NCBI RefSeq assembly: GCF_001304615.2
Contig: NZ_CP032683.1
Location: 2,232,001 to 2,296,000 of the forward strand
DNA length: 64,000 bases
Source of the DNA: Methanosarcina flavescens
GTDB lineage: Archaea; Halobacteriota; Methanosarcinia; Methanosarcinales; Methanosarcinaceae
Direction of reading: 5' to 3'
Shown piece by piece: positions 1 through 64,000 of the stretch. Each line of letters starts with the position of its first letter. Position 1 is the first letter of the stretch. The notes under the pieces were generated by a model. It was not told where the DNA came from, did not search any database, and saw only the letters and a program-made list of their open reading frames with translations. A program made the position numbers and the translations under genes.

Positions 1-1
1 C

Positions 2-1573
2 AGTGCTCAGGCAGGAGAACTGGCTGAGATTGAGAATACTGCTGAAGGGTCACAGGCTGTGGATGTTGTTAATCTGAGCGGCGGGGATTGTGGGTATCCT
101 CAGCCGTTTACGATATATCCGAGGGGACCGGGGTCGTCAAAGGTCAGGATGATCTTTGACAGTCTCCTTGAGAGGGATGAAAGCGGTATGATTCCCTGGC
201 TGGCTGAAAGCTGGGATGTCAGCCCGGATGGGACCGAATATACATTCCATCTCCGTGAAGGGGTTGTGTGGAGTGACGGAGAGCCTTTTACGGCAGATGA
301 TGTTAAGTTTACTTTTGATTATGAGCAGGAGCATGTGCCTATCTCGGGCGGAATTGAGCCGGGTATTGTAGATAGTGTCCAGGTCTTGGACCCCAACACT
401 GTCAAATTCGTACTGAGCCAGCCTACTTCTACATTCCTTTACAAGCTCACGAGCTTTAAAATAATACCTGAGCATATCTACAAAAATATCTCAGATCCGG
501 TTAGTTTCCTTGACTCAAAGGCGGTCACGGGGACTGGTCCGTTTCTTCTTGACGAGTACAACAAAGAACATGGGACGTATCGCTTTGTGGCAAACGAGAA
601 ATTCTGGGGGCCTGAAGTTGCCGTTAAGTCCGTCGAGTTTATTCCGGTCAGCGACTCGTTAATAGCTTTTGAGCAGGGCAAAATCGATTTTGCAAGCATA
701 TCCCCTGACACTCTTGATAGGTTCAAATCCGATCCTGATATAAGAATAGTCCAGCAGCCGGCCTTCTGGGGTTACCAGTTCTATTTCAACATGAAAAAAT
801 GCCCGGAACTCAATGACCGCAGAATAAGGCAAGCTTTTGCTTATGCCATTGACCGTGACGAACTGGTGGAAAAGATTGCAAGAGGTGCAGGAAAAGCCGG
901 CAAGATGGGCATACTCCCTGAAGACCATATCTGGTATAACCCTGACCAGCCTGAGTATGGCTACAATCCGGATAAAGCCAGTGCACTGCTTGAAGAAGCC
1001 GGATGGAGTGATACGGATGGGGATGGAATACGTGATAAGGACGGGGAAAAACTGTCATACATATTATCTCTCAGCAGTGGCGAAATCCGTATTGGTGGAC
1101 TTATAAAAGAGAGGCTGAGTGAGGTGGGAATCGACGTCCAGGTGAAATCCCTTGAGAGCAAGTCCAGAGATGCCAATCTAAAGAACGGAGACTTTGAGCT
1201 TCTTATCAGCGGTTTTGGGGGCTGGGGACAGGATGCAGATTATCTTCGCACAAGGTATTGTGACACAGATTCACAGTCATCAAATAGTGTGTCATCCGGT
1301 GCAGCAGTATATGGTTACCACAATGATACCCTGAACTCGCTTGGTGCCCTGGAGCTGCAAGAATCTGACAATAATAAGCGGAAAGAAATAATATGCGAGA
1401 TGCAAGCCCTGCTTGCTAATGATGTGCCTGCAATACCGCTCTATTATACAACGTCATACGATGCCTGGAGAATCTCAAAATATGACGGCTGGATGAATAT
1501 GTACGACCATCATGCAAGAACACACAGCATTCTTTCGTATCTTGAGAGGGATGGGATTGCAGAAAAAAGATGA
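2..1573 (+). CDS. ABC transporter substrate-binding protein, nickel/peptide family (5' end cut off)
   Basis: Extracellular solute-binding protein of the SBP_bac_5 family, which captures nickel chelates, peptides or similar ligands for an ABC importer. The reading frame is open to the window edge (it reads S-A-Q-A-G-E-L before the GTG at 59), so the gene begins upstream and its signal peptide or lipobox is not visible. Family features seen are [20 protein letters not shown] near the N-terminus, the [12 protein letters not shown] segment, [16 protein letters not shown] in the middle and an Asp-rich [15 protein letters not shown] loop. It is the first visible gene of an operon with a methyltransferase, two permeases and a double ATPase. 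Its 3' end overlaps the methyltransferase start by 23 bases. The substrate cannot be told from sequence; nickel and oligopeptide members are not separable by eye. Confidence 0.9.
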
Positions 1574-2411
1574 TATTAATAACCTGCTTGAATGCTGGAA
1601 AAAAGCCACGGATAATGTGTTGATCCAGGATGAGGGCAGGATGGCGGAGTTCTGGAACAAACGTTCTGTGAATTATGCCAATAACATTGAAAAAGACAAT
1701 AGAAAAAAGAGAACTGATGAGATCCTCGAATTTCTTAAAGAATCCGGTTTTAATCCTGAAGGATCCAGAGTTCTTGATATCGGATGCGGGCCAGGAACAC
1801 TTTCTCTTCCTCTCTCAAAGCTTGGAGCAGAAGTTACTGCACTTGACATATCTTCCGGAATGCTTAACAGACTAAAAGATGCTGTAAAAGAAGAATCTCT
1901 TCCGATAGATATCATTGAATGCTCCTGGTGGACAGCAGACATAGATCTCCTTGGATTCAGGAACGAATATGACCTTGTAATTGCCTCCATGACTCCCGCG
2001 ATAAGGGATATTGAAGACTTTGATACTATGATGGCATGTTCAAAAAATCTCTGTTATTACAGCAACTTCCTGAGAAGAGATGAGGACAGGGCGTATCGTG
2101 AGATCCGGAGTTCGATACTCGGTGAAAAATCCGAGAATACTATGAACGGCATAATTTATCCATTCATGTATCTTTACCTCTCAGGCTACAGTCCCTCGCT
2201 CAGGATCAGCCATTCCAAATGGAAGGAAGAATTGACCTGGAAAGAAGCAGCAGATCAGGCAATAGAATTTATTGGGCGGGGGAGGGATTTTGATAATGAA
2301 ACAAAGAAAAGAATAATGGATTATTATAAAAATGCCTCTCCAGATGGAATCTACCGTTCCGAGTCGGACGTATACACAGGTATGATGGTATGGAAAGTTA
2401 ATGGCAGATAA
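1551..2411 (+). CDS. SAM-dependent class I methyltransferase inside an ABC importer operon
   Basis: A 286-residue methyltransferase. Motif I (VLDIGCGPG, residues about 74-82) followed by [11 protein letters not shown] is the classical SAM-binding loop and acidic strand-2 end. The chosen ATG at 1551 has GAGAGG directly upstream; an ATG at 1512 is possible but lies deep within the upstream gene and lacks such a site. It overlaps the binding protein by 23 bases, and its end runs to the permease start region, so it is probably translationally coupled to the transporter. The protein is cytoplasmic, with no signal or membrane segment. The family cannot tell us the substrate. The position suggests it modifies the imported ligand or a small chelator, which is inference. 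Confidence 0.85.
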
Positions 2412-2439
2412 TCGGGTGGTAAAGGGGGCAGATGATTTG

Positions 2440-3423
2440 ATGGAAAAGGATAGGAATTCGTTTATTTTGAGGTTGTTATCTACTCTTTTTGTAATTCTTG
2501 CCATCAATTTTTTCCTTCCTAGAGTCATGCCCGGAGATCCGTTCACAACCATTTCTGCAGATGAGATAGGGGAAGAGATTATTGTAATGACCGAGGAACA
2601 GCGTCTTTATTACCTGAACTATTACGGACTTGATAGGCCTTTGCATGAACAGTTTTTAGCATATATGAAAAACCTGATGACTGGAAATTTGGGAAGGAGC
2701 ATTTATTACAAAATGCCGGTCAGTGATGTAATAATGCTCCATCTTCCCTGGACTATATTAATTGTCGCGAGCGCTACAGTAATCAGTACAGTCTTAGGTG
2801 TGTTTCTCGGAACACTTTCGGCTAAGAACAGAAAAAACGGGAGTGACAGAATTATGATGACGTGTATGATCGCCTTTGCAGAAATTCCCCCGTTTCTGCT
2901 TGGCCTTATCCTTCTTCTGGTTTTCAGTGTACATTTAAGGCTTTTTCCTCTTGCTGGTGCTGTCACTCCTTTTGCGGACTATAATGCTCCGCTAGAACAG
3001 GCATGGGACATAATGTACCACGCTTTTCTGCCTGTTGTGACCCTGTCACTTACGCAGCTGACCGGGGTTTACCTGCTCACCAGAAATACGCTGATTACAG
3101 TGACCACGAAGGATTATATCAGGACTGCCCGTGCAAAAGGACTGGGTGAAAAAACCGTATGGATACGGCATGCACTCAGAAATGCGCTGCTTCCGGTAGT
3201 GACAAGAACGGGCTTTATGGTAGGAATAATGATTGGGGGAGTTGTGCTCGTCGAGAATGTTTTTTCTTATCCTGGCATAGGGATGACGCTCCGAAGTGCT
3301 GTAATCTGCCGGGATTATCCTCTTATTCAGGGCATTCTCCTGGTAACTGCAGTCTCCATACTTGTCTGCAACCTGCTGGTTGACAAAATATATGGGAAAC
3401 TTGATCCGAGAGTTGCGACATGA
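2440..3423 (+). CDS. ABC transporter permease, NikB/DppB type
   Basis: Inner-membrane permease of 327 residues with an N-terminal membrane helix, the PGDPF segment typical of the DppB/OppB/NikB class, and the cytoplasmic EAA-type loop (RTARAKGLGEKTVWIRHALR, around residues 226-245) that contacts the ATPase. The ATG at 2440 follows a GGGGG tract; an ATG at 2401 that overlaps the methyltransferase end would add 13 residues but has no clear binding site. The stop overlaps the next start as ATGA, so the two permeases are translationally coupled. Together with the next gene it forms the heterodimeric channel of the importer. Confidence 0.93.
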   Translation: MEKDRNSFILRLLSTLFVILAINFFLPRVMPGDPFTTISADEIGEEIIVMTEEQRLYYLNYYGLDRPLHEQFLAYMKNLMTGNLGRSIYYKMPVSDVIMLHLPWTILIVASATVISTVLGVFLGTLSAKNRKNGSDRIMMTCMIAFAEIPPFLLGLILLLVFSVHLRLFPLAGAVTPFADYNAPLEQAWDIMYHAFLPVVTLSLTQLTGVYLLTRNTLITVTTKDYIRTARAKGLGEKTVWIRHALRNALLPVVTRTGFMVGIMIGGVVLVENVFSYPGIGMTLRSAVICRDYPLIQGILLVTAVSILVCNLLVDKIYGKLDPRVAT

Positions 3424-4367
3424 TAAAGAATTTTGTTACTTCTGGAAATGCCAGAATAATTTCGCTTGCTCAGGCGTTAAATATTGACAGAAATAACAGA
3501 ATTAACAGAGTAGTCATCAGTACAGCTGGGGCATTCTCCAGATTCAGCACTGAAGGTAAAATTGGTATCCTTGGAATAATCTGTATCATTCTAATTGCAG
3601 TTTTTGCTCCCATGATTACAATTTATCCTCCTCAGAAAATCACAGGTGATTCACTCGAACCTCCCGGTCCGGGACACATACTCGGAACTGATGAACTGGG
3701 TATGGATATCTGGTCGCAGATATGTTACGGTGCGAGAATAAGCCTGACAATAGGTCTTGCAGTGGCTTTTGCGGCAGGCTTTGGTGGGGGAGCTATTGGA
3801 ATACTTGCAGGATATATTGGAGGGCACGTTGACCAGGCACTGATGAGGGTAATTGATGTGACAATGGCTCTTCCAAGCTTTCCTCTTCTGATTGTAATAT
3901 CTGCTTTTCTTGGACCGAATATCCTTAATGTAATTATTGTACTTGTCCTGTTCAGCTGGGCAAAACCCGCACGTATTGCACGTTCCCAGACGCTGTCGTT
4001 AAAAAAGAGCAACTATATTATTGCAGCTAGGAATTACGGTGCAAAACCGTTTTACCTTCTCTGGAGGCATATATTTCCTGAAGTTATGCCTGTTCTCTTT
4101 GTTCTTGTCATCGGTATAGCCTCACATGCAATCATAGCCGAAACAGGGCTTGCTTTTCTGGGACTGGGAGATCCTACTTCCAAGAGCTGGGGAATGATGC
4201 TCAATCATGCAACCGGTTTCAGGTCAATATATTTTACGCCTTACTGGCAGTGGTGGCTATTGCCTCCGTTGTTCATGCTTATTTTTCTCCTGCTCTGTCT
4301 TGCGTTCATAAGCAGGGATATGGAAAGGATACTTGACCCCAAACTAAAAATAAAGAAAGGTTTCTGA
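3420..4367 (+). CDS. ABC transporter permease, NikC/DppC type
   Basis: Second channel subunit of 315 residues. It carries the hallmark LGTDELGMDIWSQICYGAR segment of the DppC/OppC/NikC class, about six hydrophobic segments and an EAA-type loop (ARNYGAKPFYLLWRHIFPE, near residues 201-219). The N-terminal extension of about 50 polar residues before the first helix is normal for this class. It starts in an ATGA overlap with the preceding permease and is followed two bases later by the ATPase gene. It moves the ligand delivered by the binding protein across the cytoplasmic membrane. Confidence 0.93.
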   Translation: MIKNFVTSGNARIISLAQALNIDRNNRINRVVISTAGAFSRFSTEGKIGILGIICIILIAVFAPMITIYPPQKITGDSLEPPGPGHILGTDELGMDIWSQICYGARISLTIGLAVAFAAGFGGGAIGILAGYIGGHVDQALMRVIDVTMALPSFPLLIVISAFLGPNILNVIIVLVLFSWAKPARIARSQTLSLKKSNYIIAARNYGAKPFYLLWRHIFPEVMPVLFVLVIGIASHAIIAETGLAFLGLGDPTSKSWGMMLNHATGFRSIYFTPYWQWWLLPPLFMLIFLLLCLAFISRDMERILDPKLKIKKGF

Positions 4368-4369
4368 TT

Positions 4370-6091
4370 ATGAGTCTGCTTAAAGTCAATGACCTTAAAT
4401 GCAGCTACCTGACTGACACTAACACTGTCAAGGCTGTTGACGGCATTTCTTTTGAGATTGGAGAAGGAGAAATCCTGGGCATTGTCGGAGAATCCGGAAG
4501 CGGCAAGACTACTGTTGCACTTGGGATCATGGGGCTTTTGCCGGAAAATACAGCCATTTCTGGCGAAATTCTTTACCGGGATGATGTAATCTCTTCCTTG
4601 CCCGAATCCGAAATGGACAGGTTGAGATGGAAAGATATAGCAATTGTTTTTCAAAACAGCCTTGAAGTGTTGAACCCTGTTATGAAAGTTGGCGTTCAGG
4701 TAATAGAACCTATGACAAAACATCTTGGTATTAGCCCTGAAAAAGCACGGATAAAATGTGCTGACCTGTTCCGAACTGTCGGCCTTGACCCTAAGTGGAT
4801 GGATTTGTATCCGCATCAGCTCTCTGGAGGCATGAGGCAAAGGGTTCTCTTAGTAATGGCTCTTTCATGCGATCCTAAAGTACTGATCCTCGATGAAGTT
4901 ACTTCTGCACTTGATGCCTTTACCCGAAAGGATATCAGGGACCTTCTGCTTGACCTTCAGAAGCAGAACGGGTATACAATGTTAATAATCTCTCACGATA
5001 TCACTTTTGTATCTTCTCTTGCATCCAGAATAATAGTAATGTATTCTGGAAAGGTTGTGGAAACAGGCTCTGTAAGGGATATTCTAGTATCTCCCCGTCA
5101 TCCCTATACAAGGGGTCTTGTTCACTCGACGCCGGATATTTTCGTTTATAAAGACTTGTGGGGAATCCCCGGGGATGTTCCGGCAGGGGATGAATTTAAG
5201 GGCTGCCCCTTCAGCCCGAGATGCACACAGAAAATCGACATATGCAGCAGGGTTTCCCCAGTCCTGATGCCAGCAGGAGGCGGACGGGAAATTGCATGCC
5301 ATAGAGGTGGCATAGCAAACCTTCTGGAAGCAAGAAACCTGAGCTTCAATTATCGCCTGCCTGATGGAAGATGTATTCAGGCAGTAGATAATGTTAGTCT
5401 GGAAGTGAGGGAAGGGGAGGTTCTTGCAATTGTCGGCCAGACAGGCTCAGGAAAGTCAACCCTTGCACATCTCCTCGCAAATGTAATAAAGCCCGAATAT
5501 GGAGAAGTATTGTTTATGGGAGGCGACGTCAGAGTGGGAAACTATGGAAACAGGGTCAATGGCATTCAGATAGTATTCCAGGATCCTTTCAGTTCGACAA
5601 GCAACAGGTTTACCGTGCACGATGCAGTCAAAGAGCCCCTTTATATCAATAAGATCGGGTCCAATGGAGACAGACAGCGTATGGTTAAAAATGCCCTTGA
5701 ACTTGTTCGTCTTCCCATTACAGACAATTTCCTGAGGAAATATTGCGGTGAACTAAGCGGCGGGCAGAGGCAGAGGGTTGCACTTGCCAGAGCAATGGTT
5801 ATGGAGCCGAAACTCCTTATTGCTGATGAGATCACTTCGGCTCTGGATGCTTCAACTTCTGCAAATATATTGCGTCTTTTAAAGGAACTTCAGAACAGGA
5901 GAGGATTTGCAATGATATATATTTCACATAACCTCTCCCTGACTCTCAAGATTGCTGACAGGATAGCAGTTATGAATTCTGGAAAGATTGTAGAGCTGGG
6001 AAATTCCCATGAAATAATGCTTTCACCTTCTGATGAGTATACAAAAAGGCTCGTGGGTTCAAGAATAGGGCTGTGCTGTCATAATCATTAA
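4370..6091 (+). CDS. Double-domain ABC transporter ATPase (fused NikD-NikE/DppD-DppF type)
   Basis: A 573-residue protein with two complete ATPase domains. Domain 1 has Walker A GESGSGKT near residue 40, signature LSGGMRQR near 150 and Walker B LILDEVTSALD. Domain 2 has GQTGSGKS near 355, LSGGQRQR near 460 and LLIADEITSALD. Between them lies the Cys-rich oligopeptide-transporter C-terminal segment (GCPFSPRCTQKIDIC), which belongs to domain 1. In bacteria these are usually two genes; here they are fused. The second domain ends shortly after its H-loop and lacks the extra Cys segment. It energises the two permeases encoded just upstream and is the last gene of the operon. Confidence 0.95.
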   Translation: MSLLKVNDLKCSYLTDTNTVKAVDGISFEIGEGEILGIVGESGSGKTTVALGIMGLLPENTAISGEILYRDDVISSLPESEMDRLRWKDIAIVFQNSLEVLNPVMKVGVQVIEPMTKHLGISPEKARIKCADLFRTVGLDPKWMDLYPHQLSGGMRQRVLLVMALSCDPKVLILDEVTSALDAFTRKDIRDLLLDLQKQNGYTMLIISHDITFVSSLASRIIVMYSGKVVETGSVRDILVSPRHPYTRGLVHSTPDIFVYKDLWGIPGDVPAGDEFKGCPFSPRCTQKIDICSRVSPVLMPAGGGREIACHRGGIANLLEARNLSFNYRLPDGRCIQAVDNVSLEVREGEVLAIVGQTGSGKSTLAHLLANVIKPEYGEVLFMGGDVRVGNYGNRVNGIQIVFQDPFSSTSNRFTVHDAVKEPLYINKIGSNGDRQRMVKNALELVRLPITDNFLRKYCGELSGGQRQRVALARAMVMEPKLLIADEITSALDASTSANILRLLKELQNRRGFAMIYISHNLSLTLKIADRIAVMNSGKIVELGNSHEIMLSPSDEYTKRLVGSRIGLCCHNH

Positions 6092-6149
6092 CCATCATAA
6101 ATCTGACTCGTATAATTTCAATTTACATGGTTCCCTTTTTCAATGAAAG

Positions 6150-6359
6150 ATGATTTCAAAGGTGAAACTTGGAAAGAGATTCTCTGACAATTGCTCAATT
6201 CTGATAGCTATCCGAATATCGGATTATGAGAAAAATATTCTCGGTATTTTCCAAATCGCCAGCAATCTGGGAATTAGGGTCAGTTCGATCAATTTCAGCA
6301 GACCAAGCCTTGAAGATGTAATATCAACTAAATATAAATTGGGTACCCCAAAACAATAA
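6150..6359 (+). pseudogene. C-terminal remnant of a DrrA-type ABC ATPase
   Basis: A 69-residue frame whose second half (GIFQIASNLGIRVSSINF followed by RPSLEDV) resembles the C-terminal tail of DrrA/CcmA-type ABC ATPases, where a Gly-Ile-Arg-Val strand precedes the invariant PSLEDVF box. No Walker A, signature or Walker B region is present, and an in-frame TGA lies just upstream, so this cannot be a working ATPase. It is best read as the tail of a deleted gene. It could in principle be a short independent protein, but no clear ribosome binding site precedes it. Confidence 0.5.
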
Positions 6360-6621
6360 AATTCAGATATACAATTATTTAGACATTTTTAAAGATGAAA
6401 ACATTTTAAATTAAGAAAGATAATAATAAACTGAAAACATATGGAAAGCATAGAAAAGAACTGCATTTGATAAATTGATTGTTCCAAATTCAAGATTCAA
6501 GAATATAAATTTGAATTTTGAGTATTCTTAAGCTAAAAGCAAAATAAAGGCTATGTAAAAATACTCTGAAATAAGTCTTTATACTATATTTTACTCGCTG
6601 CTGGATTTATTCATTCTTTTT

Positions 6622-6948
6622 TCAAACTGCTCCACCTCTCTGGCAGAAATACATTGTCGGCTTTACATTTTGCAGATGATATTCTTTCCAGACAGCACAG
6701 GTATAGCATATACATTGTTCTTCAGGGTAAAGATCCTGACAGGTAGCTCTACCAGTTGAACAGTAGACTCCTGGAACGTCCTGGTTTTTAGGAACATTAC
6801 CTTCGCTCCCACTTTCATATTGCTTCATTAAATTATCAAGTTTATCCATTGCACATTTGCTGTCAGCTTGGACAGGACATTTTGGGCACATACATTTCTT
6901 GATATTCTCTAGAGTATACGGAACTTTTGCATTTTCGCATGTATTCAT
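6622..6948 (-). CDS. DUF2769 cysteine-rich protein
   Basis: A 108-residue soluble protein with about twelve cysteines arranged in clusters (CMCPKCPVQADSKC near the N-terminus, then CSTGRATCQDL and CICYTC), the pattern of the DUF2769 family common in Methanosarcina. The spacing suggests binding of zinc or an iron-sulfur cluster, but no function is established. AGGAGAT sits just before the ATG, so the start is secure. It is monocistronic, with the zinc-finger gene about 84 bases upstream on the same strand. Confidence 0.8.
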   Translation of the reverse strand: MNTCENAKVPYTLENIKKCMCPKCPVQADSKCAMDKLDNLMKQYESGSEGNVPKNQDVPGVYCSTGRATCQDLYPEEQCICYTCAVWKEYHLQNVKPTMYFCQRGGAV

Positions 6949-7032
6949 ATTATCTCCTAAATAATATTCAAAAATATTTATTCTTTTAGGTGCTTCTCCA
7001 GTGAGGTTACAAGCATTTCCATTTAACTGATC

Positions 7033-7164
7033 TCAAGACTCTTCTGTAGGCAATTTCATATTATGCTTTTCTCTCATATGTTTTTCATATTCGGCTCGTG
7101 TTGCAAACGTCATACGACAAACAGAGCATTTGAACTTTTGTTCTTCTGAATCTTCCTCCTGCAC
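7033..7164 (-). CDS. Tiny C2H2 zinc-finger protein
   Basis: A 43-residue protein beginning at GTG. It contains one perfect classical zinc finger: FKCSVCRMTFATRAEYEKH then MREKH, spacing C-x2-C-x12-H-x4-H. The tail is short and polar. A GGGGGA tract lies several bases before the GTG and supports translation. A different frame on the same strand (from 7295) shares the region but encodes no recognisable domain. Single-finger proteins of this kind occur in several methanogens and are presumed to bind nucleic acid or a protein partner; the function here is unknown. Confidence 0.7.
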   Translation of the reverse strand: MQEEDSEEQKFKCSVCRMTFATRAEYEKHMREKHNMKLPTEES

Positions 7165-7355
7165 ATTATTTCCCCCATTTCATAATTTTTAATTCTCATA
7201 AAGAGCTTTTCAGACTTAAAATAACCACAATTAAAAACTTTATTCAAAATATTAATTGGAATCTCCCATACTCTTAAATTAAAGAGATTAAACATGCTCT
7301 AATTTTAGACTATATTCTCAATGGAACTCTTTGAAAGCAAAGAAAACACAGGTGC

Positions 7356-9338
7356 TCAATCTTCTTTAATTCTTAATTGTGTTTTCTTTTTTTGATACCT
7401 GATAATTGTATCCACGAATTCAGCATGGCTCCAGGTAAGTGGTGCGACAGAAAGTGGTTCTCCTGTAAGAGAATCAATCTGTTCAGGCATAATTCCTGTT
7501 TCAAGAGAATTATCTGCAGCCCAGTTAATCAATCCAAGAGCCTTTTCTAGATCCTTGATCTCTTTTGCTTTTGCAATATACCATTTCGCAAGCCATAGAG
7601 TGCATATAAGCCAGGGGTTGCTGTTAATCCTGCCTTCTTGACGATAATAAAAATCATTTTCATATCTCGCCAGACCGCCTGTTCCTGGAACCCAAAGTTT
7701 TTGTTCTAAGTTTCTCATTGTTCTTATCACTCTAGGCTCATCTGCTGGGAGTAAATTAAACTCGAAAATTCCATATACACTGCTATCCACTGTCCGATCT
7801 AAACTTTTATTTTTTATATTATGATTCTTATAGTTTATACCCCTCAAAAAAATACCGCGTTCATTATCATAAAGCTCCCTTAATATTGCTTTTTTCAATT
7901 TTGAATAACGCGATATGCATGTTTTATAAGTTTCTTTGTCTCCTACTAAACGGCTGAGTTTCTCTCCTGAGAGAAGTCCTCTGTATACAGCAGATGCGGT
8001 AAAGGTAAAAATTCCCTTTCGTTCTTCCCAGAGATCGTAACTTTCAACGGGAATATCATTTGGATACTTATAGTCATCCATAAAAAAAACAGCATTTTTT
8101 ACCAGAGGTTCATATACCTCCTTTATAAATTCAATATCACCGGTAGCTTCATAATATTTCCAGAGAGCGTGGATAACAAGAGCAGTCTCATCTTCCTGAA
8201 TCGGAAGTGAAGGCTCTCCATATGTAACCCAGGGAAGCCAGCTGCTTCCCAGAGTGCCGTCAGGGTTATATTTGTGCAATAAACATCCAGCCCACCAGAT
8301 TACATTTTTACAGAACCTGAAAAAGGGTTTGGTAAATTCAGGAAAACCTGCATTTATCATGGCAATTGATACAAAAGCTCCATCTCTGGGCCACATATAA
8401 CTATAGGTATCTCGATTAAATTGAATATTCTCAGAGTCATTTGCTGCTATTATAGCTCCATTTGTGTCAGTCTGGGTCTTTATTGTCAGAAGGGATCTTT
8501 TATATAAATCCACAAGCCGAGGTTCAAGCCCTGAGAGATCAATTCTTTGACGGTCTACCCAGTTCCTCTGATATTTTTCTGTATGCTTCTGAAGATTTTC
8601 TGGTCCCAGTTCCATAACGATATCATTAAGCGTATAGACATCTTTAAAATCTTTTCCAGCTGTCATATAATAGTAAATGACCTCTGTGCTGCTGCCCTGA
8701 AGTTGCAGGCTAATTCCTACAGTTGAATCTACTGAACCCTGAGCAACTGGATTTTTTGAGAGTATTCCATCTTCCGCATCCACATAAGTACCTTTTAACC
8801 CGTCTTTCTCAGCATAGCCTATAGCATAATCGTCGATATCAGCAACCATATCTTCCTTATTGTTTGCTTTGAGAATGCCTATAAGAAAGTACCTGGCTCG
8901 TTTATAATGAACGATAACGTTATGGTCCATCTGATATATTGCAGTGTCTCCTACGCCGTCTCCGTATAAGTGAAAATCGTGATTAAAAAAAAGTCGAACC
9001 TCTCGGAAAATTTTCTGTAGATTTTTAATTGTTATCTTCCGGAGAAATATATTGTCTTCACAACACACACTTTCTTCCAAAAGCAGTTCGATCCCCAGTT
9101 CATTATTTAAAGCCCAATTCTCGGAGACAAGGGTATCGCTCTTATACGCAGGCTTTCTCTCCCAATTTTCTTCATTGATCCAGGAAAGCCTACCGTCAGT
9201 ATAGATTCCTATTCTATGGAAATGCCCCATCAGGTGGTTTTCCTGTCCAACGTAAGGGTAATAAATATCTCTTACCTGAAACCACTGGTCTATATTTATA
9301 AGTAGTGACTGATTTCCAAGGACAATATGTCGGACAAT
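7356..9338 (-). CDS. GH15 glucoamylase-like glycoside hydrolase
   Basis: Glucoamylase/glucodextranase family enzyme that trims glucose from alpha-glucans. The N-terminal beta-sandwich is followed by the (alpha/alpha)6 barrel with MWPRDGAF (about residue 314), the catalytic-acid region PIQEDETAL (about 381) and the second catalytic glutamate region TWSHAEF (about 638). The first ATG (9230) would remove conserved N-terminal sequence: in-frame upstream codons read VLGNQSLLINIDQWF and then VRDIYYPYVGQENHL, the typical GH15 entry. An in-frame TAA closes the frame at 9345-9347, and GGGAGGT lies 9 bases before an ATT at 9338, so ATT is the most likely start (660 residues). It is cytoplasmic, without a signal peptide. 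It probably works with the debranching enzyme at 54 kb in glycogen turnover. Confidence 0.88.
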   Translation of the reverse strand: MVRHIVLGNQSLLINIDQWFQVRDIYYPYVGQENHLMGHFHRIGIYTDGRLSWINEENWERKPAYKSDTLVSENWALNNELGIELLLEESVCCEDNIFLRKITIKNLQKIFREVRLFFNHDFHLYGDGVGDTAIYQMDHNVIVHYKRARYFLIGILKANNKEDMVADIDDYAIGYAEKDGLKGTYVDAEDGILSKNPVAQGSVDSTVGISLQLQGSSTEVIYYYMTAGKDFKDVYTLNDIVMELGPENLQKHTEKYQRNWVDRQRIDLSGLEPRLVDLYKRSLLTIKTQTDTNGAIIAANDSENIQFNRDTYSYMWPRDGAFVSIAMINAGFPEFTKPFFRFCKNVIWWAGCLLHKYNPDGTLGSSWLPWVTYGEPSLPIQEDETALVIHALWKYYEATGDIEFIKEVYEPLVKNAVFFMDDYKYPNDIPVESYDLWEERKGIFTFTASAVYRGLLSGEKLSRLVGDKETYKTCISRYSKLKKAILRELYDNERGIFLRGINYKNHNIKNKSLDRTVDSSVYGIFEFNLLPADEPRVIRTMRNLEQKLWVPGTGGLARYENDFYYRQEGRINSNPWLICTLWLAKWYIAKAKEIKDLEKALGLINWAADNSLETGIMPEQIDSLTGEPLSVAPLTWSHAEFVDTIIRYQKKKTQLRIKED

Positions 9339-9826
9339 ACGGCTTTACCTCCCTAGGAAGCTCTTTTAACGTTTAACCAGAAATCCCCAGAAATAATATT
9401 TATGGAAAATTATTCATTTCATACTTTGGGTTTAGAGAATAAAAGCCTTTTCAGTTTTTGGAAAGACTATAACTTATGCGGTTGGATTGAAAAATTAATA
9501 CAGGCTTGCCCAAGGCCACAGAAAAATCACAATATATAGAGAGCGCAGTTTACATTTTTATTTTTTAAAGCTTTGACTTCTAAAATTTGATATTTCGAAA
9601 CTTTGATTATTATTAGATCGCTACTTCTTTAGAATTGCTCACTCGACTCATATTCTCTGGATTAAGGTCATTCTTTTCGATTGGTTTGTGATGTAACCGA
9701 TTAGATCGAAAATGTATGAAAAACTCCTGTGTACTTGTTTGAATCGTTACTTTTCGGTATATATTTATGACTTAAGTTACATACTCTAAAGAAATAATAA
9801 CAGGGGATAATACTACGGCACAACGA
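9339..9826. other. Intergenic region between divergent genes
   Basis: AT-rich spacer of 488 bases between the GH15 gene (leftward) and the UroD-family gene (rightward). It holds promoter-like AT boxes but no frame with recognisable protein similarity and no RNA gene that I can see. Confidence 0.5.
9758..9767 (+). promoter_or_regulatory. TATA box for the UroD-family gene
   Basis: TATATATTTA about 60 bases before the ATG at 9827. Transcription would start near 9785-9790, giving a leader of roughly 40 bases that contains a GGGG tract at 9803-9806. Confidence 0.4.
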
Positions 9827-10891
9827 ATGACATCATCAGAACGTATGGCAGCGCTTATTTCAGGGCAAAAGCCTGACCGTATTCCGGTAATTCCGTTTGT
9901 AGAGGGATATTCCTCAAATATTACAGGCATATCTCTTGGAGATTTTTATGCTGATGGGGATAAATGTTTTGAGGCGCAGTTTGCATCCATGCGGCTTCAT
10001 GGTTATGAACAGACTCCGATGTATGGATATGCATCCTGTGGAGCATGGGAATTTGGTGGGAAAATCGATTTTCCTTATAGAAAAGGGCAGGGGGCTCCTT
10101 ACGTAACCGAGCATCCTGTGAAAACTATAGAAGACATTGAAAAACTTGAGGTCCCGGATTTTGAAAAAGAATTGCCTGGTGCATATAAAATAGCAGACCG
10201 GGTTGCAGCCAGATGCTTTAAACTCGGAATGCCGGTTACCGTACAGACAGGCAGTAATTTTACTGCTGCCTCGGTTGTTGCAGATACATCTGAATTTTTA
10301 ACATGGCTCATTATGGAACCAAAAACTGTCCATCTTTTACTCGATAAAGTAAGTGATATGTTCATCAACGCTCTAGACTATTTTGCAAATAAATATGGCT
10401 CAGAAAGCCTGCTGCCTTTTGACGGAGGGCCGTCCGAGTCAAATAATATGATTCCTCCGCAGATGTTTGAAGAATTTGCGTACCCATACATGAAAAAAGT
10501 TCATACCCATGCGAAAGAACTGGGAATACATGCTATGCTCATGCACCCATGTGCTAATCAGAACCTGAACCTTCCATATTATAGAAAATTAAGAGAAGAA
10601 CTGAACTGGTCAGGAAAATATTTCTGGCTTTTTGGACCGGAAACTCCTATCAAAGATCAGGTTAAAGCTTTTGGAGAACACGACGTTATCTGCGGTAATA
10701 TCAATCCTACACTATTCCTTACCAGCTCATATGAAGAACTTCTGGAAATATGCAGGCAGAATATCGAAGAAGGTATGAAATCTCCATCAGGGTATATTCT
10801 TTCTCCTGGATGTGAATTCCCTGTAAATGCGCTGCCTGTAAAGCTAATGGCGATGGTAGATGCAGCAGAAAAATACGGCAGATATGAATGA
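9827..10891 (+). CDS. UroD-family protein, probable zinc-dependent corrinoid/CoM methyltransferase relative
   Basis: A 354-residue member of the uroporphyrinogen decarboxylase superfamily, which in methanogens includes the MtaA/MtbA methylcobamide:coenzyme M methyltransferases. The N-terminus (ERMAALISGQKPDRIPVIPF) is typical. The zinc site pattern H-x-C-xn-C of the methyltransferases is present: His240 and Cys242 in LMHPCANQ, and Cys329 in LSPGCEFP. That favours thiol methyl transfer over decarboxylation. No corrinoid protein or substrate methyltransferase lies nearby, so substrate and partner are unknown. A terminator-like hairpin follows, so the gene is probably monocistronic. Confidence 0.85.
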   Translation: MTSSERMAALISGQKPDRIPVIPFVEGYSSNITGISLGDFYADGDKCFEAQFASMRLHGYEQTPMYGYASCGAWEFGGKIDFPYRKGQGAPYVTEHPVKTIEDIEKLEVPDFEKELPGAYKIADRVAARCFKLGMPVTVQTGSNFTAASVVADTSEFLTWLIMEPKTVHLLLDKVSDMFINALDYFANKYGSESLLPFDGGPSESNNMIPPQMFEEFAYPYMKKVHTHAKELGIHAMLMHPCANQNLNLPYYRKLREELNWSGKYFWLFGPETPIKDQVKAFGEHDVICGNINPTLFLTSSYEELLEICRQNIEEGMKSPSGYILSPGCEFPVNALPVKLMAMVDAAEKYGRYE

Positions 10892-11263
10892 TGTACAGGA
10901 TGAATTTAAAGTTCTGCAAAAATCTCGGTCAATCATATTTTATTGAAGAGGATTTGGATAATCCTCTTTTTTTCTGCCATAAAAAAGTAAGGTGCGTTAG
11001 GGATTTGATCTAACCAATAACACTGAATTATTCTCATGGTCAGGTTTCGGTACTGTATGTTCCCTCTTTCAGGGAAAAGCTTCAGTCACTTTATGTTTCT
11101 TTTCTGTTATCTCAGCGTGGAGATTTTCATTTTTCTCAAGACCTTTTATTTTAGAAGAGTTCGTCTTATCTTTTGCTGATGATGTTTCTAGTTTCTACCT
11201 CCAATATTGGTTTAATCATATAAATAAGAACTTTTAAGCCCTTCTACGCCTTTATTACCTGAT
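10892..11263. other. Intergenic region downstream of the UroD-family gene
   Basis: Contains the terminator at 10947-10973 and the promoter of the DUF421 gene (AT box around 11218-11228). A short charged minus-strand frame at about 11069-11193 has a GGAGGT upstream but no usable start codon; see rejected items. Confidence 0.4.
10947..10973 (+). terminator. Hairpin plus T-tract terminator
   Basis: Perfect 8-bp stem (AGAGGATT, 5-base loop, AATCCTCT) running into a T-rich tract, 56 bases after the stop of the UroD-family gene. It resembles an intrinsic terminator; in archaea the T-tract itself is usually the active signal. Confidence 0.65.
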
Positions 11264-11980
11264 ATGGCAGAATCTTCCATAGAGGTCTTCGAAATAACAA
11301 GGATTCTTATAGCCGATGCTCCCTGGCATTTCCTGCTTGAAATAATTGTCAGGTCAGCTTTCATGTTTATTTTTGCACTTATCTTTATGCGCTTTTTAGG
11401 AAGAAGGGCAATCCATCAGCTAACTTCTTTTGACCTTCTGCTTATTATTGCGCTTGGGTCAGCTATGGGAGACCCTATGATTTATCCTGATGTTGCTATT
11501 TTATGGTCGGTTTTCGGAATTGCAACCATTATGGTATTTTACAGAGTACAGAACGCTCTGGCGAATAAATACTCCTGGTATGAAGATTTGACTGAAGGCA
11601 GTCCTGTAAAGATAATAAGTAATGGGATTCTTGATTCGAAGGAACTTGAGAAACATACCCCAACACAAGATGATATTTTCCTTTTATTGAGAAATGACGG
11701 GATCCGGAATCTGGGAGAAGTTGAAGCTGCTTATCTTGAGAGAGATGGAAGCCTGAGTGTGTTCAAGTACAGACCCGGGAAAGAAAAACCAGGTCTGCCG
11801 ACAATCTCCGAAGATATGATTGACGAATGGAAGCCTCACAAAGCAGGTACGAAAGTCGAAATTTCAGGCTATCACTCCTGCTACAAAACGGGCGAGACTA
11901 TCTGGCTGGAAAAGGGCGATATCTTTCCCGACTGCGAAGGCGAGATCTGGGTATTGTCTGAAGAAATACAAAATTTTTGA
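11264..11980 (+). CDS. DUF421 (YetF/YcaP-type) membrane protein
   Basis: A 238-residue protein with three N-terminal membrane helices (roughly residues 24-43, 50-68 and 74-92) followed by a cytoplasmic domain. The RFLGRRAIHQLTSFDLLLII segment after the first helix is the diagnostic DUF421 motif (normally G-R/K-R-x-L-x-x-L-T-x-x-D). The family is widespread, tied in bacteria to spore or membrane physiology, but has no agreed biochemical role. It stands alone between the UroD-family gene and the hemerythrin genes. Confidence 0.85.
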   Translation: MAESSIEVFEITRILIADAPWHFLLEIIVRSAFMFIFALIFMRFLGRRAIHQLTSFDLLLIIALGSAMGDPMIYPDVAILWSVFGIATIMVFYRVQNALANKYSWYEDLTEGSPVKIISNGILDSKELEKHTPTQDDIFLLLRNDGIRNLGEVEAAYLERDGSLSVFKYRPGKEKPGLPTISEDMIDEWKPHKAGTKVEISGYHSCYKTGETIWLEKGDIFPDCEGEIWVLSEEIQNF

Positions 11981-12151
11981 ACCACCTGCTTTTTTCAATA
12001 TCTACTTTTTTCAATAAATTCTATGAAAGTGATAAAATAGAATAAATCCATGCTTTTGGCGCTACTTTTTTTATAAATTAGATTCTGTGGTTATGTATTT
12101 ATATTTTTGAAAAAATAACACTTTGTTATACCTCGAACGAGGGGGGGAAGT

Positions 12152-12592
12152 ATGGAAACAATTTATGATATACTAAAAGCAGAACACAGGCAAGTAGCTG
12201 ACCTTACACAGCAGGCAATGCGTGATAGCTCAAAGGAGAGTTTCCTCAAGATAAAGGCGAAACTCGATCCTCATATAATGGGAGAAGAAAAGCTTTTCTA
12301 TCCACTGCTTGAGCAGAAATCGGAATTACGTGAGCTTGTCAATCATGCCTATGAAGAGCATAAAGAAATAAGGTCCGTATTGTCAGAACTGGAAAGCATG
12401 GATCCAAGCAGTTCGAATTGGGTTTCCAAGCTCAAGGAACTGGATGAGACTGTAAGTCACCACGTAGAAGAGGAAGAAAATAAGGTATTTCCAGAGGCTC
12501 AGAGAGTAATGAGTGAAGACAAAGCACAACAGATATCTCAGCAGTATCTTGATTTCTCAAAGACTTTTAAACAGCAACATCCCATGCCTTAA
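12152..12592 (+). CDS. Hemerythrin HHE-domain protein, copy 1
   Basis: A 146-residue four-helix-bundle protein with the expected His/Glu ligands for a di-iron site: EHRQVADL near the start, GEEKLFYP, EEHKEIR and HHVEEEENKVFPEA. Such proteins bind oxygen or nitric oxide, or sense or store iron; in an anaerobe protection from oxygen is plausible. A G-rich tract (GGGGGGGAAG) gives a strong ribosome binding site. The gene is closely related to the copy at 13207 and to a decayed fragment between them, so this is a local duplication array. Confidence 0.88.
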   Translation: METIYDILKAEHRQVADLTQQAMRDSSKESFLKIKAKLDPHIMGEEKLFYPLLEQKSELRELVNHAYEEHKEIRSVLSELESMDPSSSNWVSKLKELDETVSHHVEEEENKVFPEAQRVMSEDKAQQISQQYLDFSKTFKQQHPMP

Positions 12593-12619
12593 AAACTAAA
12601 AAGTAAACGAAAAAGAGAT

Positions 12620-12746
12620 TGCCGGTGTCCAGAAACGTTCTGGAACAGCAGAAGGACAGCAGAAGGCAGAAGAGCTTTCCCAGAAATACCTTGAGTTTAA
12701 AAACAGCTACAGGGGTAAGATAGGAGCTGGGGAGTCCCTGGCATAA
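12620..12746 (+). pseudogene. Decayed 3' end of a third hemerythrin gene
   Basis: Two overlapping frames reproduce the tail of the neighbouring hemerythrins. The first part reads NVLEQQ, matching RNVLSQQ of copy 2; after a frame change the rest reads AEELSQKYLEFKNSY then RGKIGAGESLA and a TAA, matching AEELAEQYVEFKRSY and the MNRVEAGELPV end of copy 2. No start or upstream helices remain. It is a relic of a deleted tandem copy. Confidence 0.75.
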
Positions 12747-12790
12747 CAAAAGTCCGGAGATTATTAGTAATCTGTTGATTTTAATCAGCC

Positions 12791-12827
12791 AGAGGATATT
12801 TCCCCCTGATCCTCTCCCTTTATTTTT
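12791..12827 (+). terminator. Possible hairpin terminator after hemerythrin relic
   Basis: AGAGGAT and ATCCTCT (7-bp stem, 11-base loop) followed by CCC and a T-rich run. Weaker than the other hairpins in this region. Confidence 0.4.
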
Positions 12828-13010
12828 GTATAATTACTAATTATTTTGCCATTAACTATCTTAGAGTTTTCTTAATCCCTTCTATTTCATATTGTAAGAT
12901 AACGATTATCTTACACACTGCTTAAGCATTCCTGGAAATCTTATTTCCTTCCAATACATAAAAATGGAAATTTTAAGAGAAATCTCATAAATTATTACTA
13001 TTGTTGTTAC

Positions 13011-13150
13011 TACTTATATAAATTAGATATACAGTCTATTACTTATATAACTGGATATGTAGATTGTTACTTATATAATCGGATAAGCATATTATTAGTT
13101 ATATAATTGGATATATTGGCTACTATTTATATAAATTGGATACATAGGTT
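13011..13150 (+). repeat. Five 28-bp tandem repeats with TATA-like cores
   Basis: Units start at 13011, 13039, 13067, 13095 and 13123, each exactly 28 bases, with a partial sixth at 13151. The consensus is roughly TTACTTATATAATTGGATAT followed by eight variable bases. Each unit carries an archaeal TATA-like core. The array ends about 55 bases before the ATG of hemerythrin copy 2. Confidence 0.85.
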
Positions 13151-13206
13151 ACTTATTTATACGGTTGCTTGACTAACTTCCTTATACTAAAAAGAGGGGG
13201 AAATTT

Positions 13207-13659
13207 ATGGAAACGATTTATGACATCCTGAAAGAGGAACATGACCAGTTGGCTGATCTTCTCCAGCAAGCAGTGGCTGATAGTTCAAAAGTGTCTTTTC
13301 TTAAAATAAGGATTAGGGCTGAGCCTCATATGATAGGGGAAGAAAAATTCTTTTATCCAAGGCTTGAAGAGACAGAAGAATTACGTGACCTTATTGCTGA
13401 AGCCTATAAGGAACACAATGAGGCAAAAGCCCTGATCTCTGAGATGGAAGTTATGGAAGAAAGGGATGAAAGTTGGACTTCTAAACTCAGTGAACTAAAA
13501 CAAAGTATAGACCATCATGTAAAAGAAGAGGAAAATAAAGTGTTTGAAAGAGCTCGAAATGTCCTGAGCCAGCAGGAGGCAGAAGAACTCGCTGAACAGT
13601 ATGTTGAGTTCAAAAGGAGTTACATGAACAGGGTAGAAGCCGGGGAACTTCCGGTATAA
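13207..13659 (+). CDS. Hemerythrin HHE-domain protein, copy 2
   Basis: A 150-residue paralogue of the protein at 12152, sharing METIYDIL, GEEKFFYP, KEHNEAK and HHVKEEENKVFE, so all predicted iron ligands are kept. It diverges more towards the C-terminus (VEFKRSYMNRVEAGELPV). GAGGGGG lies before the ATG. The unusual array of 28-bp repeats with TATA-like cores lies just upstream, so its transcription may differ from copy 1. A good hairpin terminator follows. Confidence 0.88.
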   Translation: METIYDILKEEHDQLADLLQQAVADSSKVSFLKIRIRAEPHMIGEEKFFYPRLEETEELRDLIAEAYKEHNEAKALISEMEVMEERDESWTSKLSELKQSIDHHVKEEENKVFERARNVLSQQEAEELAEQYVEFKRSYMNRVEAGELPV

Positions 13660-13684
13660 AAGATAAAATATAAGTTGGACCTTA

Positions 13685-13716
13685 GGGCTGATTTTTTCTT
13701 TAATCAGTCCTTTTTA
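13685..13716 (+). terminator. Hairpin plus T-tract terminator
   Basis: GGGCTGATT and AATCAGTCC form a 9-bp stem (one G-U pair) with an 8-base loop, followed by TTTTT, 25 bases after the stop of hemerythrin copy 2. Confidence 0.65.
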
Positions 13717-13767
13717 CTTTTATATCACTTTTCTTTACATTATGTGAATTAGTCTGATTTTACAATT

Positions 13768-13854
13768 AATATGCCATTTATTAACCCAATTCTTTCAATG
13801 TGCCATTTACCAACCCAGGTGTTTCAATACGCTGTTTATTAACCCAGGTCTTTC
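13768..13854 (+). repeat. Three 29-bp tandem repeats
   Basis: Units start at 13768, 13797 and 13826, each exactly 29 bases; the shared core is GCCATTTATTAACCCAGGT followed by TTTC. A partial fourth follows. They lie in the 556-base spacer between hemerythrin copy 2 and the AbrB-PhoU gene; the rest of that spacer (13855-14215) shows only AT-rich promoter-like sequence. Confidence 0.8.
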
Positions 13855-14215
13855 CAGATGGCTTTTTATACTCTTTTCCATCTTTTCATTTTTTATCAAA
13901 ACTAATTAGTTCTCACCAGTTTACCTGTAGATTAACAACCGGACTATGTACATGGTCTCTTATACTAGTTAAAAAAGAGTTTTCAAGGAAAAAATGCTTT
14001 CTCATAAATCAGTTTTGTGCCTGACTCTGTATCGGATTTTCAATGAAAGTCTATGTTTTTCTGTGATTGAATGATGGTCCTATATATGGTAATTAGACAA
14101 GATTATCAGATTTTATTTCTTACTTTAACGTCCTATTTTCAGGATACCTTTATATATTACTTTCCTCTATATAGTTTCTTCAAGATTAATTAGAATACCC
14201 TCAGGGGGTTTACTT

Positions 14216-15220
14216 ATTACCAAGGATAAAAGAAAAGTTCAGTTTACCGGAAATTCTACTTATATTGTGTCTCTCCCCATAAAATGGGTCCGGGATATAG
14301 GGCTTGAGGCCGGGGACACCCTTACTCTTACACCCATGCCCAATAGAACCCTGCTTGTTTCTCCCAGCGCGGTCTCAAAGGAAAATTCAGCTCTTAAGGC
14401 TACAATCGATTATGTTCACTCAGACAGTGCAGAAAATAATCTCAGGATTCTTATTTCTCATTATCTTGTGGGCTATGACGTCATCAGGCTGACTACAAAA
14501 AAGGGATTCAGTGCCTATGATCGCAAGTTTATCAAAGATTCCGTGCGCCAGAAACTAATAGGGCTTGAGCTTGTGGAAGAATCCCGGAATGAGCTGGTCT
14601 TCCAGTGCCTTCTCAACTACAATGACCTCCCTCTTAGCCGGGTAATTAAAAACATGTATGGGCTTGTACTTTCCATGCTTGAAGACTCCATGTCTGCTCT
14701 CAGGGATCACAATGTCGAGATTGCCGAGGATGTCGTCCAGAGGGATGACGATGTGGACCGCTTTTATCTTCTTTCCGTCCGCCAGCTTAAGGCTTCAATC
14801 GATGATATCGAACTTTCTGAAAAGATAGGAATCAGGCATCCCAGAGAATGCCTGGGATACAGGCTTATTACAAAATGCATTGAGCGTGTAGGAGACCATG
14901 CAGTCAGGATCTCCAAGAACGTCCTTAAAATGGACTCCGGGGTCAGTGCAGATGACCCGATCTTCCAGATGGCTGATCTCTCCCGCAAAGTTTTCGAGAG
15001 TTCGATAGGCTCAATGACTGAAGAAGATCCGCAGGCTATTAATAATATTGTTGTAGAAGCTAAAAAAGTCTCCCAGTTCGGGGTTTCTCTGGAGCCGCAA
15101 GATTGCGATGGTTCAGGCAATATCGAACTTAGCATGATCCTGGAGAGTCTCAGGCGTGTTTCGGAATACAGTGCTGATATTGCTGAAGTTGCAATCAATA
15201 TGAATATTAGACAGGCTTGA
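14216..15220 (+). CDS. AbrB-PhoU fusion: phosphate uptake regulator, archaeal type
   Basis: A 334-residue regulator with an N-terminal SpoVT/AbrB swapped-hairpin DNA-binding domain (RKVQFTGNSTYIVSLPIKWV, residues about 5-24) and two PhoU helical bundles (ERVGDHAVRISKNVLK in the second). The first standard start in frame, GTG at 14267, would cut the AbrB domain in half. The frame stays open upstream to an ATT at 14216 that sits 7 bases after a GGGGG tract, giving a complete AbrB domain; ATT is therefore proposed as the start. Fusions of this kind are presumed to sense phosphate status through the Pst transporter, encoded here at 36.7-40.8 kb. Monocistronic. Confidence 0.8.
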   Translation: MTKDKRKVQFTGNSTYIVSLPIKWVRDIGLEAGDTLTLTPMPNRTLLVSPSAVSKENSALKATIDYVHSDSAENNLRILISHYLVGYDVIRLTTKKGFSAYDRKFIKDSVRQKLIGLELVEESRNELVFQCLLNYNDLPLSRVIKNMYGLVLSMLEDSMSALRDHNVEIAEDVVQRDDDVDRFYLLSVRQLKASIDDIELSEKIGIRHPRECLGYRLITKCIERVGDHAVRISKNVLKMDSGVSADDPIFQMADLSRKVFESSIGSMTEEDPQAINNIVVEAKKVSQFGVSLEPQDCDGSGNIELSMILESLRRVSEYSADIAEVAINMNIRQA

Positions 15221-15530
15221 GCCTGAAGTTACGTATTGAGATCAAATATAATCAGAGATTTACATGGGAGTTGCAATTACATTGCAACAACCCGCTGTCC
15301 TTTTCGCCCACTTCTTTCGTTCAAAAGGACTAATTTATAATAGTCATCACTCAAGAGGACTACTTCGGAAGTTATTAGCACGAGCTGAGCCGAGTGGGCC
15401 AGTCAAGTGAAATGTCTCTATATAGGCTGGCTGAGGCGCTTAACTTATATTGATTTCAAGCGTTTTCGGGATCAAAGGAGATGTTTCTTAGGCCATAAGG
15501 ATAGTGCTTTTTTCCTTGATTCTCTCTTTT
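15221..15530. other. Intergenic region between convergent genes
   Basis: 310 bases between the AbrB-PhoU gene and the end of the minus-strand ABC-2 permease gene. I looked for a tRNA in the GC-richer part (15380-15450) but found no T-arm or acceptor pairing. Nothing else recognised. Confidence 0.4.
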
Positions 15531-16256
15531 TCACACAACTGCCTTTCTGAACTGATACGTTCCAAGAAGCACCATAATCCCGGCTCCTATAGCAAGGCCG
15601 ATGATCCCGTTAACAGGTATTCCTCCTTCAAACAGCATTCTTGCACTGTCGATTGCATAGCTCACCGGATTAAGCTTTGCCAGTGTCCTCAACCAGGCAG
15701 GCATAACTTCGTAGGGCATAAGTGCGCTACTCGTGAAAAACAGGGGCATGCTGATCATGCTGTTCGCGGCTGCGTAACTATCATGGTCACTCAGATAGAG
15801 TCCTATCATGGTTGAGAAGGCAGAGAATAAGACCGAAAACAGGAACAGTGTTAGATATATCAGAACTATATGTATAGGGTTCAATATCCTTACTCCAAGA
15901 AACGTAGCTATCAAAAGGATCACGGTCGCCTGAAGTAATCCTCTTACGCTGATAAAGAGGATTTTTCCGTACAGCATACTTTCTCTCGGGGAAGGCATTG
16001 CAAGGAATTTATTCAAAAAACCCAGTATTTTATCGAAAATCATAAGCGATCCTCCCTGAAGGGAAGAAAAAAGGGTTGTCATAACAAGGATGCCAGGAGT
16101 GATAAATTGAAGATAATTATCAGTAAATTTTGTGGGCAGGGCAAGCCCAACAAATACAAGCCAGGCTGCAGGCATTACAAGCGACGAAATAACAGTTACT
16201 CTTCCTCTCAACCATTTTACAAAATCCCTTTCAAAATAGTAGTATATTGCTCTCAT
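15531..16256 (-). CDS. ABC-2 type permease (DrrB-like)
   Basis: A 241-residue membrane protein with about six helices of the ABC-2 class. It has the typical N-terminal YFERDFVKWLRGR, a long central hydrophobic block, and the LNPVSYAIDSAR motif before the last helix. Its ATG overlaps the TAA of the ATPase gene (TAATG), so the two are coupled and form one exporter. It is the last gene of the long minus-strand operon containing ECF transporter and chelatase genes. The exported compound is unknown. Confidence 0.88.
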   Translation of the reverse strand: MRAIYYYFERDFVKWLRGRVTVISSLVMPAAWLVFVGLALPTKFTDNYLQFITPGILVMTTLFSSLQGGSLMIFDKILGFLNKFLAMPSPRESMLYGKILFISVRGLLQATVILLIATFLGVRILNPIHIVLIYLTLFLFSVLFSAFSTMIGLYLSDHDSYAAANSMISMPLFFTSSALMPYEVMPAWLRTLAKLNPVSYAIDSARMLFEGGIPVNGIIGLAIGAGIMVLLGTYQFRKAVV

Positions 16257-17023
16257 TATCTCCGCCTCAGAAGATTCCTGAACTGTGTGGAATTAAACCC
16301 TGCCTGCTCCTCAGGAGTTTTGACTTTCTCTAGAAAAACGTCATTGAGAGAAGCATTTTCTCCTGCTGAGCTTACAAGATTCTCAGGAGATCCGATAGCT
16401 GTTATCCTTCCTTTGTCAATAATAGCAACCCGGTTACAGTATTTTTCTGCTTCTTCCAAGTAATGTGTTGTCATGAAAATAGTCATTCCTTCGGCTTTCA
16501 GCATCTTAATGTGTTCCCAGATCTTTTTTCTGCCGCCTACGTCCAGACCAAGGGTGGGCTCGTCAAGAAACAGGACTTCAGGCTCATGCACAAGCGCCTG
16601 GGCAAGTTCAAGGCGCCGCCTCATTCCTCCAGAGTATTTTGCCACAAGATCATCTGCGCGGTCCGAAAGCCCCATCATTTCGATCACTTCGTCTACTTTT
16701 GAATTCCTATCAAGAATTCCGTAAAGTTTTGCATAAAGCATCACATTTTCCCTACCTGTCAGCTTTCTGTCCACTGCCATATCCTGGGGAACATAGCTTA
16801 TTTTTGACCTCACCTTCTTTGAATCCTTAACAATATCATACCCGCAGACCTTTGCGGTGCCACTGCTCGGTCTTAGCAGGGTTGTAAGCATCATGACTGT
16901 CGTACTCTTGCCTGCCCCATTGGGACCCAGAAGTCCAAATATCTCATTCCCAACATCCAGATTCAGGTTATCTACAGCAAGCAGGTTCCCGAAGGATCGG
17001 GATAATTTTTTAATCTCTATCAC
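16256..17023 (-). CDS. ABC transporter ATPase (DrrA-like), partner of the ABC-2 permease
   Basis: A 255-residue ATPase with Walker A GPNGAGKST, signature YSGGMRRRLELA, Walker B VLFLDEPTLGLD and the H-loop MTTHYLEEAE. These sequences are closest to drug or lipid exporters of the DrrA type. Its start overlaps the end of the EcfT gene by four bases and its end overlaps the permease start, tying the exporter to the ECF importer in one transcript. Confidence 0.92.
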   Translation of the reverse strand: MIEIKKLSRSFGNLLAVDNLNLDVGNEIFGLLGPNGAGKSTTVMMLTTLLRPSSGTAKVCGYDIVKDSKKVRSKISYVPQDMAVDRKLTGRENVMLYAKLYGILDRNSKVDEVIEMMGLSDRADDLVAKYSGGMRRRLELAQALVHEPEVLFLDEPTLGLDVGGRKKIWEHIKMLKAEGMTIFMTTHYLEEAEKYCNRVAIIDKGRITAIGSPENLVSSAGENASLNDVFLEKVKTPEEQAGFNSTQFRNLLRRR

Positions 17024-17913
17024 AGGTATCCCCTGGCGATTGCATAAACAGGTCTTAAGCCTGAATTGTAATAAATTCCACTTGTATACATGTTGTAAAG
17101 AAACTTTATTATCACAATACTTAATGCTGCAAAAATGCAGAACATAACCACTGCTCTGTCAAATTCCGAAAATTCCAGTTTTTTGAGGTATGTCCTTTCT
17201 GTATTAGCCCGAAAAGCTCTGCTCTGGATGGAAACAGCAAGCGTACCTGTCCTCCTTACACAGTTTGACAGGGTAGGGGTCAGTATATTGAGCGATGTTT
17301 TGATAATTCCTGATCCAAACTTTTTAGGACTAAAACCCCTGAGCCTCTGGACTGTTATTACAGTGGTCACTTCGGTGATTATTATCGGAAGGAACCTGAC
17401 TGCTGTTACCACCATAAAAGCCACGCTATAAGGGACACTGAGTCCTACAAGGCCGTTTAACATATCTCTTGAATCCGTAGTCCAGCATATCAGTAGTCCA
17501 AGGGACATGATTGAAGCAGATCTCAAACCCTGAATTGCGCCGTGCTGAAGCCCTTCTGCATATACGAACAGTCCTCCATTTGTCATCCATCCCAGTACCG
17601 GAAAATCAGGGCTGATTATGGTAAAAATTACAGTCCTCGGAAGCTGGGAATAAAACAGGGCCTGGGAATAGACGGTTCCCCAGATTAAAAGTATGAGCAA
17701 TATTGCAAGGGTTTTGAGTTTTATTGCAGGCATCCTTGCGAGTGCAAAACCGGAAAGTACGATCAGAAACAGCAAAAACATGGTCTCAGGATTGTCAAGT
17801 GTTACTGCTACAAAAGCAACTGATATCAGAATCAGGATCTTTGCCCTGGGATCCATCCTGTGAATTATAGTGTCTTTAACTGTTGGCTCTGCAATTGATC
17901 TGACTCCTATCAT
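17020..17913 (-). CDS. Energy-coupling factor transporter membrane subunit EcfT (CbiQ family)
   Basis: A 297-residue integral membrane protein beginning with the CbiQ-family pattern DTIIHRMDPRAKILILISV. It carries several hydrophobic segments, and the coupling-helix region SIQSRAFRANTERTYLKKLEF corresponds to the Ala-Arg-x motif region that contacts the ATPases. EcfT links the substrate component to the paired ATPases. It lies 24 bases after the double EcfA gene. The cluster gives it a dedicated module, in contrast to shared-module ECF systems. Confidence 0.9.
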   Translation of the reverse strand: MIGVRSIAEPTVKDTIIHRMDPRAKILILISVAFVAVTLDNPETMFLLFLIVLSGFALARMPAIKLKTLAILLILLIWGTVYSQALFYSQLPRTVIFTIISPDFPVLGWMTNGGLFVYAEGLQHGAIQGLRSASIMSLGLLICWTTDSRDMLNGLVGLSVPYSVAFMVVTAVRFLPIIITEVTTVITVQRLRGFSPKKFGSGIIKTSLNILTPTLSNCVRRTGTLAVSIQSRAFRANTERTYLKKLEFSEFDRAVVMFCIFAALSIVIIKFLYNMYTSGIYYNSGLRPVYAIARGYL

Positions 17914-17937
17914 ATTATCACTTCAGCCACCTGTTCT

Positions 17938-19683
17938 TCAACATTCCACTACTTCACAACTTCTATGAGCCAGTGTCTCTACAAGCTCTGTTATCGAAAA
18001 AGCATTAATTCCAAGATAGTTAGCAATCTCAACAACAGGCGGCTGGGTAAGAGATGCTTTCCTGAGGATATCTGTATTCCTTATAACATCTCTTCCCTTC
18101 CCATCCGCTATAATCTGACCCTCGCTCATCACAAGAATTCTTGTGGCATAGAGCATTGCAATCTCAATATCATGGGTACAGAACACAAGCGTGGAACCTT
18201 TATTTTTGAAATAATCCATCATCTGCTCTATATTTACTCTATCCTGCCCTGTTGTAGGTTCATCAAGAAGGACAAGCTCTGGGTCAATAGAGAGTACCGA
18301 GGCAACAGCTGTCCTTAATCTCTGACCTCTGCTCAATGATTGGGGAAGATCCTGCTTGAGATCTAAAATCGACATCGCTTCCAGGGAAATCCTTGTCCTT
18401 TCCTCTATATTTTCTAACTTTAACTGAACAGGTCCAAACATCACCTCTTCCTCGGCTGAATTGCAGAAAAGCATAAGGTCCGGGTTCTGGAATACGAGCC
18501 CTATTCTGCCTGCAAAAGAATACGGATTTTTTGACTCTGTATCTTCTCCGAAAACCTTTATGCTTCCTTTATACGGCTTAAGTATGGATGCAAGATTTAG
18601 AAGCAGGGTTGATTTACCTGATCCGTTTGTACCCATAACCGCAACCCTTTCGCCCCTGCATATTTCCAGATTTATGCCTTTAAGCACCATCCGATTTTTA
18701 TCATACCCGGACCACACATTCTGGATTGAAATCAAAAGTTCGTTATTTTCTGCAGAGCAGCCCTCAGGATTGATTCTTTTTTCCAGATCATGATGTGTTA
18801 TGTATCTCTCCGTTTTTTCTTTAAAATCTCTATTATTCAGCAGAGGAATTGTTTCCTCTGCACTGAATGGTCTCGCCTTTATCCCCAAGGTGTGGCAGAG
18901 CTCGACAGGTACGGGAACCCGAAGACCCAGCCTGTGAAATATCTCCAAATGGTCAAAAGCGTCGGGGGCAGGCTGGTCGAAAATTATTTTTCCGTTATCC
19001 ATTATGACGATTCTGTCTGCAAAAGGTGCAATTTCGTGCAGCCTGTGCTCAACCAGCAAAATGGTTATCTTCATTCTCTTGTTGAGTTCCCTAACAGTGT
19101 TCAGTATTTCCTGTGTGCCTGCAGGGTCCATCTGGCTTACAGGTTCGTCCATGGCAAGGATTTCAGGCATCATCGCGAGCATGCTTGCAATGCAGACCCT
19201 CTGCTTCTGACCCCCTGAAAGAGCATTCGTGGAACTCAGCCTGTGTTCTAGCATTCCTACCATCCGGAGAGCTTCTCCTACCTTTATATCAATCTCTTCT
19301 CTTTCTATGCAGAGGTTTTCAAGCCCAAAGGCTACTTCGTCTTCAACAGTTGTAGAAAAGATCTGGTCATCGGGATTTTGGAAGACAAGCCCTACTTTCC
19401 TTGAAAGCTCTACCTGGTTTAAATCACCGATTTCTGTCCCCATGATTTTTATGCTGCCTGAAAATATTCCCTCGGATTCGTGTGGAATTATGCCGTTGAG
19501 TGTTTTGAGTAAAGTGCTCTTCCCACAGCCTGTAGGTCCGGTCAGGAGAACGAATTCTCCTTCCTCTATTTTCAGATTGACTCCTTTCAAAGTCGGTTCC
19601 GATCTACCCGGATATGTGTACCACAAATCTTTGATCTCTATTATTGTGCCTTCCTTATTCTGTTTTCTAATATCATCTCCCAC
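17938..19683 (-). CDS. Fused ECF transporter ATPase (EcfA1-EcfA2)
   Basis: A 581-residue protein with two CbiO-type ATPase domains. Domain 1 has Walker A GPTGCGKST, signature LSGGQKQRV and Walker B ILAMDEPVSQMD. Domain 2 has GTNGSGKST, LSRGQRLRT and LVLLDEPTTGQD. Both halves look catalytically complete. It powers uptake through EcfT and a membrane substrate component. It begins at a GTG preceded by a GGGTGGT site, 37 bases after the gene for the exported/membrane protein that is the best candidate for that component. Confidence 0.93.
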   Translation of the reverse strand: MGDDIRKQNKEGTIIEIKDLWYTYPGRSEPTLKGVNLKIEEGEFVLLTGPTGCGKSTLLKTLNGIIPHESEGIFSGSIKIMGTEIGDLNQVELSRKVGLVFQNPDDQIFSTTVEDEVAFGLENLCIEREEIDIKVGEALRMVGMLEHRLSSTNALSGGQKQRVCIASMLAMMPEILAMDEPVSQMDPAGTQEILNTVRELNKRMKITILLVEHRLHEIAPFADRIVIMDNGKIIFDQPAPDAFDHLEIFHRLGLRVPVPVELCHTLGIKARPFSAEETIPLLNNRDFKEKTERYITHHDLEKRINPEGCSAENNELLISIQNVWSGYDKNRMVLKGINLEICRGERVAVMGTNGSGKSTLLLNLASILKPYKGSIKVFGEDTESKNPYSFAGRIGLVFQNPDLMLFCNSAEEEVMFGPVQLKLENIEERTRISLEAMSILDLKQDLPQSLSRGQRLRTAVASVLSIDPELVLLDEPTTGQDRVNIEQMMDYFKNKGSTLVFCTHDIEIAMLYATRILVMSEGQIIADGKGRDVIRNTDILRKASLTQPPVVEIANYLGINAFSITELVETLAHRSCEVVEC

Positions 19684-19720
19684 TGTACCACCCTGACTTT
19701 GCTACTTTTATTCTCCAACC

Positions 19721-21295
19721 TTATTCTGCCACCTTTTTCAGTCTGTTTCCCAGGCTTATTCCGAACCAGGCTCCTATGAAAGTGTAGAGAAACCCGTCTA
19801 TCAGGATATTCGCTATTATGTACCAGTTGCTATAAAACAGCCTATAAAGCACCATCCAGACGTTGAAGGAAACATACCCGCTGATCATATCCGCAATTCC
19901 GCACACTATCCCTACCCGCAACCTGTTTTCCGGATCAGGATTTTTGCCGGTTATGCCTGCAGTATACATCATAACCTCCAGAATCACCGCACTCACAGAA
20001 AGCGTTATAAAACTAATCGGGGTGAAGCTCCCGGTTATAAAGCCTCCAAGAAGGAACCTGACCATCGTAAAAAGGCTAACCACTCCAGGTTTTGGGATCA
20101 GGACAACAAGCGAAGCAATAAGCATGTAAAGAAGGATCTCATAAAAGAGCCCGGTAAACAGGAAGCTGAAAGGTCCAAGTATTGCATGGGATAGCTCCCA
20201 CAGGATTGTCATCGGCAGGTTTATGGCTGCAAAAGAAACTGTGCCAAAAAGGGAAATAAGCACAAGGTTGCGGGTTTTAAACCTGCTCATTATCTCTTTT
20301 GACTTTATGAAGAAGAGGCTGACTGCGGTCAGTCCGAGCAATGTGGAGGCAAATGTAATCATTATAGGCCCCCATTTCCTTGAGATTGCAGTTATTTTTT
20401 GGTTCCGGGTTGTTGCAACCCAGTCACTGCCTGTGAGTTTAACGTCTACTCTGAGCAGATAATCTCCTCCCATTGCATTATCCAAAATATAGAGTGGGAG
20501 GCTTACAAGTGAACTTGAGTCAGGAGGAAGTGTTAACGCGGCATAGCAGAAGGTATCTGCTTTCATCCCCATCAGCGTCGGCTTGAAGGCTTTTACAGGC
20601 TCCCCTGTATTGATGTCAAGAATATCATAGGTAACTACAACTGGTACCGTATTGTTTCCTTTGTTTGAAATCTCCACTCCAATGAAGGTTGAAGTAAGTT
20701 CTTCCCTGTCGATCTGGAGGTCCGTAACCTTTAGAAGCTTTTTGAGAACAGGAGATGTTTCCCGAATAATAAGAGTATTGGAAGGATAGCTCGGGTTTCC
20801 ATATCCATCCTCATCTGACGGTATTATCAGTCCGGAGACTAAAATCTCATTTGCGACTTCATCTTTTGAGGCAACCCTGAGCTGCGTTTTGCGAACAATG
20901 GTATGCTTGTTCCCATCAACGTCAACAACTGCAGTCGCAGTTATATCGTAGGTTCCGGAAGGCAGATCCTTTGGAATATAAATATCAACGAGCCTGTACC
21001 AGTCTTCATACTCGGTCTGAAGAGAAAATGACTGGACAGGCGTATCCCGGAGAACGAAACCCTCAGGTAAATCGATCTCTAGAGTCACATTCATATTTCC
21101 ATTATAATAGCTCTCAAAAAAAACGTACGCAGAAAGGTTACTGCCTCCTACTGCAAGCCCTTTCCCTTCCACGCCATGTGGGACCTGAAGCATGAATGCA
21201 GTCATCTCTTCAAGCTCAAATTCCTCCTGTGCAAGGGCTATTGTCGGCTGGAAGACGAGTAACATTACAGGGAGGAGATAAGCTATGTTTTTCAT
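19721..21295 (-). CDS. Exported beta-domain protein fused to a probable ECF substrate-component membrane domain
   Basis: A 524-residue protein with three parts: a signal peptide (MKNIAYLLPVMLLVFQP, cut near ALAQ); about 300 extracellular residues rich in beta strands and resembling NEW/Ig-like adhesin repeats; one membrane helix near residue 320; then six or so helices (residues about 345-515) with Gly/Pro/Asn-rich loops such as FSFLFTGLFYEILLYMLIA. The last part looks like an S component of the YkoE/HmpT kind, and its position directly before EcfA and EcfT fits that role; this is inference, since S components are too divergent to assign by eye. I chose the ATG at 21295, 14 bases after the CobN stop, over an earlier in-frame ATG inside cobN. 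Confidence 0.72.
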   Translation of the reverse strand: MKNIAYLLPVMLLVFQPTIALAQEEFELEEMTAFMLQVPHGVEGKGLAVGGSNLSAYVFFESYYNGNMNVTLEIDLPEGFVLRDTPVQSFSLQTEYEDWYRLVDIYIPKDLPSGTYDITATAVVDVDGNKHTIVRKTQLRVASKDEVANEILVSGLIIPSDEDGYGNPSYPSNTLIIRETSPVLKKLLKVTDLQIDREELTSTFIGVEISNKGNNTVPVVVTYDILDINTGEPVKAFKPTLMGMKADTFCYAALTLPPDSSSLVSLPLYILDNAMGGDYLLRVDVKLTGSDWVATTRNQKITAISRKWGPIMITFASTLLGLTAVSLFFIKSKEIMSRFKTRNLVLISLFGTVSFAAINLPMTILWELSHAILGPFSFLFTGLFYEILLYMLIASLVVLIPKPGVVSLFTMVRFLLGGFITGSFTPISFITLSVSAVILEVMMYTAGITGKNPDPENRLRVGIVCGIADMISGYVSFNVWMVLYRLFYSNWYIIANILIDGFLYTFIGAWFGISLGNRLKKVAE

Positions 21296-21308
21296 TCCGC
21301 AACCTTTT

Positions 21309-24300
21309 TTATTTGAGGATTTTTCTGATTTCCTGCATTTTCTTATCCCAGTCAGGAACATCTTCAAAGCTCACGATATTCACAGATCCACCCTGAAACT
21401 CTCCTTCTCCTGCCAGCTCTTCCATCCAGCTCTCTATTTCAAGGTAAGAGTTTTTCAGCTTTTCCAGAAGTTCAGGATCGGGGTTCCAGAGTCCTCTTGA
21501 CTGCGCCTCAAGGAGTCGGCGTGCCATCTCTTCAAGGGCATAGGGATTGTTCTCTTCAAAGAACCTGCGCATTTCTTCGTCGAGGACGAATGTTTTTGTG
21601 ATATCATCAAAGATCCAGTCGTCCACTTCCTGCGTGGAAGCCTCCCAGCCGTAGACTCTTCCAACTCTTTTAGAGATATCCTGTGCACCTTTATACCCAT
21701 GCTGTTTCATGCCTTCGATCCATTTCGGGTTTAGGAGTCGGCTCCGTACCACCCTGCGTATTTCATCTGCCATGTCCCGGACTTCAACATGCTGGGGCTC
21801 TCTCGTATCTCCGAAATAGACCCTTACTTCTTTTCCCGAGGCCTGTTTTGCAGCAGCCGTGAGCCCTCCATGAGTCCCGAAATAACAGCAGCAGCCAAGT
21901 AAGTCATACTCGTCACTGACCACTTTGTTAAAGGTGGCATCAACAGTCTTCAGGCTGGAAGCAAGCTGCATGTGAGCCTCTTTTCCTTTTACATCTTTTC
22001 CGTAAGCATAGCCATTCCAGTAAAGGAAGATGTCTGCAAGGTCTTTCTCGTCTTTCCAGGCACTTGCATAAACAGCGAGCTGCACCCCTGCCGAATAGGT
22101 TCCGGGTTTGCTTGAAAAAATCCGTAAGGTAGCTTCCCTGGAATCTGCTCCTTCTTCAATCATCCTTAGGCTGTGTTTTCTCGGATAGTTCATTTCCTCA
22201 GGTTCATTAAGAGAGGCTACAGCTTGGATAGCTTCATCTATAATCTCCAGGCAGTTCGGGAAGTTGTCCCTGAGGATTCCTGAAACCCTAACAGTAACAT
22301 CAATCCTGGGTCTGCCCAGTTTTTTAAGTGGAATAACATTGAACCCTTTCAGGTTCCCGTTGCTGAGCCAGACAGGTTCAACCCCGAGCAGGCTCATTAT
22401 CTGTGCCATACCCTCTCCATCAGCCCACATGATATCGTTTGCCATCCAGTAAAAGCCTACATTCTCAGGGTAACGGTTCTCGTCTCTTAGATGTTTATTG
22501 ATCAGTACCTCCGAAAGCTGTTGCCCAACTCTCCAGGCGGCTTTTGTCGGAACCTTTTTGGGATCAAGAGAATAGAAGTTCCTGCCTGTAGGCAGTACGT
22601 CGTCTTTTCCGCGCATGATAAGCCCGGATGGACCTGGAGGGATATATCCCCCTTCAAAGCCGTGGAGAAGTGACTCTATTTCCAGAGAGGCATCAATTCT
22701 GGATTCAAGATCAAGAATCCTTTCACAGATTGCAGCAGCGTCCTGAGAAAATACCGAATTTATGCTCGAAAAATTCTGTTCTTTGAAAACCGGTTCTATG
22801 ATACCAGGTTCTGTAAAGTTTTCTTCTGCAGTGTTATTCCCTATGAAATCCCTATCTGCCAGAATCTGTTCTATTAAAAATCGTTCTTTAAAAATATGTT
22901 CTGTAACTGTCTGTTCCATGAAGCTTTTTGCTGCAAGAATCTCTCTTATTATTAAGGACGGCTCTTTTTCCGGGTTATTTATGAATATCCTGATAAAGTC
23001 TTTTGAAAGGGAATCAATCTCCTCAATTCTCTGCCCATTTGACTTTCCATTTTCTGAAATCCGGCCCTGGTCAGATATCAGTTCGTCAAGGTCGAGCCCC
23101 AGGATTTCTGCAATCAGTCTGCGGATAGAAACCTTATTTCCCACACTTTCCTGGTCATCATACCTTAAAATCGAGTTTATGAACTCAACTTTTTTCTCGC
23201 CTTCAGGGATCTGCCCGAAGATATGCATTCCGTGGTGTATCTGGCTGTTCCTTATCCTTCCGAGGGCTTCATGTGCCCTTCTTACAATTTCTTCAAAAGG
23301 AGTCTCATGGACAGCTTTTATCTCTGAGTCAAGGTTCGATTTCTTAATCTCGTCAAGTATCAGATGTTTTAAAGCGTGCGTCCTGCCTTTATCGTGTTTT
23401 ACTTGCTCGTATTCCCCTAACAGCCTGTCAAGCTCATCAAGGCTTCCATAAAGCCCTCCTGCGGTCATGACTGTTTGCATATGATCAACAAGACAGGCAA
23501 GGCTTCGGCGTTTGGCGATTGTACCTTCAGGAGGGTTGTCAGAGTTGTAAATATAAAGATGGGGTATTGTTCCGATCCCTATATCAGGGTAGCAGTCTTC
23601 TGAAAGCCCAACCCCTTTTCCTGGCAGGAACTCAAGATTGCCGTGGGTTCCCACATGCACAAGCACATCGGCTCCAAAAGTATTCTCAAGATACCTGTAT
23701 GCCGCAATGTACTGGTGGGTTGGGGGAACTTCAGGATCGTGAAGGATCTTGCATACTTTTCCGTCACATCTGGCGCCTGCACATCCTCTTTTTGGCTGTA
23801 CACAGACCACAGCATTTCCATACTGTATTCCAGTAACTACGATTTTATTTTCGTAGACCATTGCAGCAGGAATGCCGTTTATCTCTTCTCCCGGAGGGTT
23901 TCCCCAGCTCTCAATTACCCTCTGCCTGACATGGGGGCTCAAGGTGTTGAAGAACTTCTCGTATTCTTCTTTTTCCACAAAAGCGAGAGCTCCGCCGTTC
24001 TTTACAATCTCGTTAATGGGAGTCCATCTGAACTCGGAAATTGCTTTTTTGCTCAGGATAGTGTCTATAAGCTCCTTGCCGTTAAGGGGAGGGTTTACAT
24101 TATAACCAGCCTCCTGCATCCGGTTGAGGATTCTTGCCAGGCTTTCAAGGGAATCAAGGTTAGCAGCCCCTCCTACCGATGCTTCAACCCCCGAACACGG
24201 CTTGTTGTGAAGGATAAAAGCAACTTTTCTCTCGCCAACAGGTTTTTTCTTGAGGGTTATCCATTTCAGAACCCTGGATGCAAGTTTTGAGCAGCGTTCC

Positions 24301-25295
24301 TCAATAGGGAAATGGCCCATGTAATTTTCTTCCACTTTGCCTGCGCCTATTACAATTGGCTCAATTACGCCTTCAAACTCAGGTAAAGCAACACTCCAGC
24401 CGATCTCGGTGCTTAAACCCTGCGACTCTTTCCACTGCTCTATGGTCATATAGTGTGAAATTACAGGCTGGAAAACAGGCACATCAAGTTTTTTCAGTAA
24501 CTCTACGCCTTTTGCTGCACATGAGGCTTCCCTCTCTTTCGCTTTGCTGCTGGCAATGAAGAATGGTGAAAGTTTTACAAGGCAATCTATGATGGGCTTT
24601 CCGTCTTTCATAAAGTAGGCTTCGATGACCTCTTCCATACTCCTGCTTCCAAGTTCTTCATCTTTCAGAGAGTATGCAAAAACAGGGATAACGGATAAAC
24701 CCAGATTTTCAAAACTACTTATTAGAGCCTTCTCAATCTCAAGTTCGTTATTTACCCACGAAGTCCTGGAGATCAGTAGCCCAATCGTTTTTTCTTGAAG
24801 GGGTCCGTACCATTTAAGGTACTCCTGAGTATCTGAGAAAATTTCTCCGGCATCAGGATGATAGAGTCCATCCCAGGGAATTTTTTTCGGAGGCTTTGCT
24901 TCTATTTCAGCGCCAAAAACCTCTTGTAAAAGGTATCTTAGCATATTGCTGAAGTTTTCCTTCCCTCCGTAGATAATATATGAAAAACATGTGGCTGCAA
25001 TTTCGAGTTTTACTGAAGAAAGAGTGAAGCTTGAGGGGTTGCTGCCAACACAGATTATGGGTATCCTTGATTTTAATGGTTCAAGCTTTTTATAGAAATC
25101 TTCCCAGAAGGGATTGGCTATGTGATAAATGAAGATAGCATCAGCGTTCTCACACGCAGCGAGCACATTTTCAGTTTCTTCGGGATTTTCCTCCAGGATT
25201 TTTGAGTAGTAAGCTTCAAGCTCTATTCCAAGCTCTTCTGCTGCCTTTAAAAGGGTAGGAATATATGAATTCCACGTTACAGAAACGATTTTCAT
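21309..25295 (-). CDS. cobN: CobN/ChlH-family metal chelatase large subunit
   Basis: A 1328-residue protein, the usual size for CobN/BchH catalytic subunits that insert cobalt or magnesium into tetrapyrroles. Recognisable blocks are GGAANLDSLESLARILNRM, TPINEIVKNGGALAFVEKEE, the highly conserved HQYIAAYRYLENTFGADVLVH region with VGTHGNLEFLPGKGVGLS after it, and GYAYGKDVKGKEAH then DLLGCCCYFGTHGGL. The ATG follows GAGGGTGA. Between the middle and C-terminal parts (residues about 790-847) there is an odd insertion with a 5-residue period. The motor subunits CobS and CobT are absent; the fused ChlI-ChlD protein at 31.3 kb is the likely partner. The metal is not predictable: methanogens make cobalamin by early cobalt insertion and do not need CobN for it. 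Confidence 0.93.
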   Translation of the reverse strand: MKIVSVTWNSYIPTLLKAAEELGIELEAYYSKILEENPEETENVLAACENADAIFIYHIANPFWEDFYKKLEPLKSRIPIICVGSNPSSFTLSSVKLEIAATCFSYIIYGGKENFSNMLRYLLQEVFGAEIEAKPPKKIPWDGLYHPDAGEIFSDTQEYLKWYGPLQEKTIGLLISRTSWVNNELEIEKALISSFENLGLSVIPVFAYSLKDEELGSRSMEEVIEAYFMKDGKPIIDCLVKLSPFFIASSKAKEREASCAAKGVELLKKLDVPVFQPVISHYMTIEQWKESQGLSTEIGWSVALPEFEGVIEPIVIGAGKVEENYMGHFPIEERCSKLASRVLKWITLKKKPVGERKVAFILHNKPCSGVEASVGGAANLDSLESLARILNRMQEAGYNVNPPLNGKELIDTILSKKAISEFRWTPINEIVKNGGALAFVEKEEYEKFFNTLSPHVRQRVIESWGNPPGEEINGIPAAMVYENKIVVTGIQYGNAVVCVQPKRGCAGARCDGKVCKILHDPEVPPTHQYIAAYRYLENTFGADVLVHVGTHGNLEFLPGKGVGLSEDCYPDIGIGTIPHLYIYNSDNPPEGTIAKRRSLACLVDHMQTVMTAGGLYGSLDELDRLLGEYEQVKHDKGRTHALKHLILDEIKKSNLDSEIKAVHETPFEEIVRRAHEALGRIRNSQIHHGMHIFGQIPEGEKKVEFINSILRYDDQESVGNKVSIRRLIAEILGLDLDELISDQGRISENGKSNGQRIEEIDSLSKDFIRIFINNPEKEPSLIIREILAAKSFMEQTVTEHIFKERFLIEQILADRDFIGNNTAEENFTEPGIIEPVFKEQNFSSINSVFSQDAAAICERILDLESRIDASLEIESLLHGFEGGYIPPGPSGLIMRGKDDVLPTGRNFYSLDPKKVPTKAAWRVGQQLSEVLINKHLRDENRYPENVGFYWMANDIMWADGEGMAQIMSLLGVEPVWLSNGNLKGFNVIPLKKLGRPRIDVTVRVSGILRDNFPNCLEIIDEAIQAVASLNEPEEMNYPRKHSLRMIEEGADSREATLRIFSSKPGTYSAGVQLAVYASAWKDEKDLADIFLYWNGYAYGKDVKGKEAHMQLASSLKTVDATFNKVVSDEYDLLGCCCYFGTHGGLTAAAKQASGKEVRVYFGDTREPQHVEVRDMADEIRRVVRSRLLNPKWIEGMKQHGYKGAQDISKRVGRVYGWEASTQEVDDWIFDDITKTFVLDEEMRRFFEENNPYALEEMARRLLEAQSRGLWNPDPELLEKLKNSYLEIESWMEELAGEGEFQGGSVNIVSFEDVPDWDKKMQEIRKILK

Positions 25296-25304
25296 ATTTC
25301 ACCC

Positions 25305-27023
25305 TCAGGTAAGGATATGCACTTTATATTCTCCGAGAACTGTGCCGTCTTCAAGCCTTGAAGGAGCTTCCAGGGCTGCAATATACCTGCCATCAGGCGA
25401 GATATCAGCAGATACAGTGATGCCTTCTGTGTTGTAAGTCTGAATGAGCCTGGAACTTGCTCCTCCTCTCTCTGATACGTCAAAAACATACACTCCGTGT
25501 CCACTTCTATCCTCAGTTACCAGGTTCTGGGCGAGAGGGATCACAAGGTAACGGTCGTTCAGTGCACATTCTCCGGCGTATCCATCCACTCTCCATTTCC
25601 AGAGAAGGTTGCCGTCATAATCATAGGCAAAGATAGTGTTCCCGCTGGGGTGTTCAAATGGAGCATCCTTGTTTTTATCTTTGGAGAAAGTGCTGCCAAT
25701 TGAAAAGATCAGGGTATCATTGACTATGTAGGCATAGTTCGCACTGCCATAAATGGGCACACCGCTCACAATTATCGGAGTTGAAATGTTCTTCTCCCAT
25801 GCAATTTCTGGGGTTCCGGTCTCGATGATCTCGGAGTTATTGAACAAAAAGGCCCTGCCGTCACTTGTCATTGTTATCAGCTTTTCTCCGTCAGGAGTAA
25901 TCTGCGTGCTGTACCAGATTGCCGAATAATCGAAAAATGGTTCAAGTGGCTGGATATGGTAGTTCCAGTGCTCTTGTCCTGTGTTTCCGTTCAGAACATG
26001 GACAGTGCCCTCTTTCCATTTATCTGCCTTTGTAAAACTGGTAGTGCCAAAAACAGCGTATTTTCCATCAGGAGTGGCATCAATCCATGCAACCCCAGAG
26101 TCCATGAGTTCGGATTCTGGGAATTTCCAGCGCATATTGCCTTCGGAATCAAAGGAATAGATTCTTGCCAGATACTTGTATTTCTCACCGATATAGCCAC
26201 ATGCCCTGCTGGCAGCAACATAGATATTCCCTTCCGAATCAAGTTTTATCTTTTTCGTGGCAGGCATATATTTGAGGTCTGAACCCAGATCCGTGCCTGC
26301 ACCAAATTTCCAGATTTCGGCGCCGTTAACATCGAAACAATACAGGAAAGCATCCGGACTTTCTTCACCCACAAAAAGGCGTTTTCCATCTTTTGAAAAC
26401 TCTATGTCTGCAATTCTTGCATCCGCTATCCCTTCAACGAGCTGCTTTTCCCATAGCTTTTCACCTGTTGCAACTTCAATGAGTTTCAGAGAACCTCCAT
26501 GGGTCCCGATTGCGAGATACTTGCTGTTTGGTGAGAATTTCGTTACACCTCTAATATTTGCATTGGTTTTTTCAATGTTTCCGGGAGTTACATCTTCGAG
26601 TTCTATGGTATATTCCTCTTTCAGGGCAGGTTTTGAGGGGGCATATGCTTCAATAGTGCTGGACTCCCCTGAGCCTGTTATCACTTCAAACCTGTACTGG
26701 GATTTGGGATTCCAATCAAAGGAGGCAAAGATATTGTCTTCCGTTTCTCCAACTTTCTGAGAAGTTATCTGTTCTTCACCAGAGTAAACCCGTATTTCCG
26801 ATATTTCTGTCACACTTTGCAGGGTAAGCAGAGCTCCAGCCCTTGAGAAAACTATAGAGTCTATAGGGACTCCTTCTGCAGAACTGCTTATTTCCCGCGT
26901 TTCCTGCATCCCTGAATCCGAACTTTCAATCAATGTATTGTTATTGGATTCCTGGCTTTTTTCAGCACATCCCGAAGCCATCAAAATCACAATAAGAAGG
27001 ACTATCAAAGATTTCCATTTCAT
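25305..27023 (-). CDS. Beta-propeller (PQQ/WD-like) lipoprotein 1
   Basis: A 572-residue surface lipoprotein. The signal peptide ends in LMASGC with the lipid-attachment cysteine at residue 19, followed by a Ser/Asn-rich tether, a small beta domain (to about residue 145) and a beta-propeller with blades marked by LAIGTHGGSLKLIEVATGEK, GKRLFVGEESPDAFLYCFD, DGKYAVFGTTSF and GNTIFAYDYDGNLLWKW. The ATG at 27023 follows AGGTGA; an ATG at 27038 would overlap the upstream gene. It lies 10 bases before cobN. Propellers of this class bind ligands or proteins; true PQQ cofactor is unlikely in an archaeon. Paralogous to the next gene. Confidence 0.85.
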   Translation of the reverse strand: MKWKSLIVLLIVILMASGCAEKSQESNNNTLIESSDSGMQETREISSSAEGVPIDSIVFSRAGALLTLQSVTEISEIRVYSGEEQITSQKVGETEDNIFASFDWNPKSQYRFEVITGSGESSTIEAYAPSKPALKEEYTIELEDVTPGNIEKTNANIRGVTKFSPNSKYLAIGTHGGSLKLIEVATGEKLWEKQLVEGIADARIADIEFSKDGKRLFVGEESPDAFLYCFDVNGAEIWKFGAGTDLGSDLKYMPATKKIKLDSEGNIYVAASRACGYIGEKYKYLARIYSFDSEGNMRWKFPESELMDSGVAWIDATPDGKYAVFGTTSFTKADKWKEGTVHVLNGNTGQEHWNYHIQPLEPFFDYSAIWYSTQITPDGEKLITMTSDGRAFLFNNSEIIETGTPEIAWEKNISTPIIVSGVPIYGSANYAYIVNDTLIFSIGSTFSKDKNKDAPFEHPSGNTIFAYDYDGNLLWKWRVDGYAGECALNDRYLVIPLAQNLVTEDRSGHGVYVFDVSERGGASSRLIQTYNTEGITVSADISPDGRYIAALEAPSRLEDGTVLGEYKVHILT

Positions 27024-27027
27024 TCTC

Positions 27028-28566
27028 TCACCTGACAATTATTAACCTGTGTTTTCCGGTTATATCCCCATTTTCAAGCTGCACGGGGATTTCGACTGCT
27101 GCTATAGTACAGTCTGAAGAGACCGCAGCACTCGCAACCACTCCTTCTGTATTGAATTTCCAGAGCAGTTTTGAATTCCCATTTCCGGGCTTCTGGAAAT
27201 CGAATACATGGATTCCGTGAACCTGAGTGTTTCCTGATGACGTATCTTTTCCTACTGGCAGGACGAGGTATCTCATATCAGGAGAGCAGAAAATCCCTGC
27301 ACAACGCCCTCCTAGATTATAGCTCCAGGAGATTTCTCCCGTCTCCACATCACATGATACTAGAGAATTTTCAAGGGGGTGTGCCATAGGGACATTTCTG
27401 GGATAATATACAGGAAGAGTGACTCCGGTAAGGTAAACTATTTCGTTTTCAGACACGATTTTAGCGTCTTCTCCGTAAGCATATATGACACTTCCTTCCA
27501 GTTCTTCTGGAGTTGTCACATTGGATTGCAATTCTTTGGAGTACCATTCGGATTTCCCATTTCCCGGTTTTTTAATTTTTGAATCATAAAACAGGTACTT
27601 TCTTCCGTCCCATGTATATACAGTTATTACGGAACCATCATCTGAAATATCAAGTCCGTGCCAGATAGCTGTAGAAACAAAATAAGGTTTAAGAGGCGGA
27701 ATTTCGTATTTCCAGCGGAGGTTTCCGGTTTCATCTACAGAGTAGACGACGGCATCAAGTTCAAGGGAATTTGTCCAGTCCCCGGTTGAAAAAACCACAT
27801 TTTTTCCATCCTGGCTTGAATCAATCCAGTTTACACTCCGAGCATAATTTTCATTTGCCGGCAGTTTCCAGGAAAGTGTACCATCTGAGCTGAACCTGTA
27901 CACTCTTGAGACCAGCCCGTAACCAGGTTCTTTCCAGTATCTACCTGCTGCGATGTATACGGCATCATCAGCAGCCGTTATTTTGTATATAGAAGGCTGA
28001 TATTTTGGGTTCTCACTGGTCCCCAGATCGTCGGCGCTTCTATAGCTGTGAATTTCAACCCCTGTGCCTGCATCCATGGAATAAATGTATCCGTCAGCAC
28101 TCCTTTCTCCTACAAGGAGATACTTACCGTCTTTCGAGAACGAAATGTCTGAAATGTTTCCATTTAAGGTCTTATTCCATAGCGGATTTTTGCCTGGCAC
28201 ATCAACAACTGTCAGGTTTTTCCCTGTCCCGACAGCTAAATACTTTCCGTTCTGGGAATATGCTACACAGTCCTGGATATTCGATCTTCCTTCACTGAGA
28301 TTTTCCGGCTTTATATCTCCAAGTTCATACTCCCAGTAAAGGTAAGGAGAAACTTTCTCAGAAGAAATTATATTTTCATGGCTCAGGGGATTGCTTGCCT
28401 GACCACTCTCACTATTGTCTGTTAGAATCTTTTCATTTTTTGAGATTTCTTCACTACTGTTATTCCCCTCTTCATCAGAGGCTGTGATATGTGAAGATAC
28501 ACATCCTGAACAGACCAGAAAAATAAATGAAAGTATAATTATCAGCACAATACTACCCTTTTTCAT
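27028..28566 (-). CDS. Beta-propeller (PQQ/WD-like) lipoprotein 2
   Basis: A 512-residue paralogue of the preceding lipoprotein. The signal peptide ends in LVCSGC (Cys22), then a Ser/Glu/Asn linker, then propeller blades such as GKYLAVGTGKNLTVVDVPGK, GKYLLVGERSADGYIYSMD and LVSCDVETGEISWSYNLGG. The ATG at 28566 has AAGGAG eight bases upstream and gives a standard signal peptide; the frame is open further up to 28620 but would place charged residues before it. It ends only a few bases before lipoprotein 1, so both are in one operon with cobN. Confidence 0.85.
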   Translation of the reverse strand: MKKGSIVLIIILSFIFLVCSGCVSSHITASDEEGNNSSEEISKNEKILTDNSESGQASNPLSHENIISSEKVSPYLYWEYELGDIKPENLSEGRSNIQDCVAYSQNGKYLAVGTGKNLTVVDVPGKNPLWNKTLNGNISDISFSKDGKYLLVGERSADGYIYSMDAGTGVEIHSYRSADDLGTSENPKYQPSIYKITAADDAVYIAAGRYWKEPGYGLVSRVYRFSSDGTLSWKLPANENYARSVNWIDSSQDGKNVVFSTGDWTNSLELDAVVYSVDETGNLRWKYEIPPLKPYFVSTAIWHGLDISDDGSVITVYTWDGRKYLFYDSKIKKPGNGKSEWYSKELQSNVTTPEELEGSVIYAYGEDAKIVSENEIVYLTGVTLPVYYPRNVPMAHPLENSLVSCDVETGEISWSYNLGGRCAGIFCSPDMRYLVLPVGKDTSSGNTQVHGIHVFDFQKPGNGNSKLLWKFNTEGVVASAAVSSDCTIAAVEIPVQLENGDITGKHRLIIVR

Positions 28567-28619
28567 TTTCAAACTCCTTTTCAGGCTCATCTTGAGGCTC
28601 CTTTGATTGCCTTTTATCA

Positions 28620-29201
28620 TTATCCATATATCTTGAGATCTGAGATACTCAAAATATTCTGATGCTGTGTACTATTGTCTCCAAAACCTGCACTCATTTT
28701 TTCAATTTTTATATTTTCAGCGGGACCGCAATATTTCTTATAATCTTCAATGAGATCTCTTTCAACTGTACCCATTGGAATTCCTGAGACTATGATCGAT
28801 GGGGAAAAACGCCTTCTGTTTTCCTTATCCCGATAATATTCACCTTCGGACTGCGGATTCATGCTCCCTGCTGCAACATAGTAAATGGACCTGTGATCAT
28901 TGAATGTTATTTTTAACCAGAGACTGAACCTATCCAGATCCTGCCCTTCCCAGTTCCAGGAAATTTTTCCTGGAGAAATGCTCACATTTTTACTCCACAC
29001 CCCTTCCCCTGTCTGTTCTGGATCCGTTGTATTTAGATACAGTACCCCGTCTTTGCATCTTAGAAGCTCCCCTTCAAAGCTGCAATCCTCAAAATTTTCC
29101 TGGTACAGGGATTTTTTCTCGGGCATAATTTGAGAGTAAAATATCAAGCCTGCAAAGCTGATGATGATAATTCCAAATATTATGGTCTTCCTGGAAACCA
29201 T
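28620..29201 (-). CDS. Small membrane-anchored exported protein, function unknown
   Basis: A protein of about 193 residues with one N-terminal helix (TIIFGIIIISFAGLIFYSQ) that acts as signal anchor, followed by an extracellular beta-rich domain (GVWSKNVSISPGKISWNWEG, IYYVAAGSMN). I do not recognise the family. An ATG at 29219 is an alternative start; neither has a clear ribosome binding site, and an AT box lies about 25 bases upstream, so the transcript may be nearly leaderless. It is the first gene of the minus-strand chelatase/ECF operon and probably acts on the cell surface with the two lipoproteins. Confidence 0.7.
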   Translation of the reverse strand: MVSRKTIIFGIIIISFAGLIFYSQIMPEKKSLYQENFEDCSFEGELLRCKDGVLYLNTTDPEQTGEGVWSKNVSISPGKISWNWEGQDLDRFSLWLKITFNDHRSIYYVAAGSMNPQSEGEYYRDKENRRRFSPSIIVSGIPMGTVERDLIEDYKKYCGPAENIKIEKMSAGFGDNSTQHQNILSISDLKIYG

Positions 29202-29552
29202 AATTGACACATAAATCATATAATTAATAAATATTTCGAAAATATACTTTAATGATCACATATAGTATTAAATAAATAATATTTATGACTACTATTTCTG
29301 AGCAAGTTTTTATTTGATAATAAATATTCCACTTTCTATTTTCATGTGTAAAAATAATTCTTTATAATGTATTCTTTCATATTCCATTACATTGATAACG
29401 AGATATTAATTGTTTTTCTACTGTATTTTATCCTGAATAATCTTATTTACTCTACACTATTCTCGATTTTAAGGTTTCTTTTAACAATATAATCCTTTCA
29501 TCAAAATAAAAAAGCGCAATTGTTATATATTGCTACAATATTTCTCATTTTT
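29202..29552. promoter_or_regulatory. Divergent promoter region of the chelatase/ECF locus
   Basis: 350 very AT-rich bases separating the minus-strand operon from the plus-strand S-layer-like and ChlI-ChlD genes. On the plus strand, TTATATATTG (29522-29531) lies about 27 bases before the ATG at 29553, the spacing of a leaderless archaeal transcript. Several AT boxes on the minus strand could serve the other operon. No clear operator palindrome was found. Confidence 0.45.
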
Positions 29553-31313
29553 ATGGATAATAGTAACAATAAATTCAAAAAATTTATTAATTTTTATATT
29601 ATTTTTTTTATTTCAATAGCTTTAGTTGCTATCGATCCGGCGAAAAGTGCCATTGACCAGCGAGGTCCTCTCATAAATATTTCAGCCGGAGAGTATGTAA
29701 TCCTCAATGGAGAAAACTGTCCAGGATTTTACTATTCAACGTCTACCGGCACATATTACGAGTCGCTGGAGCTTTATTTCTCCGAAGACGGGCTTATTGA
29801 GACCGGAAATGCAACGTATACTTCAAAAGTCATTTCCGGCTCCACTGGCTTTTTTGGAAAAAAATATAAAGTCTTTGAAGATGGATTGATCACGGAAAAT
29901 CTGGTTAGCTATGGAAGCCGGGATCTCCAACAGGGGAATGATTACGATCTTGGGAACGGCTATAGACTGGTACTGCTCGGGATAAACGATGAATCTGCTC
30001 TTCTTGAACTCCAGAAAGACTTTCTCCCCGTTACCAGCAAATCCGTTGATGAGGGCTCAAAATTTAATTTTACAGCCACAATAAACGGGAATAAGTATGT
30101 GATTCTTGAAGGAACTCTAGACAGGGTTTTCAACAGTAAGGATCCGGTTGTAAGTCTTGTAAGCGTAAACCAGTATTCGACTGCACCTATTGAAATCAAA
30201 GTTGGGGACCAGTATGGCAATTTTGAGGTCACAGAGGTTACAGATGATAAAATAGAACTGAAAAATAGAGTGCCTATAAGGATGAACCCCGGAGATTACG
30301 TAACAATTCTTGAAAATTTGATTGATTTCAGAGTGGCTGATAATGTCTATAAGGCATGTTCTTACAATATGACTAAAGATGTTATTAACTCATATAAGAT
30401 AAAAGGAGCCTCTTTAACTGTAAACCGCTCGGATTCTTCTCCGGATTCCTGTGTATGGACAGCCGACTCTTTTGGTATGCTTTATTATGATCTTGAAAAC
30501 GATTTCAGTACTGAAAGACTTGAACTCAACCTTGATGACGAAATAGACTGGATCCCGGAAGGTGGTCTGGTTTATGAATCTTCACCTGTCAGGGTTCCAT
30601 ACAAAAATCCAGAGATGAAGGATTATGGAGAAAATGCTTATAATGGCGGATATTCTGTGCTTGGATGGGATGGGGAGAAGTATGCATATCTTGGAGACAA
30701 TCAGGGAATTGTAAATATCCTTATGGATGATGATAATGACAGACGTCTCTATTCCGGTGAAGAATGGGATCTTGGAGAAGGGTATACCCTGAGAGTAGAT
30801 GATATAAAGTCGGATAGAGTCTACCTGACAGTTTTGAGAAATAATGTTGCGGTTTACTCAAGCATAATCTCTCCAGGAAATTCGGCTGATATTGGTACAC
30901 ATACTCTCTTGTATAGAAAAAATGTAAATGGTGTTGAAATCCCCCTATTTTCCGTATATGTGGATAATGTCCTGGAAGGAAGCGGAAACTCATGTGTAAG
31001 CCTGAAATATCCTCTACACTTTTCTGAAAGCCCTCTTGAAATAAATGTCGGGGAAACATTCGGCTCACTTACGGTCGTTGAAACTTATCCTAATATCCGG
31101 CTTGAAAATAAAAATACTCTTAATTTTGGCTCGGACCTCAAAGTCACAGAAGAAATCCATCTTGGCTCCTTTGAAAAGACGACAGGAGGAAAACTCAGTG
31201 TTACCTTTTTCCCCTTCATGAATAAGGTGGAAAAGGTGGATTCTGTTCTTCCTACAACCACCCAGCGGTCTATTCCGGTTATGAGCCTTGAAGAATACCT
31301 TATCGGAAACTGA
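29553..31313 (+). CDS. Secreted S-layer duplication-domain protein
   Basis: A 586-residue exported protein with an N-terminal signal peptide (FINFYIIFFISIALVAID, cut near KSA). It has two copies of the Methanosarcina S-layer duplication domain: paired landmarks are KVGDQYGNFEVTEVTDDKIE (about residue 215) and NVGETFGSLTVVETYPNIRL (about residue 500), each after a GNGYRLVL or GEGYTLRV block. The major S-layer protein of this group carries a C-terminal membrane tether; none is visible here, so this copy may be released or held by contact. The ATG at 29553 is preferred over an upstream TTG. It is followed 20 bases later by the ChlI-ChlD gene, so both are likely co-transcribed. Confidence 0.85.
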   Translation: MDNSNNKFKKFINFYIIFFISIALVAIDPAKSAIDQRGPLINISAGEYVILNGENCPGFYYSTSTGTYYESLELYFSEDGLIETGNATYTSKVISGSTGFFGKKYKVFEDGLITENLVSYGSRDLQQGNDYDLGNGYRLVLLGINDESALLELQKDFLPVTSKSVDEGSKFNFTATINGNKYVILEGTLDRVFNSKDPVVSLVSVNQYSTAPIEIKVGDQYGNFEVTEVTDDKIELKNRVPIRMNPGDYVTILENLIDFRVADNVYKACSYNMTKDVINSYKIKGASLTVNRSDSSPDSCVWTADSFGMLYYDLENDFSTERLELNLDDEIDWIPEGGLVYESSPVRVPYKNPEMKDYGENAYNGGYSVLGWDGEKYAYLGDNQGIVNILMDDDNDRRLYSGEEWDLGEGYTLRVDDIKSDRVYLTVLRNNVAVYSSIISPGNSADIGTHTLLYRKNVNGVEIPLFSVYVDNVLEGSGNSCVSLKYPLHFSESPLEINVGETFGSLTVVETYPNIRLENKNTLNFGSDLKVTEEIHLGSFEKTTGGKLSVTFFPFMNKVEKVDSVLPTTTQRSIPVMSLEEYLIGN

Positions 31314-31332
31314 AAGATGTTGAGGTTAAATC

Positions 31333-33372
31333 ATGAGAAACCATAACTTTACTGTCTACCCTTTTACTGCAATAGTCGGGCAGGAAAAAATGAAGAAAGC
31401 TCTTATCCTGAACGCTATTAATCCAAAAGTAGGAGGAGTTCTGATTAGAGGTGAAAAAGGTACTGCTAAATCAACGGCAGTCAGAGCTCTAGCCAATCTC
31501 CTTCCTGAAATCGAGGTAGTTCAAGGCTGTAAATTCCACTGCAATCCCCATGATATAAGCACAATGTGTGAGGAATGCCTTGAAAAAGTTAAATCAAGAA
31601 CTCTTAATATTTCTTTTGAGAAAATGAAAGTTATTGATCTGCCTGTAAGCGCTACCGAAGACCGGGTTGTAGGAACTCTTGATATCGAGCATGCAATCAA
31701 GAAAGGGGAAAAACGCTTTGAACCCGGGGTACTTGCTTATGCACACAGGGGTATTCTGTATGTAGATGAAATTAATCTTCTGGATGATCATCTTGTAGAT
31801 GTGCTCCTTGACTCTGCAGCAATGGGAGTAAATACTATTGAAAGAGAAGGGATCTCCTATTCTCACCCTGCGAGTTTTGTGCTTGTAGGCACCATGAACC
31901 CTGAAGAAGGGGAACTTCGACCTCAGTTGCTTGATCGTTTCGGTTTATGCGTAGATATAAAGGGAATCAGGGATGTAGCCCAAAGAGTGGAACTCATCAA
32001 GTACAGACTTAGCTATGAGGCTGACCCTGAGACTTTTGCAGCAAGCTGGCAGGCTGCAGAGTCTGAACTCCGTGTACAGATTCTTCTGGCGCAGAAATTG
32101 CTTTCTGATGTGAAGATCTCGGACAGCATGCTTGAACTGGTCAGTCAGATCTGTGTCGATATGGGGGTAGACGGACATAGAGCGGATATTACGATGATGA
32201 AAACCTCAATTACGCTTGCAGCTTTCAATGGGAGGACTGAGGTGCTTGAAGAGGATGTGAAAGAGGCTGCGGAATTAGTCCTCCCACATCGTATGCGCAG
32301 AAAACCTTTTGATAACCCTTCCGAAAAGCAGGATAAATTGAATGAGAGTATCGAAAAACAGAGGGAAAAGCAAAAGAAAAACGAACAGAAAAAAAAAGAA
32401 CATAAAGAACATTCAGAGAAAGCACATACTCAGCCCGAAGAGCAGAAGTCCGATTCCACGCAGGATGTTGCCGGAGAACAACCTGATGCTTCCTCAGAAA
32501 CAATTTTTGCAACAGGAGAAAGTTATCAAATAAAACAATTGTCACCCGATTTTCGTAGAAATAAGCGAAAAGGATCTGGTCGACGCAGCAAAACTTTGAC
32601 GAAATCCAAACAGGGCAAGTATATAAAGAGCAAAATTCCCAAGGGAAAAACCACAGATCTTGCTTTTGATGCCACTTTGAGGGCAGCCGCTCCTTATCAG
32701 TTTACGCGGGGAAAAAACGGTAATTCCATAATAATTCATGATTCCGATTTCAGAAAGAAGGTCAGAGAGAAAAAGATCGGTAACCTTGTTCTTTTTGTGG
32801 TAGATGCCAGCGGTTCCATGGGGGCTCAGCAGCGGATGGTAGCCTCCAAAGGTGCAGTTCTTTCAATGCTGATGGATGCTTACCAGAAACGTGACAAAGT
32901 TGGACTTATTGCTTTTAAAGGGGCAGGGGCAGAGCTGATACTGCCGCCAACCTCCAGTGTGGAAATAGCACAAAAATATCTGGAGAAACTTCCGACCGGA
33001 GGAAAGACTCCTCTTCCTCATGGGTTAATGAAAGGCTATGAAACCATAAAGGCAGAACTCCGCCGCGATCCAGATACCTGTCCGTTTATGGTTCTTATTT
33101 CTGACGGGAAGGCAAATGTCAGTATGTATGGGGAGCCACCCCTCCAGGAAACAAAAAAAATAGCTTCCATGTTCAGAGAGGAATGTATACAATCGGCAGT
33201 TATTGATACAGAAAGCAGCATGATTAAGTTCGGGCTTGCCAGGGAAATTTCCAATTCTCTTGGAGCCCGATATCTTGCACTTGAGGACTTAAAGACAGAT
33301 TCCATAGTTGAAGCTGTTCGGGCTTCAGCCCCATTCGAGTTTTCATTTCCCTCAGGCAGCTTTTCAATTTGA
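31333..33372 (+). CDS. Fused ChlI-ChlD chelatase motor (AAA+ ATPase plus VWA domain)
   Basis: A 679-residue protein. The N-terminal AAA+ domain has Walker [10 protein letters not shown] (about residue 36), a Cys-rich insert ([17 protein letters not shown], possibly zinc-binding), Walker [15 protein letters not shown] and sensor [21 protein letters not shown] Lys/Glu-rich linker (residues 335-400) leads to a VWA domain with a complete MIDAS: DASGSMG (about 489), GGKTPLP and SDGKAN. Such proteins use ATP to drive the large chelatase subunit, here the CobN protein encoded across the divergent promoter. GAGGTT precedes the ATG. Cytoplasmic. Confidence 0.93.
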
Positions 33373-33450
33373 AGGTCTTCCTGCCTGTACTCTTTGATTC
33401 TACAGGCTTCCTCGAAGATAATATATCTGTTTTTTTTCAAAATACAACAA

Positions 33451-33460
33451 AAGCTATATG
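33451..33460 (+). promoter_or_regulatory. TATA box of the PolB gene
   Basis: AAGCTATATG centred about 25 bases before the ATG at 33481, with no ribosome binding site between them; consistent with a leaderless mRNA. Confidence 0.45.
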
Positions 33461-33480
33461 TCTATCTAAAACCGTAAACC

Positions 33481-36279
33481 ATGCCTATGGATTTCCAGAT
33501 CTTGGATGCAGATTATGAAGTTATTAATGACAGCAACCCCGTCATCCGCCTCTTTGGCAGAGGGGCGGACGGGAAGAGCGTTTGCTGTTTTGTACCTGAT
33601 TTTGAGCCTTATTTTTATCTCAAGGCTTCTGGAGACCTTCACGCCGTAGCCAGGCTTATCAAAGATACTTTTGCTCAAGTTAAAAAAGTCGAGATTGTTG
33701 AAAAATTCGAGCCCATTGGGTATCAGAAAACAAAAAAAGAGATGCTCAGAGTCACCACCCACCTTCCCAGAGACGTGCCCGAGATAAGGGGCGATATCCT
33801 CAAGCTCCAGGAAGTGATGCGGGCTGAGGGCAAATGGGAAGTCTATGAAACTGACATTCTCTTCAGAAATCGTTTTTTAATCGATAAGAACCTTGGAGGT
33901 ATGGTCTGGTTATCCGCAGAAGGAGACCCGATTGACCCTGTAAAATATTTCCGTAGAAGCACCTCAGGCAGCTCCCGCTGCGAAAATTTCGCATGTGATT
34001 CTTCAATCCTTGCATCCGGGTTTAAAAAGGTTGAAAACTTTACAATTGCCCCTCTGAAGTATCTTTCTTTTGACATAGAGTGTCTGCCTCTTGATGGTGG
34101 AATGCCTTCCCCGGATGTTTCACCTATAGTTATGATCAGTTTCTCCTTCGAGCCAGAATACAGAGGGCATAAAACGCTTGTGCTTCTGGCAAGACCTGCG
34201 GAAGGCATAAATTCTGATGTTCTTCCCTGCAAAGACGAAACTGAGATGCTAAATCGATTTTTCGAAATCTTCTGCGAATACGACCCTGATATTGTAGCAG
34301 GCTATAACCATCAGGATTTCGATATTCCTTACATAACGGACAGAGTCCGGGCTCTGGTTGCACAGGGGAAAGCAATAAATCCTGTTGTCGGCAGAGATGG
34401 CAGCAAAATAAGCTACAGGCGATTCGGGCTTCTCACCCGTACTGAAATGAAAGGCCGCGTGGTTGTTGATGCGCTTCCTCTTGTAAGAAGAGCTTTCAGT
34501 CTCAAGCAATACACCCTGCGTGCGGTCTCAAAGGAACTTTTGAACCGTGAAAAGCTGGACGTACCCCCTCTTGAGATGGAAGAATACTGGTTTGATACAG
34601 GGGAAAAATTCAGAAAATTCGTCGATTATGCACGCAGGGATGCCGAACTGGCTCTCGAACTTATCCTTAATTTGAGGCTCCTTGACAAGTATATAGCTCT
34701 TGCCCAGGTAAGCGGAAGCCTGCTTCAGGAAATCGTTGATGGCGGTCAGACTTCGATGGTTGAGACCCTGCTTCTCAGAGAGTTCGGGCTCCGCGACCGT
34801 GTTCTCCTCCCCAAACCCGATGATGGGGTTTCGGCTGAGCGTTATGAAATGAGTTCCGACCTTAAAGGCGGAGAAGTCCTGGAACCCAAAAAAGGACTTC
34901 TGGAAAATGTGCTTCTTCTTGACTACAAGTCCCTTTACCCAACTATAATGATGGCGCATAACCTGTGTTATAGTACAGTAGTTACAGGTGACACACCTGA
35001 TGGGGCAACTATCAAACCTCCATCAGGAGGGGAGTTCGTGCCTCCTGACGTTTACAAAGGCATCGTGCCTTCTATCCTTGAGGATCTGCTTAACCAGAGA
35101 TCGCTGACAAAGCAAAGAATGAGAAGTACTTCTGATGAAAACGAGTATCGAGTACTTGATGCTACTCAACTCGCCGTAAAAATTCTACTAAATAGCTTTT
35201 ACGGTTATTCCGGATATGCCCGGGCAAGGCTCTACAACTTGACGCTTGCAAACGCTGTAACCAGTTTCGGCAGAAGCAATATCCTGAACACCCGGGAAAT
35301 TATCAACAACACTATAAGAAAAATCGTGCTCAGGAGTGGAGCAGCTCTACTCCTTGACGAAGCTGGAGAACTCTCTCCTCATGATAAGGTAGTTGAGTTG
35401 TCGGTTGCCTACGGAGATACGGATAGTGTTTTTGTCCACTGTCAATCCACAATGGATCTCTCGCTTGAGGAGGTTAGCCTTGTAGGTAACAGGCTTTCAG
35501 ATATCGTTTCTGCTTCCCTGCCTGACCCAATGGAGCTTGAGTTTGAATCCATTGCGAAACGTGCTCTCCTTATAGCAAAGAAACGCTATGCTCTCTGGCT
35601 CTTTGAACCCAGGAACTCTGGTTGGGAAGATAAGATTAAGGTCAAAGGCATGGAAACAGTCCGAAGAGACTGGTGCGAACTGACCTCGGTAACCCTCAAC
35701 AGGGTTCTTGAGCTTGTGCTTATAGAAGGTAATGTCGACCGGGCTGTAGAGCATGTCCGCAAGGTGGTTAACAATGTCAGGAACCTTGACCCTGCAAAAG
35801 ACTCCGAGATTATCGAAAGCCTTATTCTCACACGCACCCTTACCCGGAAATCGGAGAGTTACAAGAACAAGCAGCCTCACCTTACAGTCGCGGAGAAGCT
35901 GAAGGAACGGACCGGTGTCATGCCTTCGATAGGAACCAGGATACCTTTTGTCATTACTGCCGGAAAAGGGCTATTTGTAGATAGGGCTGAAGACCCGGAC
36001 TATGTCAGGGAACACAATATCCCGATAGATGTCGATTACTATATTAAGAAACAGATACTCCCCCCTGTAGAACGTATCCTGGAAGTTTTCGGGGTTAAGC
36101 TTTCTTCACTTGACTTTGATTCCAAGCAAAAAGGACTATTTGACTTTGAAGCTAAGAAACCTGAAGTAAAGAAGCAGGAAAAGCCTCGTCCCAAAAAGGA
36201 AAATAATGAGAAGCCTAAGGAGCAAAATTTATTTAAGGAGAATGGGCGTGCAGAACAGAGCTCCCTTTTCGATTTTTGA
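33481..36279 (+). CDS. polB: B-family DNA polymerase (PolB)
   Basis: Replicative-type archaeal DNA polymerase of 932 residues. The 3'-5' exonuclease domain has the DIE motif at residues 198-200 (SFDIECLPL) and DFDIPY downstream. The polymerase domain has motif A DYKSLYPTIM (from 481), motif B KILLNSFYGYSGYARARLYN and motif C YGDTDSVF with aspartates at 646 and 648. The basic/acidic C-terminal tail carries two PCNA-binding-like boxes, QKGLFDFE and the extreme C-terminal QSSLFDF. All catalytic residues are present. The gene stands alone between the chelatase locus and the phosphate operon. A TATA box about 25 bases upstream suggests a leaderless transcript. Confidence 0.97.
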   Translation: MPMDFQILDADYEVINDSNPVIRLFGRGADGKSVCCFVPDFEPYFYLKASGDLHAVARLIKDTFAQVKKVEIVEKFEPIGYQKTKKEMLRVTTHLPRDVPEIRGDILKLQEVMRAEGKWEVYETDILFRNRFLIDKNLGGMVWLSAEGDPIDPVKYFRRSTSGSSRCENFACDSSILASGFKKVENFTIAPLKYLSFDIECLPLDGGMPSPDVSPIVMISFSFEPEYRGHKTLVLLARPAEGINSDVLPCKDETEMLNRFFEIFCEYDPDIVAGYNHQDFDIPYITDRVRALVAQGKAINPVVGRDGSKISYRRFGLLTRTEMKGRVVVDALPLVRRAFSLKQYTLRAVSKELLNREKLDVPPLEMEEYWFDTGEKFRKFVDYARRDAELALELILNLRLLDKYIALAQVSGSLLQEIVDGGQTSMVETLLLREFGLRDRVLLPKPDDGVSAERYEMSSDLKGGEVLEPKKGLLENVLLLDYKSLYPTIMMAHNLCYSTVVTGDTPDGATIKPPSGGEFVPPDVYKGIVPSILEDLLNQRSLTKQRMRSTSDENEYRVLDATQLAVKILLNSFYGYSGYARARLYNLTLANAVTSFGRSNILNTREIINNTIRKIVLRSGAALLLDEAGELSPHDKVVELSVAYGDTDSVFVHCQSTMDLSLEEVSLVGNRLSDIVSASLPDPMELEFESIAKRALLIAKKRYALWLFEPRNSGWEDKIKVKGMETVRRDWCELTSVTLNRVLELVLIEGNVDRAVEHVRKVVNNVRNLDPAKDSEIIESLILTRTLTRKSESYKNKQPHLTVAEKLKERTGVMPSIGTRIPFVITAGKGLFVDRAEDPDYVREHNIPIDVDYYIKKQILPPVERILEVFGVKLSSLDFDSKQKGLFDFEAKKPEVKKQEKPRPKKENNEKPKEQNLFKENGRAEQSSLFDF

Positions 36280-36688
36280 GCCTGCTACATTTCCTGTTCC
36301 TAGTTTTTTAAAAATAGCTTGAACTTTCCTGATCATTTATATTTTAATTATCTAAACATTTGGCACGATCCTTAATTTTTTACCTCCGTTCCCAGCTTTC
36401 TCAGACTTTGAATTCTTTGAGAGTTCCTTCTAAGGTTTTAACCTGTTTCCTGCCTGTCACTGGATTTTTATGCCGCAGTTTCTTCACGCAATTTTTTCCT
36501 TTTGTCTATATTTTATATTGTACACATATATTACACAACTTTATTCTATATTTCTGAGCTGTATATACCTCTCTATAACATATAAGGCGAATCTTTATAT
36601 ATTTCTCTCTTTTATTGTGAATTGTAATGGTACCAGGTTAGTTAGATTTAAATTACTGACTCATCACTTCCAGGTGGAGTACCCCAAA
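36280..36688 (+). promoter_or_regulatory. Upstream region of the pst operon
   Basis: 409 bases, T-rich downstream of PolB (transcript end), then AT boxes. The best TATA box is CTTTATATAT at 36593-36602, which would start transcription near 36625 and leave a leader of about 60 bases. A reading frame open from 36470 through this region into pstS has no family support and is not counted as coding. Confidence 0.45.
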
Positions 36689-37582
36689 ATGGTAAACAGA
36701 TTAAAAAGTTACATAATCTTTACATTATTTGTGCTCGGATTTGTTTTTCTAGGAGCTGGCTGTATTGGAAACGAAAGCAGTAAAGATTCTGCGAAGGAAA
36801 CATCCTCAGGGAGAGCGGGATCACAGGAAATTTCTCTGAAAGGCTCCGATACGGTTTTGCCTCTTGCACAGGCTGAAGCTGAAGAATTCATGAATGAAAA
36901 CCCCGGTAAAAGTGTGACAGTGACCGGCGGCGGATCCGGTGTTGGAATTACAGCGCTTATTGACGGTGAGGTGGATATCGCTACTGCATCCAGAGAGATG
37001 AGAAACGAAGAAGTAGAATATGCCAGAGTAAACGGAATCAACCCTGTAGAACATGCTATTGCTTATGATGGAATCTCAGTAATTGTAAACCCGCAAAATC
37101 CTGTTTCTGAACTTACCTTTGGTCAATTACGCGGCATTTATAACGGAAGCGTAACAAACTGGAAGGAGGTAGGCGGTGAGGATAGACCTATTGTAGCCAT
37201 CTCCAGAGATAGCAGTTCCGGAACTTACGAGTATTTCAAAGAAGAAGTTCTGCTTGGGGATGAATTCCGCCCTGATGCGCTTACACAACCGGCTACAGGA
37301 GTAATCATAGGTGAGGTCTCTCAAAACCCTAATGCAGTCGGATACATAGGCGTTGCGTATCTTGATAAAAGCGTAAAGGGCTTAAACCTGGATGGAGGGA
37401 ACGGCTCTGTGCCTCCAACTCCTGAGAATATTATCAGTGGCGCATACCCACTTTCAAGGCCTCTGTATTTCTACACTAATGGAGAACCTTCTGGACTCAC
37501 AAAGGAATTTATTGATTTTGTGATGAGCGAGAAGGGACAGAACCTGATAAGTGAGGTAGGATACTTCCCGATAAATCGGTAA
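36689..37582 (+). CDS. pstS: Phosphate ABC transporter substrate-binding lipoprotein PstS
   Basis: A 297-residue surface protein that binds orthophosphate. The signal peptide ends in FLGAGC with Cys25 as lipid site. Phosphate-pocket segments are seen: KGSDTVLPLAQAEAEEF, GGGSGVGITALIDGEVDIA, and SRDSSSGTYEYF, the Arg-Asp/Ser-rich loop of PstS. The ATG at 36689 has GGTGGAG nine bases upstream; the frame extends further up without family support. First gene of pstSCAB-phoU. Confidence 0.95.
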   Translation: MVNRLKSYIIFTLFVLGFVFLGAGCIGNESSKDSAKETSSGRAGSQEISLKGSDTVLPLAQAEAEEFMNENPGKSVTVTGGGSGVGITALIDGEVDIATASREMRNEEVEYARVNGINPVEHAIAYDGISVIVNPQNPVSELTFGQLRGIYNGSVTNWKEVGGEDRPIVAISRDSSSGTYEYFKEEVLLGDEFRPDALTQPATGVIIGEVSQNPNAVGYIGVAYLDKSVKGLNLDGGNGSVPPTPENIISGAYPLSRPLYFYTNGEPSGLTKEFIDFVMSEKGQNLISEVGYFPINR

Positions 37583-37613
37583 AGTCTGAAAAGGGACATT
37601 TTCAGGAGAAATT

Positions 37614-38504
37614 ATGCTTAGCAGGAATTATAGAGAAAAAGGGATTGAATCTGTGCTTTTCATAATAAGCACCCTTACGGTCGCAATCCTTTTTCTCATA
37701 TGCTTATTTCTATTCAGGGATGGTTTACTTCTTTTTAAAGAAACATCTCTTCTTAATTTTCTCACAGGCAAATTCTGGTACCCAACATCTGTAAACGAGC
37801 AATTCGGGCTGGTGCCTCTATTTCTGGGCTCCCTTCTTGTGACTTTCGGAGCAATTTTATTTTCAGTTCCTCTGGGAATTGCTTCTGCGATATATATCTC
37901 TGAGATTGCACACCCGAAAGTTGCTGATTTTCTAAAGCCTTTTATTGAGATTCTGGCAGGTATTCCTTCTGTTGTTTATGGCTTCTTCGGACTTGTTGTG
38001 CTGGTCCCTCTTATGCAGGAAACTCTTAATTTGCCTACTGGTCAGACTGCGCTTACAGGCTCCATTATGCTGGGAATTATGGCGCTTCCCACAATTGTCA
38101 CCATATCAGAAGATGCAATAAGTTCGGTCCCCAGCACTCTAAAGCAGGGTTCGCTTGCACTTGGGGCTACAAGATGGCAGACCATATATAAGGTCATAAT
38201 TCCTGCAGCTATTTCCGGAATCTCAGCAGCAGTAATGCTTGGTGTGGGAAGGGCTATTGGAGAGACAATGGTTGTTCTGATGGTAACCGGGAATGCTGCA
38301 ATAATTCCTTCTTTTCCGGGAGGATTTCTTGATCCTGTGAGAACAATGACCGCCACAATAGCGCTTGAGATGGGGGAAGTCCCTCAAGGAAGTGATCACT
38401 TCCATTCCCTCTTCGCTGTTGGGTCTGTACTTTTCATTATTACTCTTCTGGTTAATCTGGTTGCGGATTCTATAAAAAAGAAATACCAGTTTAAGTTGGG
38501 GTGA
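37614..38504 (+). CDS. pstC: Phosphate ABC transporter permease PstC
   Basis: A 296-residue permease with six predicted helices. It has the family-typical LVPLFLGSLLVTFGAILFSV, ILAGIPSVVYGFFGLVVLVP and the EAA loop QGSLALGATRWQTIYKVIIP. AGGAG lies before the ATG. Heterodimer partner of PstA; second gene of the phosphate operon. Its stop is separated from the PstA ATG by two bases, implying translational coupling. Confidence 0.95.
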   Translation: MLSRNYREKGIESVLFIISTLTVAILFLICLFLFRDGLLLFKETSLLNFLTGKFWYPTSVNEQFGLVPLFLGSLLVTFGAILFSVPLGIASAIYISEIAHPKVADFLKPFIEILAGIPSVVYGFFGLVVLVPLMQETLNLPTGQTALTGSIMLGIMALPTIVTISEDAISSVPSTLKQGSLALGATRWQTIYKVIIPAAISGISAAVMLGVGRAIGETMVVLMVTGNAAIIPSFPGGFLDPVRTMTATIALEMGEVPQGSDHFHSLFAVGSVLFIITLLVNLVADSIKKKYQFKLG

Positions 38505-38506
38505 TC

Positions 38507-39364
38507 ATGGGTTTGAACTCAAATACAAATGAAAAAATTGCCTTTTCCCTGTTAATTCTGGCTACGTTAATAGTGACAGGTTTCGTGCTGGTTATCCTTG
38601 CTTATATTATCTTAAATGGGTATGGGGCAATTAGTATCGAGTTCCTTACACAAATGCCTAACAGAATGATGACTGCGGGTGGGATCTTTCCAGCAATTGT
38701 AGGCACCATAGCCCTGATAATAGGCTCCATGCTTGTAGCTCTTCCTCTGGGAGTTATGGCTGCTATATACCTGAATGAATATGCAGGAGAATCCCGCACC
38801 ACCTGGTTAATCGAAATGGCAATCAACAACCTTGCAGGAACTCCCTCGGTGGTCTTCGGGCTTTTCGGGCTTGCACTGTTTGTGAAATATTTTGATTTTG
38901 GTCCTTCCATACTCTCGGCTTCTCTTACGCTTGCACTCCTGATTCTACCGGTAATTATCCGTGCTTCTGAGGAAGCTTTGCTTGCAGTTCCTAATGAATA
39001 TCGGGAGTCGTCCCTTGCTCTTGGGGTGAGTAAATGGCAGACAATAAGGTATGTAGTACTGCCAGCTGCCATACCCGGAGTTGTTACAGGGTCGGTGTTG
39101 AGCATAGGAAGGGTTGCAGGAGAAACCGCACCTATTCTTTTTACAGGAGCTGCTTATTTTCTGCCAAGGATGCCTGATTCAATCTATTCTCAGTTTATGG
39201 CGCTTCCTTACCACCTTTTCGTGCTTGCAACTGCCGGGACAAACATCTCAGAAACCAGATCTATCCAGTACGGAACAGCTCTGGTTCTATTAATTATCGT
39301 GCTGGGGATAAACCTTGTAGCCGTTGTGATTCGCAGGCATTACAGAAATAAACTGAAAATTTAA
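38507..39364 (+). CDS. pstA: Phosphate ABC transporter permease PstA
   Basis: A 285-residue permease paralogous to PstC, with NNLAGTPSVVFGLFGLALFV and the EAA loop RESSLALGVSKWQTIRYVVL. The ATG at 38507 has GGGGTGAT just upstream; a GTG at 38501 in the same frame overlaps the PstC stop and is a possible alternative. Forms the phosphate channel with PstC. Confidence 0.95.
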   Translation: MGLNSNTNEKIAFSLLILATLIVTGFVLVILAYIILNGYGAISIEFLTQMPNRMMTAGGIFPAIVGTIALIIGSMLVALPLGVMAAIYLNEYAGESRTTWLIEMAINNLAGTPSVVFGLFGLALFVKYFDFGPSILSASLTLALLILPVIIRASEEALLAVPNEYRESSLALGVSKWQTIRYVVLPAAIPGVVTGSVLSIGRVAGETAPILFTGAAYFLPRMPDSIYSQFMALPYHLFVLATAGTNISETRSIQYGTALVLLIIVLGINLVAVVIRRHYRNKLKI

Positions 39365-39415
39365 TTAGAGTTTCATTATAATATATCAGGTCTTATATGA
39401 CAATGAGGTCCCTAA

Positions 39416-40192
39416 ATGACTGAAGCTGTTCAAAACGTATCTCAACCTCAGATAGAAGCAGAGAATCTTAATCTGTGGTACGGGGAGAAGCAGGTGCTTA
39501 AAAATATTTCCATGCAGATCCCCAGAAACAGCGTAACTGCCCTTATAGGCCCTTCAGGCAGCGGCAAATCCACTTTCATCCGCTGCTTAAACAGGATGAA
39601 CGATCTTATTAAGAACTGCAGGGTCGAAGGTAAAATATTGATAGAAGGCAAGGATATTTACGGTCCAGATGTGGATGTTGTTGAGCTTCGAAAAAACGTG
39701 GGCATGGTTTTCCAGAAGCCCAACCCTTTTCCCATGTCGATTTATGACAATGTTGCTTACGGGCCCCGTATACATGGTGCAAACAGGAAAGATCTGGACG
39801 GCATTGTTGAGCAGGCTCTTCGTTCGGCTGCAATCTGGGAAGAAACTTCGGACAGGCTTAAATCTCCTGCGCTCTCCCTCAGTGGTGGGCAGCAGCAAAG
39901 GCTCTGCATTGCCAGAACCCTGGCAGTAAAACCCAGAACAATTCTTTTCGATGAACCCACAAGCGCTCTTGACCCCATCTCCACTGCAAGGATTGAAGAC
40001 CTGATTATGAACCTTAAAAAGGATTATACCATAGTAATTGTAACTCATAATATGCAACAGGCAGCGAGGATATCGGATTATACAGGATTTTTCCTTTCGG
40101 GGGAACTGATTGAGTTCGACCAGACTAGGCAAATTTTCCATAATCCTCAAGAAAAGAGTACTGAAGATTACATTACTGGCAGGTTTGGGTGA
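39416..40192 (+). CDS. pstB: Phosphate ABC transporter ATPase PstB
   Basis: A 258-residue ATPase with the PstB-specific N-terminus ([20 protein letters not shown]), Walker [20 protein letters not shown] after it, the [20 protein letters not shown] loop, signature LSGGQQQR and Walker [14 protein letters not shown]. These are near-invariant in PstB, so the assignment is firm. GAGGT precedes the ATG. It drives phosphate import through PstC and PstA. Confidence 0.97.
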
Positions 40193-40197
40193 TTGGA

Positions 40198-40848
40198 ATG
40201 GTTCGTGAACGATACTTAGAACAGCTGGATTTACTCAAAGAATCTGTACTCTCGCTTGGAGAAATGGTTAAACTGATTTTCAGAGATTCTATGACTTCGG
40301 TTATAGACCTTGATATCGAGCTTGCCAGAAAGACCCTTGCCCTTGAGCCAGAGGTAGATAGATTTGAGGAAGAAATTGAGGCTTCTATTTTCGATCTGCT
40401 TGCCCTTCAACAGCCCATGGCTAGTGATCTGCGGCTTGTTGTATCTACTCTCAAGACCACAGCGGACCTCCGGCGGATTGTGGGATTATCAATAAATATT
40501 GCAAAAATCCCCGGAAGAATAGAAGGCGAGCATGTAAAGCCCCTTATAGATACGAGGAAAATGGCAGACATTGCCGGATTTATGCTTGAGAATTCCCTGA
40601 AAGCTTTTGAGACCCAGGATGTCGAACTTGCAAGAGCTACAGCAGCGAGGGATGAAGAGGTCGATAAGTTATTTTATGCGGTCTGGGTCGAGCTGATAGA
40701 AATGATGGCGAAAGATACGAGTATTATTTCCAGAGCCACAAATTTGCTTTTCCTGATTCGTTATCTGGAAAGAATTGCAGACCACTGCTGCAATATGTGT
40801 GAAAACGTGGTCTATCTCGCTACGGCTGAGAGAGTTAAACTGAATTAA
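40198..40848 (+). CDS. phoU: Phosphate transport regulator PhoU
   Basis: A 216-residue two-bundle helical protein with the paired metal-binding motifs LEPEVDRFEEEIE and ARDEEVDKLFY, plus RYLERIADHCCNM. PhoU restrains Pst transport when phosphate is ample and is the usual last gene of the operon. ATG 40198 follows GGGTGAT; an in-frame GTG at 40189 overlaps the pstB stop and is an alternative. T-rich tracts after the stop (from about 40860) probably end the transcript. No PhoR/PhoB pair is present, as expected for an archaeon. Confidence 0.94.
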   Translation: MVRERYLEQLDLLKESVLSLGEMVKLIFRDSMTSVIDLDIELARKTLALEPEVDRFEEEIEASIFDLLALQQPMASDLRLVVSTLKTTADLRRIVGLSINIAKIPGRIEGEHVKPLIDTRKMADIAGFMLENSLKAFETQDVELARATAARDEEVDKLFYAVWVELIEMMAKDTSIISRATNLLFLIRYLERIADHCCNMCENVVYLATAERVKLN

Positions 40849-41068
40849 GTAGTTTCTACCCTTTTTTCTTTTTTGCTTCTTGCTTCTATCTTTTCTTTCG
40901 TTTTTTTGATACTGAAATTTCAGTTCGTTTTTTGCTTTAGCTTTCGGACAGTATTCTCATGCTTTCGATTACTTTTTTCTCCTATACACTTTTGACCTTT
41001 TTTTCTCACCATTTCCTGTTTTCTCTGATGTACAGGTTTTAAGTACATTTATAAGCATATAGACGCCC

Positions 41069-42475
41069 ATGCCTGATATTCTTATCAAAAATACACGCAT
41101 CTACTACAATAATTCGCTTCAGCCTGCTGAGATCATTATTGAAGATGGTAAAGTTACCAGGATAGGAAAAGATCTCAGAGTCTCGAGTTCGGATACAATA
41201 ATAGACGCAGGTGGCGCTCTTACCCTGCCTGCCGGGATTGATGTGCATGTCCACTTTAGGGAACCCGGAATGACTTTAAAGGAAAACTGGTATACGGGCT
41301 CCTGTGCAGCAGCTGCCGGAGGAATTACCACTGTTATTGACCAGCCCAATACAGTGCCTCCCACTACCGATAGGCGGGCTTTCGAACAAAAACTTAAGCT
41401 TGCCAGGAGAAAGTCTATTGTTGATTTCGGGATTAATGGTGGAGTAACAGGCAATATCGAGAAATTAAAAGAACTCTGGAAGCTGGGAGCCACGGCTTTT
41501 GGGGAAATCTTCATGGCCGAGTCCACAGGCGGACTAAATATTAATGAGGAAACCTTTGAGGAGGCACTTGCCGAAATCAAACGCCTCAATGCACTTGCGA
41601 CTATCCATGCGGAAGACGAGGAAATGCGTATTGAGCTAGAAGAGCTGTTAAAAGGCGATACTTCCTACGAGTATCATTCAAGGGTGCGTCCCAATGCGTG
41701 TGAGGCGGTTGCGGTTCAAGAAGCTCTTGAACTTGTTTCCAGATTGAAAATCAGAGCGCACATTTGCCATATTAGCACCCTTGAAGCTACAGGTATGGTA
41801 CGGAAGGAAAAATATCTTGCAAGAAGGGAAAATAAAGAACCTCTTTTTACCTGTGAGGTTACTCCTCATCACCTTTTCCTGTCTACGCGAGACTGGGAAA
41901 GGCTAAGGTCTTTTGGGAAAATGAACCCGCCTCTCCGTGGAAGCCACAGCATTAAAGCTCTGGTAAACGGGATTAATGACGGGACTATTGACATGGTAGC
42001 TTCGGATCATGCTCCGCATCTGGAGTCCGAAAAAGATGTTGATATAAGAGTTGCTCCCTCGGGTGTGCCCGGAGTTGAGACCCTTATGCCTCTAATGCTT
42101 GCCGCCGTCCGAAAAAATATTTTACCAATTTCAAGGATGATCCTGCTTACAAGCTGGAATCCTGCAAGAGTCTTCGGGCTGGATCGCAAATTCAAGGGTA
42201 GGCTTGATGTAGGTTTTGACGCAGATTTGATTATTGTGAATCCCCGCGAGCTTCGCCCTATAAAGGCTGAGTTCCTGCATAGTAAAGCGGGTTGGACTCC
42301 TTTTGAAGGCATGGACGGGATTTTTCCAGAGTACACTCTCTCGAGGGGTGAGATAATCTGGAGTGAGGAGTCGATCAACGCAAAACCTGGAAGAGGCAAC
42401 TTCCTGGAAGGTAGAGGAAAGAGGTCAGAAGAGGACGAAGAAGATCTTGACCAGGCTGATGAATCCCAGGAATGA
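41069..42475 (+). CDS. pyrC: Dihydroorotase
   Basis: A 468-residue metal-dependent cyclic amidohydrolase of pyrimidine synthesis (carbamoyl-aspartate to dihydroorotate). The metal site motif DVHVHFREPGMTLKENW, TTVIDQPNTVPPT, the bridging region AHICHISTLEA and the catalytic SDHAPH are all present. It is somewhat longer than most archaeal homologues because of an acidic C-terminal tail (EEDEEDLDQADESQE). No ribosome binding site lies before the ATG, but AT-rich boxes 20-30 bases upstream suggest a leaderless transcript. Monocistronic. Confidence 0.95.
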   Translation: MPDILIKNTRIYYNNSLQPAEIIIEDGKVTRIGKDLRVSSSDTIIDAGGALTLPAGIDVHVHFREPGMTLKENWYTGSCAAAAGGITTVIDQPNTVPPTTDRRAFEQKLKLARRKSIVDFGINGGVTGNIEKLKELWKLGATAFGEIFMAESTGGLNINEETFEEALAEIKRLNALATIHAEDEEMRIELEELLKGDTSYEYHSRVRPNACEAVAVQEALELVSRLKIRAHICHISTLEATGMVRKEKYLARRENKEPLFTCEVTPHHLFLSTRDWERLRSFGKMNPPLRGSHSIKALVNGINDGTIDMVASDHAPHLESEKDVDIRVAPSGVPGVETLMPLMLAAVRKNILPISRMILLTSWNPARVFGLDRKFKGRLDVGFDADLIIVNPRELRPIKAEFLHSKAGWTPFEGMDGIFPEYTLSRGEIIWSEESINAKPGRGNFLEGRGKRSEEDEEDLDQADESQE

Positions 42476-42483
42476 AGAAAAAG

Positions 42484-42550
42484 AGCTTTGACAAAGAATG
42501 CCTTGATAAAGAGAATGTCTTGATAAAGAGAATGTCTTGACAAAAAGGTT
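42484..42550 (+). repeat. 17-bp tandem repeats after pyrC
   Basis: Four consecutive imperfect units of about 17 bases with the consensus GTCTTGATAAAGAGAAT (best units at 42500, 42517 and 42534), starting just after the pyrC stop in the spacer between convergent genes. Confidence 0.7.
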
Positions 42551-42700
42551 TTGGGAAGGTTTTAGCAAAGCACGGAAAAACTGAAAGCCAGCTTCCAGGA
42601 AAGTTTAAAAACACTATAAGTATCTTAAAATAAAGTTATAATATCCTGAACCTGGCTTTTCTTCTTTCTAAATACTATTTAACCTTGCTTTTCTTATTCA

Positions 42701-43249
42701 TTAATAATATTCAACTGAGTCAAACTGGGACTGTAAAAGTTCTTGATGCTTTTTTTCGAGGAACTTGTAAACTGCCCCATGGGTGGCTCCATCGAGCAGC
42801 ATCCTTATTGCTGTTCGGATTATAGTGTTTTGCTCCGGGTGCCCAAGTATGGATACGGTTTTTCCGTATACCGAGATTTTAACGTTTATAAGGGTTTCTG
42901 CAAGTTCTCTGGTTCTTCCGTTTCTTCCTATTATCCTGCCTTTTATGCGCTGCAGTTCTTTTGGTGTTGTAGCTACATCGGAAAGGTCGATGACCTCAAG
43001 CATAAGCATGTCGTCATCCAGAAGTTCGAGAGCTTTTTCAGGATTGAAGCCCCTTCCTATCGCCTTGAGAGTTTCGAGAACCCTGAATTCTTTCAATGGG
43101 TCTTCTTCACAGGTGATGTCTATCTTTCCAATTCCGCTGTCGATCTCCAGCTGGCATGCGGTTTTATCCTCGATAAACTTTTTTGTTTCTCCTTTCGGAC
43201 CTATTATTACTCCGACTCTTTCTTTGGGGATTTTGACATACTGAGTCAT
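42701..43249 (-). CDS. KH-domain pre-rRNA processing protein (Dim2/Pno1/Krr1-like)
   Basis: A 182-residue RNA-binding protein with two KH modules: VGVIIGPKGETKKFIEDKT (residues about 12-30) and GRIIGRNGRTRELAETLINV (about 107-126), each with the GxxG loop. Archaeal homologues bind the 3' region of 16S rRNA and work in small-subunit maturation. It is the third gene after aIF-1A and RIO1, one base beyond the RIO1 stop; this gene order is conserved in archaea and links all three to ribosome biogenesis or initiation. Confidence 0.92.
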   Translation of the reverse strand: MTQYVKIPKERVGVIIGPKGETKKFIEDKTACQLEIDSGIGKIDITCEEDPLKEFRVLETLKAIGRGFNPEKALELLDDDMLMLEVIDLSDVATTPKELQRIKGRIIGRNGRTRELAETLINVKISVYGKTVSILGHPEQNTIIRTAIRMLLDGATHGAVYKFLEKKHQELLQSQFDSVEYY

Positions 43250-43250
43250 A

Positions 43251-44033
43251 TCATTCCGCCTGTATTTTTTTGAGTAGCTCTTCAGGTTTGTCCTTTATCC
43301 CATAGCGGCTGAAGAACCTGAGTATATTTTGTACATCCCTGTAAAGGAACTCCTGGGAGTTTGGATGCTCCAAGGTTACTGATTGCCCCATATCAATGAA
43401 TATGGGGGTCAGGTCTTTCGGGTCGATCAGGATATTGTATTCGCTCAAATCGGCATGTACTAGATTTGCTTTTTTATAGAGAAGACGCATGTATTCGACC
43501 ACAGTGTCAAAAATAAGCTTTGCTTCATCGCCTTCAAGATACGTGTTTTTGAGGAGTGGGTAAGGTATCTCTTTTTCTCCCATAAATTCCATGATAAGAA
43601 TATTCTTTTCAGCAAGCACAGGCTCCGGAACCCGTACTCCTGCACTTTTCGCACGCTTCAGATTCTGAAGCTCTTTGCGTGTCCATGCAAAAATGATGTC
43701 TCGCTTATTGTTTCGAATGTTTGTGAAACGAGGGTCCTTCATAATATAGGCGTCCATAGCCTTGAAGGTGCTGCTGGCAATCCTGTATATTTTTACAGCC
43801 AGCTCTTTATCCGGGCCTTCGGCATAAAATACATTTGCTTCCTTTCCGGTACTGATTGCTCCGCCCATCGCCTTTATTATGCCTTTGTTAGAGAGGGTAT
43901 AAAGAATCTTAAGGGTAGGTATATCAAATACGTTTTCTTCTACTTTTAGCCGTTCAGAATCTTTCTCCCTGACCCTGGACTTATCTTTAGCGCGATCAAT
44001 GCGCTTTATTTTCTTTTCCTGATCCATTCCCAT
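43251..44033 (-). CDS. rio1: RIO1-type serine kinase
   Basis: A 260-residue atypical protein kinase for late 30S maturation. It contains the RIO1 P-loop substitute STGKEANVFYAEG, the AVKIYRIASSTFKAMDAYI segment, catalytic loop VHADLSEYNILI and the metal loop PIFIDMGQSV; RIO1-specific LYRDVQNILRFFSRYGI follows. It lies one base after the aIF-1A stop and one base before the KH gene, so all three form one operon. Cytoplasmic. Confidence 0.95.
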   Translation of the reverse strand: MGMDQEKKIKRIDRAKDKSRVREKDSERLKVEENVFDIPTLKILYTLSNKGIIKAMGGAISTGKEANVFYAEGPDKELAVKIYRIASSTFKAMDAYIMKDPRFTNIRNNKRDIIFAWTRKELQNLKRAKSAGVRVPEPVLAEKNILIMEFMGEKEIPYPLLKNTYLEGDEAKLIFDTVVEYMRLLYKKANLVHADLSEYNILIDPKDLTPIFIDMGQSVTLEHPNSQEFLYRDVQNILRFFSRYGIKDKPEELLKKIQAE

Positions 44034-44034
44034 A

Positions 44035-44358
44035 TTATCCTTTCAGGTATCCTTTCTTCTCAAGCCAGTCTACCTGCGGCCTTGTGTATTTCCAGATCAC
44101 ATCGGCTTTTTCGTTCTGGAATTCCCAGGGCACGACAATAACAACATCTCCTTCTCGAATCCAGGTTTTTTTCTTCATCGAACCCGGAATCCTTCCCATA
44201 CGAACGACCCCATCCATGCAACGAAGCCTCAGACGGTTTGCACCCAGAAGACTTTCAACAGTTGCCAGGATCTCGTTATTTTCCCTGCGCGGTATGCGTA
44301 CTCTTGTAACGGCTTCTTCCGTATCCGGTTTGGATGTAGGTTTCTTTAAGTCTGCCAG
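44035..44358 (-). CDS. eif1A: Translation initiation factor aIF-1A, probable CTG start
   Basis: A 107-residue OB-fold initiation factor that binds the 30S A site. The core reads [60 protein letters not shown]. The first ATG (44217) falls in the middle of the OB fold and would leave only 60 residues. In frame upstream the sequence continues to a CTG followed by [14 protein letters not shown], a normal aIF-1A N-terminus; an in-frame TGA lies three codons before that CTG, and GAGGT six bases before it. No ATG, GTG or TTG is available in between that would keep the domain whole. The IS element left end lies about 65 bases upstream. Confidence 0.9.
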
Positions 44359-44423
44359 TTTGATACCTCATTTTTATGTAATTTATATTTATTATTTTAC
44401 TTTTTATAGGAAGAAGCGTAAAA

Positions 44424-44446
44424 CCACTAGGTCTTTAGCCTAGTGG
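44424..44446 (+). repeat. Left-end hairpin of the IS element
   Basis: CCACTAGG and CCTAGTGG form a perfect 8-bp stem around the 7-base loop TCTTTAG; expected TnpA recognition structure. Confidence 0.85.
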
Positions 44447-44460
44447 ATGTAAGCGTCAAC

Positions 44461-44856
44461 TTAACCTTGGTTCCTGATGTATGCCTCAGCTATTTCCTTA
44501 CTAACATTTCCTATAGTTGAGGCAAAATACCCATCACTCCACAAAGTCTTTTCTCCCCAATAATATCTTTTAAGATAGTTGCCTTGACTTTTCCATAACC
44601 TATTTGTAGTCTCTTGTTTCAGTTTTCTAACTATAGATACAACTGAAACTTTAGGCTCACTCTTAATTAACATGTGGATATGATCTTTGTCAGTTTCCAT
44701 TTCCAGTATTTCAAAGTCAGACTCTTTTTCAATATCGTGAATAGTCTGTTTAAGTTCTGCGTTAAGTGGTTCTAATATCTTTTTCCTGTACTTGCAAACA
44801 AAAATAACATGGTACATAAGCAAAAACTTACTGTGATTCTTGTGCTCATACTCCAT
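44461..44856 (-). CDS. tnpA: IS200/IS605 transposase TnpA (Y1 HUH family)
   Basis: A 131-residue single-strand transposase. The HUH metal motif is present as DHIHMLIK and the catalytic tyrosine region as SDGYFASTIGNVSKE, with YHVIFVCKYRKKIL near the N-terminus, so the enzyme looks complete. Start at 44856 (MEYEHKNHSK) or 9 bases further up. It cuts and joins single-stranded ends at the hairpins. Its 5' end overlaps the region upstream of tnpB. Confidence 0.93.
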   Translation of the reverse strand: MEYEHKNHSKFLLMYHVIFVCKYRKKILEPLNAELKQTIHDIEKESDFEILEMETDKDHIHMLIKSEPKVSVVSIVRKLKQETTNRLWKSQGNYLKRYYWGEKTLWSDGYFASTIGNVSKEIAEAYIRNQG

Positions 44857-44901
44857 ATTTACCAAAAACTATATATGTTGGTAAAGCATATAATACCATG
44901 T

Positions 44902-46014
44902 ATGATGAAAGCGTTCAAGTTTAGACTATATCCGACAGAAGCCCAAGCTGGTAAACTTAATCAGCACATAGGTAGCTGCCGCTTTGTCTATAACTGGGCA
45001 CTCAGTCAGAAAATTAAAACATATGAACAAACTGGAAAGTCTATTTCTAGGTTTGACTTAAACAAATTAATTCCAGCTTTAAAAACCTCTAATGAATGGT
45101 TAGGTGAGGTAAACTCTCAATCATTACAGGGAATGACTAAACAAGTAGAGTCCGCTTTCACTAGATTCTTTAGAGAAAAGAACGGATTCCCTAAATTTAA
45201 GTCTAAAAAGAATCCTATACAGTCTTTCCCAGTACCTCAGCACTATAGTGTTGATTTTGAAAACAACACTGTTAAGCTTCCTAAAATTGGAGAGATTAAA
45301 GCAGTTCTGCACAGACACTTTGAAGGTGAGTTGAAAACAGCAACCGTTTCAAAGACTTGTAAAGGAGATTACTACATTAGTATCCTTGTTGAAGATGGAA
45401 AAGAACTTCCAGTAAAGGAAACTTTCACAGAATCAACAACAGTAGGAATTGATGTAGGTATCAAAGACTTTGCTGTCCTTTCAACAGGAGAAACGGTTGA
45501 GAATCCAAAGTACTTGAAAAACTCTCTTAAAAGGCTCAAAGTATTACAGAAAAGAGTATCAAGGAAACAGAAAGGCTCTAAGAACAGAGCAAAAGCTAAA
45601 CGAAGACTTGCTGTACTCTATGACAAAATAACAAATCAGAGAAATGACTTCCAGAACAAACTCTCTTTTAGACTTGTTAGCGAAAACCAAGCTGTAGCTC
45701 TGGAAACTCTAAATGTTAAAGGCATGGTTAAGAATCATCATTTAGCACAGGCTATAAGTGATTCTGCATGGAGTAGTTTTGTAACAAAGTTGGAATATAA
45801 GGCTCAATGGTTTGGGAAAACTGTTCTGAGAATAGGACAATTTGAACCCTCTTCTAAGCTCTGTAGTGTGTGTGGATACCACAATAAAGAGCTTCAATTG
45901 AAAGATAGAGAATGGACTTGCCCAGATTGTAAAACAAAGCATGATAGGGACATTAACGCCGCTATCAACATTAAGAAATTCGCTCTCATAGATCAAAACC
46001 TAATAGGGGTTTGA
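44902..46014 (+). CDS. tnpB: TnpB RNA-guided nuclease (IS605 type)
   Basis: A 370-residue RuvC-like nuclease, ancestor class of Cas12. It begins with KAFKFRLYPTEAQ, the usual TnpB N-terminus. The RuvC triad is intact: Asp in VGIDVGIKDFAVL (about 186), Glu in VALETLNVKGM (about 267) and Asp in HDRDINAAINI (about 350). The zinc finger CSVC ... CPDC lies before the last. Two adjacent ATG codons (44902, 44905) are equivalent starts. By homology it would cut DNA using an omega RNA made from its own 3' end and the element's right end, helping the element persist. Confidence 0.93.
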   Translation: MMKAFKFRLYPTEAQAGKLNQHIGSCRFVYNWALSQKIKTYEQTGKSISRFDLNKLIPALKTSNEWLGEVNSQSLQGMTKQVESAFTRFFREKNGFPKFKSKKNPIQSFPVPQHYSVDFENNTVKLPKIGEIKAVLHRHFEGELKTATVSKTCKGDYYISILVEDGKELPVKETFTESTTVGIDVGIKDFAVLSTGETVENPKYLKNSLKRLKVLQKRVSRKQKGSKNRAKAKRRLAVLYDKITNQRNDFQNKLSFRLVSENQAVALETLNVKGMVKNHHLAQAISDSAWSSFVTKLEYKAQWFGKTVLRIGQFEPSSKLCSVCGYHNKELQLKDREWTCPDCKTKHDRDINAAINIKKFALIDQNLIGV

Positions 46015-46114
46015 AACCTATTCAACACCTGCGGAACGCGGGGAAGAGCCTGTTGACTTGCTTTCAGTAGAAAGGGGAATGAAACAGGAAGCCACTGAGT
46101 CTTTAGCTCAGTGG
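45960..46114 (+). ncRNA. Predicted omega RNA scaffold of TnpB
   Basis: The 3' end of tnpB plus about 100 noncoding bases up to the right-end hairpin (CCACTGAG, loop TCTTTAG, CTCAGTGG at 46092-46114). TnpB systems transcribe this stretch as the guide RNA scaffold, with the guide taken from the sequence just outside the right end. The 5' limit is a guess. Confidence 0.45.
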
Positions 46115-46125
46115 TAGTTCACTTT

Positions 46126-46800
46126 ATACCCTTAAATCCCTTATATATCGTTTTTCCAAGTTTTAAGGTTATTCGTCCTGCAGCCTTCAACTTTCTGTTA
46201 TTATTTTAATGCTGCGCTTTTCTGCTTTCTTTTACTCTCTTCTTATTATTATTTTTTTCTAAGTAATTGGACAGGCGACAAGTATATATATTTTATATTC
46301 CTTTGTATGTTTCACGCGCAAGACAGGCGTGAACCGCTCTTGAAATTGTAATTCTAGAGTGAAGTTCAGGGTTATAGCAAAACAGATTTTCAACAATTGT
46401 TAAGTTTGTTTTTAATGAATTTTCCTGAACAAAAAGATTTATATATTAAAACTGATGTATATGTCTTCCTGTTCCAGTACGAATTTGATTGTGCTGGAAG
46501 ATTTTCTCATAGTCTTTCGGTTTAAATTTCTTCTTAATCTGAGAGGGAATGATTATCTTTAAATACTATGAGTGCATATCTATAACTTCCTGCATGAAAA
46601 ATGCAGCAATTACTATTCATTAATAATGGAGTCAGGAGTTATTTCCTGTCTGACGAGGATTTTGTCGGTTCGGTTAATTCTGGGCGGTGAGAGTTTTTCA
46701 TAAAACGAATCATCGCGAAACTGAAATAACTGAATTGATAGTTGTTAGTGCAAGTTTCTGCGACCAAGACCTTTAATTTTAAGTGTGCGATACATTAACA
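46126..46800 (+). promoter_or_regulatory. rRNA operon promoter and leader region
   Basis: About 675 AT-rich bases with no protein gene. Three good TATA-type boxes precede the 16S gene: AGTATATATATTTTA at 46281-46295, TTTATATATTAAA at 46438-46450 and TCTTTAAATACT at 46557-46568. Multiple promoters are usual for archaeal rRNA operons. The last 200 bases should contain the 16S leader strand that pairs with the spacer to form the processing helix. Confidence 0.55.
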
Positions 46801-48278
<1,478 letters not shown>

Positions 48279-48486
48279 AAGCATAAAAAACCCACCACCC
48301 AGATGCCGATAAACCGAAACAAAATCCTCAAACCATTAAGGTTAGCTATTCAATAGCTAATCATCATCAAACTCATCAAATGCACTCGGGAAGTAAATTT
48401 CCGGGGAAGGACGGATTGCCTGTGTTGACACGCAGGTACATGAAGTCATGTATAGGTGCTGTATACTGGACGCTTACTGGACCTGG
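48279..48486 (+). other. 16S-23S internal transcribed spacer, no tRNA
   Basis: About 208 bases. I could not find a tRNA-Ala, which many euryarchaeal operons carry here. The sequence just before the 23S (CTGGACCTGGTTAGGA) can pair with the sequence just after it (TCCTAATCCGGTTCAG), forming the 23S processing stem. Confidence 0.7.
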
Positions 48487-51402
<2,916 letters not shown>

Positions 51403-51494
51403 GGTTCAGGCGAAATCCAGTCTGCAGCACCATACATGACTTAATCATTAGTTTGTCTTTGGCTATAGACAAATTTCCTCAATCCCATTTATAG

Positions 51495-51625
51495 GAGAGT
51501 GTGGCGGCCATAGCGGCAGGGTCACTCCTGTACCCATCCCGAACACAGCAGATAAGCCTGCCCGCGTTCCTGACTGTACTGAAGTGCGCGAGCCTTCGGG
51601 AACTCTGGATCGCTGCCATGCTCAC
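51495..51625 (+). rRNA. 5S ribosomal RNA
   Basis: The 5' strand GAGTGTGGCGGC pairs fully (with G-U pairs) with the 3' strand GCTGCCATGCTC to form helix I; the internal CCCATCCCGAACACAG loop is typical. About 93 bases after the 23S, completing a 16S-23S-5S operon. Confidence 0.93.
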
Positions 51626-51635
51626 CCTATCATTC

Positions 51636-51661
51636 TAATCTTTTCTAAAAATGGTTTTTTT
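51636..51661 (+). terminator. T-tract terminator of the rRNA operon
   Basis: Two T-runs (TTTT and TTTTTTT) within 30 bases after the 5S gene, the usual archaeal termination signal. No hairpin. Confidence 0.4.
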
Positions 51662-52017
51662 AAAACTGATTTTCTAATAGTGATTTTGTATCTTTTTGAT
51701 GTGGATCCCAGTTATCGACTGTATTATCCACCTGAGCGAGGCGCATGACTGCTTTACCGCGTTTGTAAAATAAAAATTTATAAAAATGAAAAGGAATACA
51801 TAGGCCCTTTGCATTTGAACAATACGACTATTTATCCACAGATGGACTATTTATTCACAGATCAATCTATCCACAGATTAACCTTCTTGGGAACTGAGGA
51901 AAAAGACTCAACTCAAAGAAAGTCTCGACTTCTTCGGCTCTAAGGGTATCCGGAATGCAGAGCCATAACCCTACCGAGACAGGACATGGAGCTCGTTAAA
52001 AAAATTATTGAAAAAAG
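51662..52017. other. Spacer between the rRNA operon and the NAC gene
   Basis: 356 bases with no protein or RNA gene recognised. It contains a short direct-repeat set at 51826-51880, listed separately. Confidence 0.4.
51826..51880 (+). repeat. Three short direct repeats, 19-bp period
   Basis: GACTATTTATCCACAGAT, GACTATTTATTCACAGAT and a partial third, CTATCCACAGAT, follow one another at 19- to 20-base steps. They lie in the rRNA-NAC spacer. Confidence 0.7.
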
Positions 52018-52380
52018 TCAGGCAGAAGAAAGTGCCACAATGGCTTCTGCCAGATCTCCGTTTGAATCTTGCAAAGCTTTCCGGGCTTCATCTTCAGAAA
52101 CGCCGGTTTGCTCCATTACGAGTTTTATATCTTCAGCGGGAATCTCCAGTTCTTTTGGAACTTCTTTTGCGTCACCTACAATCTGGTATGTTTCCGAGCC
52201 CTGGACTGTCATTATGCTGACGTTTGCATTCTCTATAATAATATTAGAGTCCGCAGTCTTTATGACTACTTCCTGAACATCCTTGAGCTCTTTAACATCA
52301 ATTCCCATCTGTTTCATCATCTGCTTCATCTTAGCCGGGTTCATACCCCGGCCCCCTATCCCTCCCATTCCTGGGAACAT
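52018..52380 (-). CDS. nac: Nascent polypeptide-associated complex protein (archaeal NAC)
   Basis: A 120-residue ribosome-associated chaperone. After a Gly/Met-rich N-terminus (MFPGMGGIGGRGMNPAKMKQ) comes the NAC beta-barrel domain (VVIKTADSNIIIENANVSIM, TYQIVGDAKEV) and a C-terminal UBA helix bundle (VMEQTGVSEDEARKALQDSN). GGAG lies before the ATG. Archaeal NAC acts as a homodimer at the exit tunnel. It is monocistronic or co-transcribed with the upstream Fe-S gene 75 bases away. Confidence 0.95.
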   Translation of the reverse strand: MFPGMGGIGGRGMNPAKMKQMMKQMGIDVKELKDVQEVVIKTADSNIIIENANVSIMTVQGSETYQIVGDAKEVPKELEIPAEDIKLVMEQTGVSEDEARKALQDSNGDLAEAIVALSSA

Positions 52381-52454
52381 AGACTTGCTTCTCCTTTATT
52401 TTCGTTTACTTTTTCAGGTTCGGGTTCAATACATTCAGCGCGATTTTACTTTTC

Positions 52455-52775
52455 TTAATGGCATCCGCCGCAGGTGCCGCATCCACCGCCAGCTGAGGGG
52501 TTGCGGATAAGAAAACCTTTTCCGTTTTCGTCCTCAATAAAGTCGATGCTGCCCTCAGAGAAGCCTCTTTCTATTTCTTTTGCCATAACAAGTTTTATCC
52601 CGTTACTTTCCATAGTGATGTCGTCTTCCTTCTGTTCATCGTCAAAAGCTAATCCATACTGAATTCCGCTGCAGGCAACCCCGGCAACAAAAATTCTGAG
52701 AGCAAGTTCAGGTTTTCCTTCTTGTTCAAGCAGTGCTTTCAATTCTGCAGCAGCTTTGTCTGTTACTTCTATCAT
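52455..52775 (-). CDS. IscA/HesB-type Fe-S cluster assembly protein
   Basis: A 106-residue A-type carrier. The three conserved cysteines are present: one in VAGVACSGIQYGLAF and two in the C-terminal GGGCGTCGGCH. The N-terminal VTDKAAAELKALLEQEG is typical. It carries or inserts Fe-S clusters into apoproteins, which are abundant in methanogens. AGAGGTG before the ATG makes the start secure. Upstream (52776-53066) I see only AT-rich promoter-like DNA. Confidence 0.93.
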   Translation of the reverse strand: MIEVTDKAAAELKALLEQEGKPELALRIFVAGVACSGIQYGLAFDDEQKEDDITMESNGIKLVMAKEIERGFSEGSIDFIEDENGKGFLIRNPSAGGGCGTCGGCH

Positions 52776-53066
52776 TTACGCACCTCTTTTTTACTTTCCA
52801 TATTTTACAAAAATTTATGTGTTTTATTTTCTATAAGATGCCAACCGTTACAGCTTACAGATAATTTCCAAACGTTATATACTCTTGCATCGGGCGAATA
52901 TAACGTTTATTGTAAAATTGCGCTTTTTCCCTGAAAGAGTCTTTTTCACAGGAAGCTGGAAGGGCAGAGTGTGGATTCTTTTTCAGAGAATCTTTACGTT
53001 GCCAATATATAAAAATATATTTTCTATTTTATATATTTTTCTCCTAATATTTTTTTGCATTTAAAA

Positions 53067-54230
53067 TCACAGAAACTCGGCATCTTCATCAACAGGCTCC
53101 TCAAGAACCTTTGCATTATAAGCATTAATCTCCAGAGAATTGCGTTTCCCTTTCACTTCCCAGATGGGAATGTATACAAGCTCCAGATCAAGCTGTACCT
53201 CTTCAGATTTTGGTCTGATGCTCCTGTGTTCATATATAACAGCCTGTCCTTCTGTATTGTTAAAGCGTATCTCGCGTGTATTCTCTTCTATTATTAAGTC
53301 CAGAAGAATCTTTTCTGCCTGTTTTTTATCCACGTTCGGTCTTTTTAACTCATACTGTACGGCAGGAATCCTTGTAGGTGCAGCCAGTCCTTCGATTTCC
53401 ATCTCTTCTTTTGATTTGTTTAAAGCGTTAAGAAAACCTTTCCCTTTTCCTGCAATACTCAGTACCTTTGACCTGAAGCGTTTTTCTGCTTCAACACTAT
53501 ATTTGTATTTCCAGAAAGGCACAAATTTCAAAATCGCATCCCTAGGGCTGCTTACATGGGGTTTTGCAATAATCATCGCCTGCTTTTTAGAAATTCTTGG
53601 CTCTACGGATTGTATATTCAGCATTTCGTAAGATTCGATATCTGAAACCTCAACCTGTTCTGATTTCCTTAAATCTTTTCTCTCCTCAAAGCCCCATATT
53701 CCGAATCGATTCTCAAAAGAAGGTTTATCGGTTTCGATTTGCTGACTCTGAGAGGGCAGGATTTCTCCGTTAGGGTAAGAAGACTTCTGTCTGAGCTTTT
53801 CTTTTGGATTCCAGTTTTTTACTAGCTCAAAAGCTGGTTGCCTGTACGGGTCTCGTGTTTCATTTGCTGGCAGTATTCCCGGTTCTGGATACGAAACCTT
53901 TGATTTTCTTTCCAGATTTACAAGCACCGCTCTTCCAATTTGAAGAGCCAGTTCATCCCTATCCCATACATAAATCCCAAATTCAGCTGCGTAATCGATT
54001 AATTCTTCAGACCCCTTCCCGGTCATTACGTAAATTCCTGTACAATCTCCTATTTTTTCGGAAAAGGATTTTATTTCCTCGCAATCTGGCTGCAGGGCAC
54101 ACCTGATATAAGCCTGATGCCCGTTTTTCTCCACAAGAATATCACACTGGCTGCATATTGTGACATTATATCCGGAGGATTTAAAAATATCAACAAGGAT
54201 TTCTAAAAGGTCTTGCTTCATGATTCTCAC
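53067..54230 (-). CDS. Protein with Mrr-like restriction-endonuclease-fold N-terminus and unknown C-terminal domain
   Basis: A 387-residue soluble protein. The first 110 residues (LLEILVDIFKSSGYNVTICS, CDILVEKNGHQAYIRCALQP, GIYVMTGKGSEELIDYAAEF, GIYVWDRDELALQIG) follow the helix-sheet order of Mrr/PD-D/ExK archaeal nuclease-like domains, although the usual Asp/Glu-x-Lys pair is not clear (a Q-A-Y stands where Q-x-K is common). A polar linker leads to a C-terminal alpha/beta domain with WKYKYSVEAEKRF and a closing LELVYIPIWEVKGKR. Probably a degenerate nuclease fold used for binding; function unknown. Start GTG 54230 or ATG 54221. Confidence 0.6.
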   Translation of the reverse strand: MRIMKQDLLEILVDIFKSSGYNVTICSQCDILVEKNGHQAYIRCALQPDCEEIKSFSEKIGDCTGIYVMTGKGSEELIDYAAEFGIYVWDRDELALQIGRAVLVNLERKSKVSYPEPGILPANETRDPYRQPAFELVKNWNPKEKLRQKSSYPNGEILPSQSQQIETDKPSFENRFGIWGFEERKDLRKSEQVEVSDIESYEMLNIQSVEPRISKKQAMIIAKPHVSSPRDAILKFVPFWKYKYSVEAEKRFRSKVLSIAGKGKGFLNALNKSKEEMEIEGLAAPTRIPAVQYELKRPNVDKKQAEKILLDLIIEENTREIRFNNTEGQAVIYEHRSIRPKSEEVQLDLELVYIPIWEVKGKRNSLEINAYNAKVLEEPVDEDAEFL

Positions 54231-54352
54231 ATTCTTATAACCTGCACATCTAAAATAGTTTATGTTTGCACCTGAAAGTACAATAATTTGGCATTCTCTA
54301 TTATAAACTACTCTTTTGCTTTATTATACATCTTCAATAATATGAAAAGGTA

Positions 54353-54362
54353 CATATATTTA
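54353..54362 (+). promoter_or_regulatory. TATA box of the debranching-enzyme gene
   Basis: CATATATTTA centred about 30 bases before the ATG at 54388; no ribosome binding site follows, so the leader is zero or a few bases. Confidence 0.45.
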
Positions 54363-54387
54363 AGAGACTAAATTCTAACCAGATAGT

Positions 54388-56367
54388 ATGAGTGGAATCA
54401 GGTTTGGAACGGATTCCTTTTCCACATATGAAGAAGGAATAAAGAAAGAGTGGATTGTAGGAAACGGACTCGGGGGATACGCCTCATCTACAATTATAGG
54501 GGCGGGAACAAGGACTTATCACGGACTGCTTGTGGCAGCTCCGGAAAACTCTCCAGGAAGGTTCGTACTGCTTTCCTCTCTTGATGAGGAAATTGCGATT
54601 AATGACGAAGTTTATAGGTTGGCAACCCATAAGTATCCGGGTACTGTTTTTCCTTCAGGGCTCAATTATCTTTCCAAATTTATTCTTGCTCCATTTCCTC
54701 TCTGGGTTTATCACCCAGGCGCTTTTACCGTGAAGAAAAAAGTTTTCATGATTCACAACAGCAATACGACCTGTGTTCTGTATGATATCAGGGCCAGAAG
54801 AGATGGAGCTCTGCTGAGAATCTTTCCGCTGGTAAATTCTAGAAATTTCCACCACACTGCTCGCTCAGGAGATATCTCTTTCTCTCAGGAAGCCAGTCCT
54901 GCAGGAGTAAAACTGGAAAGTTCTAACGGTTTTGCTTTCTCGCTTTCTTCCAATCTCCAGTACCATTCTGATCCCAAATGGTACTATAACTTTGAGTATG
55001 ATACTGAAAAACAAAGGGGACTTAACTTCCAGGAAGACAACTTTAATCCGGGTTATTTCGAAAGTAAACTCAAACCAGGAACATCTCATTTTTTTATTGC
55101 CGCTTCAACAGAAGATATTTCTTCTCTGACGCTAGAGCAGGTTGAGGAGCTCTATACAAGGGAAGTATACAGGCAAAATCTTCTTGCCTTTAATTCAAGA
55201 CTTACCGAGCCTTTTGCTCTCAAGCTTCTCAGGGCAACCGACTCCTTTATAGTGAAAAATCCCTCATCAGGTGAAAATACGGTGATTGCGGGATATCACT
55301 GGTTTTCTGACTGGGGGCGGGATACCATGATCTCCATACCTGGCCTGCTTTTAATTCCTCGCCGCTTCGAAGAGGCAAAATCCATTCTCAAAAATTATTC
55401 CAAATACTGTAGGAGAGGTCTGATCCCAAATGCTTTTCTGTCTCTTGGGGGAGAACCGATTTACAATACTGTGGATGCTTCTCTCTGGTTTATTCACGTC
55501 CTGGGCAGGTATTTCGCATATACAAAAGACTTCCTTTTCCTCTCGGATGTCTGGGAAACCGTGGATTGTATAATAAATAATTATCGTAAGGGTACGGACT
55601 TTGGAATCGGCATGGACTCTGATTATCTAATCCGGCAGGGCCCTCAGTTAACCTGGATGGATGCTAAAGTCGGGGAACAGGCAATAACTCCAAGAGAAGG
55701 CAAAGCCTGTGAAATCAACGCTCTCTGGTACAATGCCCTGAAGACTGCCTCCAGTCTGGGCACCTTTCTAGAAAAAAATATTTCTTTTTATGAAACTCTT
55801 GCAGCTGGGGTAGCCTCAAACTTTGAGAACGTTTTCTGGAATCCGGAAAAAAACTGCCTTTTTGACCTTGTATCTCAGGACGAAGCAGGAAATGAGGTTA
55901 AAGATCCTGCAATTCGTCCCAATCAAATCTTTGCAGTGGCTTTACCCTATACCATGCTTTCGCCTGAAAAAGAGAAAGCGATAGTGGATAGAGTTGAGAA
56001 AGATCTCCTGATTCCCTTCGGGCTTAGGACCCTCTCGACAGATCACCCTCTGTATAAAGGACGTTATCAGGGGGATCCAGCAACTAGAGATGCAGCCTAC
56101 CACAATGGCACTGCCTGGCCCTGGCTCCTTGGCGCTTATGTGAAAGCTTACCGGAAGGTCCACAACTATTCAAAAGAAAGCCTCGAAGATATGCGGGCTC
56201 TTCTGCAGGGCTTTGATGCGCACCTTGAAACCGCAGGCATTGGCACCATCTCTGAGGTGTTTGATGGAGATTATCCTCACTCTCCGGGTGGCTGTATCTC
56301 TCAAGCTTGGAGTGTTGCAGAAATCCTGAGAGCATATGTAGAGGATGTGCTGGGAATCAAACCCTGA
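54388..56367 (+). CDS. Glycogen debranching enzyme (amylo-alpha-1,6-glucosidase, GH133)
   Basis: A 659-residue two-domain enzyme. The N-terminal domain begins with EWIVGNGLGGYASSTIIGAG and RTYHGLLVAAP, the hallmark of archaeal/bacterial debranching enzymes. The catalytic (alpha/alpha)6 barrel has YHWFSDWGRDTMISIPGLLL, LIPNAFLSLG, NTVDASLWFIHVLG, LTWMDAKVGEQAITPREGKA and NGTAWPWLLGAYV, containing the acid and base residues. It removes alpha-1,6 branches from glycogen. With the GH15 enzyme at 7.4 kb it points to an active glycogen store. Leaderless-type promoter. Confidence 0.95.
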   Translation: MSGIRFGTDSFSTYEEGIKKEWIVGNGLGGYASSTIIGAGTRTYHGLLVAAPENSPGRFVLLSSLDEEIAINDEVYRLATHKYPGTVFPSGLNYLSKFILAPFPLWVYHPGAFTVKKKVFMIHNSNTTCVLYDIRARRDGALLRIFPLVNSRNFHHTARSGDISFSQEASPAGVKLESSNGFAFSLSSNLQYHSDPKWYYNFEYDTEKQRGLNFQEDNFNPGYFESKLKPGTSHFFIAASTEDISSLTLEQVEELYTREVYRQNLLAFNSRLTEPFALKLLRATDSFIVKNPSSGENTVIAGYHWFSDWGRDTMISIPGLLLIPRRFEEAKSILKNYSKYCRRGLIPNAFLSLGGEPIYNTVDASLWFIHVLGRYFAYTKDFLFLSDVWETVDCIINNYRKGTDFGIGMDSDYLIRQGPQLTWMDAKVGEQAITPREGKACEINALWYNALKTASSLGTFLEKNISFYETLAAGVASNFENVFWNPEKNCLFDLVSQDEAGNEVKDPAIRPNQIFAVALPYTMLSPEKEKAIVDRVEKDLLIPFGLRTLSTDHPLYKGRYQGDPATRDAAYHNGTAWPWLLGAYVKAYRKVHNYSKESLEDMRALLQGFDAHLETAGIGTISEVFDGDYPHSPGGCISQAWSVAEILRAYVEDVLGIKP

Positions 56368-56457
56368 GATAAGAGTCACATGTACTGTCGTTTCTTTGCA
56401 GCATCCTTCAAAATTCATTCCCTCTCTTTTTTATACTTGTTTTACAATCTATCCCCC

Positions 56458-56820
56458 ATGATTGATTTTGATTCCTTAAAAACCGAGAACGGTCTGATCC
56501 TTGCTATTGTTCAGGATCAGCTTAGCAAGGAGGTACTGATGTGCGCCTATATGAATCGGGAGGCCCTCGAGAAAACTGTAGAGACCGGAATAGCACATTT
56601 CTGGAGCCGGAGCAGGCAACAGTTATGGAAAAAAGGAGAGACTTCAGGACATGTGCAGAAAGTAAAAGAGATCAGAATTGATTGCGACATGGATTCTCTC
56701 CTTATGCTGGTTGAACAAACAGGTGGAGCCTGCCATATGGGGTACAGATCCTGTTTTTATCGAAAATTAGACGGAAAGGTTATAGGGGAGAAAGTCTTCG
56801 AACCGGAAGACGTTTATTAA
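56458..56820 (+). CDS. hisI: Phosphoribosyl-AMP cyclohydrolase
   Basis: A 120-residue enzyme for the third step of histidine synthesis. Conserved blocks are [38 protein letters not shown], the metal-binding [15 protein letters not shown] and the cysteine pair in [13 protein letters not shown]. The ATG at 56458 gives the usual length; the frame is open upstream to 56380 but lacks conservation. A TTTATACT box about 25 bases before the ATG and no binding site suggest a leaderless mRNA. The fused HisE half is absent, so hisE must be elsewhere. Confidence 0.95.
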
Positions 56821-57063
56821 GTTAATCAAGTTTCGAGAAATGGAGAATATCTCACTTCTCATTTATTTCAGTTTATTTCTTCTTTTATTTATACTCTTAT
56901 TTCTTATCCACTTTGTTCCTCCTTTTTTCTTTTATCCTTCTCCTTTTTCTTTATCTATATATTTTATTTCTCAGCCTTTCGGTTTCTCAGTATCTCCAAA
57001 ACCTTATTTTCTTCCTGCACAGTTTTTTAGCTTTTTTCTTCTAAAATAAATTGTCAGAAGTTT

Positions 57064-57074
57064 TCTTATATACC
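57064..57074 (+). promoter_or_regulatory. TATA box of the PIN-ATPase-KH gene
   Basis: TTCTTATATAC about 27 bases before the ATG at 57097, following a strikingly pyrimidine-rich 230-base stretch downstream of hisI; leaderless spacing. Confidence 0.5.
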
Positions 57075-57096
57075 TTCCGGCTCTATATCCCCTTAT

Positions 57097-59019
57097 ATGG
57101 CTGATGACAAGCGGATATGGAGGATTGTTCCAGATACGAGTGTAATTATTGACGGAAGGCTTTCGGCTCGCATTAGAGACGGGGACTTCAGAGGTGCCGA
57201 GATTATAATTCCCGAAGCTGTGGTATCGGAACTTGAAGCCCAGGCAAATAAGGGCAGAGAAATAGGGTTTAAAGGGCTTGAAGAGCTTCTGGAACTCCGC
57301 AAGCTGGCAGAAAGAGACGAGATTCTCCTTCAGTTCAGCGGGGTTCAGCCCACGCTAGAGGAGATAAAGCTATCTAAAGAGGGCAGGGTAGATGCTCTTA
57401 TCCGAAGTACAGCTATTGATGCAGGAGGGCTGTTTGTAAGTGCAGATAGGGTGCAGTCTCTTATAGCTAAAGCAAAGGGCCTTAATGTCGAGTACATGCA
57501 TCCCAAAACCCTGGATCCGTCTGAGCTTACGCCTCTAAAAATAGAGCATTTTTTCACGGATGATACGATGTCCGTACACCTCAAAAATGGGGTTCCTCCT
57601 ATGGCCAAGAAGGGACCAATAGGGGATATACGCTATGTAGTGATTCGTGATGAACCTGTTACTTCTGCAGAACTTTCCAGTATATCTAGAGAACTTATTG
57701 AAAGGGCGAGGCTGGATCCCGAATCTTTTATCGAGATGTCATCAAGTGGAGCAACTGTCTTGCAAATCCGAAACATGCGTATCGCAATTGTCCACCCGCC
57801 TTTTTCCGATGATATGGAAATTACAGCTGTCAGGCCAACTGTAGTTGTAGATCTTGAGCAATATCGGCTAAGCGATAAACTCAAAGAACGGATTGTAGGC
57901 CAGCGAGGAATTCTTATTGCTGGTCCGCCTGGAGCCGGAAAGTCTACTTTTGCCGCAGGAATTGCCCGATACCTGAACGACCGTGGGCAGGTGGTCAAAA
58001 CGATGGAATCCCCAAGAGACCTTCAGGTACCTCCTGAAATCACTCAGTATTCACCTCTGAATGGCAGGATGGAAGACACTGCGGATCTTTTGCTTCTGGT
58101 CAGGCCGGATTATACTATATATGATGAGGTCCGGAAGACCAGCGATTTTCTGATTTTTGCAGATATGCGGCTTGCAGGCGTGGGGATGATTGGAGTTGTG
58201 CATGCAACCAGGGCAGTAGATGCCGTTCAGCGTCTGATTGGAAGGGTCGAACTTGGTGTAATCCCGCAAGTAGTGGACACCGTTATTTTTATCGATAAAG
58301 GAGAAGTTGCAAAGGTTCTGGTGCTTGAATTTACGGTTAAAGTGCCTCATGGGATGACTGAACAGGATCTTGCAAGACCGGTAATAGTTATTGCAGATTT
58401 TGAGACCAGAAGAGTTGAGTATGAGATATATACCTATGGCGAACAGGTTGTTGTTATGCCAGTAGGACCTCCTACTGAACTCAGGAAACCTTCTTGGAAG
58501 CTTGCAGAAGAAGAAATAAGGAACGTTATTAGCAGGTACGCATCCGGTCCTGTTGAAGTGGAAATGACTTCAGATGACAGTTCAATCGTAAAGGTTCGAG
58601 ATGATGATGTGCGAAAAGTTATCGGCAAAGGTGGAAATGTCATTGACCGGATCGAAAATATGCTTGGCCTTCATATTGATGTCAGAGAGCTGGAAATCGA
58701 AGCTCCGAGAGCTGCAAGGGGCAGGAAATATGGAGCTGAAAGCCGGGCTCCCCGGGAGAAACGAAGAGCATCCAGCTTTGAAGAGGTGCCTGTTGTCTCT
58801 TCTGTTCATCCTTTCATCGAAAGAAATAAGAAACACCTGATTCTTGGAGCCCCGGAACTTGCAGGAAAGGATGTAGAAGTCTATATTGCAGACGAGTACC
58901 TTTTCAGTGCAACGGTGAGCCGGCATGGAGATGTAAAACTCAGGGCGAACTCGGACCTTGCTTCCGATATTATAGACGCTCAGGATAGGGGAGAACCGAT
59001 TGAGATAAGGCTTATCTGA
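57097..59019 (+). CDS. PIN domain-ATPase-KH protein (PINA family)
   Basis: A 640-residue archaeal protein with three modules: an N-terminal PIN nuclease-fold domain ([47 protein letters not shown]), a hexameric VirB11/PilT-like ATPase (Walker [10 protein letters not shown] near residue 280, [28 protein letters not shown]) and a KH domain ([20 protein letters not shown], near 505). The Sulfolobus homologue PINA acts on branched DNA with Holliday-junction enzymes; a role in recombination or repair is likely here too. All key motifs are present. Downstream are only T-rich tracts, a probable transcript end. Confidence 0.93.
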
Positions 59020-59198
59020 TCTCTTCCTGTTTCCTCTTTTTGAGCTATTTTTCTCTTCTCTTTTTACAATCTACTTTTTATCCTTCCTCTTCTTTTTTCT
59101 GCTATTGATTTATTTTATTATTTTATACAGATACTCAATAATTTTATATACTGTAGATCCTGATTCTGTAATAGAAAATTAAAGGGGTTATGGTCTGA

Positions 59199-60056
59199 AT
59201 GAATAAGTCACATCAAGCAGAGCCGGAAATCAGGGAGGATTTCCAGGGAAGAATTGAGGTTTTTGACCAGAGCATAAGGAGTTTTGAAAAACGACTCAGG
59301 GCAGTTGAGAGGCGCCTTTCTATGGAAATCCCTCCTGGAGTGCAGGCTGGAAGAATTTATTCCAGAAATTTATCAGGATTTTTCCCTGAAAGAAACGAAG
59401 GAAGTATCGCCGCATACTCTTCTATTCTCCCACAGGTCTCGTCGGTTTCTCCTGAGTCTCCTATTCGCGGAAATCCTTTTCTTTCAGATCTGGTTCCTCC
59501 AACTTCGGAAGGAAATGCCTCAAGTTTTGGATTCAGTGCAGTACTTCCTTCAGGCGAGCCTATGAATCCCTCAATGGCTTATGCTGACAATTCTTCTGAA
59601 ATTTCCGGAACTGGTTATAAAATAAAAGATATAAATGAAGTTTTCTCCAGCATCACAGAAGGCCTCCGTTCTCTCCATGCTACAATATCCGAGTTATCGA
59701 ATTTTACCCACAACAGTCTCGAGCCTGAGATCGAAAAATTAAACACTGAACTTCGTACTCTCAAGGCTCAGGAAGATACGAAAAATAAATATATAAAGGA
59801 ACTTGAATCCCGCATAAAAATCCTTGAGAGTCAGAACAGGCTCACTTTCGGCTCTATGAAAATTCCATTTGAGATCTCAGGAGTTATCGGCTCTTCAGCT
59901 CTTTTCCTTACCGCCCTCCTTATATGGGCTGGTCGGTGGGATGTCATAAGGTCTCCTTATTTCTCCACTGCACTTGCTGTGCTAATGGCAGGAGCCGTTT
60001 TTATGAAATTTTATATGGCTAACCGAAGAGAGAAAACGCTGGCAGATGAGTTATGA
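59199..60056 (+). CDS. Coiled-coil protein with two C-terminal membrane helices, function unknown
   Basis: A 285-residue protein with no family I recognise. Residues about 5-40 and 150-215 are heptad-rich and predicted coiled coil (EIEKLNTELRTLKAQEDTKN, KYIKELESRIKILESQ), separated by a Ser/Pro-rich stretch. Two helices close the protein (VIGSSALFLTALLIWAG and FSTALAVLMAGAVFMKFYMA) with a short charged tail. The long N-terminal part is probably cytoplasmic. GGGGTTATGG precedes the ATG. It may be a membrane-tethered scaffold. Confidence 0.7.
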   Translation: MNKSHQAEPEIREDFQGRIEVFDQSIRSFEKRLRAVERRLSMEIPPGVQAGRIYSRNLSGFFPERNEGSIAAYSSILPQVSSVSPESPIRGNPFLSDLVPPTSEGNASSFGFSAVLPSGEPMNPSMAYADNSSEISGTGYKIKDINEVFSSITEGLRSLHATISELSNFTHNSLEPEIEKLNTELRTLKAQEDTKNKYIKELESRIKILESQNRLTFGSMKIPFEISGVIGSSALFLTALLIWAGRWDVIRSPYFSTALAVLMAGAVFMKFYMANRREKTLADEL

Positions 60057-60112
60057 ATTAAGAAGAACTTGTGTGTATTAACTATTAGTTTTGAGTAGAG
60101 TGCGGCTTCTTC

Positions 60113-60574
60113 TTAGCTTCGAGTTATCTTTAAAAAATAGTCGCTGTCAAAATCCCTGTACCCTTCTCTCATTATTTTTATCTTGATATATCCTTCAGCT
60201 TTTCCCGGAGGAAGTTCAGGATTGGAAATCTTCAATGTTACCTTACCTTCAAGGTCGGTAACGCCTGAATAGGCTTTTTTCCTATCAGGACTCCAGGCAA
60301 TCACATTTGCATCCCCTATCCCGCAGTTCTCGCTGTCAAACACTTTTACAGGCAGGCTCAGATCTATTTCTTTTTTGATTTCTTCTTCAGGTGAAGGCAA
60401 AGAAAACGCACTTATATTCGTTGTCGCATACATGGGTTTAGGAGGAGTAGGAGCATCGCTGACAGCTGAAAGAACTGCATAGAAACCTATGAGGCCAATA
60501 ACTGTGAACACGACAATTCTTATTGGAAGCCCCAGGGTTCCAGTCTCATTATTTTTCAGTTCTCCACTTAGCAT
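60113..60574 (-). CDS. Single-pass exported protein with carboxypeptidase-regulatory-like beta domain, copy B
   Basis: A 153-residue protein with one N-terminal helix (GLPIRIVVFTVIGLIGFYAV) and an extracellular Ig-like domain ending in GYIKIKIMREGYRDFDSDYF. The segment DLEGKVTLKISNPELPPG fits the carboxypeptidase-regulatory-like fold. It is a paralogue of the protein at 60681: both have a short charged N-terminus, L-P-I-N/R-I-V-V at the start of the helix, and the same domain. The helix start resembles archaeal type IV pilin-like proteins, but the peptidase site is uncertain. Function unknown. Confidence 0.65.
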   Translation of the reverse strand: MLSGELKNNETGTLGLPIRIVVFTVIGLIGFYAVLSAVSDAPTPPKPMYATTNISAFSLPSPEEEIKKEIDLSLPVKVFDSENCGIGDANVIAWSPDRKKAYSGVTDLEGKVTLKISNPELPPGKAEGYIKIKIMREGYRDFDSDYFLKITRS

Positions 60575-60680
60575 GTGAAACCTCTCCCTGCAGTTTTGTT
60601 GTGTGCAGTTCTTTTATGCAGTTCTTTTATTACGCGCAGTTGTCTTATTGCCTTAAATTCTATTTCCGTAAGATCTCAAA

Positions 60681-61166
60681 TCATCTCGTCTTAATGATCA
60701 GAATGGCATCCTTTTTCTCGTAGTCGTAGAAACCGTCAGCTACGACCTTCAGGTCCATTGTCCCTTCGTTCTGGTTTGGATCAAGCCTGATTCTCGCGTT
60801 ATCCGGAGTTGTTAGGAAAGTGATTCCATTGGCGTCCGTAGTATTCGAGGCTGCCCCGCCAAGCCCTCTCAGAATAACGTTTGCATTCCGTACCGGATTT
60901 CCGTCGTTGTCAGTTGCTTTTACCACTACGGTTATGGCAAGAGAGTTTTCTGCGGTACTGGAATCCACTATTATTGAGTTCCCTTTAGCAAGAGTACTTC
61001 CTCTAAGCCCTGCATTTTCCACAAACACCGACATCTCCTTTGTCGGGGTCGGCATGATCGAAATCAGCGTTGCAAGGGCAACCATCCCGACAACAAGCAT
61101 AACGACAATATTAATCGGAAGCTCCATAGCTTTTTCATCATGTTTAAAAAATTTGAATTTTTTCAT
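60681..61166 (-). CDS. Single-pass exported protein with carboxypeptidase-regulatory-like beta domain, copy A
   Basis: A 161-residue paralogue of the protein at 60113. The charged N-terminus (MKKFKFFKHDEKAMELPIN) is followed by one helix (IVVMLVVGMVALATLISIM) and a beta domain with DNDGNPVRNANVILRGLGG, DANGITFLTTPDNARIRLDP and VVADGFYDYEKKDAILIIK, the pattern of the carboxypeptidase-regulatory/Big-1-like fold. The two genes lie in tandem 106 bases apart. They could be minor pilin-like or surface proteins. Confidence 0.65.
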   Translation of the reverse strand: MKKFKFFKHDEKAMELPINIVVMLVVGMVALATLISIMPTPTKEMSVFVENAGLRGSTLAKGNSIIVDSSTAENSLAITVVVKATDNDGNPVRNANVILRGLGGAASNTTDANGITFLTTPDNARIRLDPNQNEGTMDLKVVADGFYDYEKKDAILIIKTR

Positions 61167-61554
61167 GTATTGTCTCTATTCAACTTTCTTAAATTATTCA
61201 CTCTAAACTGTATTAATTTTTTGCTGAATAACTTTGCTTTTCTCAATACATCGGGGCGTGGAGGTCATGAATGTTCCACCAGTACAAGTTGTCAGGCAAT
61301 TAAGCTTCAGGGTGAAAAATAACAAAAATAAAGCGTTTAAAGTCTTTCAATTGAAAAAGAGAGACTCTATTTATTACTTCTAGTAATCGTCTAACTGCCT
61401 CTTTAGGTTGAGAAGTAAAACAATTTCAGAGAAAGCACTTGGAGCTTATAATATAGTAGCAACTGCACACCTCTGGTAAAGGCTAGAAGCTCTTGAGTGT
61501 GGCCCAGAAGTCTAGGAAATAAAGATTTCTTCATAGATTAACTTAGACAAGGCT

Positions 61555-61653
61555 TTGACCCAGGCTCAATGGGAGGCCGTCAAAGCTTGGGAGCAGGTCC
61601 ATCCCTGGAAACAGGTGTATGTAATAGTTTGTGAAGAAGTGGGGCCTGAGTAA
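61555..61653 (+). pseudogene. Possible gene remnant encoding a Trp/Gln-rich peptide
   Basis: From a TTG the frame reads TQAQWEAVKAWEQVHPWKQV then YVIVCEEVGPE and a TAA (32 residues). The composition is protein-like and unlike random AT-rich sequence, but there is no ribosome binding site, and two in-frame TAG codons lie upstream (61515-61517 and 61534-61544 region). It could be a relic, or a tail of a gene read through TAG. Not recognised. Confidence 0.25.
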
Positions 61654-61839
61654 TTTTTAGTCTATTTTTATACATGGCGATTTGAATAATATATTTTTAA
61701 TTAGTTATTTTAGGAATGCGCTTTAGAAACAAATCTTAGAGGGTCTTATTCAGCCTGATAGTGAAAAATAAAAGTAAAGTCTGACCTAAACTTGACAATA
61801 ATCCTAGATCCACTTGTGATCTTTTCATCTCATTTACTT

Positions 61840-62032
61840 CCTTGGTTCAGTGGAATTTACATTCCAGATAAATATAAGGTAATAGTGTTGTTGATGCCTT
61901 TGATCGCATGTTGATAGCAGTTGCTCCTTATAAGACAATGCCAGTTGCTAAATCCGATGAGGTACTGTCCTGTTTACATTACTCAAACAAATTAATGACC
62001 ACCATTAGTATTCAGTCTGTCTATAGAATCTG
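61840..62032 (+). repeat. Direct repeat, left copy
   Basis: Imperfect copy of 63090-63291, in the same orientation. The best block is 61921-62032, which includes the shared CTGTTTACATTACTCA and AAATTAATGACCA and ends in ATAGAATCTG. Confidence 0.75.
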
Positions 62033-62037
62033 CACCG

Positions 62038-63054
62038 TCAGATCCATACCATTTTGACACTAAGTTGTGACTCTACATTTTGGATGGATGATATAATCCC
62101 AACTCTAAATCCGGATGCTCCTCCTCGGTCTCCTCCCCATAGCAGTCCAACAGCTGTTGTCCGATCTGAGTCTCTTAAGACTACAGATCCAGAATCTCCG
62201 TGGTCACAGAAAAAACCGTTGTTACTGTCGGGATACCCCATGACTAGTGCTTGATCTATAACATAGCGATTTGACGGTCCGGCCATCCATTGGTGCGCAC
62301 AATTGACATCAATGACAAACCCTTTAGTTAGACGGGTCCTAAAACCCCTTTTACAGACCCCTTCCCCCTTTTTACACCAAGCGGTGGCCGTTATACGATC
62401 GATCAAAATTGCTGGAGGGTCTTGGTCGACAATTTCTGAAGACAAGGTACGTCCATATTCGAGTGCGGGAACCAGTGTGAAAACCGCGGCATCGACAAGA
62501 CCCACTAAAATCGGTGAAAAAGGAAGAGGTGGAGTTTGGGGGTAGTCTACCCGCACAACACGGCCAATATTGTCATCTGGAGGAATAGCAGTGGTTCCGG
62601 GTATGAAAACTCCAGGGGGATGATCTGGCTGCCAGACTGTGAAGGGAAAACTGGAATTTAGATTTCCCACCACGTGAAAGCAGCTCAATCCAAGGAGTTC
62701 GCCTGTGTTTGAGTCTTGGACCACAGCGCCGAGAGTTCCATATTCCCCAATTTTAGGGTTAATTATCTTGATTCCGCCCACTATCGGGTTATAGCGATTA
62801 TTGTCCGGGAGAACGAGAGGTTCAACATGTGACTCGATAAAGCAGACTCTGAGGCCTCCCATTAACTCGAGTATATGAAACGGTATCTGAGGTACCTGAG
62901 ATATATCAGTAACATAAACTCGAATGGCCACTTCGTCATGTAGTATCCCATTCTCTTCGAGCATGCCTATACCGACTCCGACGACTCCAGGCAAGGCCAG
63001 AATTGGCCATTCGACAAGTTTCTTGGCTGCAATCATTTCGGCAGTGATTTCCAT
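62038..63054 (-). CDS. Trypsin-like serine peptidase (PA clan)
   Basis: A 338-residue protein without a signal peptide. The histidine region LLGLSCFHVVGN (about residue 126) and the nucleophile region FFCDHGDSGSVVLRDSD (about residue 288) match a chymotrypsin-fold protease; Asp in GLVDAAVF (about 188) may complete the triad. The first 80 residues (WPILALPGVVGVGIG, EVAIRVYVTDI) form an N-terminal domain often seen before such catalytic cores. AGAGGAGAT four bases before the ATG at 63054 fixes the start; the frame continues upstream to 63159, but that part belongs to the repeated upstream region. It is an isolated gene, flanked by direct repeats. Confidence 0.8.
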   Translation of the reverse strand: MEITAEMIAAKKLVEWPILALPGVVGVGIGMLEENGILHDEVAIRVYVTDISQVPQIPFHILELMGGLRVCFIESHVEPLVLPDNNRYNPIVGGIKIINPKIGEYGTLGAVVQDSNTGELLGLSCFHVVGNLNSSFPFTVWQPDHPPGVFIPGTTAIPPDDNIGRVVRVDYPQTPPLPFSPILVGLVDAAVFTLVPALEYGRTLSSEIVDQDPPAILIDRITATAWCKKGEGVCKRGFRTRLTKGFVIDVNCAHQWMAGPSNRYVIDQALVMGYPDSNNGFFCDHGDSGSVVLRDSDRTTAVGLLWGGDRGGASGFRVGIISSIQNVESQLSVKMVWI

Positions 63055-63970
63055 GATATCTCCTCTTTCAACCACATTTGATTCAAAGTAGTTTACATTC
63101 AGGAAAATAATGCATACTAATTTGCTGATGCCATTGGTCGTGTATTGCAAAATATTCATTTAGTTTCTCTCTTGGTAATAGTCACTCCTAATGAGACAAT
63201 GGCCGTTGTTAAATCCATTGAGGTTTTCTTCTGTTTACATTACTCAGGCAAATTAATGACCATTTAGTGCTCAGCTTGCTGATAGAATCTGAAAATGCAG
63301 CCATAATTGAGCAACTTTCTGAATCGACCACTGATACTAAACCACTGATACTAATTCATTACTACCTAGACAACTCTATAAAAGCCATAAGATGTTGACT
63401 CGATGTCTCAAATGTGTGAGATGTACTCCCTCTCCTCCCCTATTAGAAATAAAACGACTAATTGACAGTACTGCTTTGATTAATTCATATATAATTATAT
63501 AATTTCCTTTAAATAAGTAGCTGCTAAACAAATTTACTGATCTGAATTCTAAATCCCTTCTAGAGACCCAATTAATAACGACACAAAATCAATGTAACTG
63601 TGTGTGGAAGCGAGTACTGTCAAATATGGTATGTGTGACCTATTAGAAGTATTCTATAGTCTTTGAAACTTTATAGGCGCGTTTGGGGATTCTAATCTTT
63701 AGTTGACGATTATTGATAAGTTCTTACAGGTTTTTGTGAGCGTTTATTGTATATGATGCTTCTAACTAAGTATCCTTACTAATTTTAAGTAAGCTGAATA
63801 GTTACTCAGGGATTTATATATTTCCATGATAATAAAACTTCATAGTTATCGAAAAATGATAATCTAAAAGATAAAGTGAAAGAACTTAATTTGCGGTTTT
63901 ATTTACGTTTTGTGGGGACCTAAAATATCAGAGGACATATCCTGTAACTTAGAAAAGGAGAAGAAAGAAT
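63055..63970. other. Intergenic region right of the protease gene
   Basis: 916 bases, AT-rich. The first 240 bases are the upstream/repeat region of the protease gene. Beyond that I see AT boxes (around 63485-63505), a short duplicated CCACTGATACTAA near 63330-63352, and no gene until 63971. Confidence 0.4.
63090..63291 (+). repeat. Direct repeat, right copy
   Basis: Partner of 61840-62032. It lies directly upstream of the protease gene (in its promoter/leader). The block 63181-63291 aligns with 61921-62032 at roughly 80 percent identity by eye. Confidence 0.75.
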
Positions 63971-64000
63971 ATGGAGAGATGGGTGTACCCGATTTTGACA
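63971..64000 (+). CDS. Start of a further gene, cut by the window end
   Basis: ATG at 63971 preceded by AGAAAAGGAG ten bases upstream, then ten codons (MERWVYPILT) without a stop to the edge. Too short to identify. Confidence 0.35.
   Translation, partial: MERWVYPILT

Follow-up and report, generated by a model that had tools for sequence, protein, structure and literature searches.

Can an ECF importer carry an extracellular domain on its own S component? S components are known as small proteins embedded in the membrane, and they deliver substrate by toppling within it. In the window, by which we mean the whole 64,000-nucleotide stretch of Methanosarcina flavescens DNA analyzed here, one gene encodes a protein in which a large extracellular region is joined to a six-helix membrane domain. 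The first-pass annotation had proposed this layout, a signal peptide followed by an extracellular beta region and six helices, directly before EcfA and EcfT genes, and the sequence, the hydropathy profile, the AlphaFold2 model of the ectodomain, and the gene order all agree with it. The features of the protein are as follows.

19721-21295, minus strand: ectodomain–six-helix fusion gene, 524 aa (sequence)
21227..21295, minus strand: signal peptide, residues 1-23, MKNIAYLLPVMLLVFQPTIALAQ (sequence, hydropathy, and start codon context)
20846..21205, minus strand: extracellular beta-sandwich domain 1, approximately residues 31-150 (AlphaFold2, pLDDT 77-90 per 10-residue block; Foldseek)
20381..20707, minus strand: membrane-proximal extracellular beta-sandwich domain 2, approximately residues 197-305 (AlphaFold2; second-family profile alignment in some orthologs; conserved in the distant homologue G425)
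20306..20374, minus strand: anchor helix TM0, residues 308-330 (hydropathy; a helix in the AlphaFold2 model)
19724..20278, minus strand: putative six-helix S-component domain, residues 340-524 (profile homology to the second family described below and to PF09819; small-xxx-small motif in helix 1)

The ATG at 21295 is preceded by a plausible AAGG-like ribosome site and lies 13 nt after the cobN stop. The AlphaFold2 model of residues 26-305 shows a pair of beta sandwiches (pLDDT 76-90 in most blocks), and a Foldseek search with this ectodomain returned Ig/FnIII-like tandems such as RbmA, WxLIP, and pilins. The anchor helix is expected to run N-out/C-in. Six hydrophobic segments follow at residues 341-516, and the loops predicted to be cytosolic carry positive charge; hydropathy and loop charge together thus predict six helices, the first starting and the last ending on the cytosolic side. 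The C terminus (residue 524) falls approximately eight residues past helix 6. Orthologs of the fusion are present in 25 genomes, including named Methanosarcina genomes, with identities of 54-97%. In the most distant of them the membrane domain (339-524) is 67-68% identical vs 44-51% for the ectodomain, and the anchor helix is weakly conserved, at 27-36% in distant orthologs. Many ectodomain positions are nevertheless invariant among the 25. The order cobN - fusion - ecfA-A' was found in 24/24 loci examined, which, along with the orthologs in 25 genomes, argues that the open reading frame is not a product of chance. A scan of viral contigs for relatives of the fusion returned none.

The fusion gene is the fifth of nine minus-strand genes in the order LP199, propeller 2, propeller 1, cobN, fusion, ecfA-A', ecfT, ABC-2 ATPase, and ABC-2 permease, beside which two divergent genes are located.

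28620..29219, minus strand: LP199, a 199-aa membrane-anchored extracellular protein with no Pfam family, a domain of which forms part of the S protein in G425
27028..28620, minus strand: beta-propeller lipoprotein 2, lipobox CSGC, PQQ_2 (PF13360) over the cut-off, conserved in the operon
25305..27038, minus strand: beta-propeller lipoprotein 1, lipobox ASGC, PQQ_2 (PF13360) over the cut-off, conserved in the operon
21309..25295, minus strand: cytosolic CobN/ChlH-type chelatase large subunit (PF02514; NF004646 above the cut-off)
17938..19683, minus strand: EcfA-A', a fused double ATPase with two ABC domains (TIGR04520/TIGR04521 above the cut-off)
17020..17913, minus strand: EcfT of the CbiQ family (PF02361, E 1.9e-22; matches the solved EcfT structures 4hzu, 4huq, and 5d3m)
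16256..17023, minus strand: ABC-2 type exporter ATPase, its start overlapping the ecfT stop, conserved in the operon
15531..16256, minus strand: ABC-2 type exporter permease (PF01061, E 2.5e-30), conserved in the operon
29520..31313, plus strand: S-layer-family gene (PF07752), divergent and conserved beside the operon
31333..33372, plus strand: ChlD/ChlI-type AAA+/VWA chelatase partner (PF01078, PF17863, PF13519)

The nine-gene order is kept in the Methanosarcina loci that were read at length and in a second genus (G102). In G019, which belongs to another family and is represented by a short contig, the stretch running from cobN through the ABC-2 permease keeps its gene order, so that conservation of the operon spans two families and three genera. 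Wherever the flank extends far enough, the ChlD/I gene adjoins the operon. In the distant G425 it adjoins cobN, and there is a 4-nt overlap between the fusion gene (L075:3278-5266) and ecfT. The G425 fusion carries at its N terminus a homologue of LP199 (blastp 9.8e-9; hmmsearch 4.5e-10). Since a domain of LP199 is there fused to the S protein, LP199 probably acts together with the S component in the window operon as well. The nearest solved relatives of the operon CobN are CobN (7c6o, 589 bits) and ChlH (561), ahead of HmuS (373).

Direct searches with the window fusion protein gave no Pfam or NCBIfam match. For PF09819 (ABC_cobalt), the group to which YkoE belongs, the curated cut-off of 25.2 bits was not reached, as the window protein had no match and the best member of the fusion family scored 18.2 bits. 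Three relatives match PF09819 directly, below the cut-off and in one register (L032, E 0.004; L033, E 0.012; G425, E 0.003), and the G425 homologue also matches PF09605 along its length. The controls, namely reversed sequences and ten other membrane proteins, gave no S-family match; chance weak matches between membrane proteins do arise, as with CcsA to 7TMR-DISM at 3e-4.

The connection is carried by a second archaeal family of 359-365 aa, consisting of a signal peptide, one Ig-like domain, an anchor helix, and six helices. Its members (L097:7713-8804, L099:6109-7188, L100:7435-8514, L101:2571-3662, L102:304-1383, L103:3059-4150, and L113:1498-2595) are located beside more distant EcfT genes, and EcfA-A' and EcfT adjoin them where the locus reaches that far. 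The second family thus resembles the window fusion in its signal peptide, Ig-like ectodomain, anchor, six-helix domain, and EcfA-A'/EcfT partners, but it has a single Ig-like domain rather than two, and its usual neighbors are genes for DUF3344 secreted proteins rather than CobN and the propellers. No NCBIfam model matched the three members tested. One member, L103, passes the PF09819 cut-off (30.0 vs 25.2 bits), and the others score 15-22 bits or have no match.

A profile of the second-family six-helix region was searched against 1548 ORFs. It retrieved its own members, then all of the fusion-family proteins (31.9 to 13.2 bits, E 9.9e-9 to 6e-3), and then PF09819 S components. The first unrelated ORF appeared at E 0.38, preceded, apart from these families, only by a fragment of the window gene. 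E-values from such local searches refer to small sets, and the bit scores are to be weighed together with the controls: 520 block-shuffled and 26 reversed copies scored ≤4.6 bits, compared to 13-32 bits for the real domains. The alignment covers the whole domain (model 1-174 vs fusion domain 2-184) and includes a (W)xxxYxxWY-like segment common to both families. The window fusion itself has modest scores of 14.6 bits with the six-helix profile and 23.2 bits with the full-length profile. In several orthologs the full-length profile also runs through the membrane-proximal Ig-like domain (residues 204-513). A profile built from the fusion family was dropped as evidence, as shuffled copies of its own members also scored high, which we attribute to block shuffling preserving composition; profile evidence is accordingly taken from the second-family profile alone.

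Helix 1 provides a further point of comparison. In all 18 sequences compared from the three families, positions 348 and 352 hold small residues, and in the fusion proteins position 348 is S or A and position 352 is T or A (26/26). The window protein has S348xxxT352 and lacks the literal alanines of an AXXXA motif, as do several PF09819 members. Such small residues in helix 1 distinguish S components that bind EcfT from receptors sharing their fold (PMC11109136). Like the window domain, PF09819 proteins have six helices and EcfA neighbors, their genes adjoining EcfA genes in most loci examined, and the matches between the two are weak and in register; plain PF09819 members differ in having no ectodomain. 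On this sequence evidence, the fusion family is related to PF09819 but lies outside that Pfam family as its cut-off defines it.

The gene linkage points in the same direction. An EcfT ortholog (E below 1e-130) is present in 24 of the 238 genomes of the class, and all 24 carry the fusion. One genome, G176, has the fusion and no EcfT ortholog; it is 87% complete and in 220 contigs. The window genome encodes four EcfT proteins, and the other three genes sit with CbiM, CbiM/NikM-like, and BioY genes. The first-pass annotation had named a separate S gene for this EcfT as one observation that would count against it; none was found, each of the other EcfT genes having its own S gene, and no PF12822, PF07155, or PF09819 gene was found elsewhere in the genome. 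An S component of an undescribed family could conceivably be encoded there. As judged from operon structure, S, T, and A are encoded together with one S per module, as in group I (dedicated) transporters. Based on the S-component homology, the exclusive EcfT linkage, and the S genes that accompany the other EcfT genes, we consider it highly probable that the fusion is the S component of a dedicated, group-I-like ECF importer, joined at its N terminus to two Ig-like domains through an anchor helix. The proposal that the membrane domain is an S component is therefore supported by homology through intermediates to PF09819, by linkage, and by the lack of another S gene in the families searched.

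The architecture is not unique to the window protein, as judged from sequence, but recurs in at least two archaeal families. Since the second family is present in Methanosarcina and other groups, ectodomain-fused S components appear to be a class and not an oddity. The N-terminal Ig-like ectodomain appears to be a new variation on known S components, although an earlier description may exist outside the open-licence literature. Other arrangements were also observed. Several PF09819 S components (L080:847-1980, L081:1441-2508, L082:1468-2496, L087:814-1887, and L088:1465-2529) have a C-terminal helix and extracytoplasmic domain, at the opposite end from the ectodomain of the window fusion; that of L081 weakly resembles an oxidoreductase molybdopterin-binding domain. 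Elsewhere the PF09819 S gene is immediately preceded by a gene of its own for a ∼265-aa extracellular protein anchored in the membrane (L083:659-1465, L084:602-1417, and L089:1828-2616). This protein has no Pfam family (L083 tested) and is perhaps an unfused counterpart of the ectodomain.

The ectodomain may function as a substrate receptor. A serious contender, which we stop just short of calling probable, is that it is instead a docking or scaffold module, either orienting the S component or tethering it to LP199, the propeller lipoproteins, or the S-layer. Docking or scaffolding is possible because the membrane domain is the more conserved half of the protein, the ectodomain evolving faster. 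The Ig-like tandems returned by Foldseek are common adhesion and scaffold folds, the membrane-distal part is swapped for an LP199-like domain in G425, and the second family has just one Ig-like domain. However, the many invariant ectodomain positions in the 25 orthologs would fit a binding site equally well, and the two roles are not mutually exclusive.

As the S component of a dedicated importer, the fusion could work as follows. The propeller lipoproteins, LP199, and the ectodomain would concentrate or hand over substrate at the surface, and the six-helix domain would bind it in an outer-loop pocket, especially at the invariant WMxLYRLFYxxWYxxxN stretch, the position of which is predicted from the topology. 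By analogy with known ECF transporters, the domain would dock on EcfT via its small helix-1 residues, and ATP hydrolysis by EcfA-A' would reset the complex. The anchor helix and ectodomain would stay upright as the six-helix domain moves, with the short cytosolic linker 331-341 as the likely hinge. Lastly, the operon suggests that CobN, with ChlD/I, probably receives the substrate in the cytosol; this could be a (metal-)tetrapyrrole that is metallated or demetallated there. With its S domain tethered to an upright helix and ∼280 ectodomain residues, such a protein would make the toppling model directly testable, as the tether must either hinge or block the movement.

With respect to the substrate, the gene neighbors suggest that it is perhaps a tetrapyrrole. 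Across 26 sequences the S domain has the invariant polar residues R413, R485, and E440 and many invariant Tyr and Trp, and it has no invariant His, Cys, or Asp. This composition favors an organic and possibly aromatic ligand, such as a tetrapyrrole, over a bare metal ion. Corrinoid-binding S components exist, an example being BtuM (PMC6072759). Alternatively, the importer could supply the CobN-ChlD/I chelatase with its metal (an ion of Co, Ni, Mg, or Fe), an unlikely reading in our estimation, though one with several points in its favor. A metal chelatase is encoded in the operon, and EcfT scores as CbiQ family, though under the cut-off of the cobalt-specific model (65.5 vs 111.8 bits). The CbiMNQO and NikMNQO importers, like the fusion system, have dedicated EcfA and EcfT. 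CbiN and NikN can occur fused to the S component. Also in favor, the CbiM/NikM metal S components are usually paired with this extra N component (PMC2667541, PMC6828968); the accessory part of the window fusion differs in being an ectodomain of ∼280 residues with an Ig-like fold. Against the metal reading, CbiM/NikM sequences gave no match to the six-helix domain, in which the metal ligands conserved in that family, its Met-His at the N terminus, and any invariant His, Cys, or Asp are all missing. MHI is present in the CbiM proteins that the genome does encode, and these could already supply cobalt or nickel. CbtX is an old predicted cobalt transporter found in all five Methanosarcinales then sequenced (PMC2667541), and the fusion protein may be CbtX.

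For the S component with an organic ligand, a surface-to-cytosol salvage route for a (metal-)tetrapyrrole can be tentatively put forward, and we would not be surprised to see it fail. The propellers, LP199, and ectodomain would capture the substrate, the ECF transporter would import it, CobN-ChlD/I would insert or remove the metal, and the ABC-2 exporter would expel a by-product. If this is true, an S component working while tethered would constrain the toppling model of ECF transport. HmuS operons of Bacteroidota are comparable in that a CobN-family protein adjoins uptake genes (PMC12583661). However, the HmuS heme de-chelatase is membrane-anchored and its reaction has no need of ATP, whereas the window CobN has no evident anchor, is accompanied by ChlD/I, and scores lower to HmuS than to CobN or ChlH, and the window transporter is of the ECF type. 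In methanogens, the operon connects a putative ECF importer with CobN-ChlD/I, a cytosolic chelatase. According to a 2025 study, the archaeal use of HmuS/CobN/ChlH homologs is unclear (PMC12583661), and the window operon would provide a genetic handle on it.

Structure prediction was less informative for the membrane domain than for the ectodomain. AlphaFold2, run on the full protein with 9 sequences and on the membrane domain alone, gave a membrane domain with pLDDT of only 35-46. Foldseek and VIA-align searches with this low-confidence model returned BAR domains and GPCRs, with no S component among the returns, and a PDB sequence search with membrane profiles gave no match. Comparison by hhalign with S families and other membrane proteins placed RnfD best and was discarded, as the profiles were too shallow; the first membrane-profile matches in G082, G084, and G085 were likewise RnfD where read. 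The low pLDDT, the direct Pfam matches below the cut-off, and the RnfD-like match would suit an unrelated membrane protein that is merely sited in the operon. We regard this as very unlikely, given the bridge-family homology with its clean controls, the RnfD match being local and the S-family matches end to end, and an EcfT that would be left without an S component. Least probable of all is a regulatory sensor with the S-component fold, for although an N-out/C-in helix ahead of six helices resembles H0 of the 5TMR histidine kinases (PMC11109136), the window protein has no cytoplasmic signalling domain and stops soon after helix 6, has small residues at the EcfT-contact positions, and is strictly linked to EcfA-A' and EcfT.

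Several minor observations accompany the S component and its operon. The cobN of G425 consists of two overlapping ORFs (L075:6972-9320 and 9304-10785), near which a periplasmic-binding protein (PF01497) is encoded. In the window, an IS200/IS605-type element at 44461-46014 contains a TnpA-like ORF on the minus strand and a TnpB-like ORF on the plus strand, and a second TnpA-like copy is located at L095:4-360. The window genome has four further large CobN-family proteins with a signal peptide and a C-terminal anchor (L095:5738-10975, L095:14542 to end, L096:3652-8013, and L096:8491-13089). Their genes form one cluster near genes for ExbB-like and DUF2149 proteins and a corrinoid-binding-like protein, and the four look like HmuS-like surface chelatases. 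Finally, the protein encoded at window positions 14267-15220 resembles PhoU but is AbrB-like in its N-terminal part, and the pst operon for phosphate transport at 36470-40848 includes a phoU of its own.
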